From contig NZ_VZOV01000012.1 of NCBI RefSeq assembly GCF_008801915.1, positions 62,001 to 126,000 on the forward strand: a stretch of 64,000 nt of DNA, written 5' to 3'. Of this stretch, positions 1 through 64,000 are shown in pieces (within the stretch, counting starts at the first letter, position 1; each line of letters begins with the position of its first letter). This DNA is from Cupriavidus gilardii (GTDB lineage: Bacteria; Pseudomonadota; Gammaproteobacteria; Burkholderiales; Burkholderiaceae). Below the pieces are notes generated by a model. That model searched no databases, was not told where the DNA came from, and saw only the letters and a list, made by a program, of their open reading frames with translations. Made by a program: the position numbers and the translations under genes.

Positions 1-353
1 TCCTCTCCACGGGATCTTTTGGCACTGCGTTTTGCATCGCTCTCCTGGATGTGTGCGCTATCGGGCAGCATCACGCCCAGCAGATCAACCGTAGCGGGAG
101 TGGCGTAGATGGCTCCTTTGAACCCAGCGCGCGTGAGTTTGGGCAACAGTCCGCTATGGTCGATATGGGCATGGGTCAGGAGCACGAAGTCGATCGACGC
201 CGGATCGAACGTGAACGGCTCGCGATTGCGCGCCGCCGCCGTGCGCCCGCCCTGAACCATGCCGCAATCCACCAGGAAGCGCAGGTTGAGCGCCTCCACC
301 AGGAAGCACGATCCGGTGACTTCACGCGCAGCGCCCAGAAAGTTCAGTTTCAT
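1..353 (-). CDS. MBL-fold metallo-hydrolase, N-terminal part (runs off the window)
   Basis: The reverse strand from 353 encodes MKLNFLGAAREVTGSCFLVE and stays open to the window edge. The metal-binding motif HAHIDHSG (HxHxDH) is visible near residue 60, which marks the metallo-beta-lactamase fold. The start resembles the MBL/beta-CASP group often named RNA-metabolising exonucleases, but the beta-CASP part is outside the window, so RNA processing is only a possibility. It is the last visible gene of the minus-strand efflux operon, 16 bases after the DUF2892 gene, and is probably co-transcribed with it. The substrate is unknown. Confidence 0.8.
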   Translation of the reverse strand, partial: MKLNFLGAAREVTGSCFLVEALNLRFLVDCGMVQGGRTAAARNREPFTFDPASIDFVLLTHAHIDHSGLLPKLTRAGFKGAIYATPATVDLLGVMLPDSAHIQESDAKRSAKRSRGE

Positions 354-369
354 AGGATGCTCACTCGGG

Positions 370-570
370 TTATTTCTTTTGCATCGGGCAGGTGCTCACG
401 CCGAGCAGGCGGTAACCTAGGCAGCGACCCGCCAGGCCGGTGATCAACGGCATGATTCCAATGAGCCCCAGCCAGCGCCACGGTGAATCCAGCCACAACG
501 GCAAGCTGAGCAGGATCAGGCCGATGACGACGCGCGCGATGCGGTCGAGATTTCCTACGTTGATTTGCAT
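370..570 (-). CDS. DUF2892 (YgaP-like) small membrane protein
   Basis: A 66-aa protein starting MQINVGNLDRIARVVIGLIL, with two hydrophobic segments (about residues 9-25 and 30-48). The N-terminal NVGNLDRIARVVIG pattern is typical of DUF2892 proteins, which are inner-membrane proteins of unknown role, in some proteins fused to rhodanese domains. The start at 570 is preferred over one at 594 because AAGGAG lies 7 bases before it. It sits between the NodT-type gene and the MBL hydrolase gene on the same strand. Its function is not known. Confidence 0.8.
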   Translation of the reverse strand: MQINVGNLDRIARVVIGLILLSLPLWLDSPWRWLGLIGIMPLITGLAGRCLGYRLLGVSTCPMQKK

Positions 571-590
571 GGTGATCTCCTTTCGTTGAA

Positions 591-2135
591 TCAAGGAACT
601 GAGGGTGCTGCGAGCACAGTTGCGATCGGCTTCAGGGCTGGATTCGTGGTTTGCGATGTCATTGCAGGTGCATCCCAGCCACCACCAAGCGCCTTGTACA
701 GCGCCACCAACTGCACCGCGGCGCTGGTATGCGCGCGGGCGGCCGCGGTCTCGGCGTCGTGCAAGCTGCGCTGGGCGGCCAGCAGTTCCACCAGTGCAAC
801 ATCGCCCGCGGCGTAGCGGGCCTTGGCGTAGCCGTAGCTGGTTCGTGCCGCGTCCAAGGCCATGGCGCGGCGCTCCAATGTGTCCAGCCCGCCGTGATAG
901 TCGCCAAGCGCACGCTCGGCGTCGCCCAGCGCCGCCAGCACCGCCTGCTCATAGGCCAGCGCAGCCTGCTGCTCGGCTGCCTCACGTGCCCGGATTTCAG
1001 CGCGCACGCGGCCGCCGTCGAACAGGCGCCAGGAAATCAGCGGCAGGATGGAAAAACGTGAGCTGGATGCATCGAACCAATCGCCCGTGCTGAGCGCCTG
1101 AAACCCGCCTCCAACACCGATGGAGAGCTTGGGGAAGAGCTCGGCCGTGGCCACGCCGATGTCAGCGGAACTTGCTGCCAGTCGCCGTTCCGCAGCCAGC
1201 ACGTCAGGGCGTCGGCGCAGCAGGTCGGCACGCTCGCCCACCGGCAAGGCACGCAGCGTGCACGGTGCCAATGGGCCGTCGAGCAATGCCAGTTCACGCT
1301 CGGGCGGGGAGCCTAGCAGCACACCCAGGCCAAGCACCGCGGCGCGCTGGCGTGCCTGGATGTCCGGCAGCAGCGCGTTGACGGCGGTCCACTGCGCGTA
1401 GGCCGCCTCTACATCGGCGGCGGATGCGTCGCCCAATGCATGCCGCAGGCGCACCAACTCCAAGGTCTGCTGCAGCGTGTCCAGCGTGGCTTGTTGTGCA
1501 TGCAGCTCGTATCCAGCGCCAACGGCAGTGAACCAGGTGCGCGCAACCTCGGCCGCGACGCGCATGCGCACACCCTGTGCTTCGACTTCGGTGGCTTGCA
1601 GGCGGGCGCTGGCGCCTTCCAGGGCGCGCCGCTTGGCGCCGAACAGATCGGCCTCCCATGCCGCGTCGAAGCCCGCGTCGTAAATGGTCTGGGTGGCGTC
1701 AAGGCCAGGGATGGAGCCAACGGGTAAGGGGCCGTTTTCGCTTTGACGGCGCCGGTTGACGCTGGCCCCAGCGCTAACGGTGGGAAGCCGATCTCCCGCC
1801 ACACGGTCGCGTAGGGCGCGCGCCTCGTCGATGCGTGCCGCGGCTTGGCGCAGATCCAGGTTCTGTGCCAGCGCCGCGCCCATCAGACGGTCAAGGATGG
1901 GATCGTCGAGTGCAGACCACCAACGGGCCAGGTCTGCGGACTGCGATTCGCTCGCCAGAGGCAAGGTCCAGCCGTTGCCGATGTCCACCGGAGGCGGCTC
2001 GCGGTAGTCGGGGCCCACGGTCGCACAGGCGGTCAGCAGCGCGCAGGACAGGGCCAGCGCGAGCGGGCGCAAGCGCCTGGACGTCGGCTGTGCGGCTGGC
2101 GTGCGCGAGGAGAGGTGGCGGGTTTTGGTTTTCAT
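591..2135 (-). CDS. RND/ABC efflux outer-membrane factor lipoprotein, NodT family
   Basis: A 514-aa TolC-like outer-membrane channel protein. The N-terminus ends in the lipobox LTAC (ALSCALLTACATVGPDY), so the mature protein should be acylated on Cys. Two long alpha-helical repeats of the outer-membrane efflux family follow, including the usual LLRRRPDVLAAERRLAA segment. The start is set at 2135 because its ATG overlaps the TGA of the upstream permease (ATGA), which indicates translational coupling. A longer reading frame to 2300 is rejected. It probably forms the exit duct for the HlyD-ABC export complex encoded directly upstream. Confidence 0.92.
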   Translation of the reverse strand: MKTKTRHLSSRTPAAQPTSRRLRPLALALSCALLTACATVGPDYREPPPVDIGNGWTLPLASESQSADLARWWSALDDPILDRLMGAALAQNLDLRQAAARIDEARALRDRVAGDRLPTVSAGASVNRRRQSENGPLPVGSIPGLDATQTIYDAGFDAAWEADLFGAKRRALEGASARLQATEVEAQGVRMRVAAEVARTWFTAVGAGYELHAQQATLDTLQQTLELVRLRHALGDASAADVEAAYAQWTAVNALLPDIQARQRAAVLGLGVLLGSPPERELALLDGPLAPCTLRALPVGERADLLRRRPDVLAAERRLAASSADIGVATAELFPKLSIGVGGGFQALSTGDWFDASSSRFSILPLISWRLFDGGRVRAEIRAREAAEQQAALAYEQAVLAALGDAERALGDYHGGLDTLERRAMALDAARTSYGYAKARYAAGDVALVELLAAQRSLHDAETAAARAHTSAAVQLVALYKALGGGWDAPAMTSQTTNPALKPIATVLAAPSVP

Positions 2136-3250
2136 TGCAGGCGTCCTCGGACGAATACGGTGGCCATCGTCAGCGTGGCGAGGGCGATGACCGCCAACGG
2201 CCAGAGGCTGGCGAGAATGTCGCCGGGCGGCATGGCCTTGAGGAAGCTGCCTTCGACGATGATGAGGAAGTGGGTCAGTGGAATGGCCTGGGCCATCCAT
2301 TGCAGGACGAGGGGCATGTTTTCCACCGGCGTCGCAAAGCCTGACATCAGCACCGCCGGCACGCCGATGGCGAACGCACCCAGGATGGCCTGCTGCTGCG
2401 TCATGCTGACTGCGGAAATCATCAGGCCGATGCCGACCACCGACAGGATGAACAGCACCAGGCTGGCGAGCAGCAGTGCGAACGAGCCGGTGAACGGAAT
2501 GCCGAACAGGAACACGCCTGCGCTGATCATGAACAGGCCGAGTAGCGTGCCGATCGCCAGTGCCGGCAACGACTTGGAAATAATGATTTCCGGCGTGGAG
2601 GTGGGCGACACCAGCAGCTGGTCGAAGGTTCCAAGCTCGCGCTCGCGCGCGATCGACAGCGAGGTGATGAGCAGCGCGCTGAACAGTGCCAGGATGCCGG
2701 TCAAGCCGGGCACGATGAACCAGCGGTAGACCAGGTTCGGGTTGAACCAGTGGCGCACGACCACCGGCGTCGGTGCCTGCGCGTCGGGCACAACCTCGGC
2801 GCCGACGTCGGCGGCAATGGTGGACAGGTAGGCCACGGTGATCTGGCCCGAGTTGCTGCGGCGGCCATCGACCACCACCTGTGCCTTGCCACTGCCACCG
2901 GCGGCGATGGTGCGCGAGAAGTCCACCGGAATGGCGAGTGCGGCGATGACCTCGCCCCGGTCGATCATCTCGTGCAACTGCCGCTGGCTGTCCACATGCC
3001 GGACGTGGGTGACGAAGCGGGCGCTGTCCAGGCGCTGCACCAGTTCGTGCGACCAGCGTCCGGCGTCCTGGTTGTAGACGGCGATGTCGACGTTGCGCAC
3101 TTCCAGCGTCGCGGCAAAGGCGAATACCAGCAATTGCAGGATGGGCGGCACGAACACCACCATGCGGCTGCGCGGGTCGCGCAGCACGCTCAGCACTTCC
3201 TTGATGAATTGGGCGCGCAGGCGGGTGAACGAGAAGGCGGAGGTCAACAT
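2132..3250 (-). CDS. ABC-2 type export permease (YbhR-like)
   Basis: A 372-aa inner-membrane subunit. There is one hydrophobic segment near residues 30-48, a periplasmic loop of about 130 residues, then five membrane segments in the C-terminal half, which is the ABC2_membrane_3 layout. The N-terminus (RLRAQFIKEVLSVLRDPRSR) matches the YbhR/YhhJ permease type. It lies 4 bases after the other permease gene and overlaps the NodT start by 4 bases. With the partner permease and the double ATPase it should form an exporter; the substrate cannot be read from sequence, although drugs are the usual suggestion for this family. Confidence 0.9.
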   Translation of the reverse strand: MLTSAFSFTRLRAQFIKEVLSVLRDPRSRMVVFVPPILQLLVFAFAATLEVRNVDIAVYNQDAGRWSHELVQRLDSARFVTHVRHVDSQRQLHEMIDRGEVIAALAIPVDFSRTIAAGGSGKAQVVVDGRRSNSGQITVAYLSTIAADVGAEVVPDAQAPTPVVVRHWFNPNLVYRWFIVPGLTGILALFSALLITSLSIARERELGTFDQLLVSPTSTPEIIISKSLPALAIGTLLGLFMISAGVFLFGIPFTGSFALLLASLVLFILSVVGIGLMISAVSMTQQQAILGAFAIGVPAVLMSGFATPVENMPLVLQWMAQAIPLTHFLIIVEGSFLKAMPPGDILASLWPLAVIALATLTMATVFVRGRLQ

Positions 3251-3254
3251 GGCT

Positions 3255-4424
3255 TCACTCCAGGTTCTTGCGCGTGGCGCGCTTGGCGATCATGAAGAAC
3301 ACAGCCCCGATCGCCGCCATGGCTGCCAGATTGGGCAGGAATACGGCCCAGATGTCGCCGGCGAGAAACACGGTTTTGAGCGAGTCGACGAAGTAGCGCG
3401 CCGGAACCGCTCGGGTGATGGCGCGGATCGGCGCCGGCATGGCATCGATCTCGTACAAAAAGCCCGACAGCATGAAAGCCGGCAGAAAGCCCGTGAACAG
3501 CGCAATCTGCGCCGCCAGGAACTGGTTACGCGCCAGCGACGAGATCAGCAGACCCTGGCCCAGCGCCGGCACCATGAACACGGCGGACAAAAGCAGCAGC
3601 GCCGCCAGCGAGCCACGCATCGGGACGCCGAACACGAACACGGCCAGTGCGGCCGCGCCCAGTGTGGACAGCATGCCGAGCACGAAGTACGGCAGCAGCT
3701 TGCCGATCAATATCTCCGCCACCGAGGCCGGCGTGGAGAGCACCGCCTCCATGGTGCCGCGCTCCCATTCGCGCGCCACCACCAGCGCGGTCAACATGGT
3801 GCCGATGATGGTCATGACGATGGCAATCGCGCCCGGAATCAGCGCGCGCCGGCTTTCCAGCTCGGGGTTGAACCAGTAGCGCGGCTCCAGCACGACGGAC
3901 TGCGCGGGTGCTGCGACATCCAGCCCGGCGCGCCACGTTTGCACCACGCCGCGGGCGTAGTTTTCGACATAGTTGGCGGTGTTTGGGTAGGAGCCATCGG
4001 TGACGATCTGCACCAGCGGCTCGCTGCCGCGCTGGGCCAAGCGTTGTTCGAAATCCTGCGGGATGACGACGTAGCCGCGCAGTGCACCGGAGACGAGCTG
4101 TTCGGCCACTTCGCGGCGGTCATGGGCGAAGTGCGTATTCAGGAAGCGGGTACCCGAAAAGGCGGCGGCCAGCGACTGAGCCGACGCACCGGGCGACTCC
4201 AGTACGACACCGACACGAACCTCCTTGGCGTCCAGCGACACCGCATAAGCGAACAGCAGCAGCAACACCACCGGCAGCACGAAGGCGATCAACAACGTCG
4301 ATGGGTCACGCAACGCCTGGTAACTTTCTTTGGTGACCAAGGCCACCAGGCGCCGCAGGTCAAAACGGCGCAAGTCGCCCTGCATCGGGCCAGCGCCGTC
4401 CTTGTGTTTCTCAACGACGTTCAT
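3255..4424 (-). CDS. ABC-2 type export permease (YbhS-like)
   Basis: A 389-aa inner-membrane protein with the same layout as the downstream permease: one N-terminal membrane segment (about residues 36-55), a long periplasmic loop, then five to six C-terminal membrane segments. The phrase REWERGTMEAVLSTP, conserved in ABC-2 exporters, is present around residue 220. Its ATG at 4424 overlaps the TGA of the ATPase gene. Two non-identical permeases with one fused double ATPase is the YbhFSR arrangement. Confidence 0.9.
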   Translation of the reverse strand: MNVVEKHKDGAGPMQGDLRRFDLRRLVALVTKESYQALRDPSTLLIAFVLPVVLLLLFAYAVSLDAKEVRVGVVLESPGASAQSLAAAFSGTRFLNTHFAHDRREVAEQLVSGALRGYVVIPQDFEQRLAQRGSEPLVQIVTDGSYPNTANYVENYARGVVQTWRAGLDVAAPAQSVVLEPRYWFNPELESRRALIPGAIAIVMTIIGTMLTALVVAREWERGTMEAVLSTPASVAEILIGKLLPYFVLGMLSTLGAAALAVFVFGVPMRGSLAALLLLSAVFMVPALGQGLLISSLARNQFLAAQIALFTGFLPAFMLSGFLYEIDAMPAPIRAITRAVPARYFVDSLKTVFLAGDIWAVFLPNLAAMAAIGAVFFMIAKRATRKNLE

Positions 4425-6196
4425 GCGGCAACCTCCATCTCACGGTCGGCAGACTCCACCAGGTGAATGAAGGCGTCCTCCATGGTCGGGTCGGGATGTT
4501 CGGCATTCGCGGCGGCACGCTTGAGCGCATCGGGCGTGTCGAGCGCGATCAGGCGCGCGCGAGAGAGCATGGCGACGCGGTCGCAGTATTCGGCCTCGTC
4601 CATGAAGTGGGTGGTGACCATGATGGTCACGCCCTTGCGCGCCAGGCCGTTGATGTGGGTCCAGAATTCGCGCCGGGTGATCGGATCCACGCCCGAAGTA
4701 GGCTCATCCAGGAACAACACGGGAGGCCGATGCATGAGCGAGCAGGCCAGCGCCAGGCGCTGTTTGTGCCCCAGCGGCAGGGAATCTGGCGTGGCGGACA
4801 ACCAGTCGCCCAGATCGAAGGTTTCGATCATTTCCCCGATGCGCTCGCGCCGGGTGTTGCCCTCCAACCCGTAGACGCCGGCCGAGAACTCCAGGTTCTG
4901 CTGCACCGACAGCAGGCCGTAGAGCGAGAATTTCTGCGCCATGTAGCCGAGCCGGCTCTTGGCCGCGCCGGTGGCGCGGCGCAGATCGTGCCCCACCACG
5001 TGCGCCTCGCCCGCAGTGGGTTTCAACAGGCCGCACAGCATCTTGAAGGTGGTGGACTTGCCGGCGCCATTGGGGCCGAGCAGACCGAAGATTTCGCCTT
5101 TGCGCACCTCGAAGCTGACCTGGTCGGTGGCGGTGAACTCGCCGAAGCGCTTGGTGAGATTGCGGCAGGAGACGGCAATGTCCGAGCCCAGTTCGACCGG
5201 TGACAGGCGTTCGGCCAGTGTCGAAGTGCCGCCGGGGCCGCCACCGAGGAGATCGATGAAGGCGTCTTCGAAGCGCGCGGGCACCCGGGCCAGCTGCACT
5301 TGGGCACGATCAGCCAGCGACTGGATTTGGCTTGCCTGCGCACCCTCGCGCAGTACCACGCGCACGCCGGCGCCCTGGATCACGCCATCGCTCACGCTCT
5401 CCAGATCGAGTGCCTCGGTCAGAACCGCCCGGCGCTCGGCGCCGACGTTTTCCAGGCGGAAGCTGCGGCCTTCGAGCTGCGCGGTCAGTGCTTGCGGCGG
5501 GCCATCGAACAAGAGCTGCCCCTGGTTCAGCAACAGCACGCTCTCGCAGCGCTCGGCCTCGTCCAGATAGGCGGTAGACCAGACCACGGCCATGCCCTCA
5601 TCGGTCAGTGCCTGCACCATGCGCCACAAATCCTGGCGGCTGACCGGGTCAACGCCCACGCCGGGCTCGTCCAGCAGCAGCACCTTGGGCCGCGCCATGA
5701 GCGCACAGGCCAGGCCAAGCTTCTGCTTCATGCCGCCGGAGAGCTTGCCGGCCAAGCGCTTCGTAAAAGGTCCCAGCCGCGTGAAGTCCAGCAACTCGGC
5801 AAATAGATCGGCATTGCGATCCGCATCCATGCCGCGCAGCTGCGCATACAGGCGCATGTTCTCCATCACCGACAGGTCTTCGTACAGGCCGAAGCGCTGT
5901 GGCATGTAGCCGCTGGCCACGTGAATGGCGTCGTTGTCCTTGACCACGTCATAGCCGGCCAGGGTGACGCGGCCGGCATTGGGCACCAGCAGGCCGGTCA
6001 GAATCCGCATCAGCGTCGTCTTACCGGCTCCGTCCGGGCCGACCAGACCCGTCAGCCGCCCATAGTGGATATGCGCGCTCAAACTCCGCAGGGCTTGCAC
6101 CTTGCCGAAATGCTTGTCCACGCCTTCGATGACGACGGCAGCGGCATCGGCGCTCGCGCTTGTCGGCGTGGCAGTCATGGCTGCGTTTGCCTGCAT
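4421..6196 (-). CDS. Fused double ATP-binding subunit of an ABC exporter (YbhF-like)
   Basis: A 591-aa protein with two ABC ATPase domains. The first has Walker A GPDGAGKTT near residues 53-61 and an intact signature LSGGMKQ. The second has Walker A GPNGAGKST near 371-379 but reads LPLGHKQ where LSGGxxQ is expected, so the second signature is degenerate; both have a Walker B LLLDEP/LFLDEP. The start at 6196 lies one base after the HlyD stop (TGAGATG); an upstream in-frame ATG at 6238 would overlap hlyD and is less likely. It powers the two permeases encoded immediately downstream. Confidence 0.92.
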   Translation of the reverse strand: MQANAAMTATPTSASADAAAVVIEGVDKHFGKVQALRSLSAHIHYGRLTGLVGPDGAGKTTLMRILTGLLVPNAGRVTLAGYDVVKDNDAIHVASGYMPQRFGLYEDLSVMENMRLYAQLRGMDADRNADLFAELLDFTRLGPFTKRLAGKLSGGMKQKLGLACALMARPKVLLLDEPGVGVDPVSRQDLWRMVQALTDEGMAVVWSTAYLDEAERCESVLLLNQGQLLFDGPPQALTAQLEGRSFRLENVGAERRAVLTEALDLESVSDGVIQGAGVRVVLREGAQASQIQSLADRAQVQLARVPARFEDAFIDLLGGGPGGTSTLAERLSPVELGSDIAVSCRNLTKRFGEFTATDQVSFEVRKGEIFGLLGPNGAGKSTTFKMLCGLLKPTAGEAHVVGHDLRRATGAAKSRLGYMAQKFSLYGLLSVQQNLEFSAGVYGLEGNTRRERIGEMIETFDLGDWLSATPDSLPLGHKQRLALACSLMHRPPVLFLDEPTSGVDPITRREFWTHINGLARKGVTIMVTTHFMDEAEYCDRVAMLSRARLIALDTPDALKRAAANAEHPDPTMEDAFIHLVESADREMEVAA

Positions 6197-6197
6197 C

Positions 6198-7241
6198 TCA
6201 ACGCTCCCCCACGCGCGTGCTGGAGGCTGGTTTGGCATCGACCTCTATCGTCACCGGCATGCCTTGACGCAAGGCGGCGTCGCTGTCGGCTTCGTCAATG
6301 ACGATGCGCAGGCGATACACCAGATCCGTGCGCAAGTCCGTTGTCTCCACCGTCTTGGGCGTGAATTCGGCGCGCGGCGAGATGAAACCGATCTGGCCGC
6401 GATAGACCTTTTCCCCGGAATCGCTCTTGACGTGCACCGCGGTGCCGGGTGCGATGCGGCCCAGATCCCGCTCGCCCACGTAGGCGCGCACGTACACGGG
6501 CTTGTCCAGGCTCAGGCTGTAGACCGCACTCTGGCTGGCCACCATGCTGCCGGGTTCACGCACCCGCGCGATGATGGTTCCATCGCTGGGTGCCATGAGT
6601 TCGGTGTCCGCCAGGGACGTGGTGGCTTGCGCTGCGGCTGCCTGCGCGGCTGCAAGGCGAGCCTCTGCTGCGGCGATGTCTTCCTTGCGAAAGCCTTCGG
6701 CTGCTTGCGATAGGGCGGCCTTGGCTGATTCGACGCCCGCGACGGCTTGATCCCTTACGGTGCGGGCGGCATCGACCGTGCGCTGACTGCTGGCACCCGA
6801 TGACAGCAGGCCGCTTTGGCGCTGAAAGTTGCGCTCGGCATCAAGGGCGAGCGCCTGCGCTTTCTTAAGCGCCTCGCGCGCCTGTGTGATTTCCTGCGGC
6901 CGCAGGCCGCGGCGCAGCTTGGCCAGTTCCGCTTGCGCCACCTGCACCTGGGCCTGCGCCGCTGCAAGGGCTTCTCGATACGGCTGCGCGTCAAGCGTGG
7001 CCAGGCGCGCGTCGGCTGTCACGGAATCGCCCTCGTCGAAAGCCATTTGCGTGACGCGCCCGGGCTGGCGGAAAGCCAGTTGAACCTCGCGGATGTCGAC
7101 GTTGCCGTAGAGGCGCAATGCATCTTGATTGTCAAGGCCGCGCGTGAACCAAAACGCCAGTGCACCGCCAAGAACGAGCAGGGCAACAACAATGATCACG
7201 ACCCAACGGGCTTTTTTTGTAGGGAGGTTCGGAGTTGTCAT
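6198..7241 (-). CDS. HlyD-family periplasmic adaptor (YbhG-like)
   Basis: A 347-aa membrane-fusion protein. An N-terminal membrane anchor (about residues 12-32) is followed by a barrel-sandwich half (NVDIREVQLAFRQPGRV), a long alanine-rich coiled-coil hairpin (about residues 85-210) and a C-terminal beta-barrel. It should link the ABC permeases in the inner membrane to the NodT-type outer-membrane duct encoded four genes later. It is followed by the ATPase gene after 1 base. No strong Shine-Dalgarno sequence is seen at 7241. Confidence 0.9.
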   Translation of the reverse strand: MTTPNLPTKKARWVVIIVVALLVLGGALAFWFTRGLDNQDALRLYGNVDIREVQLAFRQPGRVTQMAFDEGDSVTADARLATLDAQPYREALAAAQAQVQVAQAELAKLRRGLRPQEITQAREALKKAQALALDAERNFQRQSGLLSSGASSQRTVDAARTVRDQAVAGVESAKAALSQAAEGFRKEDIAAAEARLAAAQAAAAQATTSLADTELMAPSDGTIIARVREPGSMVASQSAVYSLSLDKPVYVRAYVGERDLGRIAPGTAVHVKSDSGEKVYRGQIGFISPRAEFTPKTVETTDLRTDLVYRLRIVIDEADSDAALRQGMPVTIEVDAKPASSTRVGER

Positions 7242-7268
7242 GGATGGGTTTCCACTAAAAAAAGATGC

Positions 7269-7694
7269 TCACTGCTCGCGCGTGGCCGGTGCATTCGCCG
7301 TTGATCGACGCCAAGCAATGGCCGCGATGCCGACCCACACCAGCGTGCGCAGCGTCATGGCAATGACCGTGCGCCGCTCCCAGGCGCCGCCGAGCGCCAC
7401 ATGCACTCCGAAGGCCAGGAATACGAGTGCCGTCGCAACTGCGATGGCCATGGCCAGCCATGTGGCCCAGCGCCGACGCATCCACAACCCGACGCCAGCG
7501 ATGACGTAGGCGAACCCGGCCAGAAAGTTGAACCAAAGCACGAAGGGCACATAGCTTCCGGCCGCGTCACGCCCTGCACCGTCATAAAACAGGACGGCGC
7601 CGCCTTCCCGGATGGTCATCAGGCCAAAACCGATGGCAATCAGGGCGATCACACGCATCCAGATGCCGCGCCCGTTGTGTGCTGTCATGTTCAT
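7269..7694 (-). CDS. Small four-segment membrane protein of unknown function
   Basis: A protein of about 141 aa with four hydrophobic stretches, a basic loop (MRRRW) between the second and third, and a short charged tail. No family was recognised. Start choice is uncertain: ATGs occur at 7760 (overlapping the TetR stop as ATGA), 7694 and 7688. The last two follow GGGAG by 2 and 8 bases, so 7688 may be the real start. It lies between the repressor gene and hlyD and is probably co-transcribed with the exporter. Confidence 0.7.
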   Translation of the reverse strand: MNMTAHNGRGIWMRVIALIAIGFGLMTIREGGAVLFYDGAGRDAAGSYVPFVLWFNFLAGFAYVIAGVGLWMRRRWATWLAMAIAVATALVFLAFGVHVALGGAWERRTVIAMTLRTLVWVGIAAIAWRRSTANAPATREQ

Positions 7695-7756
7695 TGCTCC
7701 CGGTTCTTCGGAGGGTTTGCTGGATCGTCGTGCCGTTTGAGGACTGGACGGGTGCT

Positions 7757-8365
7757 TCATGTGCCGCTTTCGATGCCACGGCGATAGATGGCGAACACGG
7801 CGGGCGCATCGCGACGAATCCGACTGACCTTGCCGGCCAGCAGGGACTGCATGACCAGCCCCTGGATCGTGCCGATGAACAGCACGGCGGCGGCATCCAC
7901 GTCCAGATCCGCATCCAGCTCGCCCTGCGCCTTGCCCGCTTCCATCAGGCGGCGCAGGCGCTGCTCGTACTGGCGGATCAGGGTTTGCACCATGCGCTTG
8001 GCGAGCGTCTCGCCAGAGCGCTGCAACTCTCCGAACAGCATGCGTGGCACGCCCGGGTGCTTGGACACGAAGTCGATGTGCGTCATGAACATGGCTTCGA
8101 GCGCCGCGCCAGGAGATGCGGCGCCTTCGGCCGCCTTGTCCACGCTGACCAGAAGGCGTTCGCCGACCCAGGACATCGTGGCTTCCACGATGGCTTCCTT
8201 GTTGGGGAAGTGACGAAACAACCCGCCCTGCGTCAAGCCCATTCGGTCGGCAATCGCGGTGGTCGTGATCTCGGCCGGGTTTTGTTCGGCTGCCAGATCG
8301 ACCACGGCTTGCACTGTGGCTGCGCGCCGATCTTCGGCGGACAGGTACTGGGGGCGTTGGCTCAC
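7757..8365 (-). CDS. TetR-family repressor of the ABC efflux operon
   Basis: A 202-aa protein with an N-terminal TetR helix-turn-helix (ITTTAIADRMGLTQGGLFRHF, about residues 33-53) and an all-helical ligand-binding half. The start is a GTG at 8365, preceded by GGAG at 8 bases; no usable in-frame ATG exists upstream. It is the first gene of the minus-strand run that ends in the MBL hydrolase. Known: in E. coli the TetR-type CecR (YbiH) controls ybhG-ybhFSR, so autogenous control of the same kind of exporter is likely here. The palindrome at 8384-8405 is the probable operator. Confidence 0.88.
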   Translation of the reverse strand: MSQRPQYLSAEDRRAATVQAVVDLAAEQNPAEITTTAIADRMGLTQGGLFRHFPNKEAIVEATMSWVGERLLVSVDKAAEGAASPGAALEAMFMTHIDFVSKHPGVPRMLFGELQRSGETLAKRMVQTLIRQYEQRLRRLMEAGKAQGELDADLDVDAAAVLFIGTIQGLVMQSLLAGKVSRIRRDAPAVFAIYRRGIESGT

Positions 8366-8383
8366 GATTCAGACTCCATGTAG

Positions 8384-8405
8384 TAAGAGACTTATAACTA
8401 TCTTA
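8384..8405. promoter_or_regulatory. Probable TetR operator, 22-bp imperfect palindrome
   Basis: The 22 bases begin TAAGAGACTTA and end TAACTATCTTA. Compared with their own reverse complement, 18 of 22 positions agree. The site ends 19 bases upstream of the GTG start of the TetR gene, the normal position for autorepression. It lies in a short AT-rich stretch within GC-rich surroundings. Binding is inferred. Confidence 0.6.
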
Positions 8406-8625
8406 GCACGCAAAATCACCATGACGCAAGATCGGAAACTTTGCGGGTGAGGCAGGACTGCGGACCCTTTCATATGAAGAACGGATCGGTCAACTTGATG
8501 CAACTCAAGAAGCTGGATCGCTTACAAGGCAGATCGGAAGATGCGTGATCGTTGGGCCTGGAGCTTCAGCCGCGGCAGTGATTGCGTTTGTGAAGGATGA
8601 AAACGTTTGCGCCCCTGCGGAAGGC

Positions 8626-8653
8626 TTGCAACTTTTCCTGCAAGCGATAAGAT
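8626..8653 (+). promoter_or_regulatory. Candidate sigma-70 type promoter for phaC
   Basis: TTGCAA (8626-8631) and TAAGAT (8648-8653) are separated by 16 bases, and the phaC ATG follows 34 bases after the -10 box. An 8-base-spaced inverted repeat, CTTGCA/TGCAAG (8625-8630 and 8639-8644), covers the -35 box and could bind a regulator. Matches to consensus are moderate. Confidence 0.4.
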
Positions 8654-8687
8654 AGTAATATGTTACTCGCTAAATGAAAGGCTGGAA

Positions 8688-10445
8688 ATGAGCAACGTCG
8701 CAATACATGGCAGGGCCGATCTGACGCAGCCCGAAGTCTGTCGCCCTGACGCCCTGGATACGCTTGCGAACGCCTGGCGGGCGCGCAGCACGGGTGGGTT
8801 GTCGCCGGCGGCTGGCCTGCTGGCTTGGTACGACTGGGCGCTGCACCTGAGCCTTTCGCCAGGCAAGCAACGCAGCTTGATGGAAAAGGGCTTGCACAAA
8901 CAGCAACGCCTTGCGCGCTATGCCTTGCGTGTTGCCAGTGCGCACGACTGTCCGACCTGTATCGAGCCCCTGGAGCAGGATCGGCGCTTCGCCGCCCCGG
9001 CTTGGCAGCAGTGGCCCTTCAACGTGATCCACCAAGGCTTTTTGCTGCAGCAGCAGTGGTGGCACAACGCCACCACGGGCGTGCGTGGCGTGTCGCGCCA
9101 TCACGAGAACATGGTCACGTTCGCCGGGCGGCAGTGGCTGGACATGTGGTCGCCTTCGAATTTCATCTGGACCAACCCCGAGGTGCTGCACGCCATCACG
9201 CAAAGCGGTGGCGCAAACCTGTGGCGCGGCGCCATGAACTTTCTGGAAGATGCAAGACGCCTCGCGCTCGACGATGCGCCTGCAGGGGTCGAAGGGTTCG
9301 AGGTGGGCAAGGACGTGGCGATCACTCCAGGCAAGGTGGTGTTTCGAAACCACCTGATCGAGTTGATTCAGTACTCACCCACGACGCCGGATGTGCATGC
9401 GGAGCCGGTACTGATCGTGCCCTCCTGGATCATGAAGTACTACATCCTCGACCTGTCGCCGCACAACTCGATGGTGAAGTACCTGGTCGATCAGGGGCAC
9501 ACGGTGTTCATCCTTTCATGGAAGAACCCGACGGCGGCCGATCGCGACCTCGGTCTGGAGGATTACCGCTGGCTGGGGGTCATGGACGCGTTGGATGCGG
9601 TCACGGCCATCGTGCCCGAGCGCAAAGTGCAAGCAGTGGGCTATTGCCTGGGCGGCACCTTGCTCACGATCGCCGCCGCCGCGATGGCGCGCGATGGCGA
9701 CGAGCGGCTGCAAAGCCTGACGCTGTTGGCGTCGGAGATCGATTTCCGCGAATCGGGCGAGATCGCGCTCTTCATCGACGACAGTCAACTGGCCTGGCTT
9801 GAAGCCGGTATGTGGGACAAGGGCTATCTCGACGGCAGGCAGATGGCCGGCGCGTTCCAGATGCTCAACTCGCGCGACCTGATCTGGTCGCGACGGGTGC
9901 GTGAATACCTGTTGGGTGAGCGCCAGACCTTCAATGACCTGATGGCCTGGAATGCCGACGTGACGCGCATGCCGTACCGCATGCACAGCGAGTACCTGCG
10001 GCGCTTGTATCTGGACAACGACCTGGCCGAGGGGCGCTACCGCGTCGGCGGGAGACCCGTGGCGCTGGCCGACATCGAGGTGCCCATGTTCATCGTCGGC
10101 ACGGTGCGCGATCACGTCGCTCCCTGGCCATCCGTGTACAAGATGCATCTGCTCAGTGATGCGGAGCTGACCTTCGTGCTGACCAGCGGCGGGCACAACG
10201 CCGGCGTCGTCAGCGAGCCAGGGCACCCCCGGCGCAGCTTCCAGATTGCGACCCGTGCCGCTGGCGATCGCTATATCGATCCGCAATTGTGGCGTGCCGA
10301 GACCCCGCTGAACGAAGGCTCCTGGTGGCCGGCATGGCAGCAATGGTTGGCCGGGCGCTCGGCCGGGCGCGTCGCTCCGCCTGCCATGGGCGGGACGCAA
10401 CCACCGCTTGGCGATGCGCCGGGAACCTATGTGGCCATGCGATGA
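8688..10445 (+). CDS. phaC: Class I poly(3-hydroxyalkanoate) synthase
   Basis: A 585-aa enzyme that polymerises (R)-3-hydroxyacyl-CoA on the granule surface. The N-terminal PhaC domain is followed by an alpha/beta-hydrolase core with the lipase-like box GYCLGG. The expected triad is visible as Cys320, Asp475 (TVRDHVAPW) and His503 (GGHNAGV), close to the positions in Cupriavidus necator PhaC. The length fits class I. The start at 8688 has AAGG 8 bases upstream; the frame stays open to 8607 without a better ribosome site. The phasin and reductase genes follow on the same strand. A phaA thiolase is not present nearby. Confidence 0.95.
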   Translation: MSNVAIHGRADLTQPEVCRPDALDTLANAWRARSTGGLSPAAGLLAWYDWALHLSLSPGKQRSLMEKGLHKQQRLARYALRVASAHDCPTCIEPLEQDRRFAAPAWQQWPFNVIHQGFLLQQQWWHNATTGVRGVSRHHENMVTFAGRQWLDMWSPSNFIWTNPEVLHAITQSGGANLWRGAMNFLEDARRLALDDAPAGVEGFEVGKDVAITPGKVVFRNHLIELIQYSPTTPDVHAEPVLIVPSWIMKYYILDLSPHNSMVKYLVDQGHTVFILSWKNPTAADRDLGLEDYRWLGVMDALDAVTAIVPERKVQAVGYCLGGTLLTIAAAAMARDGDERLQSLTLLASEIDFRESGEIALFIDDSQLAWLEAGMWDKGYLDGRQMAGAFQMLNSRDLIWSRRVREYLLGERQTFNDLMAWNADVTRMPYRMHSEYLRRLYLDNDLAEGRYRVGGRPVALADIEVPMFIVGTVRDHVAPWPSVYKMHLLSDAELTFVLTSGGHNAGVVSEPGHPRRSFQIATRAAGDRYIDPQLWRAETPLNEGSWWPAWQQWLAGRSAGRVAPPAMGGTQPPLGDAPGTYVAMR

Positions 10446-10553
10446 CATGGCAAAACGCGTCCACGAACACATCACTCAACTTTCATCGGGTCGTTGCGCA
10501 GGCATGGCCCACACCCGCCCCAGAGGGGCACATCACCACCGTGGAGAATTGAA

Positions 10554-10997
10554 ATGAACAACGAACTGCCCATCCAACTCTACAAGGCCAATGCCGAGTT
10601 GCAGCTTCAGATCACTCGCTTGCTGCAAGAAAGCGGCCACCACTGGTTCGAAGCCATGCAACAGCTCAGTGCTGGCGGCGTGCTGGAGACCACCTCGCGC
10701 ATCCAGAACCTCCAACAGGCGGCGGACTGGCAGGCGCTTGCCACCTTGCCATCCGAGGTGTTCTGGCGATTGTGTCAGGGCCGTATGGGCGATACACAGG
10801 CGGTCGGCCAGGCTGCTGCCAAGAGCCAGGCGGCATTCGCTGATGGCCTGCGCGAGGCGCTGACGACCTGGCAGGCATCCGTCTCCGAAGTATTCGGCGC
10901 CAGCGGTGGCACAGCCTCTTTCGCGCAGTTTTGTCAGCAATGGACGCAGCCCTGGAGCGCGCCAGGCGCCGCGCCTCAGGGCAAGGCCAAAAAGTAA
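10554..10997 (+). CDS. Phasin-family PHA granule-associated protein
   Basis: A 147-aa, largely helical, Gln/Ala-rich protein (ELQLQITRLLQESGHHWFEAM...) without membrane segments, as expected for phasins that coat PHA granules. The start at 10554 has GGAGA 6 bases upstream; the longer frame from 10494 lacks support. Position between phaC and the acetoacetyl-CoA reductase gene, 10 bases before the latter, supports the assignment. Sequence alone does not show whether it is PhaP- or PhaM-like. Confidence 0.8.
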   Translation: MNNELPIQLYKANAELQLQITRLLQESGHHWFEAMQQLSAGGVLETTSRIQNLQQAADWQALATLPSEVFWRLCQGRMGDTQAVGQAAAKSQAAFADGLREALTTWQASVSEVFGASGGTASFAQFCQQWTQPWSAPGAAPQGKAKK

Positions 10998-11007
10998 GGA
11001 GGTGCAC

Positions 11008-11754
11008 ATGAGCAGTTCCGGACGAACCGCCCTGGTCACTGGCGGCAATCGCGGTCTTGGCGCGGCCATTGCCCGCGCCCTGGACGACGCGGGCCACCGC
11101 GTCATCATCACGCACACGCCCGGCAACGATAAGGTCGCTGCCTGGCTCGACGCGCAGGACACCAAAGGCTACCGGTTCGTGGCCTACGGCGTCGATGTCG
11201 GCGACTGGGAATCGACCCAGGCTTTGGCGCGTCAGATTCAGGCGGACGGCTACCACGTTGACATCCTGGTGAACAACGCCGGCATCACCCGTGACGCGAC
11301 CTTGCGCAAGATGGACAAATCCGGCTGGGACGCCGTGCTGCGCACCAACCTGGACTCCATGTTCAACGTCACCAAGCCGTTCATCGACCCGATGGTGGAG
11401 CTTGGCTGGGGACGCATCATCAATATCTCGTCGATCAACGGCAGCAAGGGCCAGTTCGGCCAGACCAATTACTCGGCGGCCAAGGCCGGCGTGCACGGCT
11501 TCACCAAGGCGCTGGCGCAGGAGGTGGCGCGCAAGGGCGTGACGGTCAACACCGTCTCGCCGGGCTACCTGGCCACCGAGATGGTGATGGCGGTGCGTGA
11601 GGATGTGCGCCAGAAGATCATCGATGCGATTCCAGTCGGCCGCCTCGGTCATCCGGACGAGATCGCGGCGCTGGTGGCCTTCATCGCCAGTGAGGCTGCC
11701 GCCTTCATGACGGGCAGCAACGTGGCGATGAACGGTGGCCAGCACATGTCATGA
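11008..11754 (+). CDS. phaB: Acetoacetyl-CoA reductase (SDR family)
   Basis: A 248-aa short-chain dehydrogenase expected to reduce acetoacetyl-CoA to (R)-3-hydroxybutyryl-CoA for PHA synthesis. Visible: the nucleotide-binding motif TGGNRGLG near residues 12-19, NNAG near 90, and the active site SSINGSKGQFGQTNYSAAK with the Ser-Tyr-Lys set. The start at 11008 follows an excellent AAGGAGGT. Known PhaB proteins are about 246 aa. FabG is the alternative reading, but the synthase and phasin neighbours favour PhaB. Confidence 0.92.
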   Translation: MSSSGRTALVTGGNRGLGAAIARALDDAGHRVIITHTPGNDKVAAWLDAQDTKGYRFVAYGVDVGDWESTQALARQIQADGYHVDILVNNAGITRDATLRKMDKSGWDAVLRTNLDSMFNVTKPFIDPMVELGWGRIINISSINGSKGQFGQTNYSAAKAGVHGFTKALAQEVARKGVTVNTVSPGYLATEMVMAVREDVRQKIIDAIPVGRLGHPDEIAALVAFIASEAAAFMTGSNVAMNGGQHMS

Positions 11755-11822
11755 GTTGGGAGAACCCGCGGCCCTCGCGGGCGGTTTCCGACGCGGCAGT
11801 CACCAACTCCTGGAGGAGTTCC

Positions 11823-12386
11823 ATGTATTCCCGATTTCTGGTGCCGCTGGACGGTAGTTCCACATCCTTCCTGGCCCTCGATCATGCGGCAGAACTGGCA
11901 CGCCTGAGCGGCGCCACCGTGATCTTGCTGCATGTCGTCGAACCAACCCGGCATAGTACGGGCTTCGAGCGTCCCGAGGTCTACATCAAGGATGTCCGCC
12001 CACGCTTCCTCGAAGCCGGCCAGGCGTTGCTGGATGAAGCTGCGAGTCGGCTTCGTCGGAACGGAATTGCCACAGAGACGGTGCTGCTTGAAAGCGGCAC
12101 CGCACGCGTGTCGGAACAGATCGCACAGCAGGCCGAGGTGAGCGATTGCGACTTGGTCATCCTGGGCACCCATGGGCGTCGCGGCATGAACCGGCTGCTG
12201 CTGGGCAGCGATGCAGAGCAAGTGGCGCGCATCGCACCAGTTCCGGTAATGCTGGTGCGCCAGTCGAGCCGAGATGGTGACCAGACACGCTCAGCCGCAC
12301 GGACGCCAGTCGAGGCCAGCGACAACGCCGGTACGCAACGCCGGCATCCAACTCGCGCAAACAAGCTAAAAAAACCACATGAATGA
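11823..12386 (+). CDS. Universal stress protein, UspA family
   Basis: A 187-aa protein with a typical Usp fold: N-terminal YSRFLVPLDGS and the C-terminal ATP-binding motif GTHGRRGMNRLLLGS (G-x2-G-x9-G-S) near residues 118-132. The last 45 or so residues are a basic, low-complexity tail beyond the usual family length. The start at 11823 has GGAGGAG 5 bases upstream. It overlaps the next gene by 8 bases, so the two are probably coupled. Usp genes beside PHA and phosphotransacylase genes suggest a low-oxygen or starvation module (inference). Confidence 0.9.
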   Translation: MYSRFLVPLDGSSTSFLALDHAAELARLSGATVILLHVVEPTRHSTGFERPEVYIKDVRPRFLEAGQALLDEAASRLRRNGIATETVLLESGTARVSEQIAQQAEVSDCDLVILGTHGRRGMNRLLLGSDAEQVARIAPVPVMLVRQSSRDGDQTRSAARTPVEASDNAGTQRRHPTRANKLKKPHE

Positions 12387-13353
12387 ACAAGCCCCTGAGG
12401 GCGTTCGCGCCGATCCTCCAAGTGGTGTCGAGCGTCTTATCGCCCATGTCAAAACCTTGGCCCCGGTTCGCACTGCGGTGGTGCACCCTTGTGACGCGCT
12501 CAGCTTGGGCGGTGCCTTGGACGCGCGCGATGCCGGCGTCATCACGCCAGTATTGGTGGCGCCGCTCGGCAAGCTGCGTGCCGTTGCGGCCGACACGGGG
12601 TTGGAACTGGGAGACAGCGAGGTCGTCGATGTGCCGCACAGCCACGCTGCAGCGGCCATCGCCGCCCGGCTGGCTGGCAAGGGCGAGGTGCAGGCACTGA
12701 TGAAAGGCAGCTTGCACAGCGACGAGTACCTGGGTGCCATCCTGGCGCCCGAAGCCTGCCTGCGCACCGAGCGCCGATTGACGCACTGCTACATCATGCA
12801 GACGGCCAGCTACCCACGGCCCTTCATCATCACCGACGCCGCCATCAACATCGCTCCAACGCTCGAAATCAAGGCCGACATCGTGCGCAACGCCATCGAC
12901 TTGGCGCACGCCATCGGCATTGCCGAGCCCAAGGTAGCGATCCTGGCGGCGGTCGAGACCGTCAACCCGCGCATGCTTTCGACCCTGGACGCAGCGGCAC
13001 TGTGCAAGATGGCCGATCGCGGCCAGATTGCCGGAGGTGTGCTCGACGGGCCGCTGGCCTTTGATAACGCCGTCTCTCCCGATGCCGCGCGCGTCAAGGG
13101 CATCAAGTCGAACGTGGCCGGGCAAGCTGACATCTTGGTCGTTCCCGACCTGGAAAGCGGCAACATGCTGACCAAGCAACTGGAATACATGGGCCAAGCC
13201 GACAGTGCGGGGATCGTGATGGGCGCGCGTGTGCCGATTGTGCTCACCAGTCGCGCGGACTCGCGCCGCACGCGAATAGCCTCATGCGCCATTGCGCTGA
13301 TCTTGGCGCATCGTCAGCGTGCTCTTGTTCAGGGCAAAGAGAACCGCGTATGA
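12379..13353 (+). CDS. Phosphate acetyl/butyryltransferase
   Basis: A 324-aa PTA_PTB-family enzyme that exchanges CoA of an acyl-CoA for phosphate. The family signature is present in SNVAGQADILVVPDLESGNM and MGARVPIVLTSRADS near the C-terminus. There is no N-terminal enoyl-CoA hydratase domain, unlike the bifunctional forms. It overlaps the usp gene by 8 bases. No acetate or butyrate kinase gene is beside it, so either the partner is elsewhere or the enzyme feeds acyl phosphate to another pathway. The substrate (acetyl or butyryl) cannot be decided. Confidence 0.9.
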   Translation: MNEQAPEGVRADPPSGVERLIAHVKTLAPVRTAVVHPCDALSLGGALDARDAGVITPVLVAPLGKLRAVAADTGLELGDSEVVDVPHSHAAAAIAARLAGKGEVQALMKGSLHSDEYLGAILAPEACLRTERRLTHCYIMQTASYPRPFIITDAAINIAPTLEIKADIVRNAIDLAHAIGIAEPKVAILAAVETVNPRMLSTLDAAALCKMADRGQIAGGVLDGPLAFDNAVSPDAARVKGIKSNVAGQADILVVPDLESGNMLTKQLEYMGQADSAGIVMGARVPIVLTSRADSRRTRIASCAIALILAHRQRALVQGKENRV

Positions 13354-13426
13354 AATGCAATTTCACGGGTAATGTCGCGCTCGCTTCAGGTGTTGATTCT
13401 GCGATGCTGGTACGCAGCTCCCGGTC

Positions 13427-15454
13427 ATGATCCACGTAATCCACGTGATCCTTGCATTTTTCTGGCGATGGTTGATCGTGATCGCTGCCGCGTTTGCGCT
13501 CGGTGGTTGCGCGGTTGTCAGTGAATTCAAACCTTCTGTCGCTGTACGCGCGATGACGCCGGATGAATACGTCGCCCTACGACGCGGCGATCTCCTCGGC
13601 AAAGGCAAACTCAGCGCCCTGACCGTGCAGACGATTCGCGTTACCGGGCTCGATGAACGGGCCTGCGCAGCGAACGCCTCGCTCACTTGTATCGAGGCGT
13701 TGACCATGATGAAGGACTTGGATGGAGAAACCAGGTTGTCGGCACTGGCTGAACTATGGCTGCAGCATGCCATGTCGATCTCGACAACAGTCCCAAACAG
13801 TCGCACCGCTTCTACTTCCGCTTGGATCGAGACAGCTCGGCACGCTTACGCGTATCTCTTTTTCACTGGGCGCTCGCCCGGCGAGCGCGCGTTTGAGGAG
13901 CGGCAGACGCAGGTGCGCGATTGGTACAACTACGCGGTGCAAAAAACGGTCACGCAATTGTTTGGCCTACAGCACCAAGCACTTCGTGCGCATGCTGGCG
14001 GAGCCAAAGCGGTATTCCGCTTGGGTGACTGGGTTTTGCGAGTCGACTTGAACGCCCGGCTGCCCAATGATGCGACCACGCCACGCGAGTTGCTGCCTGC
14101 GAACGTTCTGGCATTCCAAGGCCTGCGCGGCATCTATCGCAGGGATGGCTTGGGTGCCGAATTGGTGGCCGTAACGGATGCAGAGCCAATATCACTGAAC
14201 GACTCAGACGGGTCTCCCGCCGGCAACGAGCGCCCGAGGACATTTCCCGCCTGGAGCGAAATGCCAACGCCCAACGTGACGGTAGTGCTTCGCTTTGATG
14301 CACTCACCGTCGATGAGCTGCTTGCCTCGCATGAACTCATCGTCGGTGTGTATGACCCCCTGGTCCAGGACTATTTGCAACTCCACGGCCAACGCGTTCC
14401 GCTGGCTGGTAACTTTACGGCTGGCTACGGCTTGTGGTTGGCGCGTTCGGGGTTCAACCAGCAATCCGTGCGAGGGTTGTTTGGGCGTGAGCGTGGCATC
14501 GATCACCCGCATCTGTATCTGATGCAGCCGTTCGACCCGCGGCGGCGCATCATCGTGATGATGCATGGATTGGCGAGCAGCCCCGAAGCATGGGTCAACG
14601 TTGCCAATGAGCTTCTGGCCGATGAAGAGCTGCGATGCGAATTCCAAGTGTGGGAGGTCTATTACCCCACGAATATGCCTGTACCAGCCAGTCATGCAGC
14701 AATCCGCCAAGTTCTGGCGGCCGCTTTGCATCACTTCGACCCTGATGAGGAAACCTTGGCTTCCCACGGGCTGGTGTTGATTGGTCACAGCATGGGAGGA
14801 ATGCTGGCGCGGCTGATGGTCTCCACGGCTGACCAGCAACTGTGGAAGTGGGCCGCATCGGACCCCAGGATCGATCTGGATCGTCTTGGGAGCACCCGCT
14901 CTCAACTTGACCCTCTTTTGCGCTTTCGGCCATTTCCAGGTGTTGATCGCGTGGTATTCGTTGCCACACCGCACCGTGGAACCGTGGTTGCCGGACAAGG
15001 ACTTGGGCGTTGGGTTGCCGGATTGATCCGCTTGCCATTGACGCTGCTGTCAACCCTCGGCGACGCCTTCCCGGCGCGCGCGGAGACCACGGCACACGCC
15101 ACGATCTTGCAGAACATCCCCAACAGCATTGACCAACTCGACGAAAACGACCCCTTCGTCAAAGCTACGAGCGAGCTTCCAATCTCGGATCAGGTGGCTT
15201 ATCACTCGATCGTTGCGAGGCGGCAGGCTAACGGTCCTCTCGCTGAATCGGACGATGGTTTGGTTCCCTATCGAAGCGCGCATCTGGATGGCGCCGAGTC
15301 GGAAAAAATCATCGTGTCCGGACACAGCGTGCAGGAAACCGCCGCATCCATCGTCGAAATCCGGCGAATCCTGCGCGAAGATATTTCCAAGCATCGGTTG
15401 ACAGCCGCTGATTCGTCTTCCGTCCGGGGAGGGAGCTGCCCAGTCCAACGGTGA
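13427..15454 (+). CDS. Lipoprotein with an alpha/beta-hydrolase (lipase-like) domain
   Basis: A 675-aa protein. The N-terminal hydrophobic segment ends in a lipobox (FALGGC), with Cys28 the expected lipidation site, so it should be anchored in a membrane facing the periplasm or outside. The first 370 residues match no family I know. The C-terminal half is an esterase/lipase-like alpha/beta hydrolase with MMHGLASSPEAW (oxyanion region) and GHSMGG carrying the nucleophile Ser455, then VATPHRGT. It is transcribed with the preceding cargo genes but 73 bases later. A role in lipid or ester cleavage is inferred from the fold only. Confidence 0.85.
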   Translation: MIHVIHVILAFFWRWLIVIAAAFALGGCAVVSEFKPSVAVRAMTPDEYVALRRGDLLGKGKLSALTVQTIRVTGLDERACAANASLTCIEALTMMKDLDGETRLSALAELWLQHAMSISTTVPNSRTASTSAWIETARHAYAYLFFTGRSPGERAFEERQTQVRDWYNYAVQKTVTQLFGLQHQALRAHAGGAKAVFRLGDWVLRVDLNARLPNDATTPRELLPANVLAFQGLRGIYRRDGLGAELVAVTDAEPISLNDSDGSPAGNERPRTFPAWSEMPTPNVTVVLRFDALTVDELLASHELIVGVYDPLVQDYLQLHGQRVPLAGNFTAGYGLWLARSGFNQQSVRGLFGRERGIDHPHLYLMQPFDPRRRIIVMMHGLASSPEAWVNVANELLADEELRCEFQVWEVYYPTNMPVPASHAAIRQVLAAALHHFDPDEETLASHGLVLIGHSMGGMLARLMVSTADQQLWKWAASDPRIDLDRLGSTRSQLDPLLRFRPFPGVDRVVFVATPHRGTVVAGQGLGRWVAGLIRLPLTLLSTLGDAFPARAETTAHATILQNIPNSIDQLDENDPFVKATSELPISDQVAYHSIVARRQANGPLAESDDGLVPYRSAHLDGAESEKIIVSGHSVQETAASIVEIRRILREDISKHRLTAADSSSVRGGSCPVQR

Positions 15455-15463
15455 ATTTAGTCA

Positions 15464-15492
15464 TTGATTTTCCGAAGCATAGTAAGTAATAT
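15464..15492 (+). promoter_or_regulatory. Candidate promoter upstream of the LysR gene
   Basis: TTGATT (15464-15469) and TAATAT (15487-15492) are separated by exactly 17 bases in an AT-rich patch. The -10 box lies inside the inverted repeat at 15477-15506. Transcription would read into the LysR gene at 15646 with a leader of about 150 bases. Confidence 0.55.
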
Positions 15493-15506
15493 ATCACTTA
15501 CTATGC
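15477..15506. repeat. Perfect 11-bp inverted repeat over the LysR-gene promoter
   Basis: The arms GCATAGTAAGT (15477-15487) and ACTTACTATGC (15496-15506) are exact reverse complements around an 8-base AT-rich centre. The repeat overlaps the -10 box of the candidate promoter, the usual place for an operator. No U-run follows, so a rho-independent terminator for the lipoprotein gene is less likely. Confidence 0.7.
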
Positions 15507-15645
15507 AGTCTTGGCTGAATCACTTGCATCGCACCTTGGGCATTTTCGGTTTGGAAGGACAGCGTTCTTGGTGTTCTCACATGCGTGGAGCATCCGGCTG
15601 CATCCCACGGGACGTGGACGATCTGAAACGCTAGGAAGGGCAGAA

Positions 15646-16572
15646 GTGGAGTTACGCCACCTTCGATGCTTTACCGCAGTCGCGGAAGAGCTTCATTTTG
15701 CTCGGGCTGCTGAACGGTTACACATCGACCAATCGCCGCTATCTCGCACCATCAAGGAGCTGGAGGAAGACCTTGGTGCGCGCCTGTTCGTTCGTACTAC
15801 CCGCAGCACGCAATTGACCCGTGCGGGTCGATTGCTGTTGGAGCACGTACCGCGCATCTTCGCTGCGCTGGAGCAAGCACGCGATAGCGTCAGGTCTGCC
15901 TCCAATGGCTATCACGGGCAATTGCGCATTGCCTTGTCCGATGGCATCACGCCATCCCGCTTGCCGGCGCTACTTGCGCAGTGCCGCGAAGAAGACCCCG
16001 AGGTCGAGGTTCGGTTATTTGAAGTTTCGATGGCCCAGCAAATCAAGGGTCTGCACGATGAGCTATACGACGCAGGATTTTCGATGGCCGAAGACGTAGG
16101 TGATGGCATCGTGGTCACACCTGCTTGGGAGGATGAGTTGATGGTGGCGGTGCCAGCTCGCCATCCCGTTCTGGCCTTCAAGCAGATTCCGCTGGAGGAG
16201 GTTCTGCACTACCCGCTGGTGCTGGGCGACCCGTCGATTTGCGAAGGGCATGCACGTCAGGTCGATCGAATCTTGCGCAAGTACGAACGGGAGCCGCTCA
16301 TAGTTCAGCACGTTGCCTCTTTTGACCTCATGATGACCTTGGTTTCCGCCGGGCTGGCCTTGGGCTTGGCCGGAGCGGCACACGTTGCGTCCAGCCGTGA
16401 GCTTGGTGTAGTGGCTCGGCCGTTGGCGGGTAAACCGCCAATGCTGACGACCTATCTACTGTGTCGGGATACGGAGGCTCCAGAGATGTTGGCCCGATTC
16501 ATCGACCGGGTAGCCTCCATTGATTCAGCAGAACCTCTGAGCAGTATCGGGAATCCCCGATCCACCCGATGA
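15646..16572 (+). CDS. LysR-family transcriptional regulator at the edge of the conjugation core
   Basis: A 308-aa regulator with an N-terminal winged helix (ELRHLRCFTAVAEELHFARAAERLHIDQSPLSRTIKELEEDLG) and a periplasmic-binding-like effector domain. A GTG start at 15646 is chosen because AGGAAGGG precedes it by 5 bases and ELRHLRCF is the usual LysR N-terminus; the frame is open to 15511 without support. It lies 13 bases before the eex-like lipoprotein gene. LysR genes at this position are common in Tn4371-type elements. Targets are unknown. Confidence 0.9.
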   Translation: MELRHLRCFTAVAEELHFARAAERLHIDQSPLSRTIKELEEDLGARLFVRTTRSTQLTRAGRLLLEHVPRIFAALEQARDSVRSASNGYHGQLRIALSDGITPSRLPALLAQCREEDPEVEVRLFEVSMAQQIKGLHDELYDAGFSMAEDVGDGIVVTPAWEDELMVAVPARHPVLAFKQIPLEEVLHYPLVLGDPSICEGHARQVDRILRKYEREPLIVQHVASFDLMMTLVSAGLALGLAGAAHVASSRELGVVARPLAGKPPMLTTYLLCRDTEAPEMLARFIDRVASIDSAEPLSSIGNPRSTR

Positions 16573-16585
16573 AAGGATTGGAACC

Positions 16586-16813
16586 GTGAACAACGTGATG
16601 TTGCTGATGCTGGCCGCCACCTTGACTGCATGTGGCCCCTCTCAACCTTCGGAATCCGTGGACACGCTCGTCGCCAATCCCGACCGCATCAAGGAGATTC
16701 AGCGCCAATGCAAGGAAGATCGCTCGAAGGTCGGCGACGAACTCTGCTTGCGTGCGGCGGAAGCCGCCAACCGGCGTTTCTTCGGTGATCGGCCTGAGAA
16801 AAAATCCAAGTAA
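16586..16813 (+). CDS. EexN/TrbK-like entry-exclusion lipoprotein
   Basis: A 75-aa protein with a signal peptide ending in a lipobox (AATLTAC) and a short domain SVDTLVANPDRIKEIQRQC...C...AANRRFFGD. The two conserved Cys and the SVD-L...RRF pattern are shared with the TrbK-like lipoprotein at 24481. Proteins of this type block redundant conjugative transfer into donor-like cells. The start is a GTG at 16586 with AAGGA upstream; an ATG at 16598 is possible. It lies between the LysR gene and traG. Confidence 0.75.
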   Translation: MNNVMLLMLAATLTACGPSQPSESVDTLVANPDRIKEIQRQCKEDRSKVGDELCLRAAEAANRRFFGDRPEKKSK

Positions 16814-17055
16814 CTTCCTTGCCGCCGTTTCACAGCACGAAGTTCTCGCTGATACCTCACCACGCCGTAACGCGCTCGCGTCTGTGGTGTTTCTATTGCT
16901 TTCGCTTCCGCGCGAAATCTGGCTCTTTCAGCCTCAATCCCCGCCATAACGGCCTTTGACCGGCACTGACCCGGCACCGATCCTGACGCCTGCGGCACGT
17001 TCCTGTGCCGCGATTTCCATAAGGAATCAGCGCAGGAGAAATCGGAGGCCAGGTC
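16814..17055 (+). other. Leader region of traG with a GC-rich hairpin
   Basis: About 240 bases without a convincing gene. A 7-bp stem, GCGGCAC (16992-16998) and GTGCCGC (17005-17011), with a 6-base loop lies 45 bases before the traG ATG, and CCGGCAC occurs twice just upstream. It may be a regulatory leader or part of a transfer origin. No nic-site consensus was recognised. A minus-strand frame crossing it is rejected as a shadow of traG. Confidence 0.4.
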
Positions 17056-19065
17056 ATGCAAGGGACGAACGTGCTGTTCGGTCAGATCGCCGTCGTATTC
17101 GGCACCGTGATCGCCGGCGTGTGGGGCGCCACACAATGGACAGCAGCGGCCCTTGGCTATCAAGTACGCCTTGGCTCGCCCTGGTTCGACTTCCTTGGCA
17201 CGTCGATCTACCACCCGTGGAAGCTGTTTGAGTGGTGGTTCTTCTTCGGCGCCTATGCGCCGGAGGTCTTCGACACTGGCGGCACCATTGCGGGCGCCAG
17301 CGGTATGGCCGCCGTGGGCGTTGCCATCGCCATGTCGGTCTGGCGTTCGCGCCAAGCGCGCCTCGTCACCACCTACGGCTCTGCGCGCTGGGCTAACGCG
17401 CAGGACATTCGCAAGGCGGGCCTCACGCAGCCGGCCGGCGTGTTCCTCGGCCAGCACGACCGCCAGTACCTGCGGCATGAAGGTCCGGAACACGTCCTGA
17501 CCTTCGCGCCTACGCGCTCGGGCAAGGGCGTGGGCCTGGTGGTGCCCACTTTGTTGAGCTGGCTAGCATCGGCCGTCATCCACGACATCAAGGGCGAGAA
17601 CTGGAGCATCACCGCAGGCTGGCGCTCGCGCTTCTCGCATTGCCTGCTGTTCAACCCGACCGATGCGCAGTCGGCGGCCTACAACCCGCTGCTGGAGGTG
17701 CGGCGCGGCGCGCACGAAGTGCGCGACGTGCAGAACATCGCGGACATCCTGGTCGATCCCGAAGGCGCGCTGGAGAAGCGCAACCATTGGGAAAAAACCT
17801 CGCACGCGCTGCTGGTCGGCGCCATCCTGCATGTGCTCTACGCGGGCGAGGACAAGACGCTGCGCGGCGTCGCCAACTTCCTCTCCGATCCAGCCAGCCC
17901 ATTCGAGCTGACCTTGCATCGGATGATGACCACGCCGCATCTCGGCGATGGGACGCATCCGGTCGTGGCCTCGGCTGCGCGCGAAGTGCTCAACAAGTCG
18001 GAGAACGAGCGTTCCGGCGTGTTGAGCACCGCCATGTCGTTCCTCGGCCTGTACCGCGATCCCACGGTGGCCGAAGTCACATCGCGCTGTGACTGGCGCA
18101 TCGCCGACCTGATCGCCGCCGAGCATCCGGTGTCGTTGTATCTGGTGGTTCCGCCTTCGGACATTTCGCGGACGAAGCCGCTCATTCGCCTGATCCTCAA
18201 CCAGATCGGGCGGCGGCTCACGGAATCACTCGATGGCTCCGACGGCATCGAGCGTCGCCACAAGCTGTTGCTGATGCTCGACGAGTTTCCGGCACTCGGG
18301 CGGCTCGATTTCTTCGAGACGGCGCTGGCCTTCATGGCCGGCTACGGCATCCGCAGTTTCCTCATCGCGCAGTCGCTCAACCAGATCGACAAGGCGTATG
18401 GGCAGAACCATTCGATCCTCGACAACTGCCATGTGCGCGTGACGTTCGCCACGAACGACGAACGTACCGCCAAACGGATTTCCGAGACGCTGGGCACCGC
18501 GACCGAACTGCGCGCGCAGCGCAACTACGCCGGCCACCGGCTGGCGCCGTGGCTGGGGCACCTCATGGTGTCGCGCCAGGAAACGGCCCGTCCGCTGCTG
18601 ACGCCGGGCGAAGTCATGCAACTGCCACCCGATGAAGCGGTGGTGATGGTCTCCAGTGTGGCGCCGATCAAGGCCAAAAAGCTGCGCTATTACGCGGACG
18701 CCAATTTCAAGCGGCGCGTGCTGCCCCCGCCCACGCTGGCGGACGGGCTGTACGCAGACACGCCGCCGTCTCGGCCCGACGACTGGAGCGGGCTGGCGAT
18801 TCCGTCGGTGCCCGCAGCGTCTGCCACGGCATCTGCCGATGGCCTGGAGAACTTGGGTTCGGCCGACGACGGCGGCCCACGCCGTCAGCCCGAGCTAACT
18901 GAGGCCGTCGCCTACGACCCCGGGCTGGCCGCGCCCGTGGCCGACCTTGGGCTGCTCGATGACGACGACGACCTTCCGCTTCCACTTCCTCGCCAGCTCG
19001 ATCCGGCCATGCAGCGCACGGCCCGGCTGGCATCGCTGAACCCCAACGACGGAATCGACCTATGA
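17056..19065 (+). CDS. traG: Type IV coupling protein TraG (VirD4 family)
   Basis: A 669-aa ATPase that brings the relaxase-DNA complex to the mating channel. Membrane segments lie in the first 100 residues. Walker A is APTRSGKGVG near residues 150-159, and Walker B is LLLMLDEFPALG near 405. The length is normal for TraG of trb systems. GGAGG precedes the start by 7 bases. Its TGA overlaps the ATG of the RHH gene (ATGA). The C-terminal 100 residues are acidic and of low complexity. Confidence 0.95.
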   Translation: MQGTNVLFGQIAVVFGTVIAGVWGATQWTAAALGYQVRLGSPWFDFLGTSIYHPWKLFEWWFFFGAYAPEVFDTGGTIAGASGMAAVGVAIAMSVWRSRQARLVTTYGSARWANAQDIRKAGLTQPAGVFLGQHDRQYLRHEGPEHVLTFAPTRSGKGVGLVVPTLLSWLASAVIHDIKGENWSITAGWRSRFSHCLLFNPTDAQSAAYNPLLEVRRGAHEVRDVQNIADILVDPEGALEKRNHWEKTSHALLVGAILHVLYAGEDKTLRGVANFLSDPASPFELTLHRMMTTPHLGDGTHPVVASAAREVLNKSENERSGVLSTAMSFLGLYRDPTVAEVTSRCDWRIADLIAAEHPVSLYLVVPPSDISRTKPLIRLILNQIGRRLTESLDGSDGIERRHKLLLMLDEFPALGRLDFFETALAFMAGYGIRSFLIAQSLNQIDKAYGQNHSILDNCHVRVTFATNDERTAKRISETLGTATELRAQRNYAGHRLAPWLGHLMVSRQETARPLLTPGEVMQLPPDEAVVMVSSVAPIKAKKLRYYADANFKRRVLPPPTLADGLYADTPPSRPDDWSGLAIPSVPAASATASADGLENLGSADDGGPRRQPELTEAVAYDPGLAAPVADLGLLDDDDDLPLPLPRQLDPAMQRTARLASLNPNDGIDL

Positions 19066-19526
19066 GCCAATACCGCCTCAATCTGTTCATCCAGAACGAG
19101 CACGCCAAGCGCCTGGACGAGCTGGCCGCCAAGAAAGGCGTGTCCAAGTCGTCCATCGTCGCGGCGGCGCTCGCATCGTGGCTGTCGCCCGGTGCGGCCG
19201 ACCAGCGCGAAGCGGCGATTGCCAAGCGGCTGGATCGTCTGTCGCGCCAGGCCGAGCGCATGGAGCGCGACCAGAACATCGCCATCGAGACGCTGGCTCT
19301 GTTCATCCGCTACTACCTGACCGTGAGCACGCCGGTTCCCGAGGCGCACCAAGACGCGGCACGCGCGCAGGGCAAAGCGCGCTTCGAGCAGTTCACCGAG
19401 CAGCTTGGCCGCCACCTGCTGCGGGGCCGCAGCCTGGTGCGCGACGTGGTGGAGGAACTGCATCCCGACCCGATGCGAATGGAGGACGCGGCGGCGGCCA
19501 CGCAAGCGCAGGAGCGCGCGTCATGA
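19062..19526 (+). CDS. Ribbon-helix-helix (CopG-like) conjugation-module protein
   Basis: A 154-aa protein. The N-terminus YRLNLFIQNEHAKRLDELAAKKGVSKSS reads as a beta strand plus two helices of a ribbon-helix-helix DNA-binding fold. The rest is helical and charged. It overlaps traG and trbB by 4 bases on either side, so it is made together with them. It might bind the trb promoter or the transfer origin. In Tn4371-like elements a CopG-type gene normally stands here. Confidence 0.82.
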   Translation: MSQYRLNLFIQNEHAKRLDELAAKKGVSKSSIVAAALASWLSPGAADQREAAIAKRLDRLSRQAERMERDQNIAIETLALFIRYYLTVSTPVPEAHQDAARAQGKARFEQFTEQLGRHLLRGRSLVRDVVEELHPDPMRMEDAAAATQAQERAS

Positions 19527-20578
19527 GCGCGGTGCCGAAAATCCCGCCCGAACCACGTTCGTCCGCTGCGACTTCGATGGATCGCCGTATCCAGATGCTG
19601 CGCACGGCGATGGGGCCGCTGATCGCCGCCGCGCTCGAAGACCCGGACGTGGTTGAAGTCATGCTGAATCCCGACCGGACGCTATGGGTGGATCGGCTTT
19701 CATCAGGCCGTGCGCCGATGGGCGTGGAGATGTCCGAAGCGGACGGTGAACGCATCATCCGGCTGGTGGCAGCCCACGTCGGCGCGGAAGTGCATCGCGG
19801 CCAGCCGCTGCTGTCGGCCGAGCTGCCCGAAACCGGCGAGCGCTTCGAGGGCATCTTGCCGCCCGCCGCGCCGGGGCCTGCCTTCGCGTTGCGCAAGCGC
19901 GCCATCGGCGTGATCCCGCTGGAGCGGTACGTCATCGACGGGATGATGACCAGCGCCCAGGCGGGCTTTCTCGTTCGCGCCGTGCGCGAGCGCCAGAACA
20001 TCCTGATCGCCGGGGCCACCAGCAGCGGCAAGACCACGCTCGCCAATGCGCTGCTGGCCGAGATCGCCGCCACGGGCGACCGCGTGCTGGTGCTCGAAGA
20101 CACGGTGGAGCTGCAATGCGCGGCGCGCGACCACGTTCCGCTGCGCACCCGCGCAGGCGTGGTGTCGATGACCGAGCTGGTGCGTTCCTCGATGCGCCTG
20201 CGCCCGGATCGCGTCGTCGTTGGCGAAGTGCGCGGCGCCGAGGCGTTGGATCTCATCAAGGTGTGGGGCACAGGTCATCCCGGCGGCATCGCCACGATCC
20301 ATGCCGGCTCCGCGCTGGGTGCGCTGCTGCGCCTGGAGCAACTGATTCTCGAAGTGGCGGTGAATCCGCCCCGTGCGCTGATCGCCGAGGCGGTCAATGT
20401 GGTGATCCACATCGCTGGCCGTGGCCGCAATCGCCACGTCGAAAGCATTGCCCGCGTCGTCGGCTTTGACGGCGTGGGCTACCAACTGGCGGACGCGATG
20501 GATATGCCGTTTCCCGAGCTGCCATCGCAGTCCGACTTTTCTTCCCCGTCCCTCAACCACCTTGGAGAACTGCCATGA
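19523..20578 (+). CDS. trbB: Conjugal transfer ATPase TrbB (VirB11 family)
   Basis: A 351-aa cytoplasmic hexameric ATPase of the type IV secretion machine. Walker A GATSSGKTT lies near residues 163-171, followed by the Asp-box LVLEDTVELQ and the Walker B/His-box region (VVGEVRGAEALD, GHPGGIATIHA). The start at 19523 overlaps the RHH stop as ATGA; an upstream extension to 19178 in the same frame is a shadow of the RHH gene. Confidence 0.95.
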   Translation: MSAVPKIPPEPRSSAATSMDRRIQMLRTAMGPLIAAALEDPDVVEVMLNPDRTLWVDRLSSGRAPMGVEMSEADGERIIRLVAAHVGAEVHRGQPLLSAELPETGERFEGILPPAAPGPAFALRKRAIGVIPLERYVIDGMMTSAQAGFLVRAVRERQNILIAGATSSGKTTLANALLAEIAATGDRVLVLEDTVELQCAARDHVPLRTRAGVVSMTELVRSSMRLRPDRVVVGEVRGAEALDLIKVWGTGHPGGIATIHAGSALGALLRLEQLILEVAVNPPRALIAEAVNVVIHIAGRGRNRHVESIARVVGFDGVGYQLADAMDMPFPELPSQSDFSSPSLNHLGELP

Positions 20579-20967
20579 CGCAGATGCACGTTCCTGCTTT
20601 CCGTATTTCCGTAAATCCGCTTTCTCATCTGACCGGCCTGGCACGGCTGCGCAGCCTGGCACGCCCTGCGGGGCAAGGGCTGCTGCTGGCCGCGCTGCTG
20701 CTGTTCCTGGCCGGAACGGCGCAGGCCGCCGGTTCCTCGATGCCGTGGGAAGGCCCGCTGCAATCCATCCTCGAATCCATCCAGGGTCCGGTGGCGCGCA
20801 TCGTCGCGGTCATCATCATCATCGCCACGGGCCTGGCGCTGGCCTTCGGCGATACCTCGGGCGGCTTTCGCAAGCTGATCCAGATCGTGTTCGGCCTGTC
20901 CATCGCGTTCGCCGCGTCGAGCTTCTTCCTGTCGTTCTTCAGCTTCTCCGGCGGGGCGGTCGTATGA
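20575..20967 (+). CDS. trbC: TrbC/VirB2 pilin precursor
   Basis: A 130-aa protein with a long basic leader, a hydrophobic segment followed by a cleavage-like AQA (about residues 45-50), and two further hydrophobic segments. This is the layout of VirB2/TrbC pilins that are processed and polymerised into the conjugative pilus. It overlaps trbB and trbD by ATGA junctions. Confidence 0.9.
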   Translation: MTQMHVPAFRISVNPLSHLTGLARLRSLARPAGQGLLLAALLLFLAGTAQAAGSSMPWEGPLQSILESIQGPVARIVAVIIIIATGLALAFGDTSGGFRKLIQIVFGLSIAFAASSFFLSFFSFSGGAVV

Positions 20968-21236
20968 GTGCCCTGGACACCTTCGCGGACGGCTTCGAGG
21001 TGCCGCTGCATCGCTCGCTGACCGAGCCGATCCTGCTGGGCGGTGCGCCGCGCACCGTGGCGATTGCCAACGGCACGCTGGCCGCTGCCGTCGGCCTGGG
21101 CCTGCAACTGTGGATTCCGGGTGTTGTGCTCTGGATCGTCGGCCATTCGCTGGCGGTGTGGGGTGCGCGCGTTGATCCGCAGTTCATGCAGGTCTTTGCC
21201 CGGCACATCAAGTACCGCCCGCTGCTGGACGTGTGA
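20964..21236 (+). CDS. trbD: TrbD/VirB3 inner-membrane protein
   Basis: A 90-aa protein beginning MSALDTFADGFEVPLHRSLTEPILLGG, with a hydrophobic hairpin at about residues 34-65. This is the standard VirB3 pattern. A longer frame starting at 20421 is not real: 20964 overlaps the trbC stop as ATGA. VirB3 works with the VirB4-type ATPase encoded next, 15 bases downstream. Confidence 0.9.
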   Translation: MSALDTFADGFEVPLHRSLTEPILLGGAPRTVAIANGTLAAAVGLGLQLWIPGVVLWIVGHSLAVWGARVDPQFMQVFARHIKYRPLLDV

Positions 21237-21251
21237 GGGGAGGACGCCGCG

Positions 21252-23717
21252 ATGCTGAACCTCGCCGAATATCGCCAGCGCCCAGCCTTGCTTGCCGACT
21301 GGCTGCCCTGGGCCGGGCTGGTCGCACTGGGCGTCGTCTTGAACAAGGATGGCAGTTTCCAGCGCACGGCCCGGTTTCGCGGGCCTGACCTCGACAGCGC
21401 GACGCAGGGTGAGTTGATCGCTACGTCGGCACGCTTGAACAACGCGCTGCGCCGCATGGGTTCGGGCTGGGCGCTGTTCATTGAAGCCGAGCGCCGTCCC
21501 GCTGCCGACTATCCACACTCGGAGTTTCCCGAGCCGCTGTCCTGGCTGGTGGACGAGGAACGCCGCGCGACCTTCGAGGAATCTGGCAATCACTTTGAGA
21601 GCGGCTATCACCTGACGCTGCTTTACCTGCCGCCGGAAGAATCCCGCGCCCGTGCAGCCAAGATGCTCTACGAGAACACGCCGACGAATGGCGTGGACTG
21701 GCGCGAGCGGCTGCAAGCGTTCGTCGCGGAAACGGATCGCGTCTTTGACCTGCTCGACGGCGTGATGCCGGAAATTGACTGGCTCGACGACGGGCAGACG
21801 CTGACCTACCTGCACGCGACCATCTCAACGCGGCGCTATCGCGTGGGCGTGCCCGAAGTGCCGTTCCACATCGACGCGCTGCTGACCGACTCCGCACTGG
21901 TCGGTGGCCTGGCGCCCATGCTGGGCGAGCAACACCTGCGCGTGGTGTCGGTGCGGGGCTTTCCGACCTCAACCTGGCCGGGGATTTTGGACGACCTCAA
22001 CCGCCTGGGCTTTGCCTATCGCTGGAGTACGCGCTTTCTGTGCCTGGACAAAGCCGAGGCGGAAAGAGAACTCGCCCGCCTGCGCCGCCAGTGGTTCGCC
22101 AAGCGCAAGAACGTTATCGCGCTGCTGCGCGAAACCATCTTCCAGCAGGAATCGCCGCTGGTCGATACCGACGCCAGCAACAAGGCCGCCGATGCCGATG
22201 CCGCCTTGCAGGAGCTGGGCAGCGATCAAGTCGCCTTTGGCTACCTCACCGCCACGGTAGCGGTGCTCGACGCCGATCCTGCGGTGGCCGACGAGAAGCT
22301 GCGCATGGTGGAGCGCGTCATCCAGGGTCGGGGTTTCGTCACCATCCCGGAAACGCTCAACGCCGTGGATGCGTGGCTGTCGTCCATTCCGGGCAACGCC
22401 TACGCCAACGTGCGCCAGCCCATCGTTTCAACGCTGAACCTGGCGCACATGATGCCGGTATCGGCGGTATGGGCCGGACCGGAGAAGAACGAACACCTCG
22501 ACGGCCCCCCGCTGATCGTGACACGCACCGACGGCGCCACGCCGTTCCGGCTTGTGACGCACATCGGCGACGTGGGCCACACGCTGGTCGCGGGGCCGAC
22601 CGGCATGGGCAAGTCGGTATTGCTCGCCACGCTGGCAATGCAGTTCCGCCGCTATCGCGGTTCGCGCATCGTCGCATTCGACATGGGCCGTTCCATGCGC
22701 GCCACCATCCTGGGCCTGGGTGGCGAGCACTACGACCTCGGGACGGATGGCGAAATCGCCTTCCAGCCCTTGGCACGCATCGACCGCGAAGGCTACCGCA
22801 CCTGGGCGGCAGAATGGATCGAAGGCCGCTTGCTGCATGAGGGCGTGGCGGTCGGCCCCGACGAAAAGGCGGCCATCTGGTCGGCGCTGGGAAGCCTCGC
22901 CGGTGCGCCGTTGGAGCAGCGCACGATGACAGGGCTTTCCGTGCTGCTGCAATCGAACGCGCTGCGGCAGGCGCTGTCGCCGTATGTGCTCGGCGGTGCC
23001 CACGGCAAGCTGCTGGACGCCGATCATGACCGGCTGGGCATGGCCGACGTGCGGTGCTTCGAGATGGAGGAGCTGATGCACAGCAAGGCCGCCGTCATGG
23101 CCGTGCTGCATTACCTCTTTGCGCGTTTCGATGAACGCTTCGACGGGGCGCCCACGCTGCTGATCCTCGATGAAGCGTGGCTGTTCCTCGATGACCCGGT
23201 GTTTGCCGCGCGCATCCGCCAGTGGCTCAAGACGTTGCGCAAGAAGAACGTCTCGGTGATCTTCGCCACGCAGAGCCTCGCCGACATCAAGGATTCGAGC
23301 ATCGCGCCCGCGATCATCGAGAGTTGCGCAAGCCGCATCTTCCTGCCGAACCCGCAGGCCACCGAGCCGCAGATTCGCACGATCTACGAGGGTTTCGGCC
23401 TCAGCAGGCGGCAGATCGAGATCGTCGCCACCGCGCAGCCGAAGCGCGACTACTACTACCAATCCCGCCTCGGCAACCGCCTGTTCGACCTCGACCTGGG
23501 CGCCGCGACGCTGGCCTTCGCGGGTGCCTCCACGCCGCAAGACCAGCGCGACATCGACGCGGTGCTCGCTGCCGCTTCATCCGCATCCACTCCGTTCGCA
23601 GCCGCATGGCTGCGCCACCGCAGCCTTGATTGGGCGGCCGATCTGCTGCGCGATTTCCCCGGCCCTGCGCCGTGTGCCGCCCTCATCCCCAGCCATCCAC
23701 AGGAGAACCAGCCATGA
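21252..23717 (+). CDS. trbE: Conjugal transfer ATPase TrbE (VirB4 family)
   Basis: An 821-aa ATPase that powers pilus assembly and substrate passage. The CagE/VirB4 N-terminal domain occupies roughly residues 1-420. Walker A AGPTGMGKSVLL lies near 447-457, and Walker B LLILDEAWLFLDD near 636-648, followed by FATQSLADI. The length is typical. The ATG follows GGGGAGG by about 8 bases, and the stop overlaps trbJ. Confidence 0.95.
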   Translation: MLNLAEYRQRPALLADWLPWAGLVALGVVLNKDGSFQRTARFRGPDLDSATQGELIATSARLNNALRRMGSGWALFIEAERRPAADYPHSEFPEPLSWLVDEERRATFEESGNHFESGYHLTLLYLPPEESRARAAKMLYENTPTNGVDWRERLQAFVAETDRVFDLLDGVMPEIDWLDDGQTLTYLHATISTRRYRVGVPEVPFHIDALLTDSALVGGLAPMLGEQHLRVVSVRGFPTSTWPGILDDLNRLGFAYRWSTRFLCLDKAEAERELARLRRQWFAKRKNVIALLRETIFQQESPLVDTDASNKAADADAALQELGSDQVAFGYLTATVAVLDADPAVADEKLRMVERVIQGRGFVTIPETLNAVDAWLSSIPGNAYANVRQPIVSTLNLAHMMPVSAVWAGPEKNEHLDGPPLIVTRTDGATPFRLVTHIGDVGHTLVAGPTGMGKSVLLATLAMQFRRYRGSRIVAFDMGRSMRATILGLGGEHYDLGTDGEIAFQPLARIDREGYRTWAAEWIEGRLLHEGVAVGPDEKAAIWSALGSLAGAPLEQRTMTGLSVLLQSNALRQALSPYVLGGAHGKLLDADHDRLGMADVRCFEMEELMHSKAAVMAVLHYLFARFDERFDGAPTLLILDEAWLFLDDPVFAARIRQWLKTLRKKNVSVIFATQSLADIKDSSIAPAIIESCASRIFLPNPQATEPQIRTIYEGFGLSRRQIEIVATAQPKRDYYYQSRLGNRLFDLDLGAATLAFAGASTPQDQRDIDAVLAAASSASTPFAAAWLRHRSLDWAADLLRDFPGPAPCAALIPSHPQENQP

Positions 23718-24469
23718 AAACCTATGTCCCCAAGCTCGCCGCGCTGACCGCCGCCTGCGTGCTCGCCTTCGGCGTCGCGCAGCCTGCGCACGCGCTGTTC
23801 GGCGTCGGCGACATCGTGCTCGACCCGACCAATCTGGTGCAGAACACGCTCACGGCGGTTCGCACGCTGGAGCAGATCAACAACCAGATCCGCCAGCTCC
23901 AGAACGAAGCGCAGATGCTCATCAATCAGGCACGCAACCTGGCCAGCCTGCCGTCCAGCGTGGTGGGCCAGTTGCGCGCGAACCTGGCAACCACCCAGCG
24001 CCTCATCGCACAGGCCAAGGGCCTGGCCTATGACGTGACGAGCATCGACCGCGAGTTCGCACGTCTGTATCCCGAGAAGTACGCCGCTACAGTGAGTGGC
24101 AACCAGATGTATCTCGACGCGCAGGAGCGTTGGAAGAACACGCTCAACGGACTGCAAACCACCATGCAGATGCAGGCCCAGGCGTCGCAGAACCTGAGCG
24201 ATGACGAAAGCGTGCTGGCCGATCTCGTGGGCAAGAGCCAGTCGGCCGAGGGTGCGCTGCAAGCGATGCAGGCCATGAACCAGTTGTTGGCTTTGCAGGC
24301 CAAGCAGTCGATCCAGACGCAACGGCTGCAGATCACGCAAGACCGCGCGGCCTCGCTGGAGCTGGCGCGGCAGGCGGCGGCCACGGAGCGCGGGCGCGAG
24401 GTGACGCGCCGCTTCCTGGGCGAAGGCACGCCATACACGCCGCAATCCGTGAACTTCTACAACCGCTGA
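23714..24469 (+). CDS. trbJ: P-type conjugative transfer protein TrbJ (VirB5-like)
   Basis: A 251-aa secreted protein with an N-terminal signal peptide ending near AHA (residues 20-25), then a long helical, Gln-rich body (LEQINNQIRQLQNEAQMLINQARNL), as in VirB5 minor pilus-tip proteins. The start at 23714 overlaps the trbE stop; the frame upstream to 23630 is a shadow. Confidence 0.92.
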   Translation: MKTYVPKLAALTAACVLAFGVAQPAHALFGVGDIVLDPTNLVQNTLTAVRTLEQINNQIRQLQNEAQMLINQARNLASLPSSVVGQLRANLATTQRLIAQAKGLAYDVTSIDREFARLYPEKYAATVSGNQMYLDAQERWKNTLNGLQTTMQMQAQASQNLSDDESVLADLVGKSQSAEGALQAMQAMNQLLALQAKQSIQTQRLQITQDRAASLELARQAAATERGREVTRRFLGEGTPYTPQSVNFYNR

Positions 24470-24480
24470 CGGAGGCTGCC

Positions 24481-24807
24481 ATGCAACGCACGCCCGTCGT
24501 GTTTGCTTTCGCCGTTCATGCGCTTGTGCTGGCCGGCTGTGACCAGCCGCAGCGGCTGTCGGTGGATGCGCTGGCCGCCGATGCGTCCCGGCTGCGTGCG
24601 TTGCGCGCGCAGTGCCGCGTGGGCGAGCACGACGGCGCGTTTTGCACGCAGGTGGCGCAGGCCGACCTGCGGCGCTTTCTCTCCGGCCACGCTGGGCCGG
24701 GCGAGTACCAGACGCTGGCCGACCTGCCGCCGATCCCGCCCAGCTTCGATGAACCCGCCGATGGCAGTGGGGCAATCGCTCTGCCTGAGCAGGAGGGCTC
24801 GCCATGA
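24481..24807 (+). CDS. Entry-exclusion lipoprotein TrbK-like
   Basis: A 108-aa protein with a signal peptide and lipobox (LVLAGC), then SVDALAADASRLRALRAQC...FC...RRFLSG, the same short pattern as the lipoprotein at 16586. The C-terminal 35 residues are proline- and acid-rich. Position between trbJ and trbL is that of trbK in plasmid RP4, whose product acts in entry exclusion. It overlaps trbL by 4 bases. Confidence 0.8.
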   Translation: MQRTPVVFAFAVHALVLAGCDQPQRLSVDALAADASRLRALRAQCRVGEHDGAFCTQVAQADLRRFLSGHAGPGEYQTLADLPPIPPSFDEPADGSGAIALPEQEGSP

Positions 24808-26156
24808 ACGACGTGACGGTCATCGACCGCTTCCTCGATACCTTCTCGCGCTACATCGACTCGGGCTTCGGCCTGCTGCACGGCGAGGTGGCGTTTCTGA
24901 CCGCCACGCTGATCGTCATCGACATGACGCTTGCCGGGCTGTTCTGGGCGATGGGCCATGCCACCGGCCAAGGCGAGGACGTGATCGCCAAGCTGATACG
25001 CAAGGTGCTGTACGTCGGTGCCTTCGCCTACATCATCGGCAACTTCAACTGGCTGGCCGGCATCGTGTTCCGCTCATTCGCGGGCCTCGGCCTGACGGCC
25101 AGCGGCTCGACCCTGAGCATGGAGAGCTTCCTGCAACCGGGCCGACTGGCGAAGGTCGGCATCGACGCCGGGGCACCGATCCTGAAGCAGATCGGCGACA
25201 TGGCGGGCTTTCCCGAGGTGTTCGTGAACATCACGCCCATCGTCGTGATGTTCCTGGCGTGGCTGATCGTCCTCCTGTGCTTCTTCGTGCTGGCGATCCA
25301 GCTTTTCATCACGCTGATCGAGTTCAAGCTGACCACGCTCGCGGGCTTCGTGCTGGTGCCGTTCGCACTCTGGAACAAGACCGCATTCCTCGCGGAGAAG
25401 GTGCTGGGTAACGTGGTGTCTTCGGGCATCAAGGTGCTGGTGCTGGCGGTGATCGTGGGCATCGGCTCGGGACTGTTCGCCGAGTTTCAGGTACAGCCGG
25501 CCGAGCCATCCATCGACCACTCCGTGGTCGTGATGCTGGCCTCGCTGACGCTGCTGGCCTTGGGCATCTTCGGGCCGGGCATTGCAACCGGGCTGGTGTC
25601 CGGTGGGCCGCAGCTCGGCGCGGGCGCGATGGCCGGTGCCGCGCTGGGTGCAGCCGGCGCGGCCGTTGCGGTGGGCGCTGCGGCCACGGGTGTCGGCGGC
25701 GCAGTCGCTGCCGGTGCGCGTATGGCGCCCGCAGCCGCCAAGCTGGCCGGCAGCGGAGCGCGTGCCGCCGCTTCGACGGCCAGTAGCGCACGGTCGGCGT
25801 TCCAGGCTGGCTCTGCATCCGCCGGCGGAGGCCTCAAGGGCGCTGCCGCCGGCGTGGGCAATGTCGCCAAGACCGGCGCGCAGGCGGCCGGGCAGAAGGT
25901 GGCCGATGGGGCGCGCTCGATGAAGGAGCGTGTCGCCGCCGCCTTCCGGCCGGGCGACGCCGGATCGGCGTCGGGAGCCAGTGCCGCACAGACTGCGAAC
26001 GAGCCAACCCCATCCACCGCGCAACCCGCCTGGGCCAAGCGCCTGCATCGCAGGCAGCAGCTCACCCATGCAGCGACGACCGCCGCCCACACGCTGCGCG
26101 GTGGCGACGGCGGCAGCTCTAGCCAAGGCCCGAGCCTGCGCGATTCCGATTCCTGA
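24804..26156 (+). CDS. trbL: Conjugal transfer membrane protein TrbL (VirB6 family)
   Basis: A 450-aa polytopic inner-membrane channel component. Five to six membrane segments lie within residues 25-260. The C-terminal 190 residues are Ala/Gly/Ser-rich low-complexity sequence ending in a charged tail, which is usual for TrbL. CAGGAGG precedes the start. It follows the TrbK-like gene with an ATGA overlap. Confidence 0.92.
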   Translation: MNDVTVIDRFLDTFSRYIDSGFGLLHGEVAFLTATLIVIDMTLAGLFWAMGHATGQGEDVIAKLIRKVLYVGAFAYIIGNFNWLAGIVFRSFAGLGLTASGSTLSMESFLQPGRLAKVGIDAGAPILKQIGDMAGFPEVFVNITPIVVMFLAWLIVLLCFFVLAIQLFITLIEFKLTTLAGFVLVPFALWNKTAFLAEKVLGNVVSSGIKVLVLAVIVGIGSGLFAEFQVQPAEPSIDHSVVVMLASLTLLALGIFGPGIATGLVSGGPQLGAGAMAGAALGAAGAAVAVGAAATGVGGAVAAGARMAPAAAKLAGSGARAAASTASSARSAFQAGSASAGGGLKGAAAGVGNVAKTGAQAAGQKVADGARSMKERVAAAFRPGDAGSASGASAAQTANEPTPSTAQPAWAKRLHRRQQLTHAATTAAHTLRGGDGGSSSQGPSLRDSDS

Positions 26157-26173
26157 TCTTCAAGGAGAACCCC

Positions 26174-26878
26174 ATGCGATTCAAACGACCACAGGTGCGC
26201 TACGCCGACACGCCGCAACCTGCCACCCCATACCAATCCGCCGCGCAGGTCTGGGACGAGCGCATCGGCTCGGCCCGCGTGCAGGCGAAGAACTGGCGTT
26301 TCATGGCCTTCGGCTGTCTCACGCTGGCGGTGCTGATGGCGGGCGGCCTGGTGTGGCGCTCGGCGCAGTCCATCGTCACGCCCTACGTCATCGAGGTGGA
26401 CAACGCGGGCCAAGTGCGCGCCGTCGGCGAAGCCGCCACGCCGTACAGGCCCAGCGATGCGCAGATTGCCTATCACCTCGGCCGCTTCATCGGCCTGGTG
26501 CGCTCGCTGTCCATTGACCCCATCGTGGTGCGACAGAACTGGCTCGATGCCTACGACTACACGACCGACAAAGGCGCCGTGGTGCTCAACGAGTACGCCC
26601 GTGTGAACGATCCGTTCGCGCGCATCGGCAAGGAATCGGTGACGGTGCAGATCAGCAGCGTGACTCGCGCCAGCGACACGTCGTTCAACGTGCGCTGGAC
26701 GGAGACGCGCTTCGTCAACGGCGCATTGGATCGCACCGAACGCTGGAACGCGGTGATTTCCACGGTGCTGCAAGCTCCGCGCACCGAGCAGCGCCTGCGC
26801 AAGAACCCCTTGGGTATCTACGTCAACGGCCTGTCGTGGAGCCGCGAACTGGAAGCGAACGAAGGAGCCAAGCCATGA
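26174..26878 (+). CDS. trbF: Conjugal transfer protein TrbF (VirB8 family)
   Basis: A 234-aa bitopic protein. A short cytoplasmic N-terminus and one membrane segment (about residues 37-57) are followed by a periplasmic VirB8 domain containing DPIVVRQNWLDAYDYTTDKGAVVLNEY. AAGGAG lies 8 bases before the start. It overlaps trbG by 4 bases. Confidence 0.93.
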   Translation: MRFKRPQVRYADTPQPATPYQSAAQVWDERIGSARVQAKNWRFMAFGCLTLAVLMAGGLVWRSAQSIVTPYVIEVDNAGQVRAVGEAATPYRPSDAQIAYHLGRFIGLVRSLSIDPIVVRQNWLDAYDYTTDKGAVVLNEYARVNDPFARIGKESVTVQISSVTRASDTSFNVRWTETRFVNGALDRTERWNAVISTVLQAPRTEQRLRKNPLGIYVNGLSWSRELEANEGAKP

Positions 26879-27879
26879 ATGCACTTTTCCGTAAATCCGC
26901 CTTGCTGGTGATGCTGTTGGCTTCGACCGTACTGTTCTCGGGCTGCGCCACGCAGGGCAAGCCGCCGCCGTCCATCTCGCTTGATGAGCCGGTGCAAGCC
27001 CAGCCGCTGCCCGAGGCGCCGAAGCCGGTGGAAGTGGTGGCCGTGCCGCAGGTGCTGCCGATGCCGACGCAGATGAAACCCATCCCGGATGCCAAGCCCG
27101 CCGCGGAACCTGCCGATGAAACCGTGCGCGTGTCCCGCGCCAATGCCGAAGCGCGCATTGCGCCCACGCGCGAAGGCTACGTCAACGCGATTCAGGTGTG
27201 GCCTTTCACCGATGGTGCGCTGTACCAGGTCTATGCGGCCGTGGGCCGCGTGACCGTGATCGCTCTCCAGCCGAGCGAGGAACTGGTGACGGTGGCCGCC
27301 GGCGACACCGTGCGCTGGATCGTCGGGGATACATCGAGCGGCAGCGGTGATGCGCTGCGCGTCAATGTGATGGTCAAGCCCATCCGTTCGGGCCTCAAGA
27401 CCAATTTAGTCATCACCACGAGTCGGCGTACCTACCTGCTGGAGCTGACATCGACCGAGAAGACGTGGATGGCGTCGGCCTCCTGGGAATATCCCAAGGA
27501 CAAGATGCTGGCTTTGCAGCGCCAGGCACAGGCGGCCAGCGCCGCCGCACCGGTCGATGCCGGGCTATCGCTGGAGAAGATCCGCTTCCGCTATGCGGTC
27601 AGTGGCAGCAACCCGCCGTGGAAGCCGCTGCGCGCTTTCGACGATGGCGAGAAGGTCTACATCCAGTTTCCGCCGGGCATCGCCCAGGGCGAGCTGCCGC
27701 CGCTGTTCGTGATCGGTGCCCAGGGTGACGGGCAGTTGGTGAACTACCGCTTTCGCCCGCCGTACTACATCGTGGATCGCCTGTTCGGCGCGGCCGAGCT
27801 GCGCCTGGGCGGTGACAAGGGCGACGTGGTGCGGATCGAGCGCACAGATGGTGTCTCGGGTGGCACGCGGAGGAACTGA
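26875..27879 (+). CDS. trbG: Conjugal transfer protein TrbG (VirB9 family)
   Basis: A 334-aa protein of the outer-membrane core complex. The N-terminal signal ends in a lipobox-like FSGC (ASTVLFSGC), so it may be lipidated itself. A proline-rich linker (residues 35-80) and a VirB9 beta-rich domain with the C-terminal DDGEKVYIQFPPG follow. The start at 26875 overlaps the trbF stop; 26836 is rejected. Confidence 0.92.
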   Translation: MNALFRKSALLVMLLASTVLFSGCATQGKPPPSISLDEPVQAQPLPEAPKPVEVVAVPQVLPMPTQMKPIPDAKPAAEPADETVRVSRANAEARIAPTREGYVNAIQVWPFTDGALYQVYAAVGRVTVIALQPSEELVTVAAGDTVRWIVGDTSSGSGDALRVNVMVKPIRSGLKTNLVITTSRRTYLLELTSTEKTWMASASWEYPKDKMLALQRQAQAASAAAPVDAGLSLEKIRFRYAVSGSNPPWKPLRAFDDGEKVYIQFPPGIAQGELPPLFVIGAQGDGQLVNYRFRPPYYIVDRLFGAAELRLGGDKGDVVRIERTDGVSGGTRRN

Positions 27880-27881
27880 CC

Positions 27882-29147
27882 ATGAGCCAGGACGATTCCC
27901 CTGATCTTGCACCGCAGGCGGGCAAGGTCGCGCCCGAGGCGGTGGTGCTGCGCGCACAACCGCGCCCGGTCACGCGCCTGAATCGGCGCACCTTGGCCAT
28001 CCTCACGGGCGGCCTGTCGGTCGCCGTGCTCGGGGCCACGATCTGGTCGTTGCAGCCGCACCGGCGCGCAAGCGAGCAGACCGAGCTGTACAACGTGGAT
28101 CGCGTCTCGAAGTCCGAAGGGCTGGATGGCCTGCCGGCCGACTACTCGAAGCTGCCGCCGAAGGTGCCCGAGTTGGGGCCGCCGCTGCCGGGCGACCTGG
28201 GGCCGGCCATCGTGCATTCGCAGCAACCGGTGACGCCCACCTATGCGCCACCGGGCCACGACCCGGCCGACGCGCTGCGCAAGGAGGCCGATGCGGCGGC
28301 GGCTTCGTCGGTGTTCTTTCGCTCCGGCAACCAGGGCAAGGCCGCTGCGCCAGCCACGGCGCAAGTCGCTGCGACCGGCCCGACATCGGGCTTGGCGGGA
28401 TTCGATCCGCTGGCGGCTGGCCCGGCCTCGACGGCGGCCCAGCCCGCCGACCCCACCGCTGTGCAGAACCGGCAAGACCAGAAAGAGGCCTTCCTGAAGG
28501 ACGGTTCTACGGAAACCCGCAATTCCGGCAATCTGCAAATGCCGTCCTCGCCGTACCAGGTGATGGCCGGAACGGTGATCGCCGGGGCGCTGGTGACGGG
28601 CATCAAGTCCGATCTTCCGGGCGACGTGATCGCCACGGTGACGGAGCCGGTCTATGACACGGCCACGGGCAAGTTCCTGCTGATCCCGCAGGGATCGCGC
28701 ATCCTTGGGCGCTACAACAGCCAGGTCAGTTATGGGCAGAGCCGCGTGCAGGTGGTGTGGAACCGGGTCATCCTGCCGGACACGTCTTCGCTGAAGCTCG
28801 ACAACCTGGCTGGCACCGATCCGGCCGGCTATTCCGGCCTGGAGGATGGCGTCGATTGGCATTGGGGGCGCATCTTTGCGGGTGCGGCGCTGACCACGCT
28901 GCTGGGCGTGGGTGCCGAGCTGGCCGCGCCGGAGAACCGGCAGGATGGCAACCGCATCGTGATCGCTGGGCGCGACAGCACGCAGGACAGCATCAATCAA
29001 GTCGGCCAGGAGATGACCCGGCGCAACATGAACATCCAGCCGACGCTGACCGAGCGGCCGGGCCTGCCGGTGCGGATCATCGTCAACCGCGATTTGGTGT
29101 TGCGGCCTTACCAGCCGATGTTCTTCCAGCGGGGGGCGATGCAATGA
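27882..29147 (+). CDS. trbI: Conjugal transfer protein TrbI (VirB10 family)
   Basis: A 421-aa inner-membrane to outer-membrane spanning protein. One membrane segment lies near residues 44-62, then a proline-rich periplasmic stretch, and a C-terminal VirB10 domain (residues 220-421) with PYQVMAGTVIAGALVTGI and LIPQGSRILGRYNS. GGAGG precedes the start. It overlaps the DUF2274 gene by ATGA. Confidence 0.94.
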   Translation: MSQDDSPDLAPQAGKVAPEAVVLRAQPRPVTRLNRRTLAILTGGLSVAVLGATIWSLQPHRRASEQTELYNVDRVSKSEGLDGLPADYSKLPPKVPELGPPLPGDLGPAIVHSQQPVTPTYAPPGHDPADALRKEADAAAASSVFFRSGNQGKAAAPATAQVAATGPTSGLAGFDPLAAGPASTAAQPADPTAVQNRQDQKEAFLKDGSTETRNSGNLQMPSSPYQVMAGTVIAGALVTGIKSDLPGDVIATVTEPVYDTATGKFLLIPQGSRILGRYNSQVSYGQSRVQVVWNRVILPDTSSLKLDNLAGTDPAGYSGLEDGVDWHWGRIFAGAALTTLLGVGAELAAPENRQDGNRIVIAGRDSTQDSINQVGQEMTRRNMNIQPTLTERPGLPVRIIVNRDLVLRPYQPMFFQRGAMQ

Positions 29148-29371
29148 GCATGACCAAGAAGCTGCGGCTCGGGCCGCTGCCCAAGACCGAGAGCATCAAG
29201 CTGACCTTCGCCTGCCCGGCCAGCCTGAAGGCCGACCTTGACCGCTACGCTGCGCTGCACGCGCAGGCGTATGGTGAGACGGTCGATGCCATGACGCTGA
29301 TCCCGCACATGCTGGAGGCGTTCATGGCGGCGGATCGGGGATTCAAGCGGGGCAGGGGAGACGACAAGTAA
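29144..29371 (+). CDS. DUF2274 protein at the end of the trb operon
   Basis: A 75-aa protein beginning MSMTKKLRLGPLPKTESIKL. It has the form of a small RHH-like or helical protein (LTFACPASLKADLDRYAALHAQ) and matches the DUF2274 family that regularly follows trbI in these elements. The start at 29144 overlaps the trbI stop; the longer frame to 28757 is a shadow. Its function is unknown. It is the last gene of the tightly overlapped transfer operon. Confidence 0.85.
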   Translation: MSMTKKLRLGPLPKTESIKLTFACPASLKADLDRYAALHAQAYGETVDAMTLIPHMLEAFMAADRGFKRGRGDDK

Positions 29372-29462
29372 CCGTCTTTCCGCGCCGCTGCGCCGAATGG
29401 ATGAGATTTTGGATATGTTGCCATCATCGTATTCAAACTACGACTGGGTACGCCATATTAAA

Positions 29463-29491
29463 TTGACTATCGCTTGGAAAAGTTGTAAAAA
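29463..29491 (+). promoter_or_regulatory. Candidate promoter of the abiE toxin-antitoxin pair
   Basis: TTGACT (29463-29468) and TAAAAA (29486-29491) are spaced by 17 bases, ending 7 bases before the abiEi ATG. The short leader fits a self-repressed toxin-antitoxin operon. The surrounding 100 bases are AT-rich compared with the trb genes. Confidence 0.5.
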
Positions 29492-29492
29492 C

Positions 29493-29507
29493 CGTAGCAT
29501 GGCTACG
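29493..29507. promoter_or_regulatory. Inverted repeat centred on the abiEi start codon
   Basis: CGTAGC (29493-29498) and GCTACG (29502-29507) flank the ATG exactly. It lies directly after the candidate -10 box. Known: AbiEi antitoxins repress their own operon through inverted repeats. This short repeat is a candidate site, although it could also be chance. Confidence 0.4.
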
Positions 29508-30236
29508 ACTAATTCAAGCAAGCTAAACGCGCTCTACACCCGGCTGGCACCGGGAACGCCGCTGACCTCTGAGGACTTGGCGGCGTTGGGCATCTCTGCC
29601 GACCTGGCCGTTCACTACGTCCGGGCAGGGTGGCTCACGCGCCTGGCGCGGGGAGTGTTCTGCCGTCCGAACGACGTCCCGGCGCTCCATCCCAGCCTGC
29701 TGCTGTTGCAGCGCCAATTCGAGGGGTTGCACGTCGGCGGCAAGTCGGCGCTGGACTGGTACGGTGTGCGGCAGTACGTGTCGCAGCAGCCGGTGCTGCA
29801 CCTGTATGGCTGGAAGGCAGCGCGCTTGCCGCAATGGTTCACCGAACGCTTCCCGGCCGAGTACCACCGCAAGCGGCTGTTCGATGAGCAGCCGGACGCC
29901 TTGCTGCACGTCGGCCCGTTCGAGAAGCGCAGCGGGGCGCCGCAGGTGTCGGCGCCGGAGCGCGCATTGCTGGAACTGTTGAGCGAGGTTGGCGTGCGCC
30001 AGCCCTTGCAGGAAGCCCGCGAACTCGTCGAGAGCGCCTACGGCCTACGCGCCGATGTGCTGCGCGAACTGTTGCAGCACTGCACAAGCGTCAAGACCGT
30101 GCGGCTGTGCCTGCAACTCGGCCGCGAGGCGTCACTGCCTTGGGCGGCCAAGCTCGATCCGGCCACGCTTCCGACGGGTAGCGACCGGCCCTGGGTGTCC
30201 CGGTCGTCCGACGGCCTGCTGGTGCTCAAGCCATGA
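29499..30236 (+). CDS. AbiEi-family antitoxin
   Basis: A 245-aa protein with an N-terminal winged-helix part (LTSEDLAALGISADLAVHYVRAGWLTRLARGVFCRP, about residues 20-55) typical of AbiEi antitoxins, which both repress the operon and neutralise the toxin. The start at 29499 (MATTNSSKLN) is preferred to 29397 because the candidate promoter lies between them. It overlaps the toxin gene by 4 bases (ATGA). It sits inside the element, just behind the transfer operon, where addiction modules help retention. Confidence 0.88.
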   Translation: MATTNSSKLNALYTRLAPGTPLTSEDLAALGISADLAVHYVRAGWLTRLARGVFCRPNDVPALHPSLLLLQRQFEGLHVGGKSALDWYGVRQYVSQQPVLHLYGWKAARLPQWFTERFPAEYHRKRLFDEQPDALLHVGPFEKRSGAPQVSAPERALLELLSEVGVRQPLQEARELVESAYGLRADVLRELLQHCTSVKTVRLCLQLGREASLPWAAKLDPATLPTGSDRPWVSRSSDGLLVLKP

Positions 30237-31153
30237 ACCAGACCTATCTCGATACCGCGCGCCTGCTGACGCAGGTAGCGCCGCTGGTGTTCGCGGATGA
30301 CACCTTTGCGCTGAAGGGCGGCACGGCGATCAATCTGTTTGTGCGCGACATGCCGCGTCTGTCGGTCGATCTCGATCTGGTCTTTCCCGATCACACGCTG
30401 CCGCGTGACGAGGCGTTGGCGCGTATCAACGAGGCCGTTCGGCAGGCCGCCGAGCGGTTAAAGAAGCGGGGATTCCAGACGCACGCACCAGCGGCAGCAG
30501 CAGGGGAGACGAAGTTGCTGGTGCGTCGCGGCTCGATTCAGGTCAAGGTCGAAGTCAACTTCGTCATGCGCGGCACGGTGCAACCGGTGCGCCGCGCTTC
30601 GCTGACGCCGATTGCCCGCGACACTTTGCTGGCTGATCTGGAGATCCCGGTGGCGTCGCTGGAGGACGTGTACGGCGGCAAGCTGGTGGCGGCACTGGAT
30701 CGGCAGCACCCACGTGACCTGTTCGACGTGATGCAGCTCTTTGCGCATGAGGGCATCACGCCCGGCATCCGGCGTGCCTTCGTGGTCTACCTGGCCAGCA
30801 GCAATCGGCCGATCCATGAAGTGCTATTCACGCCCCTGCGGGACATCCGGCATGACTATGAGCACAACTTCCAAGGCATGACGGCCGAGCCCGTGCCGCT
30901 CGATGCGCTGCTTGCTGCCCGCGAGCGCATGGTGCGCGAAATCCAGCAGGGCTTGGACGACGACGAGCGGCGCTTCCTGCTGTCGCTGGCCGCTGGCACG
31001 CCGGAGTGGTCGCTGCTGGGCATCGCACACCTCGAACATCTGCCTGGCATCCGCTGGAAGCTGCGCAACCTGGCGCAGTTGCAGAAGACCGATGCGAAGA
31101 AGTTTGCCGAGCAGGCCGACTTGCTCGCTACGCGACTGGCTGCGGTATCCTAA
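30233..31153 (+). CDS. AbiEii-family nucleotidyltransferase toxin
   Basis: A 306-aa protein with the nucleotidyltransferase core FALKGGTAINLF...LSVDLDLVF (GG-x-DxD), near residues 26-50. The remaining helical part fits type IV AbiEii toxins, which arrest growth by adding nucleotides to tRNA in characterised cases. It is translationally coupled to the antitoxin. The motif appears intact, so the module should be active. Confidence 0.9.
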   Translation: MNQTYLDTARLLTQVAPLVFADDTFALKGGTAINLFVRDMPRLSVDLDLVFPDHTLPRDEALARINEAVRQAAERLKKRGFQTHAPAAAAGETKLLVRRGSIQVKVEVNFVMRGTVQPVRRASLTPIARDTLLADLEIPVASLEDVYGGKLVAALDRQHPRDLFDVMQLFAHEGITPGIRRAFVVYLASSNRPIHEVLFTPLRDIRHDYEHNFQGMTAEPVPLDALLAARERMVREIQQGLDDDERRFLLSLAAGTPEWSLLGIAHLEHLPGIRWKLRNLAQLQKTDAKKFAEQADLLATRLAAVS

Positions 31154-31240
31154 GCGCTGATTGATGATGAGCCGATGCCGCGTAAACCCGCGCCAGCAAA
31201 GGACCTGTTTTTCTGACGGTAAAAGCGACGGTAACGGCCT

Positions 31241-31477
31241 ATGTCGATCAAAGCAAATCCCTTTAACCACGCGGACTTGCGTGAGCTGTTGATGATCGAG
31301 TGGGAATGATTCCCCGTCCGGCATAGGCCGGCAGAGCGGCACGATCTACGTCCTGCGCTCGGGGAGCGGTTTCTCGTTCCCCTGTTCGTCATCGACGAGG
31401 CTGTGGTGCGCATCAAGGATGGCAGCATCACCGGGTACATCTACGATCCCAAGGCAGCGAAGCTGGTGAAGGCATAG
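31241..31477 (+). pseudogene. Small ORF interrupted by an in-frame stop
   Basis: One reading frame starts MSIKANPFNHADLRELLMIEWE, meets TGA at 31307-31309, then stays open for 55 more codons (ending VRIKDGSITGYIYDPKAAKLVKA) to TAG at 31475. The second half reads like a genuine C-terminus. It may be a decayed 78-codon gene or two short unrelated frames. No family was recognised, and no strong ribosome site was found at 31241. Confidence 0.4.
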
Positions 31478-31548
31478 GACAGAGCAATTGCACGAATAGC
31501 CAATAGCCCTGGCCACTCGCCAGGGTGAACGCCAGGGGAGGAAGCCGC

Positions 31549-31704
31549 ATGAGGAGATCGGATCAGGAGAACCAAGCCCGGTTGATCACCACCAGAGACG
31601 TGTTCGAGCCAACCGGCCACGTCATTACAACGAACCAGCCGCCGATCCCGACGGGCTTCGCCGAGGACGGGCTGGAGACTTGGCCCAGCGTTCTCCGACC
31701 ATGA
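31549..31704 (+). CDS. 51-residue ORF of unknown function coupled to a DUF3592 gene
   Basis: An ATG at 31549 follows GGGGAGG by 8 bases and opens a 51-codon frame (MRRSDQENQARLITTRDVFE...) that ends in a TGA overlapping the next ATG (ATGA at 31701). The good ribosome site and the overlap support a real small gene. No homology is recognised, and no membrane segment or signal peptide is seen. Confidence 0.55.
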   Translation: MRRSDQENQARLITTRDVFEPTGHVITTNQPPIPTGFAEDGLETWPSVLRP

Positions 31705-32162
31705 AAGGCCTTCACGGCGCGCCGGTTCTGGCTGCGGTCGGCATACTGTTCCTCATGCTCGGTGTGGCTTTCGTTCGCAGCGGATCGCAATTCCGGCGAC
31801 GACCGGATCGCGTCGGCTGGCGCCGCGCCGAGGGCGTCATCGTCGGCTACAGGCCTGGACCGTGGACTGGCCCGGCCACCGAGCAAGAGCGGCTGCTTTT
31901 TCCTGTGGTGCGTTATGTGTTGCCGGACGGATCGGAACGGGAGTTCGTGAACCCGACCACGGTGGACACGGGCCTATACCGCACCGGTATCACGCGGCCA
32001 ATCCTTGTGAACCCAGCCGATCCGTCACAAGCGGAACTTGCAAGTTCCCGCGCGGTTCGTGCCTCGCTTCACTGGGGGCACGTTGTCCTTGGAGGGGTTT
32101 TCTGCATGGGGGGCGCGGCGATGCTCGCGGTCGCCGTTCTTCTATTAGCGCTTGCCCGTTGA
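31701..32162 (+). CDS. DUF3592-type membrane protein
   Basis: A 153-aa protein with one N-terminal and one C-terminal membrane segment (about residues 7-24 and 130-150) enclosing a soluble domain with EGVIVGYRPGP, FPVVRYVLPDGSEREF and GITRPILVNPADPSQA. This is the DUF3592 pattern. The start at 31701 overlaps the stop of the 51-aa ORF. Its role is unknown. It is the last gene before the inferred right end of the mobile element. Confidence 0.75.
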   Translation: MKGLHGAPVLAAVGILFLMLGVAFVRSGSQFRRRPDRVGWRRAEGVIVGYRPGPWTGPATEQERLLFPVVRYVLPDGSEREFVNPTTVDTGLYRTGITRPILVNPADPSQAELASSRAVRASLHWGHVVLGGVFCMGGAAMLAVAVLLLALAR

Positions 32163-32305
32163 CGGGTGAGCTTCTTGTTCAGCGACAGGCAGGCGGAGCG
32201 GCTGGGTCCGCCGCTGGGGGCGAGGTGGTGCGGAAGCAGCCGTCAAGAAAGGAATCGCTGCTGCAGCGGATGCGGCTCGCTAATTTTTGACTGTCACTCC
32301 GGCTG
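32163..32305. other. Inferred right-end region of the mobile element
   Basis: About 140 bases with no convincing gene lie between the DUF3592 gene and the stop of the Bug receptor gene on the other strand. A frame ending at TGA 32288-32290 is probably a shadow. The sequence TTTTTGA at 32284-32290 directly precedes the tandem repeat. No known 8-base Tn4371 attachment sequence was found. Confidence 0.4.
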
Positions 32306-32314
32306 TCACTCCGG
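32291..32314. repeat. 12-bp tandem duplication over the stop codon of a Bug receptor gene
   Basis: CTGTCACTCCGG occurs twice in direct tandem (32291-32302, 32303-32314). The second copy contains the reverse-strand TGA of the receptor gene (32306-32308). The site is where mobile-element genes give way to chromosomal ones, so it may record an insertion footprint. Confidence 0.7.
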
Positions 32315-33292
32315 CTCGATGCCGGCTCCCTTGACCACACGGCCCCATTTCTGGATTTCCGCGTTCTGGAATGCCCGCAGCTCCGAGGGCGTCGTAGTCC
32401 AGGCCTGTGTCGCGGAATTGCGAAAGAATGCGCGGGCTCCCGGGCTGTCGACCGCGGCAATCAGTAGCTGTCGCAGCCTGGCAGCCGCCGGAGCAGGCGT
32501 TCCTGCCGGCACGTAGGCGGCGAACCAATACCCCATGTCGTAGCCTCTGATGCCGGCCTCATCCAGGGTCGGGACGTCCGGAAGCTCGGGCAGCCTTTCC
32601 CTGGTGGACGCGCCCAGCGCGCGGAGCTTGCCCGATTTGATCTGCGACAGGCCGGTGACCGTGTCGATGACCATCATGTCGATGTGGCCGCCAAGCAGAT
32701 CGTTAAGGGCGTTCGGATTGCTGTTGTATCCGACCCAGACGATGTCCGTACCGGTCAGTTGCTTGAGCATTTCGCCGGCGATTCGGCTGGACGAATTCCC
32801 GCTGCCGAAGCTCAGTTTTCCTTTCGCCTTCCTTGCGGCCTGCACCAGATCATCGACGGTGCGGAAAGGAGAGTCGGCGCGCACGACGAGCACCTGACCG
32901 CCACGCCCCAATGCTGTCAACGGCAGGAAATCCGTGATGGGGTCGTAGTGCAGTTTCTTGAACAGGTGCGGATTGGCGGCTTGCGTCGTGTTCGTGGTAA
33001 TCAGCACGGTGTAGCCGTCCGCAGCAGCCCGGGCCACATGCTGCGCGGCAATCATGCCGCTGGCACCCGGGCGGTTTTCGACGACGACAGCCTTCCCGGT
33101 CTGCTGTGCCATCGACGCCGACAGCGCGCGCGCGAGCAAATCGGTCGCGCTGCCCGCGCCGAACGGCACGACAAAGGTGATCGGCTTTTCCGGAAAGTCT
33201 GCCGCCGCTACCGATACCGCCCAGGCCAGGCCAATGAGCGCCGATGCCATCGCCGCTGCCAGACGGGCGATGCGCGTTGTGGTTCCGATCAT
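32306..33292 (-). CDS. Bug-family tripartite tricarboxylate transporter receptor
   Basis: A 328-aa periplasmic solute-binding protein. The signal peptide ends near AVSVAAA (about residue 30), then FPEKPITFVVPFGAGSATDLLAR, the classic Bug start. ENRPGASG and DGYTVL motifs follow. The ATG at 33292 has AGGAGA 7 bases upstream. No TctA/TctB membrane genes are nearby, which is normal for orphan Bug receptors in Burkholderiales. It is the last gene of a minus-strand run with ech, caiB, lysR and gabD, so it may capture the acid degraded by those enzymes. Confidence 0.92.
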   Translation of the reverse strand: MIGTTTRIARLAAAMASALIGLAWAVSVAAADFPEKPITFVVPFGAGSATDLLARALSASMAQQTGKAVVVENRPGASGMIAAQHVARAAADGYTVLITTNTTQAANPHLFKKLHYDPITDFLPLTALGRGGQVLVVRADSPFRTVDDLVQAARKAKGKLSFGSGNSSSRIAGEMLKQLTGTDIVWVGYNSNPNALNDLLGGHIDMMVIDTVTGLSQIKSGKLRALGASTRERLPELPDVPTLDEAGIRGYDMGYWFAAYVPAGTPAPAAARLRQLLIAAVDSPGARAFFRNSATQAWTTTPSELRAFQNAEIQKWGRVVKGAGIEPE

Positions 33293-33379
33293 GGTGTTTG
33301 TCTCCTGTTTTATGGGGACGTGGCGTCAAGCGGCTTCACTGTCCATCCACCGTCCCGGGCGAGCGCTGAGGCCGCGCCT

Positions 33380-34231
33380 TCAGCCGGGTTGCGGGGACAA
33401 GTTGCGTCGTGCGCGGTGCTCCAGAAAATGGCGCACGGCAGCCTTGTGTTCGTCCCCGCAAAGCAGGATCGCCTGCATGGCGGCCGCCGTCTCCAGCGCC
33501 ACGGGCAATGTCGTCTCGGCCGCATCCAATACCAGGCGCTTGGCCATGCGCAGGGCTTGGGGTGGGTTGGATGCGATCCGGCGTGCCAGGGCGGTACTTG
33601 TTTCGTCCAATGCCTCGGGCGAAACGACACGGGACACCATGCCGAGCTGCAAGGCGGTGGCGGCATCGATAAATTCGCTGGTCAGCGTCAGTTCCAGTGC
33701 CTTCGCCGTGCCGACGAGCCGGGTCAGGAACCATGCGCCGCCGATGCCGGACACCAGCCCGAGGCGTAGAAAGCTCTCGGCGAAGGTGGCCTGCTCGCTT
33801 GCGATGCGCAGATCGCACATCAGTGCCAGGTCGCAGCCGGCGCCGATCGCTGCCCCATTGACTGCGGCAATCGACGGCACCTGCAGTGCCAGCAAGGCAT
33901 GGGTGATTCGGTGCAACGTTGTCTTCAGCCGATCCCGTACCTGCGCCGCGGAACCCTGCATCAGATCCGACCCGCTCTCCATGTCCTTGACGTTGCCGCC
34001 GGTGCAGAAGTACTTGCCGGTTGAGCGCAGCAATACGCAGTGGACGTCTGGCAGGCGATTGGCCCTCTCCAGTGCTTCGGCAAGAGCTTCGGCCATGGAC
34101 ACCGACATGGCATTGCCCGTGCCCGGGTCATTGAGGCTCAACGTGAGGACCCCTTCGACGATGGCTTGTCGGACCAGCGTGTCAGGCTGGTCAGTGGCGG
34201 GGTGCAATGCGCCGGCTTCATCAGGTTTCAT
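33380..34231 (-). CDS. Enoyl-CoA hydratase/isomerase family protein
   Basis: A 283-aa crotonase-fold enzyme. Seen: the oxyanion-hole segments KYFCTGGNVKDM and VNGAAIGAGCDLALMCDLRIAS, and the region SFLRLGLVSGIGGAWFL. The position usually held by catalytic Glu in hydratases reads GLVSGIGG, so isomerase-type chemistry is equally possible. The start at 34231 has AGGA 7 bases upstream. It lies 13 bases after the CoA-transferase gene, with which it should act on a CoA-activated acid. Confidence 0.88.
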   Translation of the reverse strand: MKPDEAGALHPATDQPDTLVRQAIVEGVLTLSLNDPGTGNAMSVSMAEALAEALERANRLPDVHCVLLRSTGKYFCTGGNVKDMESGSDLMQGSAAQVRDRLKTTLHRITHALLALQVPSIAAVNGAAIGAGCDLALMCDLRIASEQATFAESFLRLGLVSGIGGAWFLTRLVGTAKALELTLTSEFIDAATALQLGMVSRVVSPEALDETSTALARRIASNPPQALRMAKRLVLDAAETTLPVALETAAAMQAILLCGDEHKAAVRHFLEHRARRNLSPQPG

Positions 34232-34244
34232 CGACGTATCCTGG

Positions 34245-35462
34245 TCAGGTAGATGGGTTTGGAGGAACGAAGAGGACGCCGCGTTCGAGCATGGCGTCGA
34301 TTTGCGGCCGGCTATAGCCCAATTCCTCGAGAACTTCGCGGCCGTGCTGGCCCAACGTAGGCGCGGGCATATCGCGATCCTGTGCGGTAGGCGCATGCGT
34401 AGGCCCCGGTGCGAAGCCTGGCATGCGCACCTTTCCGGCGAGCGGGTGGTCGACCCAGCTGTCGATGCCACTGGCCGTGTACTGCGGGGATCGGAGGACA
34501 TCCTGGTAGCTGGCAATGGGCGCGCACAGGATGTCGTGCGCGGCCAGCTGTTGTATCCACGCTTCGGTGGAGCGCTGTTGGAACAACGGCGTCAGTGCCT
34601 GGCGCAGCGCGTCGCGGTGGGCGACGCGGTCGGCATTGCGGGCGAAGCGCGGATCGTGCTCCAGGTCCGGCGCACCCAGCACGGCGCATAGCGCCTGCCA
34701 ACGCTTCGGCTGGTAGGCAGCTACCATGAGCCAGCCATCACGCGTCTGGTACGCTTCATTGGGCGCGGCGTAGGGGGCTGCGCTGCCCGTCCTGGCTGGC
34801 ACGGCATTGGTGGCGAAGTAGGACGCGTAGCCGATCTGCTGCAGCATCAGCGTGGCGTTGTACAGACTGATGTCCAGGTACTCGCCTTGTCCGCTTTGCC
34901 GAGCGGCGGTGGCCGCGGCAAGGATCGCGATCGTCGCCAGATAGCCGGCCACCATATCCGCGACCGGAATCGCGACTTTGATGGGCTCGCTGTGCGCTGT
35001 GCCAAGCGTACTCATCAGGCCGCTGGCTGCCTGGATGATGCCGTCCACACCGGCGCGCTCGCGCATCGGCCCGGTTTGGCCATAGGCGGAGATGGAGCAA
35101 TACACCAGCTTGCGATTGCTGCCAGCCAGCGTGTCATAGTCCAGGCCCAATGTCCGCATGACGCCTGGCCTGAAATTCTCGACCACGACGTCCGCGTCCC
35201 GAATCAGTCGACGGGCGACTTCGCGGCCTTCCGCGCATTTCAGATTCAGTGCGATGCCGCGCTTGTTGCGGTTGACGCTCAGGTACACCGCGCTTTCGCC
35301 CGCGATCCACGGCGGGCCGATCTGCCGGGCCAGTTCGCCATCGGGCGGTTCGACCTTGATGACATCGGCACCCATGTCCGCAAGCATCATGGTGCAAACG
35401 GGCCCCGCGAGTACATGCGAAAAATCGATTACCCGCAGGCCTCTCAAGCTGCGCTTCAACAT
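34245..35462 (-). CDS. CaiB/BaiF-type (class III) CoA-transferase
   Basis: A 405-aa family III CoA-transferase that moves CoA between carboxylic acids. The N-terminus LRGLRVIDFSHVLAGPVCTMMLADMGADVIKVEPPDGE is characteristic, and the catalytic Asp lies near residue 165 in VADMVAG. The start at 35462 has GGGAG 7 bases upstream; an alternative start is 35507. It is followed by ech after 13 bases. The physiological substrate is unknown. Confidence 0.9.
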   Translation of the reverse strand: MLKRSLRGLRVIDFSHVLAGPVCTMMLADMGADVIKVEPPDGELARQIGPPWIAGESAVYLSVNRNKRGIALNLKCAEGREVARRLIRDADVVVENFRPGVMRTLGLDYDTLAGSNRKLVYCSISAYGQTGPMRERAGVDGIIQAASGLMSTLGTAHSEPIKVAIPVADMVAGYLATIAILAAATAARQSGQGEYLDISLYNATLMLQQIGYASYFATNAVPARTGSAAPYAAPNEAYQTRDGWLMVAAYQPKRWQALCAVLGAPDLEHDPRFARNADRVAHRDALRQALTPLFQQRSTEAWIQQLAAHDILCAPIASYQDVLRSPQYTASGIDSWVDHPLAGKVRMPGFAPGPTHAPTAQDRDMPAPTLGQHGREVLEELGYSRPQIDAMLERGVLFVPPNPST

Positions 35463-35610
35463 ATTCCGGCTCCCGGATGACGCGGCTTCGCTGGTGGCCG
35501 CGATCACCTGTTATGGGGGGCAGAATAGGCAGGGGCACCCGAGCCGGCAATCGACTTTATGGGCCGTACGCTTTGACTTTTTGTAAAAGGGGATCGATCG
35601 CTCGAGCGGA

Positions 35611-36534
35611 TCAGATCGCGACTAGCGTCGATAGCCAATCGCGAAATGCGCGCAATGCGCTCGACTGCGGTTTGGCCGTCGGCCACGCGAAGTAGTATGT
35701 GTAATCGCCGCGATCGAGCGTCGGACCGAGTGGCGCCACCAGCGTCTGGTCCGCCAGTTCTTTTTCGATCAATGCTTTCTGCGCGATGGCGACGCCATGC
35801 CCCTCGATCGCCGCCTGATAGGCAAGCAACGATGTTTCGTATTTCATGCCATCGGTGGCACTGACATTGCGCAAGCCTGCTGCGCGCAACCAAAGCATCC
35901 AGTCGTCGGGGCGCGCCATCGAATGCAGCAAGGTTTGCGTGGCGAGCTGCTTCTTGTGCGTCAGGCGCACTGCAGGCGAGGCCACGGGAACAAGCTCGTT
36001 GCGGACTAGTTGCAACGTTCGCATCCCAGGCCAACGGCCGTCGCCCAGCTGTATGCCTGCGTCAATATCCTCGCGCTCAAAGTCCAACGGCGTGAACGAG
36101 GTCATGACCTGAACGTCGATGTCCTTATGCAACCGATGAAAGCTCGCCAGCCGGGGGATGAGCCAGCGTACGGCGAACGTGGCGGGCGATCGTAATCGCA
36201 AGGTGTTTCGGCCAGGGCTGCTGCTGGTCACCGCCAGGGTGGCTTCCCGCAATGTTTCGAACAGGGGTATCAAGTCGGAAAGGTAGCGCGCGCCGGCCGG
36301 GGTCAATTCCAGGCCACCGTGTTGGCGGACGAACAGCGGCGTTCCCAGATAGCTCTCCAGCGCGCGCACCTGCCTGCTGACCGCGGCCGGCGTGACGCAC
36401 AACTCATCGGCGGCCTTGGAAATGCTGAGCAGCCGCCCGGTCGCTTCGAATGCTCGGGCAGGATTCAGTGGGGGGAGTAGGGCGCGACGCACCATGGCAG
36501 TAACAGAAGGCGTAGGCTGGGTGGACGTCACCAT
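35611..36534 (-). CDS. LysR-family regulator (GcvA-like) of the gabD-caiB cluster
   Basis: A 307-aa regulator. The N-terminal HTH reads LNPARAFEATGRLLSISKAADELCVTPAAVSRQVRALESYLG, and the effector domain includes LRLRSPATFAVRWLIPRL, a GcvA-like feature. It lies between the aldehyde dehydrogenase gene (21 bases upstream) and the CoA-transferase gene, all on the minus strand, so it probably controls this catabolic run. A second ATG at 36495 could be the true start. Confidence 0.88.
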   Translation of the reverse strand: MVTSTQPTPSVTAMVRRALLPPLNPARAFEATGRLLSISKAADELCVTPAAVSRQVRALESYLGTPLFVRQHGGLELTPAGARYLSDLIPLFETLREATLAVTSSSPGRNTLRLRSPATFAVRWLIPRLASFHRLHKDIDVQVMTSFTPLDFEREDIDAGIQLGDGRWPGMRTLQLVRNELVPVASPAVRLTHKKQLATQTLLHSMARPDDWMLWLRAAGLRNVSATDGMKYETSLLAYQAAIEGHGVAIAQKALIEKELADQTLVAPLGPTLDRGDYTYYFAWPTAKPQSSALRAFRDWLSTLVAI

Positions 36535-36555
36535 GATGCCCTATCTCCCCGTGGA

Positions 36556-37935
36556 TCAGGACTCCAACCCTCCCATCAGTACGTACTTGACCTCCACATA
36601 CTCCTCGATCCCGTAGTAGCTGCCTTCGCGCCCATAGCCCGAATGCTTGACCCCGCCGAATGGCACCGAGGCTGTGCCGACTGAACCGGAATTCAGGATC
36701 ACCATGCCCGCCTCGATATCGCGGGACAAGCGAAAGGCTCGGCCAAGATCGTGCGTGTAGGCATAGGCCACGAGCCCGTATTCGGTGTTGTTTGCCCTGT
36801 TGACCACCTCGGCTTCATCGCGGAAGCGATAGACGGCGAAGACCGGTCCGAAGATTTCGGTATGGGCGATCGGCATATCGTCATCGAGGTCGGCCAGCAC
36901 GGTAGGTTGGTAGAACAGTCCGCCTTTGTCGTGCGGTTTGCCTCCGAGCAACACTTTCCCACCGCGCCGCTTCGTGTCTTCGACGAGCTGAACGACCTTG
37001 TCGAAGCCCGCTTGATTGATCAGCGGCCCCACGACGAATCCGGGCTGCAGTCCCTGGTCCACGCGAAATTCGGAGACCCGTTCAACGACGGCCCGGACAA
37101 AGCGATCGTAAATCCCATCCTGCACGTAGATGCGGTTCGGCGAAATGCAGACCTGGCCGGAATTTCGCAGCTTGGCGGTCACCAGGCCGGTGATGGCCTG
37201 GTCGAAATCGGCGTCATCGAACACGATGAACGGGGCGTTGCCGCCCAATTCCAGCGTCATCTTTTTCAGCGAGCGCCCGCTGGCCTCGGCCAGCAATTTG
37301 CCGACGGCAGTGGAGCCGGTGAACGAGATCTTCCGGATCCGATCGTCGCCGGTAAAGAGTGCGCCGATCTCTTGCGGGTTGCCGGTCACCATCTCGAACA
37401 CGCCCTCGGGAATGCCTGCCTGGCGCGCGTACTCGAGCAGCTTGTACGCAGTCAGCGGTGTCTCTTCGGATGGCTTGATGACCATGGTGCAACCGGCCGC
37501 CAGTGCGGTCGCGACTTTGCGCGTGATCATCATGAAGGGGAAATTCCAGGGCGTGATGGCTGCAGTCGGTCCTGCAGGCTCCTTGATGACCATCACGGCG
37601 GCATGATCGGCGTGGGACGGGATGGTGTCGCCATAGACCCGCTTGGCTTCCTCGGCATACCACTCGATAAAGCCGAGCCCGTAGTCGATTTCGCCCAGCG
37701 CTTCGGCCAGGCACTTGCCGTTTTCCTTGACCATCAATTCGGCAAAGACGTGCTTGTCGTCTCTGACGAGTTCGAACCAGCGGCGAAGCAGCGCGCTGCG
37801 TTCCTTGGCGAGTTTGCGCGACCATGCCGGAAATGCGTTGCAGGTTCGGTCTATCGCTGCCTTCACCTGCGCTCCATTCATATGGGGCGCCGCCCCGATG
37901 CGCGATCCGTCTGCAGGGTTCAGTACGTCGATCAT
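36556..37935 (-). CDS. NAD(P)-dependent succinate-semialdehyde dehydrogenase-like enzyme
   Basis: A 459-aa aldehyde dehydrogenase. Seen: the cofactor region ITPWNFPFMM (128-137), FTGSTAVGK (205-213), the general base Glu229 in ELGG, and the nucleophile Cys263 in SGQVCIS. The length and SGQVCISPNR favour the GabD group, but the true aldehyde is not fixed by sequence. It heads the minus-strand cluster and is divergent from an AraC-type regulator gene. Confidence 0.9.
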   Translation of the reverse strand: MIDVLNPADGSRIGAAPHMNGAQVKAAIDRTCNAFPAWSRKLAKERSALLRRWFELVRDDKHVFAELMVKENGKCLAEALGEIDYGLGFIEWYAEEAKRVYGDTIPSHADHAAVMVIKEPAGPTAAITPWNFPFMMITRKVATALAAGCTMVIKPSEETPLTAYKLLEYARQAGIPEGVFEMVTGNPQEIGALFTGDDRIRKISFTGSTAVGKLLAEASGRSLKKMTLELGGNAPFIVFDDADFDQAITGLVTAKLRNSGQVCISPNRIYVQDGIYDRFVRAVVERVSEFRVDQGLQPGFVVGPLINQAGFDKVVQLVEDTKRRGGKVLLGGKPHDKGGLFYQPTVLADLDDDMPIAHTEIFGPVFAVYRFRDEAEVVNRANNTEYGLVAYAYTHDLGRAFRLSRDIEAGMVILNSGSVGTASVPFGGVKHSGYGREGSYYGIEEYVEVKYVLMGGLES

Positions 37936-38135
37936 GGATATTCACCGCTCCAGTTGGGTGCAATGCGCGCCGCGTCACCACGACGCGGCTTTGCGCTGCG
38001 GATTGAATAATGGAATCCAATCCTGCATGCGACCATGGCTGCGGATCTCTGATGTTTGCCTGATCCTATGAACGGCAAGAATTTCGGTAATGGGGCTGCT
38101 AAGCTACGCCACAGTGCAGACAAAAGAGGTTGGCC

Positions 38136-39098
38136 ATGACTCGATCTGGCAAAAACGAGGCGCCAAGCCTGGCGATGCTGGCGCGGCGCATGGTGTCCAT
38201 GCTGGCAACGCTGGCGCCGCACGAGGGATACAACTTGTCGGCGTTGCCCGATGTCAGGTTCCTGCGTTCGAATCGCCCGTTGAAGGCGGTGCCGGTGCTC
38301 TACGATCCCGGCATCGTGATCGTTTGCCAGGGCAGGAAACGCGGGTACTTCGGCGATCAGATTTATCTGTACGACGATCGGCATTACCTCGCCGTTTCGG
38401 TGCCCGTGCCATTCACCATGGAAACGGACGCCAGCGAATCCGAGCCGCTGCTGGCCATTTACATGCACCTCGATTTCAAGCTCGCTGCCGATCTGATGCT
38501 GCAGATCGACCAGCATGGCGGCATGGAGCCGACCGAGCCGCGCGGCATGATGTCCACCCCGATGGACAGCCGGCTATGCGAGTCGCTGGTTCGATTTCTG
38601 GAGGCGATGAGCCGCCCTGTGGAAGCCCGGATTCTTGGCCCGGCGCTGGTGCGGGAAATCTACTTCCATGTTCTGACAGGAGAGCAAGGCGCATCGATGC
38701 GCGCCGCGCTCGCCATGCATGGGCAGTTCGGCAAGATCGCGCGCGCGTTGCGCCGGATCCATGCGTCCTTTCATGTCGACGTCAGTGTCGAACAGCTGGC
38801 GCGCGAAGCCGGGATGAGTGTGCCCAGCTTCCACGCCCACTTCAAGGCCGTCACCAAAACCTCGCCGGTGCAGTACCTGAAGTCGATACGGTTGCATCAG
38901 GCGCGCCTGCATATGGTCCGTCACGGCATGACCGCGGCCGCCGCAAGCGCCGAAGTTGGCTATGACAGCCCCTCGCAGTTCAGCCGGGAATTCAAGCGCC
39001 TTTTCGGGCGAAGCCCCGTCGAAGAGGTCAAGCGGATGAAGGCAGAATTTGCCGTGCCGCCTCCGCATGCCGGCTCGCCGTTCGTGTCATCGCACTGA
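38136..39098 (+). CDS. AraC-family regulator with an AraC_N domain
   Basis: A 320-aa protein. An N-terminal cupin-like AraC_N domain (FLRSNRPLKAVPVLYDPGIVIVCQGRK, residues 40-190) is followed by two helix-turn-helix motifs in the last 100 residues (VSVEQLAREAGMSVPSFHAHFKAVTKTSP; AAASAEVGYDSPSQFSREFKRLFG). The start at 38136 follows AAGAGG by 6 bases. It is divergent from gabD across about 200 bases and may regulate that dehydrogenase. Its last 12 bases overlap the end of a convergent small gene. Confidence 0.9.
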   Translation: MTRSGKNEAPSLAMLARRMVSMLATLAPHEGYNLSALPDVRFLRSNRPLKAVPVLYDPGIVIVCQGRKRGYFGDQIYLYDDRHYLAVSVPVPFTMETDASESEPLLAIYMHLDFKLAADLMLQIDQHGGMEPTEPRGMMSTPMDSRLCESLVRFLEAMSRPVEARILGPALVREIYFHVLTGEQGASMRAALAMHGQFGKIARALRRIHASFHVDVSVEQLAREAGMSVPSFHAHFKAVTKTSPVQYLKSIRLHQARLHMVRHGMTAAAASAEVGYDSPSQFSREFKRLFGRSPVEEVKRMKAEFAVPPPHAGSPFVSSH

Positions 39099-39353
39099 CG
39101 CCACTGATCGCCCTTGTTTGGGCGCCGCCAGCGCCGAACGCGCATGGCGGACCAGGCGTAGCAGCCAACCGGCCGACGTTTCGATCGTCGCGCCGCCTGC
39201 AAGGTCCTGTCCGCGCGGGCCGGCATGGATCGTCAGTTGCTGTCGGCTGAGCCAGGCCTCGATGCCCTCCAGGGCTTCATCGTCGGCCAGCATGCTCTCC
39301 AGATCCTCGACGCTCGACTCCGTTTCGGAAAAAGTGTCCAGCGGGAATGCCAT
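39087..39353 (-). CDS. Hypothetical 88-aa acidic protein
   Basis: The frame from 39353 encodes MAFPLDTFSETESSVEDLES..., with an acidic N-terminal third and a basic C-terminus. AGGAGA lies 8 bases upstream, which supports the start; the frame is open to 39566 but without support. It lies 91 bases after the membrane-protein gene on the same strand and overlaps the 3' end of the AraC gene by 12 bases. No family was recognised. Confidence 0.55.
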   Translation of the reverse strand: MAFPLDTFSETESSVEDLESMLADDEALEGIEAWLSRQQLTIHAGPRGQDLAGGATIETSAGWLLRLVRHARSALAAPKQGRSVASVR

Positions 39354-39444
39354 GCTCCATCTCTCCTGGTTTGAACAGTGATGCCGAGGCGGGCAAGCGG
39401 GGCCCACGCGACATCCGAGGGCCGCGTGGGCCGCGTACCCGGAA

Positions 39445-39948
39445 TCAGGACAGTGGCGCGCGCCGCCGTTGCGAATGCATCCACCAAGCCTGCAGCGCGG
39501 AGCCAAGCATAAAGACGACCAGCCACGCGGCCAGCGCGCCGCGCACCACCGGCGATTGCGGGCCATCGGCGAGAGGATGGGCCACGGGCAATCGTGTCAG
39601 CGTTTCGTTGATTCCGGGGACCAGCAGCAGGAAGAAGCTGAACGTGAATCCGAACTGGGACAGGTAGGGCTGGGCCCGGGGAAAGACCGGGACCCGTGGC
39701 AGCACCAGCGCGCCGAAGATGGCGAGCAGCGCCACGATGCCGAGCGCATGGCCGACGTTGAAGCCCCCGCTGCTGGACAGCCCGAATGACGTCAGCACCG
39801 ACAACACCAGCCCGCCAAGGTAAATCCGGCCGGCATGGGTGCTGCTGTCGATCCTGAAGTAGCGCGCAAAGCTATAGAGGCCCGCGATGACGGGGACGAT
39901 GCTGATCAGCGTGTGCCCGGACCCCAGGGCGGAAATCGGATGCGGCAT
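39445..39948 (-). CDS. Hypothetical membrane protein under probable TetR control
   Basis: A 167-aa protein with four hydrophobic segments (about residues 11-28, 43-60, 68-86, 132-152) and a basic C-terminal tail. No enzyme motif is seen. A palindrome containing CTAGTTGGTCGGT lies 58 bases before the start and also occurs before the neighbouring TetR gene, so this gene is a likely target of that repressor. Confidence 0.75.
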   Translation of the reverse strand: MPHPISALGSGHTLISIVPVIAGLYSFARYFRIDSSTHAGRIYLGGLVLSVLTSFGLSSSGGFNVGHALGIVALLAIFGALVLPRVPVFPRAQPYLSQFGFTFSFFLLLVPGINETLTRLPVAHPLADGPQSPVVRGALAAWLVVFMLGSALQAWWMHSQRRRAPLS

Positions 39949-40005
39949 AGGACGATGGCTCCTTCAAACCATGGGTTGAAACAACGAAATCTCACACGCA
40001 AGACA

Positions 40006-40023
40006 ACCAACTAGTTGGTCGGT
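40006..40023. promoter_or_regulatory. Candidate TetR operator before the membrane-protein gene
   Basis: ACCAACTAGTTGGT (40006-40019) is a perfect 14-bp palindrome. With the next bases it contains CTAGTTGGTCGGT, which recurs at 40747-40759. Its place upstream of the gene starting at 39948 suits an operator. Confidence 0.6.
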
Positions 40024-40067
40024 GTCGCGGTGAAAAAATAGCCGGCTCGCGGCCGGTAAAAAAGCGG

Positions 40068-40649
40068 TCAGTTCGACCCGGTCAGCCGTCTGATCGCCGC
40101 TTGCGAGATGGAGGCAAATGCCTCGGGATTGTCGAAAGCCCGTGCGGTCAACATTGCGCCGTGCACCGTGGACATAAAGGTCTGTGCCTCGACAAGCGCC
40201 GTATCGCGCAGATGCAATTGTCCTTTCGCGGCACCTGCCTCCAGGACCGTGGCCAGCCATGCGGTCAGGTCCTCGAAGTAGGCTCGAACCTCATGCGCGA
40301 TCTCTTGCGGGATGATCGGCAATTCGGCAGCCAGCATCGCGCAAATACACATCGATGACGTGCCGTCGCGTATGCACCGCGACCAGTAATCGATATAGGC
40401 CGTCAGCCGCGCCAACGGATCGCCGATCTGGCCATCGAGAGCGGCCAGGCCTTGCCGTGCCTGCGCGCGGTGTAGCGCGACCACGGTCAGGACCAGGTCC
40501 GCCTTGCTCGGAAAATGATGATGGATGCTCGGCTTGCCGATACGCACGCGCTCGGACAGATCCGCATAACTGAATCCGTGATAACCGCCAGCGGCCAGCA
40601 ACAGCTTCGTATGCTCGGCGATTTCGGCCGCGCGGGGGGAAAGTTCCAT
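40068..40649 (-). CDS. TetR/AcrR-family repressor
   Basis: A protein of about 193 aa from MELSPRAAEIAEHTK. The HTH reads FSYADLSERVRIGKPSIHHHFPSKADLV, near residues 25-50, followed by a helical effector domain. The start is uncertain because no clear ribosome site is present; a longer frame to 40742 exists but would cover the motif at 40747. It shares a 13-base upstream motif with the membrane-protein gene downstream, which points to autoregulation plus one target. Confidence 0.85.
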   Translation of the reverse strand: MELSPRAAEIAEHTKLLLAAGGYHGFSYADLSERVRIGKPSIHHHFPSKADLVLTVVALHRAQARQGLAALDGQIGDPLARLTAYIDYWSRCIRDGTSSMCICAMLAAELPIIPQEIAHEVRAYFEDLTAWLATVLEAGAAKGQLHLRDTALVEAQTFMSTVHGAMLTARAFDNPEAFASISQAAIRRLTGSN

Positions 40650-40746
40650 AGATATCAATAAGCGGGATTGCGGCCCACGCATGCAAGACATCGCTCGTGC
40701 AACTGCCCGGATGCCGCGCGTGGCATTCAATACGTTGACCAATCTA

Positions 40747-40759
40747 CTAGTTGGTCGGT
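40747..40759. promoter_or_regulatory. Second copy of the CTAGTTGGTCGGT motif, before the TetR gene
   Basis: These 13 bases are identical to 40011-40023. A degenerate left half (ACCAA at 40738-40742) pairs with TTGGT at 40751-40755. It lies about 100 bases upstream of the TetR start at 40649, as expected for an autoregulatory site. Confidence 0.5.
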
Positions 40760-40821
40760 TGTGTTGTCAAGAATTTCCGCTTGCGACATGACATCGCGCG
40801 TTCGGCAACGCGATCGGCTGC

Positions 40822-41763
40822 TCAATGTCGACGGCGGTTTCGTCCGGCCGGCGATTGGCGGTCTGGCCCCCGCTCGGCCACCTCACGGGCCAACGCGAGG
40901 AATGCCTTCATTCCGGCAGAGTGGTGGCGCCGGCCGGGGTAATAGAGGCAGAGCCCAGGCAAAGGCGGCGTCCAATCGGCCAGCACGCGAACCAGGCGTC
41001 CTGCCTCGATATCGGTCTGCACGTCCTGCTCCATGAAATAGCCCAGGCCGATATTCCCCATCACGGCGGCCCGCGCCAGGCTCGCTTCGTCGAGCGTGAT
41101 CGGGCCGCGCACGTCGATCTGCGCTGTTTCGCCGGCCTTCTCGAATTGCCACCGATACAGCGTCCCGTCGGGCAGGCGTACACGCACGCATTGGTGCTTC
41201 AGCAGATCGGGTGGGACGCGAGGCTTCCGATGGTTCTCGAAATACAAGGGCGATCCCACGACGGCATAGCGTTGGGGCCGGCCGAGCGGCACGGCAATCA
41301 TGTCGCTGGGAACGAGGTTGGCAACCCGAACGCCGAGGTCGAAACCCTCGGCAACGATATCCACCAGCCGTCCTTCGGTCACCAGGTCGACATTCATGTC
41401 CGGGTAGCGGCGCAGGAATTCGAGCACCAGCGGGGACATGATGTCTCGCGCCGCAAATGCCGCGGCATTGATCCGCAGTGTTCCGGATGGGGTTTCCCGC
41501 TGCGACCGCACTGCCTCCAATGCGCCGTGAATATCGTGAAGCGCGGGCCCGACCTGCTCGACAAACTGTCGACCGGCATCGGTCAGCGAGACACTGCGCG
41601 TCGTGCGATTGAACAGGCGGACGCCTAGATGGGTCTCGAGCTTGCCAATGGCATGGCTCAGGGCCGTGGTCGACATCCCGAGATCGATCGCCGCTGCGCG
41701 GAATGTTCCACGGCGGGCGATCGCGAGGACGGCTTCGAGGTCGTGAAGGGAGGTTCTTTCCAT
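40822..41763 (-). CDS. LysR-family regulator (CrgA/AaeR type)
   Basis: A 313-aa protein with the [45 protein letters not shown] and the usual effector domain; [17 protein letters not shown] is typical of the DhcR/YafC-like group. The start at 41763 (MERTSLHDL) is chosen from the domain boundary; the open frame to 41973 includes nonsense sequence. It is divergent from a SnoaL-like gene, and their shared 110-base spacer contains nested inverted repeats. Confidence 0.88.
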
Positions 41764-41818
41764 TGTCCTGTTTATTTCATCGCCACATCCGGATTTATCT
41801 TGTTTATCCGGACAATGG
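41760..41818. promoter_or_regulatory. Nested inverted repeats in the lysR/snoaL-like spacer
   Basis: Outer pair: CCATTGTCC (41760-41768) and GGACAATGG (41810-41818). Inner pair: TCCGGAT (41788-41794) and ATCCGGA (41806-41812), separated by exactly 11 bases, the spacing expected of a LysR T-N11-A dyad. The outer left arm includes the LysR start codon. Confidence 0.55.
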
Positions 41819-41875
41819 TCAAGCTTAAACTGGCGCTGCAACATTGCCAGGCAAGCACAGATCAGGAGCAGAAGG

Positions 41876-42196
41876 ATGGATATTCCGACCGTTGTGGGCG
41901 CGTATTTCGAAGCGGACAAGGGCAGCGATGCCGATGCGCTGGTATCGCTTTTTCTGCCCAATGCCGTTGTCAACGATGAGAGCGCGCGGCATCAGGGAAG
42001 GGAGGCGATACGCGCGTGGTGGCTGGCGGCCAAGGAAAAATATCGCCACGTCGCCGAGCCAGTCGAAGCCGCTGGCACCGACACCGAGGTCCGGGTCCGC
42101 GCCAGGGTGAGCGGGCAGTTCCCGAATAGTCCTGTCACGCTGGAATTTCTGTTCAGGATCGAAAAAGACGAGATCGCCGAATTGAGCATCCACTAA
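41876..42196 (+). CDS. SnoaL/NTF2-like small protein
   Basis: A 106-aa single-domain protein of the NTF2-like fold: [40 protein letters not shown] is the usual start of nuclear-transport-factor-2-like proteins of bacteria. AGGAGCAGAAGG directly precedes the ATG. Such proteins are isomerases, hydrolases or of unknown role. It is divergent from and probably controlled by the LysR regulator at 41763. Confidence 0.8.
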
Positions 42197-42400
42197 GCGC
42201 GGCGAACGGGCGATGACGCCTGGCGCCGCGCTCGTTTCGATCGAGCGGGGCGGGCACGGCGCCAGACCCGATGCGCCTGCTGGAGGCGTTGCGTCAGCGG
42301 AACGGCGTACTGCTACCGAACGACCTGGTCGCCGAGATGGCCCGGGACCAAACCGACGGCAGGAAGTGCCCGGTGCGTCAGGATCTGCTGGTCCTTGGGA

Positions 42401-42811
42401 CTATTCCGCCGGTGGGCCGCCGGTCTCGTTGCACTCGGCCAACGAAAATAACAGAGTGGCAAAGTCGGACAGCGGTAGATCTCTCGTGGTCAGATCGACC
42501 ATGGCGTCTTCCAGGTCGTCGTTCTTTTGGACTGTGATGCCATTCAATTCCAGGAATGTCAGGCATGTAACGAGGCCTGTGCGCTTGTTGGCATCGATGA
42601 AGCAATGGCCTTGGCCAATCGCGCGCGCGTAATGTGCGGCCAATTCGAAGAGGTCATCGACTCCTTCATAGAACTGCGCAGCCGCGATGCGATGGAGCGC
42701 GCCCTCAAGGTAGCCCTTGTGCTCGCCCGCCAGTCCAATCTCCGTTTCGAGAATCAAGTCGTGAATTTCACGGACTTGATCTGGCGTGAGTGAGATGAAG
42801 CCATTGGTCAT
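42401..42811 (-). CDS. Doc-type (Fic family) death-on-curing toxin
   Basis: A 136-aa Fic-fold toxin. The active-site motif HCFIDANKRTG lies at residues 69-79 and matches the Doc form, in which Fic proteins act as kinases on EF-Tu. It is coupled to a small upstream gene by an ATGA overlap, the normal order for antitoxin then toxin. The motif is intact. A short region downstream (42197-42400) shows nothing convincing. Confidence 0.9.
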   Translation of the reverse strand: MTNGFISLTPDQVREIHDLILETEIGLAGEHKGYLEGALHRIAAAQFYEGVDDLFELAAHYARAIGQGHCFIDANKRTGLVTCLTFLELNGITVQKNDDLEDAMVDLTTRDLPLSDFATLLFSLAECNETGGPPAE

Positions 42812-43032
42812 CGCTTCGCCAAGCGCTCGATGACTTCGTGGTGTTTCTGGATGACCTTCCGAGCGGTTTCCTGAACGGTTGTCGAGTCGGCCTTATTGAC
42901 CACAACGATTCGCCCGTCGAACACATGCTCGATCCTCGTGCTTGCGGCGACGCGCTCTGGGCTTGGGGCACTCGTGACTTTTGTTCGTTCCTTGATGGGG
43001 ACGTTGTACTTCGAAAGAGAGACCTTGCTCAT
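42808..43032 (-). CDS. Antitoxin partner of the Doc toxin
   Basis: A 74-aa protein starting MSKVSLSKYNVPIKERTKV. It is basic and helical in its C-terminal half (QETARKVIQKHHEVIERLAKR), consistent with a Phd-like partner, though no fold could be confirmed. The start at 43032 has GGAG 6 bases upstream. TATACT on the reverse strand at 43058-43063 could be its -10 box. Confidence 0.75.
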   Translation of the reverse strand: MSKVSLSKYNVPIKERTKVTSAPSPERVAASTRIEHVFDGRIVVVNKADSTTVQETARKVIQKHHEVIERLAKR

Positions 43033-43197
43033 CTGAGACTCCAGAGGGTAAGTCGCGAGTATATCGGCGGCACGCCATCGCAGTGACAACGCCTCCAACG
43101 CAATCGGCCAGTCTGCCGCGGAAGAACCAAAGCATTCTCGCCGTTTCCCGCAAATTGGACGCCGCTCACATCAAATCCATGATCCGGTCATGACGTT

Positions 43198-43677
43198 TCA
43201 GTCACCCAATAAGGACGCCATTGAGTCCTCTCTTTTTGGCAGCCGTACCACCGTTTCCGCGGGACGCACCACCTTGCCGTCGGCCGCGCGTGGCTCCATC
43301 CTCGTCAGCGGTTTCCCGGTGCGCTTGTCGACCAGCACGGAATGCGCGTCTTTCGATTCGAACAAATGTTGCTCGCCCCATTGCCGCAACGCCACGATCA
43401 CCGGAAATAGCCGCTCTCCCTTGGGTGTGAGCACATATTCCTGATACGAGGTGCCATCCGATGCCGGGCTGATCTCGAAGATGCCGGCCTCGACCAGCAG
43501 GCGCAGGCGGTCAGCCAGGATACTGCGGGCCACGCCCAGGCGCCGCTGGAATTCGCTGAAGCGGCGCACGCCATCGAAGGCATCCCGCACGATCAGCAGG
43601 CACCAGCGGTCGCCGATCAGGTCGAGCGAGCGGGCGACCGGGCAGGTTTCCGCCTGGCTGTCGCGACGTTTTGCCAT
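43198..43677 (-). CDS. HxlR-family winged-helix regulator
   Basis: A 159-aa protein: CPVARSLDLIGDRWCLLIVRDAFDGVRRFSEFQRRLGVARSILADRLRLLVEAGI is a full HxlR winged helix with the usual N-terminal Cys. The C-terminal 45 residues are a charged extension. It is divergent from an MFS transporter gene, and the spacer holds a long inverted repeat that overlaps its candidate promoter, so it probably represses itself and the transporter. Confidence 0.9.
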   Translation of the reverse strand: MAKRRDSQAETCPVARSLDLIGDRWCLLIVRDAFDGVRRFSEFQRRLGVARSILADRLRLLVEAGIFEISPASDGTSYQEYVLTPKGERLFPVIVALRQWGEQHLFESKDAHSVLVDKRTGKPLTRMEPRAADGKVVRPAETVVRLPKREDSMASLLGD

Positions 43678-43731
43678 CGATGCTCCTTCGGTAAAGGCAT
43701 GTGCCAGATGTGGGTTTGTCTTGATGGTTTC

Positions 43732-43759
43732 ATTTTAAGACCAGTTTGCCTACAATCAA
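43732..43759 (-). promoter_or_regulatory. Candidate promoter of the HxlR gene
   Basis: On the reverse strand TTGATT (43754-43759) and TAAAAT (43732-43737) are separated by 16 bases. The whole promoter is embedded in the inverted repeat at 43737-43768. Confidence 0.5.
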
Positions 43760-43768
43760 ACCGGTCTT
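43737..43768. promoter_or_regulatory. Probable HxlR operator, 12-bp inverted repeat
   Basis: AAGACCAGTTTG (43737-43748) and CAAACCGGTCTT (43757-43768) pair at 11 of 12 positions around 8 bases. It lies midway between the divergent hxlR and MFS genes and covers the candidate hxlR promoter. Confidence 0.65.
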
Positions 43769-43799
43769 GATTTGAAACCGCTTTGACGAAGGAACATCC

Positions 43800-45053
43800 A
43801 TGCCGGGCGAACCGCCGACAGGGCCTGCACCCAAGCCTCCAACGCCATCCGCCAGCCCCATGCCGAGCGCATTGGTCGCGCTGTTCGCCTGCGCCTGCGG
43901 TCTGAGCGTGGCGAACGTCTACTACGCGCAGCCCTTGCTCGACGCGCTCGGCGGGGAGTTCGCGCTGGACCATGCCGCGGTAGGGGGCGTGATCACGGCC
44001 ACGCAGATCGGCTGCGCGCTGGCCTTGCTGCTGCTGGTGCCGCTGGGCGACCGCATCGATCGGCGGCGCCTGATGCTGTGGCAGGCGGCTGCGCTGGTGG
44101 GGGCGCTGATTGCCGTGGCCGCGGCCGCGTCGGCGCCGGCCTTGCTGGTTGGCATGCTGGCCGTCGGCTTGCTCGGTACAGCGATGACGCAGGGGTTGAT
44201 CGCCTACGCGGCGACCGCCGGCGCGCCATCGGAGCGTGGGCGGGTGGTCGGCGCCGCGCAGGGCGGGGTGGTCATCGGTCTGTTGCTGGCGCGCGTGCTG
44301 GCCGGCCTGATTGCCGATGTGGCAGGCTGGCGTGGCGTGTATCTGTTCTCGGCGCTGGCGATGCTGGCGCTGTCGCTGGTGCTGTGGCGCCGTCTGCCGG
44401 CACAGACCCCAGCGATTTCACGGCTGAGCTATCCGAAGCTGATCCTGTCGATGCTGACGCTACTGCGGCAACAACGCGTGCTGCAGATCCGCGGCACGAT
44501 CGCGATGCTGATGTTCGCCGCATTCAGCGTGTTCTGGAGCGCGCTGGTGCTGCCGTTGAGCGCGCCGCCGTACGCGTTGTCGCACACGGCGATCGGCGCA
44601 TTCGGGCTGGTCGGCGTGGTCGGCGCCTTGGCGGCCGCGCGGGCCGGGCGGCTGGCCGACCGCGGCCTGGGGCAGCGGGTCACCGGCGGGGCGCTGCTGG
44701 TGCTGTTGGCCTCATGGCTGCCACTGTGGTGGTTCGATGCGCACGGGCTGTGGTGGCTGGTGATCGGCATCGTCGCGCTGGACCTCGGCGGGCAGGCCAT
44801 TCATGTCGCCAACCAGAGCATGATTTTCGCGGCGCAGCGCGATGCGCACAGCCGGCTGGTCGGTTGCTACATGCTGTTCTATTCGGTGGGCAGCGGGCTG
44901 GGCGCGATCGCGTCGACATGGGTTTATGCGCTGGCCGGATGGCAGGCGGTCTGCCTGCTCGGTGCCGGCATCAGTGCCGCCGCGCTGGCGTTCTGGGCGC
45001 TGACGCTGCGCCATATGCCAAAGGTCTCCGCAGCTTGCGCGCAGCCCGCCTAA
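43800..45053 (+). CDS. MFS transporter (drug/solute exporter type)
   Basis: A 417-aa protein with about 12 membrane segments. The first is preceded by a proline-rich 20-residue cytoplasmic tail, and ANVYYAQPLLDALGGEF plus GDRIDRRRLMLW (loop 2-3 motif) place it in the YnfM-like group of MFS exporters. It is divergent from the HxlR regulator. The substrate is unknown. Confidence 0.9.
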   Translation: MPGEPPTGPAPKPPTPSASPMPSALVALFACACGLSVANVYYAQPLLDALGGEFALDHAAVGGVITATQIGCALALLLLVPLGDRIDRRRLMLWQAAALVGALIAVAAAASAPALLVGMLAVGLLGTAMTQGLIAYAATAGAPSERGRVVGAAQGGVVIGLLLARVLAGLIADVAGWRGVYLFSALAMLALSLVLWRRLPAQTPAISRLSYPKLILSMLTLLRQQRVLQIRGTIAMLMFAAFSVFWSALVLPLSAPPYALSHTAIGAFGLVGVVGALAAARAGRLADRGLGQRVTGGALLVLLASWLPLWWFDAHGLWWLVIGIVALDLGGQAIHVANQSMIFAAQRDAHSRLVGCYMLFYSVGSGLGAIASTWVYALAGWQAVCLLGAGISAAALAFWALTLRHMPKVSAACAQPA

Positions 45054-45096
45054 GCTGAAGGTTTCGACAAAGCCAACGGGCACGCCGGAGGGCACC

Positions 45097-45366
45097 ATGG
45101 ACGAAGACGTCGACACGATGAGCCGCCAACAACTGGTTGAGGAAGTGAGGCGCTTGCGCGCCGGCATCCGCCGCCATCGGGATGCGTCGGGCCACGATCT
45201 GTGCTGGCATCACCCGAACCTGTGGGCCTTGCTGCCCGACGCGGCCACGCACACGCCCGCGGTCCCGGACTGGCCGCAGTTTCTGCGCGGCTGCGTCAAG
45301 TATCGGGAGTCGCTGGATCGGCAGTGTCCGCAGGCGCCGCGCATCCAGCAGGAATTCGGCGAGTAG
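45097..45366 (+). CDS. Hypothetical 89-aa protein
   Basis: Starts MDEDVDTMSRQQLVEEVRRLRAGIRRHRD, a helical charged segment, followed by a Trp/His/Cys-containing part (GHDLCWHHPNLWALLPD). GGAGG precedes the ATG by 5 bases. It lies 43 bases after the MFS gene on the same strand. A compact, evidently folded domain, but the family is not recognised. Confidence 0.7.
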   Translation: MDEDVDTMSRQQLVEEVRRLRAGIRRHRDASGHDLCWHHPNLWALLPDAATHTPAVPDWPQFLRGCVKYRESLDRQCPQAPRIQQEFGE

Positions 45367-45385
45367 ACCGGCGCAGGATCGCGCT

Positions 45386-46003
45386 TCAACGCGCGCCGCG
45401 CGCCACCGCCAGCAGCACGCCAAACGAGACCAGCAGGGCGCCGAAGACACGGTCGATCCAGTGGCGCACGGCCAGCAGCCGAGCGCGTACGGGGCCCGTC
45501 GACAGGCACACCGCGACCAGGCTGAACCAGCCGATATGGGCGGCCGCGATGAAGGCGCCGTAGCCGATCTGTGTGGCCAGCGGCGTGTCGGGGCGCACGA
45601 CCTGCATGAAAAGGCTGACGATAAAGACGGTGGTCTTCGGGTTCAGCGCATTGGTCAGCAGGCCCGTGCGCAATGCGGCGAGATCCGACAGCGGGGCGGT
45701 GCGGCCCTCGGCCAGCGAGCCGCCCGGCCTGGCGCGCAGCATGCCGATACCCAAATAGACCAGATAGATCGCGGCAATCCATTTGGCCGTCTGGAACAGC
45801 CATAGCGACTGCTGGATCAACACGCCGACGCCGAGGATGGTGTAGCCGACGTGGATCAGTACGCCAAGCCCGATGCCCAGTGCCGTCAGCAAGCCGGCGC
45901 GGCGCGACAGCACCAGGCTGTTGCGGCTCACCATGGCAAAGTCCGGTCCAGGGCTGATCACGGCGAGCAGCGTAATGGTGATCACGGCTAACAGTTCGGT
46001 CAT
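45386..46003 (-). CDS. LysE/RhtB-family amino-acid exporter
   Basis: A 205-aa protein with six hydrophobic segments and the family motif ISPGPDFAMVSRNSL near residues 16-30, plus the LLTNALNPKTTVF segment. The start at 46003 (MTELLAVI) is taken from family length; an upstream in-frame start at 46042 is possible. It is divergent from a LysR gene, the classic lysE-lysG type arrangement. Confidence 0.92.
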   Translation of the reverse strand: MTELLAVITITLLAVISPGPDFAMVSRNSLVLSRRAGLLTALGIGLGVLIHVGYTILGVGVLIQQSLWLFQTAKWIAAIYLVYLGIGMLRARPGGSLAEGRTAPLSDLAALRTGLLTNALNPKTTVFIVSLFMQVVRPDTPLATQIGYGAFIAAAHIGWFSLVAVCLSTGPVRARLLAVRHWIDRVFGALLVSFGVLLAVARGAR

Positions 46004-46023
46004 GGTTGACTCTGTCGAATCCT

Positions 46024-46038
46024 GTGGCAAAGTGCCAC
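46024..46038. promoter_or_regulatory. Inverted repeat between lysE-like and lysR genes
   Basis: GTGGCA (46024-46029) and TGCCAC (46033-46038) form a perfect 6-bp repeat with 3-base centre in the 80-base divergent spacer, a plausible LysR binding site. Confidence 0.4.
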
Positions 46039-46083
46039 GCATGGTTGCCCTATGTTAGGGAACCCGACGATCGACGAATAGCG

Positions 46084-47031
46084 ATGTTTTCTGACCATCA
46101 TGGTGAGTTCAGCTCACCATCGGGAGACGCCCGGCTTCCTTCCCTGCTGGCCCTGCGCTGCTTCGAGGCAGCGGCCCGGCTGGAGAACTTCAGCCGAGCA
46201 GCCGACGAATTGCATCTGACGCATGGCGCGGTCAGCCGCGCGGTGCGCACGCTCGAAGACGATCTCGGAGTGGCGTTGTTCGAACGGCGCAGCCGTCGCG
46301 TTTTCCTGACCGAGGCAGGGCGAAGGCTCGCACAGGCGGTGCGGGATGGCCTCGGCGTGATCCGACAGGCCACACGGGAGCTGCGTGCCAGTGCGAGGCA
46401 GGCGCGCCAATGGGTGCTGTCTTGCGAGCCAACCTTGCTGATGCGCTGGCTGATCCCGCGCTGGCCCGACTTCAAGGCGCGGCATCCCGAGCTCGACGTC
46501 CATCTGGTGGCTGGCGGCGGGGCGGTCGCGTTCGACAGCGGCATCGATCTCGCGCTTCGCCGCGATGACTTCGCCTGGCCCGACAGCGTCCACGCGGTGC
46601 CCTTGTTCGTCGAACGGGTCGGTCCGGTGTGCCGGCCGGACCAGGCCGGCGCATGGTTTGCCGCGCGCAAGGCCGGCACTGCCCTGCGTCCTTCCGCACC
46701 GCGCCTGCATACGCGGACAAGGCCGAACGCCTGGCAGACCTGGGCCGACATCACGGGACAGACGCTATCGCGCGCGCCGGAGCAGCGCTTCGAACATTTC
46801 TACTTCAGCCTGCAGGCAGCGGTGGCGGGCCTTGGTGTTGCCATCGGGCCCTGGCATCTGGTGCAGGACGATATCGCCAGCGGCATGCTGGCCGCGCCGA
46901 TGGGCTTTGTCGAGGACGGTTCACGCTATTGTCTGTTGTCGCCGGTGCCCATCCGGGCCGGCACGCCCGCTGCCGCGGTGCTCGACTGGCTGAAGACAAC
47001 GGCGGCGCTCGACCGGCTGCGTGCGGATTGA
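46084..47031 (+). CDS. LysR-family regulator (GcvA-like) of the LysE exporter
   Basis: A 315-aa protein with the HTH LLALRCFEAAARLENFSRAADELHLTHGAVSRAVRTLEDDLG, and RQARQWVLSCEPTLLMRWLIPRW typical of GcvA-like regulators. The start at 46084 is set by the domain boundary; no strong ribosome site is seen. It is divergent from the LysE-family gene and probably activates it. Confidence 0.88.
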   Translation: MFSDHHGEFSSPSGDARLPSLLALRCFEAAARLENFSRAADELHLTHGAVSRAVRTLEDDLGVALFERRSRRVFLTEAGRRLAQAVRDGLGVIRQATRELRASARQARQWVLSCEPTLLMRWLIPRWPDFKARHPELDVHLVAGGGAVAFDSGIDLALRRDDFAWPDSVHAVPLFVERVGPVCRPDQAGAWFAARKAGTALRPSAPRLHTRTRPNAWQTWADITGQTLSRAPEQRFEHFYFSLQAAVAGLGVAIGPWHLVQDDIASGMLAAPMGFVEDGSRYCLLSPVPIRAGTPAAAVLDWLKTTAALDRLRAD

Positions 47032-47087
47032 GCAGCCGCAACGCCAACGCCTACGTCCAGAAGGAGCTCGGCAAGCAAATCCGGGCG

Positions 47088-47957
47088 TCAGCGAGGTTCC
47101 GAGCCGAACCAGCGTGCCAGCAGCGTATTGATATCGCGATGGCGCTCGTACTGGACCCAGTGCCCGGCGCCGGGCACCAGGCACCAATCCCGGTGCGTCG
47201 CGGGCCCCGCGATTCGATTGGCCACATCGATCGGCGAGGCGGTGACGTCGTGCTCGCCCCAGATCAGCAGCGTGGGACCATTGAATGCATCCAGCGCGGT
47301 TTCGAGCAGCGCCTGTCGCGAGATCGCCTTGCTCCGAAATCGCGTCGCCCGGCACGCGAGCTCGTGCACCAGCATGGCGGTCTCATCGATGCTGGCTTGC
47401 TCGTGCAGCATCAGCGCGAGCAGATTGTGCCGCAGTGCGCTTCGCATGGCGTGAGGGTCGTCCTTGCGCCAGTCCATCATCTCCATGCGCTGGCGTCGCG
47501 TACCGCCGTGTCCCGCGGGCCCCAGCAGTGCGAGCCGCGCCGTGCCGCCACGCCGGGCCGCAACCTGGGCGGCCACCAGTCCACCGAACGAAAAGCCGGC
47601 GAGCGAGACGGTTGCGTCTACACCGACCAGACGGTCCAGCGCTGCGATCACGGTGCCGACCAGGCGATCGAGCCGGTCGGCCGCGTGCGGATCCCCGGGC
47701 AGCGCGTCGGACTCTCCGAATCCCGGCAGATCGGGAATCCACAGCGTATGCGTTGCCGACAAGGGCTCGATGTTGCGGACCCAATGCAGCCAGTTGCCAT
47801 GGCCGCCATGGATCAGCACCAGCGGTGGCCCGCTGCCGAACTTGCGCCAGACCGTCTCGCGGTCCCCGTCACGTACGACGCAGGTCTGCGCGCGTCGGTC
47901 CAGGGCGGCCAGTTCGGCGTTCAACGCGGGGGCTGGGGGCAGGGCAGGCGTCTTCAC
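47088..47957 (-). CDS. Alpha/beta-fold hydrolase
   Basis: A 289-aa enzyme with LVLIHGGHGNWLHW (oxyanion loop, near 47-60), the nucleophile elbow GFSFGG (Ser123), LLIWGEHD with the catalytic Asp, and GAGHWVQYE with the His. It resembles meta-cleavage-product and carboxylester hydrolases. A GTG start at 47957 overlaps the TGA of the CoA ligase gene (GTGA). It closes the minus-strand acyl-CoA cluster. Confidence 0.88.
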   Translation of the reverse strand: MKTPALPPAPALNAELAALDRRAQTCVVRDGDRETVWRKFGSGPPLVLIHGGHGNWLHWVRNIEPLSATHTLWIPDLPGFGESDALPGDPHAADRLDRLVGTVIAALDRLVGVDATVSLAGFSFGGLVAAQVAARRGGTARLALLGPAGHGGTRRQRMEMMDWRKDDPHAMRSALRHNLLALMLHEQASIDETAMLVHELACRATRFRSKAISRQALLETALDAFNGPTLLIWGEHDVTASPIDVANRIAGPATHRDWCLVPGAGHWVQYERHRDINTLLARWFGSEPR

Positions 47958-50066
47958 GATGTCAGTACGAGGGCATCGACGGCGAGCACACCTTGCCCTT
48001 CGGGCAGCACCATCATCGGGTTGACCTCCGCTTCGGCGATGCCAAGCTCAGGGCGTACCGCGAGCTGGGACAACGCGGAGACGGCCCGTGCCAGCGCATC
48101 GAGATCGCCGCGGGTCCTGCCGCGCAGTCCCCCGACCGTCTTCAGTGCCTTCACTTCGGCGATCATCTCCCGGGCGACATCGACGGTGACCGGTGCCAGC
48201 CGAATGCTTCGATCGCGTGCGACTTCGGCCCAGATGCCCCCGGCGGCCAGCATCACGATCGGACCGGCGTCCGGATCGATGCGGTAGCCGACCAGCACCT
48301 CGGTCAGGCCCCTGGTCATCGGCTGCACCAGCACTTCATCGCATCGCACGGTGGGTGCGCGCTCGGCCAGGTTGGCCTTCAGCGTTGCCAATGCGCTGTT
48401 CAACTGGCCGGCGTCCCGAATGCCCAGTACGACGCCGCCCCACTTCCGTCTTGTGCGGGATCTCGGGCGAGCAGACTTTGGCGACCACCGGATAGTCGAA
48501 CGGCAGCGCAGGGATGGGACCGCCGATCGGCAGTGTGATCGCCGGCGCGTAGGGCACGCCAAGCTGTTCCAGCACGGCGTATGCCTGCGCCTCGCTGAGC
48601 GCGCGCGGCGGCCGCTCGCCGGTCAGTCGCGCCGCCGGTTGCGTGCCGGGTGTGCGGCGTGCAAGCACGGCGGCAATGGCATCGGCACACGGTTCGGGCG
48701 ATCGGAAGCAGGGCACCCCGGCGGCCGTCAGCGCGGCCAGCGCTTCGGGTGCGTCGGGCACCAGCATCGCGGCCAGCGGCTTGGCGCTGTCCGCGCTGTC
48801 GATGATCGGCTTGACTGCAAGCTGCGGCTGAAAGCGTGCGGAAGAGCCGACGACGGCAAGCACGATATCGAACTCCGGCGCCCCGAACATGATGTCGAGC
48901 GCGGTCTTCATGACCTTGTAGTTTGTGCCGGCCAGCGTCAGGTCCAGCACGCGTCCCGGCGATACCGCGATACCGGCGGCGGCGAGCCTGTCGAGCGTCG
49001 CCGGCGAGGCGGGTTCCACGGCGACATCGCGAATGCCCAATTGGTCGACGACCATCGCCGCGCCGCCGCCAGTGGTAGTCACCACGCCCACGCGGCGCGG
49101 CGGCACGCGTGGTTGCCCGCCCGGCTGGGCCAGCGGTATCCGCCGCGCCAGCGGGAACGCTTCCAGCAGTGCTTCAAGCACGCCGACGCGCGCAATGCCG
49201 AGGTCCTTGAGGAAGGCATCGGCGATGTCGTCCTCGCCGGCCAGCGCTCCGGTGTGGGTGGCGGCCATCTCGGCGGCGACGGCCGATCGCCCCAGCTTGT
49301 ATGCGATCACGGGTTTGCCGCGCCGGGCGGCCTCGATCGCGAAGGCGCGCAGCTTGTCGCCGTGGCGAAGGCTCTCGAGAAACAGCAGATAGCCCTCGAT
49401 AGCGGGATCGTCAAGCGTAGCGAGGCAGATTTCGCCAATGGACAGGTCGGCTTCGCCGCCGACCGATACCAGCCCTGCAAAGCCGACGCCGCGCGCCTTG
49501 CCGCGCGAAACCAGCGAGCCGATCATGCTGCCGCTGTGCGAGGCGACGAAGACGCGCCCTTGTGGCAGTTCCGGCTCGGCGAAGGCCGCATTGGCGGTCA
49601 GCATGACGCCCGCCTGCGGATGGATGACCCCGAGGCTGCTGGGGCCGAGCACGCGGATGCCGGTCTGCCGGCTCAGGGCTCGCAGTTCCGCCTCCCTGGC
49701 CGCGCCTTCGGGTCCGGACTCGGCAAAGCCGCTGGCGAGGATGGTCACGACCTTGACGCCGAGGCGGGCGCTCTCGCGCACCGCATCGAGCACGGTGTCG
49801 GTCGGCGTCAGCACGAAGACCTGGTCGGGGACTTGCGGCAGCGATGCGAGGCTGGGGTAGGCGGTTTCGCCCTGCACGGTATCCCGGTTCGGATTGATCG
49901 GATAGATCGTTCCGCGATAGCCGGCCGCACGCAGGAACTTCAATGGACGTCCGGCGGTCTTGGCCGGATCGTCGGACGCGCCGAACAGTGCCACGCTGCG
50001 TGGAGACAGCAGCGCCTGTGCGAGCGCCGAGTCGATGGGGCCGGATGCTGGAGAGGTCGAGTTCAT
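47954..50066 (-). pseudogene. ADP-forming acyl-CoA ligase (acetate-CoA ligase family) with a frameshift
   Basis: The first part (50066 to about 48440) carries a CoA-binding domain (SVALFGASDDPAKTAGRPLKFL) and succinyl-CoA-ligase-like domains with GVVTTTGGGAAM, and ends SPEIPHKTEV. The ATP-grasp tail (VVLGIRDAGQL...) continues one frame over. The total of 2113 bases is one more than 704 codons, and the extra base lies in a run of four C (plus strand 48438-48441), where the family reads VGGVVLG. Either a recent inactivation or a sequencing error in a homopolymer. Repaired, it would be about 703 aa, normal for the family. Confidence 0.85.
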
Positions 50067-50127
50067 TGCGGCTGGGAACGGGAGCAGGGAACAGGGAAAG
50101 TCGGGGAGCTCGGCTGGCGCGGCATGT

Positions 50128-51291
50128 TCAGTTCGGGGCAGGCCTGGGCGGACGCTGCGGAAACGATCGGCCGAACACGCCTTCCGCAATGCGGTTCTTC
50201 AGCATTTCGATGGAGCCGCCGGCGATCATCCAGCCGCGGATGCGGCGCAGGCAATATTCGACGATCGATTCCTGGCTGTAGCCCATGCCGCCCATGATCT
50301 GCAGCGCTTCGTTGGCGACGTCCCAGCCCGCCTGGTTGCACGCGAGCTTGGCCATTGCCGTGCTGTGCGCGGACGGCAGGCCGTGCTCGCCCTCCATGGC
50401 GGCGCGATAGAGCAGAAGTTGGGCGGATTCGAGCTTCAACGCCATCTCCGCGAACTTCCATTGAATCCCCTGGAATTCGCACAATTCGCGACCGAACTGT
50501 TTGCGCACCATCGCGTGCTCGCGGGCCACGTTGAAGCAATGACGCCCGAGCGCGAGGGCGCGCGACGAGTTGCCCAGCCGCTCGACATTGAAGCCGGCGA
50601 TCTGGCGCTTGAAGCCGCCTTCGCCGAGCAGCAGGTTGCCGGCGGGAATGCGGCAGTCCTCGAAATACAGCTGGCACCATTCCTCGCCGCTCATGAATTT
50701 CGACGGCTCCCCGATCTGAAAGCCCGGCGCGCCGCGCTCGACCAGCACCGAGCCGATGCCGTTGATGCCCGGGCCGAAGCGTACGTAGATCAGGAACAGC
50801 TCGGCCTCGGGGCTATGCGTCGAGAAGATCTTGCTGCCGTCGATCACGTAGTGGTCGCCGTCGCGGCGCGCGGTGGTGCGCAGTTCGGTGACGGCGGAGC
50901 CGGCCTCTGGCTCCGTCATGCCGAGCGCGATCAACTTGCGTCCGGCGAGCAGATCGGGCAGGAAGCGCGCCTTCTGTTCGGGCGTCGCGTATTCGACGAA
51001 GGTCCGGATCGGTCCGAAATTACCCGCCTGCACGATATCCGCGCTCTTGGGGCAGACCAGCGCGATCTCCTGGATCGCGATGACGGCGTGCATCAGCGTG
51101 CCGCCCTGGCCGCCATCCTCTTCCGGGAAGGCGATGCCAAGCAGTCCCTGCTCGGCCAGCATGCGTGCCGCATCCCATGGGTACTGCGCGGAGTGCGCGC
51201 GCTGCAGCGCGCCGGGCGCGAGCTTGTCCTGGGCGAACCGGCGCACCGATTCCGCAAATGCCTGATGTTCTTCACTGAGTTCAAAGTTCAT
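50128..51291 (-). CDS. Acyl-CoA dehydrogenase
   Basis: A 387-aa FAD enzyme with the complete family layout: N-terminal helical domain (FELSEEHQAFAESVRRFA), beta domain with MTEPEAGSAVTELRTTARRDGDHYVIDGSKIFST, and C-terminal helical domain with LQIMGGMGYSQESIVEYCLRRIRGWMIAGGSIEML. GGSIEM is at the usual end of the FAD site. It lies 61 bases upstream of the ligase gene on the same strand and likely oxidises the CoA ester that the ligase makes. Confidence 0.93.
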   Translation of the reverse strand: MNFELSEEHQAFAESVRRFAQDKLAPGALQRAHSAQYPWDAARMLAEQGLLGIAFPEEDGGQGGTLMHAVIAIQEIALVCPKSADIVQAGNFGPIRTFVEYATPEQKARFLPDLLAGRKLIALGMTEPEAGSAVTELRTTARRDGDHYVIDGSKIFSTHSPEAELFLIYVRFGPGINGIGSVLVERGAPGFQIGEPSKFMSGEEWCQLYFEDCRIPAGNLLLGEGGFKRQIAGFNVERLGNSSRALALGRHCFNVAREHAMVRKQFGRELCEFQGIQWKFAEMALKLESAQLLLYRAAMEGEHGLPSAHSTAMAKLACNQAGWDVANEALQIMGGMGYSQESIVEYCLRRIRGWMIAGGSIEMLKNRIAEGVFGRSFPQRPPRPAPN

Positions 51292-51414
51292 GTCGAAATC
51301 TCTGGGGGCAGAAGTCAGGCATCAGCTTCCGCTATCCCGAGACGGTTGTGAACTTCGCGTTTGGAGAGCAGGTAGAACCTATCGTCATACCTGAGGCCGC
51401 CGCATCTCGCATCC

Positions 51415-52329
51415 TCATTCCGCCGCGCGCTGTTCGCGTGCCACGGTGTCGAGCAGCCAATCCCGGAATGCCGTGACCTTGCGGGACTCGCGCTGGACGG
51501 CGGGCCTGACCAGGTAATAGGACTTGCTGCGTACCAGTGGCCGCGCGAACGGCCGAACCAGGCGGCCGGAAGCGAGTTCCGCCTGCAGCATGGCAGCCTG
51601 TCCGATTGCGATACCAAGGCCATCGAGGGCCGCCTGCCAGGTCAGCACCGAGCTGCCGAAGCTCATGCGCTCGGTGCGGTCGGCCATCTCGGCCAGTCCG
51701 GCGAAGGCCAGCCAATCGTCCCAGTCGGCGCGGCGATAGTGCGACACCAGCAGACGGTGGCGCAGCAGCGCTTCAGGCCGGCCGCGGCCGCCGCCGCGAT
51801 GCGTGCGCAGGTATTCGGGCGTGCAGACCGGTTCGATCTCGTCGTGGAACAGGAAGTCGGCGCTGACACGGGGCCAGCGGCCATCGCCAAACTGGATGGC
51901 GAGATCGGCGGGATCGCGATCGAAGTCGACATCGGGAATCGCATTGTCGATGCGCACTTCGATGCTGGGATATTGGGCCTGAAAGTCGGGCAGTCGCGGG
52001 ATCAGCCATTTCGCCGCGAAGGTGGTGTAGGTGCGCACCCGCAGCGCGCCTTGCGAGGTGTTCTTCAGCAGTCGGGCGGTGGCAGTAGCAATCGCATCGA
52101 AGGCCGGAACGACTTCCTCGGCATAGGCCTGGCCGACGCGCGTCAGCGAAACGCCATGGCGCTCGCGACGGAACAGTTCGATGCCCAGATAGCCCTCGAG
52201 CACCGCGATCTGCCGGCTGACCGCCGACTGGGAAACATGCAGTTCCTGCGCGGCGACGGTCAGGTTCTGGGTGCGCGCCACGACTTCGAAGACCCGCAGC
52301 GGGTTCAAGGGGGGAATACGGCGAGCCAT
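51415..52329 (-). CDS. LysR-family regulator (GcvA-like)
   Basis: A 304-aa protein with the HTH LNPLRVFEVVARTQNLTVAAQELHVSQSAVSRQIAVLEGYLG and the TYTTFAAKWLIPRLPDFQ segment of GcvA-like regulators. The start at 52329 (MARRIPPLNPLR) is the family-typical one; frames to 52422 overlap the mmgE/prpD gene. It lies between that gene and the acyl-CoA dehydrogenase gene and is the obvious regulator of the cluster. Confidence 0.88.
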   Translation of the reverse strand: MARRIPPLNPLRVFEVVARTQNLTVAAQELHVSQSAVSRQIAVLEGYLGIELFRRERHGVSLTRVGQAYAEEVVPAFDAIATATARLLKNTSQGALRVRTYTTFAAKWLIPRLPDFQAQYPSIEVRIDNAIPDVDFDRDPADLAIQFGDGRWPRVSADFLFHDEIEPVCTPEYLRTHRGGGRGRPEALLRHRLLVSHYRRADWDDWLAFAGLAEMADRTERMSFGSSVLTWQAALDGLGIAIGQAAMLQAELASGRLVRPFARPLVRSKSYYLVRPAVQRESRKVTAFRDWLLDTVAREQRAAE

Positions 52330-52388
52330 GTTGTCGCGTCCGAGCAATGACATTTCATTATATCTATGCCGCCGGACGCAGCACTTCC

Positions 52389-53714
52389 TCAGGGCAGCGA
52401 CGCCGCGCTGTCGAGCGACCACAGCCGCTGCAGCAGCGCGCGCGTACGGGCTTGACCGAGCACCGGCGCCACCAGCTCGACGAACTTGTCGTCGAGGTCC
52501 GCATCGCTCAGCGGTTCCTCGGGGTCGCCCTTGCGGTTCGGCTGCAGATGGGTCAGCTCGCGTCCATCGCGCAGACGCACGGTGACGCGCGCCGCGCGTT
52601 GTCCGGGGAAGGCGGCATCGAGCTGGCCGTCGACCGACAGTTCGATGCGCGCCATCAATGCCCGGATAGCGGGATCGGCGAGCCGTTCGGGGGAGAAGGC
52701 GGCAAGTCGCACGCTGCCATGGATCAGCGCGCAGGCCACGGCAAACGGCACGCTGAAGCGGGCCTCTGCCGCGGTGCGCGGGTTGGGATTGCCCGCCACG
52801 TCCAGCGCCGGACGATAGGTGCCGATCCGCACGGCGGCGATATCCTCGGCCGCAAAGCCGTGCGCCCGCTGCAAGGCCTGCGCGCCGTCGATCGCGGCGA
52901 AGGTGTGGCCGCAGCAGGCGTGATTCTTGAAGGTGATCTGCGTGATATGGAAGTCGCGGCCCAGCGTTGCGGCAGCGGCCTGCCAGTCCGGGCCATCGCT
53001 CATCGCGCGTCCCAATCCCGCCTCGCCGTCAATCACGTCGAGCGAGCCGGTGACGCCGGCCTCGGCAGCCAGCGCTGACAGCAGTCCCGCCTCGGCGGCT
53101 CGGCCCGAGTGCAGCGGCTTGGACATCGAATCCATGCGGAACGCCTGCTGCAATCCCGCGGCGAAGGTGCCACTCGTGGCCAGTGCATGTGCGAAGCGCG
53201 CGGCATCGAGTTTGAAGAGCGTAGCGGCGGCGGCCGCCGCACCGAAGGTACCGACCGTGCCCGTGTTGTGCCAGTAGCGGTAGTGCGTGCGTCCCAGCGC
53301 CGCGCCGATCCGCGTCGAGATCTCGTAGCCGATCATCACGGCGTGCAGGAATGCCGCCCCGCTTGCCTGGCGTTGCTGAGCGGCGGCAAGCGCCGCGGCA
53401 ATCGTCGGCGCGCCCGGATGGTAGATCGCGTGCTTGTAGATGTCGTCGACCTCCACCGTATGCGCGGCGGTGCCGTTGATCAGCGCCGCCGTTCGCGCAG
53501 TGGCCGGGCGGCCCAGGGCCAGGCGGGCATCGCCGCGATCGAGATCGTCGGCGCAGGCGCGCTCCAGCAGCGTGCACGGCGCGACGACCGCGCCCGGCAG
53601 CAATGCCGCATACCAGTCGATCACCGCACGCTTGGCGTGGTGGATCACTTCGCTGGAGCGCGCGCCGGGGCCGGGCTGCTGGGCGAAGGCGGAAAAGGTC
53701 TCGATGATGGTCAT
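52389..53714 (-). CDS. MmgE/PrpD-family protein
   Basis: A 441-aa protein: HHAKRAVIDWYAALLPGA, NGTAAHTVEVDDIYKHAIYHPGAPTIAAALAA and the C-terminal VRLRDGRELTHLQPNRKGDPEEPLSDADL are typical of this family, which includes 2-methylcitrate dehydratase and cis-aconitate decarboxylase-like enzymes. The precise reaction cannot be assigned. It heads the minus-strand acid-degradation cluster and is divergent from a Bug receptor gene. Confidence 0.9.
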   Translation of the reverse strand: MTIIETFSAFAQQPGPGARSSEVIHHAKRAVIDWYAALLPGAVVAPCTLLERACADDLDRGDARLALGRPATARTAALINGTAAHTVEVDDIYKHAIYHPGAPTIAAALAAAQQRQASGAAFLHAVMIGYEISTRIGAALGRTHYRYWHNTGTVGTFGAAAAAATLFKLDAARFAHALATSGTFAAGLQQAFRMDSMSKPLHSGRAAEAGLLSALAAEAGVTGSLDVIDGEAGLGRAMSDGPDWQAAAATLGRDFHITQITFKNHACCGHTFAAIDGAQALQRAHGFAAEDIAAVRIGTYRPALDVAGNPNPRTAAEARFSVPFAVACALIHGSVRLAAFSPERLADPAIRALMARIELSVDGQLDAAFPGQRAARVTVRLRDGRELTHLQPNRKGDPEEPLSDADLDDKFVELVAPVLGQARTRALLQRLWSLDSAASLP

Positions 53715-54043
53715 GGGGTCCGTTCACGTTGGCAGGCTGGCGCCGATGCTCGCGCAGGGCGGTGCGGATGGCAACTTCCAATTGATCGTGCAGGTATGAC
53801 ATACAGGAATGCCAGGGCGGTGCGGGACCGGTGGCGCTGTATTGAGTTTTTCTCATGGCAGCGGGCCGAATCGGAAGTTCTCACGGGCGAGCGGTTCACC
53901 CACCATGGCGATGGTTCGACCGGACACGTGCGGTATGTCGCGGTTGCCATGCGGAAAACGGCGGGCACCAGCCGGTCGTTGCCGACGAACAGAGCGCAGC
54001 CATGCGGCAATGCGCCATCCCAGATGCCATGACGGAGACATCC
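53715..54043. other. Divergent spacer between mmgE/prpD and a Bug receptor gene
   Basis: About 330 bases without a convincing gene. GTATG/CATAC (53794-53804) around a single A is the only short palindrome noticed. A 62-codon minus-strand frame (53853-54041) has no ribosome site and is not accepted. Divergent promoters should lie here, but no good -35/-10 pair stood out. Confidence 0.5.
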
Positions 54044-55027
54044 ATGAAGACTTTCGGTCCGGTCGCCGGCGCTCTCGCCGCCGGTGCGCTGATCCTGTCC
54101 CTTGCCAGCGCGGCCCATGCCACGCCGTCCAGCTATCCCACCAAGCCGATCCGCATCATCGTCGGCTACCAGGCCGGAGGCCCCACCGATCTGACGGCGC
54201 GGCTGTTGGCCAGCAAGCTCCAGGCTCGGCTGGGGCAGCCGGTCATCGTCGAGAACAAGGTGGGCGCGGGCTCCAACATCGCCTCCGACTATGTCGCGTC
54301 GGCGCCCCCGGATGGCTACACGCTGCTGCTGGCCGCGGCGCCGATCACGATGACCAAGTACCTTTACAAGGGTCTGAAGTTCGATGTACTCAAGAGCTTC
54401 GAGCCGATCGCCAATGTGATGACGGCCCCGGCCGTGCTGGCGGTTTCGACCAGGCTGCCGGCTCACGACCTGCGCTCGCTGATTGCGCTGGCGAAGAAGA
54501 AGCCGGGTACCTTGACGTTCGGCTCGACCGGCGCCGGAGGGTCGCAGCACCTCGCTGGCGAACTGCTGAAGCAGCGCGCGGGCATCGACATGCTGCATGT
54601 TCCGTACAAGGGAGCCTCGGCCGCGCTGACGGATCTGATGGCCGGCACCGTCGACATGGTCTTCATGACGTCGATGTCGGCGTTGCCCACGTTGAAGTCC
54701 GGCAATCCGCGCGCGATCGCGGTGGCATCGAAGAAGCGCATGCCACAGATGCCGCAGCTGCCGACGATGGAGGAGGCGGGGCTGCCCGGATTCGAGGCCG
54801 ATTCGTGGAACGGCCTGCTGGCCCCGGCGGGAACGCCCAAGGAAGTGCTCGACCGCCTGAACGCCGAAGTCAACAAGGCGCTGGCCTCGCCCGACGTGCG
54901 CGACACGCTGGTATCGCAGGGGGCCATTGTGGTCGGTGGCTCGCGCGAGCAGTTCAGGCAATACCTGGTCGAAGAGGTGGATCGATGGGGCAAGGTATTC
55001 CAGACGGTGCAGATTTCTGTGCAGTGA
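54044..55027 (+). CDS. Bug-family tripartite tricarboxylate transporter receptor
   Basis: A 327-aa periplasmic binding protein. Signal peptide about residues 1-27 (ILSLASAAHA), then YPTKPIRIIVGYQAGGPTDLTARLLA and ENKVGAGSNIA, the Bug signature. The start at 54044 has GGAG 6 bases upstream; the frame is open to 53855. It is divergent from the MmgE/PrpD cluster and probably binds its organic acid. Its last 74 bases overlap the end of a convergent azoreductase-like gene. Confidence 0.92.
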   Translation: MKTFGPVAGALAAGALILSLASAAHATPSSYPTKPIRIIVGYQAGGPTDLTARLLASKLQARLGQPVIVENKVGAGSNIASDYVASAPPDGYTLLLAAAPITMTKYLYKGLKFDVLKSFEPIANVMTAPAVLAVSTRLPAHDLRSLIALAKKKPGTLTFGSTGAGGSQHLAGELLKQRAGIDMLHVPYKGASAALTDLMAGTVDMVFMTSMSALPTLKSGNPRAIAVASKKRMPQMPQLPTMEEAGLPGFEADSWNGLLAPAGTPKEVLDRLNAEVNKALASPDVRDTLVSQGAIVVGGSREQFRQYLVEEVDRWGKVFQTVQISVQ

Positions 55028-55658
55028 GCGCCGGCGGGTTCAGCGACAGGGCGGCGATCTGCTGCGCGATCCACGCATCGGCGAGAGCCTGCGCCCGCTC
55101 GAGATAGGCCGGTCCGCGCCGCAGATTGTCGAGCCGCAACACCGACAGGTCGTGAAGACCCGCGGTCGCCAGCGCGTGACGCAGATAGGGCGTCAGAAAG
55201 TCCGGCTGCCCCTTGCCGTCATCGCCAAGCGGCCCGCCGCTGCCGACGATCAGGTAGACGGGGCGGTTGGCCAGCAGCCCCTTCTTGCCTTCCGGCGTCC
55301 GCGCGAACGTGCGGCCGGGGCGCAGGATCTGGTCGATCCAGGCCTTCAGCGTGGCGGGTACCGTGAAGTTGTGCATCGGCGTGGAGATCACGATGCGATC
55401 CGCGGCCTGCATTTCGGCAATCAGCGATGCCGAGAAGGCAAGCACGCCCGTATCGCTGGCCGCATCGGTAGACTCCGCCGCGAGGCTGGCATGCGCGAAT
55501 GCGCCATCGACCAGGGGCGGCGGACGACGCGCCAGGTCACGCTCGACCACGCGCAGCGTTTCCCGCTGCCGCATCCGCTCGATCAACGCGGCGCCCGTGG
55601 CGCGGCTGGTCGACGCCTCTCCATTGGGGCTGGCGCTGACATGAAGCACGGTTCTCAT
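54954..55658 (-). CDS. FMN-dependent NADH-azoreductase-like flavodoxin-fold reductase
   Basis: A 234-aa protein with an N-terminal VLHVSASPNGEASTSRATGAALIERM (FMN phosphate loop) and STPMHNFTVPATLKAWIDQILRPGRTF, both typical of AzoR. The last 30 residues are a proline-rich tail that overlaps the 3' end of the Bug gene on the other strand. It is the third gene of the gst-smr-azoR run, 28 bases after the SMR gene. Confidence 0.88.
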   Translation of the reverse strand: MRTVLHVSASPNGEASTSRATGAALIERMRQRETLRVVERDLARRPPPLVDGAFAHASLAAESTDAASDTGVLAFSASLIAEMQAADRIVISTPMHNFTVPATLKAWIDQILRPGRTFARTPEGKKGLLANRPVYLIVGSGGPLGDDGKGQPDFLTPYLRHALATAGLHDLSVLRLDNLRRGPAYLERAQALADAWIAQQIAALSLNPPALTAQKSAPSGIPCPIDPPLRPGIA

Positions 55659-55686
55659 CGTATTTCCCGATGGTTTATTCCGCAGG

Positions 55687-56010
55687 TCAGCTCACCGCCT
55701 CGGAGAACCGCAGCCCGATGATCCCCACCACCGTCAACGTCAGGAACAGCAGCCGCTGCCATTGCATGCCCTCGCCGAAGCTGACGATGCCGATCGCGAC
55801 CAGCCCCAGCGTGCCGATGCCGGTCCAGATCGCATAGGCGGTGCCCACAGGCAGATTGCGCAGCGCCTTGGCCAGCAGGTAGATGCTGGCCAGTCCAGCG
55901 GCAACGGCCACCACGCTCGGCAGCAGCCGTGTCCAGCCCTGGTTCAACTTCAGCGCGACGCCCATCACAATCTCCAGCGCGGCGGCGGCAAACAGAAAGG
56001 TCCACGCCAT
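55687..56010 (-). CDS. Small multidrug resistance (SMR) family transporter, SugE/Gdx-like
   Basis: A 107-aa protein with four membrane segments. The essential Glu is at residue 13 (AAALEIVMGVALKLNQG). The segments NLPVGTAYAIWTGIGTLG and GEGMQWQRLLFLTLTVVGIIGL are family-typical. AYAIWTGIG and Ala-rich TM1 resemble SugE/Gdx guanidinium exporters more than EmrE, but assignment from sequence alone is uncertain. It starts 3 bases after the GST stop. Confidence 0.88.
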   Translation of the reverse strand: MAWTFLFAAAALEIVMGVALKLNQGWTRLLPSVVAVAAGLASIYLLAKALRNLPVGTAYAIWTGIGTLGLVAIGIVSFGEGMQWQRLLFLTLTVVGIIGLRFSEAVS

Positions 56011-56013
56011 CGC

Positions 56014-56694
56014 TCACGCCTCCGCCCGATCCTGCGTTGCCGCCGCGGGCCGGCGCAACGCCGCGAGACCGCGTTGTACTGCCGGCCGCTCGGCGATGCG
56101 CTCGAGCCAGCGGGCCACATGCCGGTATTGCCCGATGTCGAGCCGCAGTTCGTCATGGCTACGCAACCACGGAAACGCGGCGATGTCGGCAATGGTGTAA
56201 CGGTCCAGCGCCAGATAGTTCGATTCCGCCAGCCGTCGGTCCACCACCCCGTAGAGCCGATGCGCTTCCTTCGTGTAGCGCTCGATCGCTTCGCGATTTC
56301 CGCTCTGCGAGCCATGCAGGAACCACCACAGCTGTCCAAGCATCGGCCCGATGCCGCCGACCTGGAAATGCAGCCATTGCTGGACCTGCCACTGCTCGTG
56401 GCGCTGCGTCGGATGCAGCGGGCCGTACTGGCTCGACAGATAGCCGAGGATCGCCCCGGACTCGAACACGGTGATGCCTTCGCCGTGATCGACCAGCGCC
56501 GGGATCTTGCCGTTGGGGTTGATCGCGAGATAGTCGGGGTGGCGCTGTTCGCCCTTGTCCAGGGCGACATCCACCTGCCGGTAGGGCAATCCGGCTTCCT
56601 GCAGATAGATGCTGACCTTCTGGCCATTGGGGGTGTTGGCGGTGTAGAAGGTCAGGTCTGGCGTGGTCAGCCTTGACGGGATGACGGATGACAT
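56014..56694 (-). CDS. Glutathione S-transferase (YghU-like)
   Basis: A 226-aa protein. The N-terminal thioredoxin-like domain (LTFYTANTPNGQKVSIYLQEAGLPY...NPNGKIPALVDHGEGITVFESGAIL) and a C-terminal helical domain match YghU/YfcG-type GSTs; TPNGxKVSI is the active-site region of that subgroup. GGAGG lies 7 bases before 56694. It is the first gene of an operon with SMR and azoreductase genes. A 29-bp palindrome upstream shares a motif with the adjacent MarR gene. Confidence 0.9.
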   Translation of the reverse strand: MSSVIPSRLTTPDLTFYTANTPNGQKVSIYLQEAGLPYRQVDVALDKGEQRHPDYLAINPNGKIPALVDHGEGITVFESGAILGYLSSQYGPLHPTQRHEQWQVQQWLHFQVGGIGPMLGQLWWFLHGSQSGNREAIERYTKEAHRLYGVVDRRLAESNYLALDRYTIADIAAFPWLRSHDELRLDIGQYRHVARWLERIAERPAVQRGLAALRRPAAATQDRAEA

Positions 56695-57000
56695 GGTGGT
56701 TCCTCCGATGATGTCCTGCGATATGGCTATGAGTTGCATCTGCAATCGTTGCAGATGCAACTGTAGTCGATGGAGGCGGCTTCGGCAAGCACGGCCATCG
56801 GTGGAGCGATCGAAGAGGGCGGTCGGCCGATTGCCGGCGGCACCGGCGTGCTGGCACGGCAGCGGTCGACGCGCGCATGCCGTCGCCGGGCCGGCGACAG
56901 TCACGGCGTGGTGTGCGCGTGTGATGGTGGGAGGACGGGTTGGTCCCGGTGGTGGGTCGTCAGCCGGTTCCCACCTGGGACAGGGACCGGCGCAGCGGCG
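56695..57000. other. Spacer between the MarR and GST genes
   Basis: About 306 bases with no gene. The GST-proximal end holds the 29-bp palindrome at 56733-56761. The rest (56762-57000) is GC-rich and shows nothing recognisable; frames crossing it are shadows. Confidence 0.55.
56733..56761. promoter_or_regulatory. Probable MarR operator, perfect 13-bp inverted repeat
   Basis: GTTGCATCTGCAA (56733-56745) and TTGCAGATGCAAC (56749-56761) are exact reverse complements around TCG, 39 bases upstream of the GST start. Bases 56745-56761 match 57492-57508 before the MarR gene at 14 of 17 positions. Confidence 0.75.
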
Positions 57001-57462
57001 TCAGGAAGGGCGCGATGCGGCCGCGGCAGCGCGCACGGCCTGGGCGGCACGCTCCAGCGCGTCGGCGAAGCGTTGTTCGTCGTCGGGATCGAACTGAGAC
57101 AGGAACAGGTCGGCGATCGTGGCCTGATAGACCTTCCACATCTTCTTGCGCAGCGCGCGGCCTTCGCGCGTGATCGTGAGGAAGGCGGCGCGGCCGTCGT
57201 CGGCCGAGCGAGTGCGCGTGACCAGGCCCTCGCTCTCCAGCCGGTCGACCAGGCGGGTCAGGTTGTAGCGCTCGATGACAAGCGCGTCGGCCAGTTCATG
57301 CATGCGTCGCGCGCCGCCCGGGCCGCTCTCGAGTCCCCACAGTACGTCGTACCAGGCATAGGTGGGCAGCCCGGCGTCGGCAAGGCGCCGTTCCACCTCG
57401 CGGATGATCAGCCGGTGCGCGCGTACGAAGGAGAACCACAGGTCGGGCCCGTTTGTCGTCAT
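57001..57462 (-). CDS. MarR-family regulator of the GST-SMR-azoreductase operon
   Basis: A 153-aa winged-helix protein: AWYDVLWGLESGPGGARRMHELADALVIERYNLTRLVDRLESEGLVTRTRSADDGRAAFLTITREG includes the recognition helix and wing (DDGR). The start at 57462 (MTTNGPDLW) is chosen by domain boundary; the frame from 57507 would run through direct repeats that look regulatory. MarR proteins commonly respond to phenolic or oxidative signals, which fits the detoxification genes next to it. Confidence 0.9.
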   Translation of the reverse strand: MTTNGPDLWFSFVRAHRLIIREVERRLADAGLPTYAWYDVLWGLESGPGGARRMHELADALVIERYNLTRLVDRLESEGLVTRTRSADDGRAAFLTITREGRALRKKMWKVYQATIADLFLSQFDPDDEQRFADALERAAQAVRAAAAASRPS

Positions 57463-57474
57463 GATGCTGTCCGG

Positions 57475-57508
57475 TATCGTTGCCGTTGCGTATCGTTGCG
57501 GTTGCAAT
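57475..57508. promoter_or_regulatory. Direct repeats and MarR half-operator before the MarR gene
   Basis: TATCGTTGCCGTTGC (57475-57489) and TATCGTTGCGGTTGC (57491-57505) differ at one base and lie 16 bases apart. The second merges into a 17-base match to the GST operator. They sit directly upstream of the MarR start at 57462. Confidence 0.55.
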
Positions 57509-57578
57509 TATGCGCGCGAGCGATGCGGTCGAACAGAGCCGGGGCAGGCGATGCGCTCCCGTCCCGGCTCGCCGTCGC

Positions 57579-59807
57579 TTACCAGCGGTGCTGATACATC
57601 GCCGTCAGCGTGATGCCCGCCGCCGGCAGCCGGCTGGTATTGCTGCTGTTGCGCAGCAGCTGGCTGTACAGCGGGTAGTAGTCGCGATTGAGCAGGTTCT
57701 CGATGCCGATCGTGATGGTGTCCTTGCGCGTCAGCTGGTAGCGGCTGATCAGATCGAGCGTGGTATAGCTGCCGGTATCGCGCCGCCCGAAGCTGTTCTG
57801 GCCGTTCAGACGATAGTCGCGCCCGGCGTAATAGCTGACCTGCAGGCGGTTGGTCCATTGGCTGATCGGCCGGTATTGCAGGTAGCCGGTCAGCTTCAGC
57901 GGCGGAATGCGGTAGCCCGTCATGTTCTGGAAGCTGCTGCTGCCTTGCGGCTGCTCGCGCCCGCGCAGCCAGGTGAAGGTCCCGCCGACGCCCCATTTCT
58001 CGTCGTCGGTCAGATAGTCGGCCGCCGCCTCGACGCCGAAGATCCGTTCCTTGGTGCGGGTCAGGATCAGCCCGTTGTTGAAGCTCTGCACGTCGCCGAG
58101 CTTCGAGGTGGTGTAGAACACCGCCACGTTGGCCAGCGTGTTGCTGCCCAGCGCACCGCGCCAGCCCAGCTCGTAGTTGTTGGTCTTGACCGGCTCCAGG
58201 CTCGACGAGTTGATGTCGAAGCCCGGGCGTGCATTGCGGATCTGCAGGCCGATGTCCGGCAGCTGGAAGCCTTGGCTGAAGGCGCCATAGAACTCCTGGC
58301 CCTTGACTGGCGCAAAGGCCGCGCCGATGTTGAACAGCCAGGCGCCGTAGTCGACGGTGCCGCCTTTGACGCCGGCCGGGTTGGCGACCTTCGACTGCGA
58401 CAGCGGCACGAAGTCGTCGAAGCTGGCGCTGGCGCGCTCGTAGCGCGCGCCGCCTTCCATCGACCAGCGCTCGTCGAACTTGTGCTGCAGCTGTCCGAAC
58501 ACGCCGCCGCTGCGCGTGGTCAGCGGCGGCATATAGGTCAGCCCGCCGGTGCGCTGGAACACCAGGCCGCCGCTGGCGTCGTAGCGCGCGGCGTCGAACA
58601 CGTCGAGCGGCATGTCGCTGCGTTCCTGGTTGTAGTCGGCGCCCCACAGCAGCTTGGTCTGCTTGCTGGCGCCCAGCGGCGTCCCGACTGTCAGCCGGCC
58701 GCCGAAGACGCTGCTGTTCTGGCTGATCTGGTCGACGTTGCCGCCGCGCGTGGCGACCGCGCGCGCGTCGAACGGAGGAAAGCGCGTGAAGTAGTCGCGA
58801 TAGTAGAACTGCGTCGATACCGTGCTGCCGTATAAGTCCTGGTGCTGGTAATCCAGGTTCAGCACCGTGTTGCGCAGCTCGTTCTGGTTTTCCAGCTGCA
58901 GGCCGCGGATCGCGCGCGCCGTGGCCGAGCCCGGCGGCAGGCGTCCGACCGACGGGTCGGAGGCGTAGTCGGTGTTCTGCCTGGCGTGATAGCGGCTCAG
59001 GCTCAGCTGGACGCGCTGCTGGCCGTCGATGCGCCAGCCCAGCTTGCCGCTGATGTTGTAGACGTTGGAATCGAACAGATCGCCCTGGCTCGGCTCGGGC
59101 GCGATCCGATGGCCGTGCGCGTCGTAGGGGCTGCCGATGCGCTGCGCGCCGACGTGGAAGGCGTAGTCGATCGGTCCCTGGCTGCCGGAGAAGTGCTGCT
59201 GCACGTTGGCGCTGAGCCCCTCCTTGCTGAGCCGCGTCAGCGGCGTGCCCAGCGTTACCGTGGTGTCGGCGGTGGGCGCGCCGCCCGCGCTGCGGGTCGT
59301 GATCGAGATGATGCCGCCGCTCGCGCCGGCGCCGTAGAGCGCGCTGCTGCCGCGCAGCACTTCGATCCGCTCGATATTGGTCGGATCGATCGTTGCCAGA
59401 TTGCGAGCCGAATCGCGGTTGGTATTGAGCGGAATGCCGTCGACCAGCACCAGCGCGCTGCGTCCGCGCAGCGTCTGGCCGAAGTCGGTCACGGTGCGGC
59501 TCGAATCGGCCATGCCCGGAATCAGCTTGCTCAACATCGTCGCCAGATTGGTCGAGCCGGTCTTCAGCTCCTCGATCTGCTCGCGCTCGATCACGGTGAC
59601 CTGCCGCGTCGGATTGACCAGATCGCTCTTGATCCGGTCGACCCGCACCTCGACGGTGCTCAGCTCATGCGCGGGCGCCGTGCCCGGGGTGGCGGACGGC
59701 GCCTGCTGCGCCAGCGTGGAAAGCGGGACGCCGCCGGCGATGGCCGCGGCGATCAGGGCCGACGGCGTCAGCCGCGACGGTTGCAAACAGGCTCGTTCTT
59801 GTCTCAT
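57579..59807 (-). CDS. TonB-dependent outer-membrane receptor
   Basis: A 742-aa receptor. Signal peptide about residues 1-34, plug domain (NPTRQVTVIEREQIEELKTG...LRGRSALVLVDGIPLNTNRDS...IERIEVLRGSSALYGAGASGGIISI), then a 22-strand barrel ending in AMYQHRW with terminal aromatic residues. It is close to siderophore receptors, but neither the ligand nor the metal is certain. A Fur-box-like sequence at 59865-59883 suggests iron control. Confidence 0.92.
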   Translation of the reverse strand: MRQERACLQPSRLTPSALIAAAIAGGVPLSTLAQQAPSATPGTAPAHELSTVEVRVDRIKSDLVNPTRQVTVIEREQIEELKTGSTNLATMLSKLIPGMADSSRTVTDFGQTLRGRSALVLVDGIPLNTNRDSARNLATIDPTNIERIEVLRGSSALYGAGASGGIISITTRSAGGAPTADTTVTLGTPLTRLSKEGLSANVQQHFSGSQGPIDYAFHVGAQRIGSPYDAHGHRIAPEPSQGDLFDSNVYNISGKLGWRIDGQQRVQLSLSRYHARQNTDYASDPSVGRLPPGSATARAIRGLQLENQNELRNTVLNLDYQHQDLYGSTVSTQFYYRDYFTRFPPFDARAVATRGGNVDQISQNSSVFGGRLTVGTPLGASKQTKLLWGADYNQERSDMPLDVFDAARYDASGGLVFQRTGGLTYMPPLTTRSGGVFGQLQHKFDERWSMEGGARYERASASFDDFVPLSQSKVANPAGVKGGTVDYGAWLFNIGAAFAPVKGQEFYGAFSQGFQLPDIGLQIRNARPGFDINSSSLEPVKTNNYELGWRGALGSNTLANVAVFYTTSKLGDVQSFNNGLILTRTKERIFGVEAAADYLTDDEKWGVGGTFTWLRGREQPQGSSSFQNMTGYRIPPLKLTGYLQYRPISQWTNRLQVSYYAGRDYRLNGQNSFGRRDTGSYTTLDLISRYQLTRKDTITIGIENLLNRDYYPLYSQLLRNSSNTSRLPAAGITLTAMYQHRW

Positions 59808-59864
59808 GGCGCGCGGTCCGGGCTCTCTCGTAATCTTCGGTTACAAAAAGCCGTCAATCTTATT

Positions 59865-59883
59865 GATAACCATTCCTGTTTGC
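59865..59883 (-). promoter_or_regulatory. Possible Fur box upstream of the TonB-dependent receptor gene
   Basis: The reverse strand reads GCAAACAGGAATGGTTATC, which matches GCAAATGATAATCATTATC at 13 of 19 positions. It lies 58 bases before the receptor start. Confidence 0.45.
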
Positions 59884-59928
59884 AACATAAGTCGTCGGCC
59901 ATTGGCGCTTCGCAACATAAGGAGTCGG

Positions 59929-60839
59929 TCAACCTTGCGCGGCGATGCGGGTCAGGGCTTCGCGGAAAGCCTGCGCGGCCGGTCCAAGCGGCTGGTCGAC
60001 GCGATGGGCGAGATAGGCCTCGTAGAGGACGCGCGCATCGCGGCCCAGCGACGTGGTGGCCACGCGAACAGCCGGCCCTCGCGCAGGTCGCGTTCGACCA
60101 GCCAGCGCGGCAGCCGCCCCCAGCCGAGGCCGGACAGGATCAGCGCGTACTTGGTGTCCTGCGTGTTGACGCGGCAGGTCTGCGGCGACAGCACGCCGAA
60201 GTCGCGGCCGGCGGACAGCGGCGTCGGGTCGGACTGCACGATCTGCAGGTGATCGGCCAGATCGGCAATGCCAAGCGGCGGGCCGCGCCGCCGCGATGCC
60301 AGCGGATGGCGAGCGGACACGACCGCCACCACCTCGGTCGACGACAGCGCCTGCAGCGCGACGCGCGGATCGCGAAAGCCCTCGCCGACCATCACCGCCA
60401 GCGTGGCGCGCTGCTCGAGCAGGGCGGCCAGCGGTCCGCCCAGCGGTTCGACCGCGAGCCGGATCGCCACCGACGGATAGCGGTCGCGCATCGCTTCCAG
60501 CGCGGCGCTGATCTGCCCCAGCGGAAACAGCGTATCGACGACTACCGACAGTTCGAGCTCCAGTTGCTGACCGAGGCCCCGGGCCCGTGCCCGCATCGCG
60601 TCGACGCGCAGCAGGATGTCGCGCGCGTTGACCAGCAGGGCCTGGCCCTCGGCGGTCAATACCGGACGCCGCGCGCTACGGTCGAACAGCGCGACGCCGA
60701 GCTGCGCCTCCAGATTGGCGATCGCATGGCTGACTGCCGATTGCACGCGGCCGAGCTTGGCCGCTGCCGCGCGGAAACTGCCGGCGTCCGCGACGGTGGC
60801 GAAGGTGCGCAGCTGGTCGAGGGTCAGGGCGTCGAGCAT
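59929..60839 (-). pseudogene. LysR-family regulator with a C-terminal frameshift
   Basis: The HTH is intact (LDQLRTFATVADAGSFRAAAAKLGRVQSAVSHAIANLEAQLG), and the effector domain reads normally to LREGRLFA. After about 60065 the annotated frame becomes an Arg/Pro-rich sequence ending at 59952, while the neighbouring frame continues with VATTSLGRDARVLYEAYLAH and RVDQPLGPAAQAFREAL to TGA at 59929. The span of 911 bases is one short of 304 codons, so one base has been lost. It may be a real mutation or a sequencing error. Divergent from an MFS gene. Confidence 0.8.
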
Positions 60840-60864
60840 GAGTTGGGTAGCCGGAAGCCGTCGC

Positions 60865-60898
60865 TCCAATGATCTATTGGATCGATCGATTGGATCGA
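60865..60898. promoter_or_regulatory. TCCAAT/ATTGGA repeats between the lysR-like and MFS genes
   Basis: TCCAAT (60865-60870) pairs with ATTGGA (60876-60881), and ATTGGATCGA is repeated at 60876-60885 and 60889-60898. It lies in the divergent spacer, likely a LysR binding site. Confidence 0.45.
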
Positions 60899-60972
60899 AC
60901 TTATATCACTTCCGTCGATGTAAAGACGGTGCGATGCTGTTCGCCATCGCGAGTTCCGGCAGGGAGACCGAG

Positions 60973-62298
60973 ATGGCGGATTGTGCAGACGATTGTGCGA
61001 AGGGGCGGCGGGCATGGTCCGCCGCCAAGGGGTGGGGCAAGGTGACGCGGATGCCCGCCGCGCGGTCTGGCAAAGCGACGCCGATAGCCGCCGCGAGGTC
61101 AGGCAACGCGGCGATGTGGCTGACGGTGGCGGTGGTGGTCGGCGCCGGCGTCGTGGCAGCGTTGCAGGTCGGCAAGGCCGCGATCGCGATGCCGATGCTG
61201 CGGGCCGAGCTTGACGCGAGCCTGGCGCAGGCGGGCTGGCTGATGGCCATCGTCGCGGTGCTCGGCTCGCTGGGCGGGATTCCGGCCGGCGCTCTGGTGC
61301 CCGCATTCGGCGACCGGCGGATCTTGCTGGGCGGTTTGCTCGCAGTGGTGGTCGGAGCCTGCGCGGGCGCCCTGGCGCCGACGCTGCCGGCGCTGATCGC
61401 GTCGCGCTTCGTCGAAGGGCTGGGCTTCCTGCTGATCGCCGTGGCCGGGCCCGCGGTGCTGCAACGGGTGGTGACGCCGCAGCGGCGCGATATCGCCTTT
61501 GCGCTGTGGAGCTGCTTCATGCCGGCCGGCATGGCGCTGGCGATGGTCGCCGGTCCGCTGTTCGGCACCTGGCGCGGACTATGGTGGGGCAGCGCGGCGC
61601 TGGCCGTGGTCGCGACCGTGGCGACGCGGCTGGCGATACCGGCTGCGGCGCAGCGGCCGGCGTCGCCGCAGCCGTCCTTGCGATCGCACGGCGTCGCGGG
61701 TGCTGCCGCAACCATGCGCGCCGATATCGTGTCCGTGCTGCGCGCCTCGCAGCCGCTGCGGCTCGCCGCCTGCTTCGCGCTGTACAGCCTGATGTTCTTT
61801 GCGTTGTTCAGCTTCCTGCCGGTGCTGCTGATCGAACGGATCGGCGTCTCCCACCGCATGGTCGGTCTGCTGACGGCGCTCGCGATCGCCGCCAACATGA
61901 TCGGCAATCTGGCCGCGGGCTATCTGCTGGCGCGCGGCGTATCGCGGTCCCTGGTGGTGGGCGCTACCTGCCTGACCATGGGACTGGCCGCGCTCGGCAT
62001 CTTCCTGCCGCTCTTCGGCGATGTGCCGACCTTCCTGCTGTGCCTGCTGTTCTCGGCGGTGGGCGGTCTGATTCCCGCGACCTTGCTGTCGGGCGCGTCC
62101 ATCGTCGCCCCCACGGCGGGACTGCTGCCGGTCGTGATCGGCCTGCTGATGCAGGGCAGCAATGTTGGGCAGGTGGTCGGACCCGTTACCGTGGGCGCGG
62201 CCATCGAGGCCTGGGGCTGGCACGCCGCCGCGGCCGTCGTGGCGCTATCGGCGTTGGCCGCCATGCTGCTGGCGCGCGGCATGCGGTTTGGGGCCTAG
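60973..62298 (+). CDS. MFS transporter
   Basis: A 441-aa protein with about 12 membrane segments after a 45-residue basic, alanine-rich cytoplasmic tail. LRAELDASLAQAGWLMAIVAVLGSLGGIPAG and GDRRILLGG are the MFS first-repeat motifs. GGGAG lies 6 bases before the ATG at 60973; an ATG at 60934 and a frame to 60616 were judged unlikely. Divergent from the LysR-type gene, which probably regulates it. Cyanate/sugar/drug exporter types all remain possible. Confidence 0.85.
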   Translation: MADCADDCAKGRRAWSAAKGWGKVTRMPAARSGKATPIAAARSGNAAMWLTVAVVVGAGVVAALQVGKAAIAMPMLRAELDASLAQAGWLMAIVAVLGSLGGIPAGALVPAFGDRRILLGGLLAVVVGACAGALAPTLPALIASRFVEGLGFLLIAVAGPAVLQRVVTPQRRDIAFALWSCFMPAGMALAMVAGPLFGTWRGLWWGSAALAVVATVATRLAIPAAAQRPASPQPSLRSHGVAGAAATMRADIVSVLRASQPLRLAACFALYSLMFFALFSFLPVLLIERIGVSHRMVGLLTALAIAANMIGNLAAGYLLARGVSRSLVVGATCLTMGLAALGIFLPLFGDVPTFLLCLLFSAVGGLIPATLLSGASIVAPTAGLLPVVIGLLMQGSNVGQVVGPVTVGAAIEAWGWHAAAAVVALSALAAMLLARGMRFGA

Positions 62299-62359
62299 CA
62301 GTGTGAATCGGCGTGAACCGGAGCTTTGAAACGCCCTTCGCCATAGCGCGAGCCGCGGA

Positions 62360-63406
62360 TCAGAACGTATTTTTGGGCAGTGGTTCTGTACCGCGGGCCA
62401 GGTCGTTCGCTCTGCGTTCGATGGTGGCGCAGCGCTCCAGCAGTATTTCAAAGGGCTCGCCATCGTCAAGCAGCAGGCCGTCGTCGATCATGTGCTGATA
62501 GTCCGAGGCCAATGCGCTAAGCGCCTTGTCGTCAGGGACCAATCGCAAGCCCCCGGACACCGCCACGCCATAGTCGATCGGTTCGCCGCCAGGAAATTTC
62601 TCGGCGAAGAAAATCCCCTTGTGCTTCGCGACGGCGTGGGCAAGACCGCGATCGGCAAGGGCGGCATCGGCGAGTCCGACGTCGTCGAGGCGCACCAGAT
62701 CGTGCCAATGCCGGGCGAAACGCGCGCTGCCACGGAACTCACCCTGTGCGCAGTAGACATGAATCGCCGTGGCCTTTTCCCAGAACGTGCGTTCGGCGCG
62801 CATGACGCGCGCGGTAGTGTTCGGAAACGCGATCTCGCGAAGATGCGCGGCCGCATCGCAGTGGATCGGGCGCAGATGACTCGGCTCGCCCGTACATCGG
62901 GCACCGAACTCGAGCATGACGACCGGGGAAACGTAGCCGGTTCCACCGGACAGCGGCTCGTACGCAATAAAGACCTTGTCACCGTCCACGCTGGCGGCCG
63001 CCGGCAGCCGTTGCCTCCCCAATTCGTCTTGAATCGACGGAAGCATCTCGGTCATGACCCAAGCGGACAGGCGCGTGCGGATGGCCTTGGTCCATCGCTT
63101 CTCCTGACTACGGTTAGGCGGCAGCGGTTCGCCGGTGTCCCGGATCAGGTCGCCGGCGATCGCCCTGATGTCATAGGTCAGGTCGATGTCTTCTGAGAAG
63201 CGGCGGATCGCGCCATACGCCTTGGACAGAGAAGTACCGCCCTTGAAGACCAGATGATCGGCATGAGGGCCGGCAAAGAGATGGCGCAGCGACCATACCA
63301 CCCATAGATCCTTTTCGAGCAGATGCGGCGGCCTGCCGGATCGCGTCGCGACCACTTCGAGAGCATCCCGTTGTTCCGCCCGGGACAGGCTGAAGAACTC
63401 GGTCAC
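62360..63406 (-). CDS. AbiEii/AbiGii-type nucleotidyltransferase toxin
   Basis: A 348-aa protein with LEKDLWVVWSLRHLF, FKGGTSLSKAYGAIRRFSEDIDLTYDIR (nucleotidyltransferase GG-x-S...D-x-D near residues 55-78) and a helical C-terminal half typical of AbiEii-like toxins of the DUF1814 group. A GTG start at 63406 follows the antitoxin stop by 6 bases. The active-site residues look intact. Second AbiE-type module of the window, not closely similar to the one at 29499-31153. Confidence 0.85.
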   Translation of the reverse strand: MTEFFSLSRAEQRDALEVVATRSGRPPHLLEKDLWVVWSLRHLFAGPHADHLVFKGGTSLSKAYGAIRRFSEDIDLTYDIRAIAGDLIRDTGEPLPPNRSQEKRWTKAIRTRLSAWVMTEMLPSIQDELGRQRLPAAASVDGDKVFIAYEPLSGGTGYVSPVVMLEFGARCTGEPSHLRPIHCDAAAHLREIAFPNTTARVMRAERTFWEKATAIHVYCAQGEFRGSARFARHWHDLVRLDDVGLADAALADRGLAHAVAKHKGIFFAEKFPGGEPIDYGVAVSGGLRLVPDDKALSALASDYQHMIDDGLLLDDGEPFEILLERCATIERRANDLARGTEPLPKNTF

Positions 63407-63412
63407 GTTGGG

Positions 63413-64000
63413 TCAATGCTGCAGCAAGGTACTCACTTCCTTGGCCATCCACGTGGGCAGCTGACCGCGTGAAGACGCGACTTCGGCAAGGTCGGATGCC
63501 GAGAGCCGGGCGCGCAGTTTTGCGATCGCTTCGTTGGCATGTTGGGGGCCGAGCCATGTCAGAGCGCGCAGGACCTTTCCGGCGTGGCGGCCGGCCAATG
63601 CCAACTGCCATCGCGGCGCATGCCGGAACTCGATGACTTGGGCGCCCAGCGTAAGCAGGCGGCTGCGGCCGGAGGTCAAATACACGGCGCGCACGGGAAC
63701 TTGCGTCGTCAGCCCCAGTTCGTTGGCCGCCGCGGCGCCATGAGGCACGACGGTTTCCCCACGCTGCCGGGCAAGACCCTCGATCAATGCCGAGGCGGCC
63801 GGCGCCCGGTTGCCGAAGCGGGTAGGCACGGGAACGGCATAAATACCGCGTTCGATGCGCAGCAATGCGCCACGGCGCGCCATACGGCTGAGCGCCTGGT
63901 CGACGGCGGCGCGATTTCCCAGATGCAGCAAGCCCTTGGCGACCAGGGGCGTGCCTTCCGGTAGTCCGGCTGCGTATTCGGTGATCTGTTGGGCAAGGGT
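63413..64000 (-). CDS. DUF6088/AbiEi-type antitoxin, N-terminus outside the window
   Basis: The frame continues from the window edge (TLAQQITEYAAGLPEGTPLVAK) into GLLHLGNRAAVDQALSRMARRGALLRIERGIYAVPVPTRFG, a winged-helix start of DUF6088 antitoxins. An internal TTG at 63931 is not the true start because the upstream sequence is conserved-looking. It precedes the nucleotidyltransferase toxin gene by 6 bases, the normal antitoxin-toxin order. Confidence 0.82.
   Translation of the reverse strand, partial: TLAQQITEYAAGLPEGTPLVAKGLLHLGNRAAVDQALSRMARRGALLRIERGIYAVPVPTRFGNRAPAASALIEGLARQRGETVVPHGAAAANELGLTTQVPVRAVYLTSGRSRLLTLGAQVIEFRHAPRWQLALAGRHAGKVLRALTWLGPQHANEAIAKLRARLSASDLAEVASSRGQLPTWMAKEVSTLLQH

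Follow-up and report, generated by a model that had tools for sequence, protein, structure and literature searches.

A set of PHB genes as part of a larger, probably TetR-switched cargo on a Tn4371-like ICE inserted at guaA

The five genes phaC, phasin, phaB, usp and pta in the window (the whole stretch of 64,000 nucleotides analysed, from contig C12 of Cupriavidus gilardii) probably make up one half of a two-operon metabolic cargo that is switched by a TetR-family regulator, leads acetyl phosphate to ATP and PHB, and is carried by a Tn4371-like conjugative ICE that inserts at guaA. The initial annotation had taken the five genes alone as the package, which was not borne out as the conserved cargo is larger, with TetR, an exporter, AckA and a phosphoketolase-family (XFP) protein alongside.

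All five genes were found on the forward strand, where they had been placed. The phaC gene (positions 8688–10445) encodes a protein with a PhaC_N domain (PF07167; 195.7 bits), and the Cys, Asp and His residues that form the PHA synthase triad are conserved in an alignment with the solved structures 5hz2 and 9knj. Domain and triad are those of a class I PHA synthase, and the product is, judged from its sequence, a PhaC, possibly of class I, though its score of 533 bits against the class I model TIGR01838 is below the curated cut-off (622.65). It is followed by a phasin gene (10554–10997; PF09361 Phasin_2, marginal at 25.8 bits against a cut-off of 24.9), phaB for an acetoacetyl-CoA reductase (11008–11754; adh_short, with TIGR01829 over its cut-off), usp for a universal stress protein (11823–12386 in an ORF open from 11751; PF00582 Usp), and pta for a phosphotransacylase of the Pta/Ptb family (12379–13353; PTA_PTB, with PRK08190 and PRK11890 over their cut-offs). 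The Ptb model TIGR02706 scored below its cut-off with the latter product and the Pta subfamily models passed, yet among solved structures the closest to it is a phosphate butyryltransferase. Nine of the 80 named loci retained from the homologue search have these five genes in this order, indicating that the arrangement is not due to chance. They had been described as lying directly before a conjugation module. A TraG/Trb module does follow, but an alpha/beta hydrolase gene (13427–15454, forward strand; lipoprotein-like N terminus with a lipobox recognised by eye, DUF676 over and Abhydrolase models under their cut-offs), a LysR-family regulator gene (15511–16572, forward strand; PF00126 and PF03466) and a short ORF intervene between pta and traG, which starts at 17056.

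On the reverse strand, the genes leading away from phaC encode the TetR-family regulator proposed as the switch (7757–8365; PF00440), a 163-aa protein (7269–7760) with no family match that is conserved in many loci, an HlyD-type membrane fusion protein (6198–7241; PF13437, PF16576), an exporter ATPase with two nucleotide-binding domains (4421–6238; PF00005 twice, RbbA model below cut-off), two ABC-2 permeases (3255–4424 and 2132–3250; PF12698 in each) and an outer membrane efflux protein (591–2300; PF02321). Further leftwards are genes for a beta-CASP RNase-like protein, a LOG-type protein, an LpxR-like protein, AckA and the phosphoketolase-family protein. The last exceeded the Pfam cut-offs for XFP (138.5 bits) and XFP_N (46.2 bits), but its NCBIfam score of 134 bits was far below all of the cut-offs for phosphoketolases, the lowest of which is 777; it, the beta-CASP and the LOG proteins are each under the cut-offs of equivalog models. 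A Lys is aligned with the His of the HNG motif in two solved enzymes, a residue with active-site roles in phosphoketolase, and this replacement was seen in nine of ten family members inspected; in the tenth (L151) a regular expression found no such site. Phosphoketolase activity of the XFP-family protein appears doubtful.

The pta gene had been regarded as the odd piece of the set, a view that did not hold up, since the element also carries ackA and the phosphoketolase-family gene. The XFP gene was present at 91–97% in all nine genomes carrying the five genes, and on the phaC contig in eight of them. A pta-ackA pair again adjoins phaC in five loci (L139, L066, L073, L049 and L050) and lies ~7 kb from it in L138. 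As pta, the hydrolase gene (abh) and the XFP gene are missing from some variants, the metabolic half is looser than the TetR-exporter-phaCPB part.

The genes appear to form two operons that diverge from the region between TetR and phaC, the leftward one running from TetR through the 163-aa protein and the exporter to the beta-CASP, LOG, LpxR-like, AckA and phosphoketolase-family genes, and the rightward one from phaC to the hydrolase gene, with the LysR gene then following behind a site of its own. The TetR protein would bind before its own gene, phaC and the LysR gene, and would be released on a signal, which may be a stress metabolite or a substrate of the exporter. The phosphoketolase-family protein may convert pentose phosphate to acetyl phosphate, from which AckA would generate ATP and acetate, and Pta acetyl-CoA. 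A host thiolase would then make acetoacetyl-CoA, to be stored as PHB by PhaB and PhaC with consumption of NAD(P)H. In line with the noted absence of phaA, no thiolase gene was found on the contig, where a tblastn search with the host PhaA returned only pieces at chance level. Neither this search nor a thiolase family search revealed a thiolase encoded on the element. As six thiolases over cut-off are encoded in the host genome, all on other contigs than the element, the thiolase for the PHB route is that of the host, an option the annotation had allowed. One carrier of the second ICE type described below, Betaproteobacteria SCN1 (L062), was found to have no thiolase over cut-off.

A conserved operator-like site of 21 bp is present before TetR (8382–8402, reverse strand; 28.4 bits), phaC (8651–8671, forward strand; 33.0 bits, aligned in the window and 22 loci) and LysR (15482–15502, forward strand; 29.7 bits). 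In a scan of 126 kb using a matrix built without the window group, these three places scored 28.4–33.0 bits, against 12.3 for the next place and at most 16.4 in 30 shuffles. A pattern fitted to them matched nowhere else in the 5.79 Mb genome. Sites were found at both ends of the gap in all 24 scanned loci with TetR beside phaC, 14 of which had not been used for the matrix; as several of these are near-copies of loci that were used, only the window group and L070 serve as an independent test. In Kaistia-type loci, additional sites precede an exporter operon that is located elsewhere and has its own TetR gene. However, L055 has phaC without such a site, and in G271 (L137), which retains traG, phaB and a LysR orthologue, none was found within the 20 kb scanned. 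The distribution of the sites suggests that one TetR switch may act on the exporter, phaC and LysR sides. Consensus -35 and -10 hexamers noted by eye beside the sites were rejected as promoter candidates, since a promoter scan found no sigma-70-like promoter in 8300–8760.

The element occupies about 33.03–93.31 kb of C12 (60.3 kb), of which the part inside the window is 1–31309, and its insertion point is the 3′ end of guaA. On the left, four of five relatives compared match as far as the guaA stop codon at C12:33047 and no further, and one (G079) resumes at 94300. On the right, identity with the Diaphorobacter copy stops at C12:93309. Copies of the att repeat GATCGAGTGGGA are located at C12 33032 and 93294; the right copy (31290–31309 in the window, forward strand) is identical to the guaA end at 17 of 20 positions and re-encodes the GuaA C terminus, IEWE-stop. 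The initial description of the genes as mobile cargo was supported, as they are enclosed by this repeat and by genes for an integrase, RepA, ParA, an RlxS-like relaxase and the traG-trb module; a RadC gene is also carried. The module (17056–29147, forward strand) comprises traG, an RHH protein gene and trbB-C-E-J-L-F-G-I. TraG (NF010450), TrbE (PRK13873) and TrbB (TIGR02782) were over cut-off, TrbC, TrbF (VirB8) and TrbI were recognised by Pfam, and TrbJ, for which there was no family match, TrbL and TrbG were named from position only. An AbiEi-AbiEii pair (29397–31153, forward strand; PF11459, PF08843) is near the right end.

Passages on the Tn4371 family describe ICEs of 42–70 kb, among them Tn4371 and ICETn4371-6033 (PMC2789088), with a quadripartite structure of integrase, maintenance, accessory and conjugative genes (PMC2864759). 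All four modules were found here, and the integrase, RadC-like gene, RepA/ParA, relaxase, accessory region, traG-trb and size resemble those of the family. However, the Tn4371 attB repeat 5′-TTTTTCAT-3′ is absent from the ends of the element, its sole occurrence in C12 1–126000 being at 15138, outside the element. As the guaA repeat is present instead, the element is called Tn4371-like rather than a strict member, though 6 of 18 elements in Table 4 of PMC2789088 are also listed as NP for attB repeats. Cargo noted in that source includes an unspecified 'Lipid metabolism' entry for R. pickettii 12J in a table and a UspA homologue of PACS171b in the text; its main text contains none of the terms hydroxybutyr-, polyhydroxy- and phosphoketolase.

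A copy of the element was also found at guaA in Diaphorobacter nitroreducens DSM 15985. The two largest stretches compared are 99.1% identical over 21,759 bp and 99.98% over 11,147 bp, whereas GuaA is only 82% identical between the two hosts. PhaC of Dechloromonas is similarly 97% identical against 77% for GuaA, showing that the element or its cargo has moved between genera. The TetR-exporter-phaC core was further identified in Dyella (L154) on an ICE with a different backbone, in which the TopB, PFL_4669, STY4528 and PFGI-1 ParB families were detected; this second type is referred to as PFGI-1/ICEclc. DNA nearly identical to the Dyella core is present in Stutzerimonas, Extensimonas, Zoogloea and SCN1. 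No locus with the five genes in a setting lacking trb/traG was found, traG being present downstream in five of the nine loci; in the other four, two of them MAGs (G300 and G303) with no close TrbE anywhere in the assembly, the sequence ends before that point. Genomes with no close TrbE were, however, found to carry the smaller core of phaC, phasin and phaB together with TetR, on the different ICE type. Plasmid-borne copies covering 80% of the query were not found among 72,556 plasmid records; 26 of these had a match, with 60–80% identity and a coverage of no more than 25% of the query.

It is very unlikely that the five genes act as a carbon-overflow and stress package of their own, self-sufficient on a host thiolase, as first proposed. 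They are contiguous, and they and host thiolases are present, but the set is embedded in the conserved two-operon cargo with exporter, AckA and XFP, and the operator-like sites appear to tie both sides together. An independent five-gene unit was rejected as the conserved unit is larger, and a role of the package in carbon overflow or stress can be suggested only tentatively. All 16 carriers checked have another phaC match, so the cargo brings no PHA synthesis to a naive host and the benefit from PHB is not obvious. It is also unlikely that the exporter was the selected trait, with the PHB and acetyl-phosphate genes as co-regulated helpers or passengers. According to passages of PMC2789088, Tn4371 elements often carry multidrug and metal pumps, and here TetR, the exporter genes and the phaC core all belong to the best-conserved parts. 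However, L049, L050 and L061 keep phaC-phasin-phaB, with a site before phaC, although their exporter genes are rearranged or not seen.

Somewhat less improbable, though still doubtful, is a module for anoxic persistence in which FNR/ANR would induce PHB synthesis and acetate formation at low oxygen, as in the lxa cluster of Burkholderia cenocepacia. Passages on lxa describe a 50-gene cluster raised at low oxygen in which PhbB, a phosphate acetyl/butyryl transferase, six USPs and a metallo-beta-lactamase superfamily protein are clustered much as here; they mention no ICE, and the text contains neither 'phosphoketolase' nor 'acetate kinase' (PMC6127331). The PHA synthase BCAL1863 appears in a table of a micro-oxia study (PMC3759415). 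An FNR/ANR-like box, TTGATGCAACTCAA, with one mismatch is located at 8495–8508 (forward strand), and of 79 named phaC homologues, 8 are preceded by an exact TTGATN4ATCAA (shuffle mean 0.01, largest 1). However, the box is retained in part of the relatives only, being found with at most one mismatch in 9 of 32 loci of the near group and lacking in L040–L044 and L062, which keep the TetR-type sites. FNR control was therefore rejected as the main switch and retained as a rival to TetR control.

An extension of the preferred TetR-switched cargo, a route from RNA to energy spread by conjugation, is likewise unlikely. TetR would start a starvation programme together with export: the beta-CASP RNase would degrade RNA, the LOG-type phosphoribohydrolase would free ribose 5-phosphate from nucleotides, host enzymes would form xylulose 5-phosphate, and the phosphoketolase-family enzyme would yield acetyl phosphate for ATP via AckA or PHB via Pta, PhaB and PhaC. 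This route is supported by beta-CASP and phosphoketolase-family genes that adjoin AMP/thymidine phosphorylase and PRPP synthetase genes in L145–L147 (near-copies that count once) and L149, a phosphorylase gene alone in L150, and LOG in L151. It is weakened by L144 and L148, where the pair has no nucleotide-enzyme partners in the 8.5 kb seen, by L136, where the phosphoketolase-family gene is with AckA only, and by the sub-equivalog scores of the three proteins.

In Pseudomonas, PhaD is a TetR-type regulator of mcl-PHA genes. The window TetR, likewise proposed to control PHA genes, differs in that its gene is in an exporter operon and its presumed sites are only on the mobile element. In Escherichia coli, CecR(YbiH)-YbhGFSR has the order TetR-HlyD-ABC-ABC2-ABC2 in one operon. 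Allowing for the extra 163-aa gene, the same order of families is found here, but with that gene and one for an outer-membrane channel in addition, and with presumed TetR sites that reach phaC and LysR. TetR control of PHA genes is known, as are PHA genes on islands. In passages on Pseudomonas extremaustralis, PHB genes are likewise horizontally acquired on an island, but as phaRBAC, which includes phaA, and phbFPX (PMC4041789); the main text of that paper contains neither 'phosphate acetyl' nor 'universal stress'. In the open-licence literature, judged mostly from titles and abstract openings, no description of the present cargo or its shared sites was found.

If the preferred reading of a TetR-switched two-operon cargo is correct, PHB synthesis can pass from one bacterial order or class to another while coupled to an exporter through a single switch, not as a bare phaCAB operon, and two unrelated ICE families have acquired the same core. 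With three site places in a 5.8 Mb genome, the link between export, acetyl phosphate and carbon storage is directly testable, and public culture-collection strains carrying the element, such as D. nitroreducens DSM 15985, can serve as laboratory models.

The genes phaC, phasin, phaB, usp and pta, assigned by the initial annotation to a single strand at 8688–13353, were recovered there on the + strand by ORF lists and family scans, the phasin by a marginal family match (25.8 bits; cut-off 24.9). When the encoded PhaC was aligned to solved synthases, the Cys, Asp and His residues, which we take to be the catalytic triad, were found to be all kept. The genes had also been placed directly before a conjugation module, but hydrolase and LysR genes intervene ahead of traG. 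The rightward gene order is phaC, phasin, phaB, usp, pta, hydrolase, LysR, and the leftward set, starting from the relaxase side, encodes a phosphoketolase-family protein (XFP), acetate kinase, a hypothetical protein, an LpxR-like protein, a LOG-family protein, a beta-CASP protein, a short ORF, an outer-membrane channel, two permeases, a two-domain ATPase, HlyD, a 163-aa protein and TetR. Strand and short gaps suggest that each set is an operon, and the whole cargo lies between the relaxase and traG genes.

The surrounding Tn4371-like element is located on contig C12 (NZ_VZOV01000012.1; its coordinates are prefixed C12, others being those of the window), which belongs to a 5.79 Mb genome assembled in 115 contigs. 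The window corresponds to C12:62001–126000. A tyrosine integrase gene (C12:33340) lies left of the window, with guaA adjoining it on its left. Also left of the window are genes for RadC, an AbiC-type protein, DUF932, ParB-like, DUF736, DUF2958, RovC-like and DUF2840 proteins, RepA, ParA, a methyltransferase with an AAA protein, and an RlxS-like relaxase scoring under its model's cut-off. The right part includes traG, trb genes and an AbiE pair. The guaA region was matched in 60 of 60 genomes of the genus searched, and flanks were compared from five. In four (G145, G079, G346 and G159), the match ends exactly at the guaA stop (C12:33047), and in G184 it extends to C12:33494, inside the integrase gene. 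As the match resumes only at C12:94300 in G079, past 5.4 kb of different DNA, at C12:102869 in G346 and at C12:105238 in G145, none provides a clean empty site. The GuaA C terminus is re-encoded at C12:93290 by a 12-bp exact repeat within a 17/20 match.

The same integrase-to-AbiE element was located at guaA in Diaphorobacter nitroreducens, and DNA identity with C12 stops at C12:93309. The two share stretches of 99.1% identity over 21,759 bp, 99.98% over 11,147 bp, 99.9% over 11,019 bp and 97.6% over 6,853 bp, whereas the GuaA proteins of the two hosts are 82% identical, and the element has thus been transferred recently between genera. Further signs of a guaA location were seen in Thauera phenylacetica, where XFP and guaA share one contig, and in Thauera terpenica, where an additional GuaA end of 29 residues is encoded on the trbE-carrying contig. 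In Acidovorax benzenivorans, the element and guaA are on separate contigs, so a guaA location is only putative there.

A search for the same five genes elsewhere, proposed with the initial annotation, found the set in nine (L033–L039, L047 and L048) of 80 named loci retained from a total of 544 relatives. traG is downstream in five of the nine, and the contig ends before that point in the other four. TrbE is present at 90% or more in seven of these genomes, the remaining two being MAGs, one without a TrbE match (G300) and one with a 25% match (G303). XFP was found at 91–97% in all nine, sharing the phaC contig in eight.

TetR, phaC, phasin and phaB are retained in L040–L044 and L062, where usp and pta are missing; the exporter is also kept in all but L040, which is truncated. 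No close TrbE was found in these six genomes, two having no match and the other four at best 26% identity (1.2e-32). L041–L044 and L062 have a common sharp right end after 14.45 kb (97.1–98.8% identity to L042). Leftward, a Dyella stretch carrying PFGI-1-type ICE genes above cut-off shares ~97% identity with Stutzerimonas and Extensimonas over 20 kb, and 96.6–99.1% with Zoogloea and Betaproteobacteria SCN1 over 18.6 and 15.8 kb. A phaC-phasin-phaB-usp-hydrolase arrangement lies behind trbI in Parapusillimonas granuli (L061), and in a relative from the genus (G249, L135) the core adjoins a recombinase-like ORF, not trb. As the core occurs on trb-type, PFGI-1-type and recombinase-adjoining backgrounds, it moves between vehicles. 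The case that would refute the initial annotation, the genes in genomes lacking trb/traG, was thus seen for the core lacking usp and pta but not among the nine loci with the five-gene set. In G271 (L137) and G298 (L006), ICE relatives from two different genera with identical match scores, phasin-phaB-usp is left with no phaC match upstream, a reduced variant of the cargo.

Alignment of the TetR-phaC gap from the window and 22 loci revealed GATAGTAATAnGTcACTtaCT in two inverted copies. A matrix was built from ten other loci, leaving out the window group; its training sites were chosen by best match to an alignment-drawn template, a circularity that affects those ten loci but does not extend to the window group. 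In 126 kb of C12, only three places exceeded 28 bits, before TetR (8382–8402), phaC (8651–8671) and LysR (15482–15502), the next best reaching 12.3 bits and the maximum in 30 shuffles 16.4. When the whole genome was searched with a pattern modelled on these sites, four matches were obtained, all at those three places, and a reversed control pattern gave none. At 17 bits, sites were found in 31 of 32 scanned loci (L055 having none), and both in 24 of 24 with TetR beside phaC; 14 of the 24 are outside the training set, yet L042, L043, L062, L048, L053 and L063 are 96.7–99.8% copies of training loci. The LysR site was present in all eight loci of that scan having this LysR orthologue. It is missing in G271 (L137) despite the orthologue, that stretch having no operator-like site, and in L041-type loci, whose LysR is at 49%. 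In more distant Paracoccus-type loci, the matches upstream of phaC were weaker and did not exceed 19.1 bits. Position and co-conservation suggest that TetR binds these sites; a promoter scan of 8300–8760 found no promoter consensus. Four operator-like sites (L050:427, 8886, 9707 and 9966) occur in Kaistia-type loci, which have two TetR genes because their exporter operon is situated elsewhere and includes a TetR of its own.

An FNR-like box, TTGATGCAACTCAA, lies ~180 bp upstream of phaC. Of the named loci, 79 had upstream sequence of sufficient length; an exact box (TTGATN4ATCAA) was found in eight (shuffle mean 0.01, largest 1) and one with at most one mismatch in 24 (shuffle mean 0.80, largest 4). 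These counts are far above the shuffles, so FNR-like sites often lie close to phaC homologues of this family. Retention of the box within the near group is patchy (9/32).

The absence of phaA and the availability of a host thiolase, the latter one of two options raised initially, were borne out, with six thiolases over cut-off in the genome and none on C12. The host has a chromosomal phaC-phaA-phaB cluster on contig C4, whose PhaC shares only 37% identity with that of the cargo. One or more additional phaC matches were found in each of the 16 carriers checked, and 15 have a thiolase over cut-off. The exception, SCN1 (G328, L062), has two phaC matches and no thiolase over the TIGR01930 cut-off, in an assembly that may be incomplete. 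A pta-ackA pair adjoining phaC was encountered repeatedly, with Pta proteins of different types that include a MaoC-domain fusion, and this recurrence supports a functional link. The cargo XFP belongs to a subclade with Lys where the two solved enzymes compared have a presumed active-site His, and this replacement leaves its putative phosphoketolase activity in doubt.

A literature search of open-licence papers found no description of this cargo. Published work covers the definition and cargo of Tn4371 (PMC2864759, PMC2789088), PHB genes on an island (PMC4041789), the lxa locus (PMC6127331), low oxygen in Burkholderia (PMC3759415, PMC9104464, PMC3966863), and PHB in Azospira suillum during perchlorate respiration, where the authors saw no sign of horizontal transfer near the phaC genes (PMC13044030).

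With the Cas14 model for type VII CRISPR (cut-off 800), the beta-CASP protein (L116:941–2353) reached 410 bits, which is a family resemblance and does not make it a CRISPR gene by that model. In L145 (92–6313), L146, L147 and L149, AMP/thymidine phosphorylase, beta-CASP protein, XFP and PRPP synthetase are neighbours. L145, L146 and L147 come from different genera, yet the L146 and L147 copies of the phosphorylase, beta-CASP protein and PRPP synthetase share 93–99% identity with their L145 counterparts, and this neighbourhood is probably mobile too. The AbiEi/AbiEii pair found towards the element's right end (29397–31153), together with the AbiC-type gene and the D12 methyltransferase with AAA protein on its left part (L114, L115), may be phage defence carried by the ICE. 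The host region right of the element (32306–41973) encodes a TctC receptor, a family III CoA-transferase, an aldehyde dehydrogenase and several LysR, TetR and AraC regulators, and is perhaps an acid degradation cluster.
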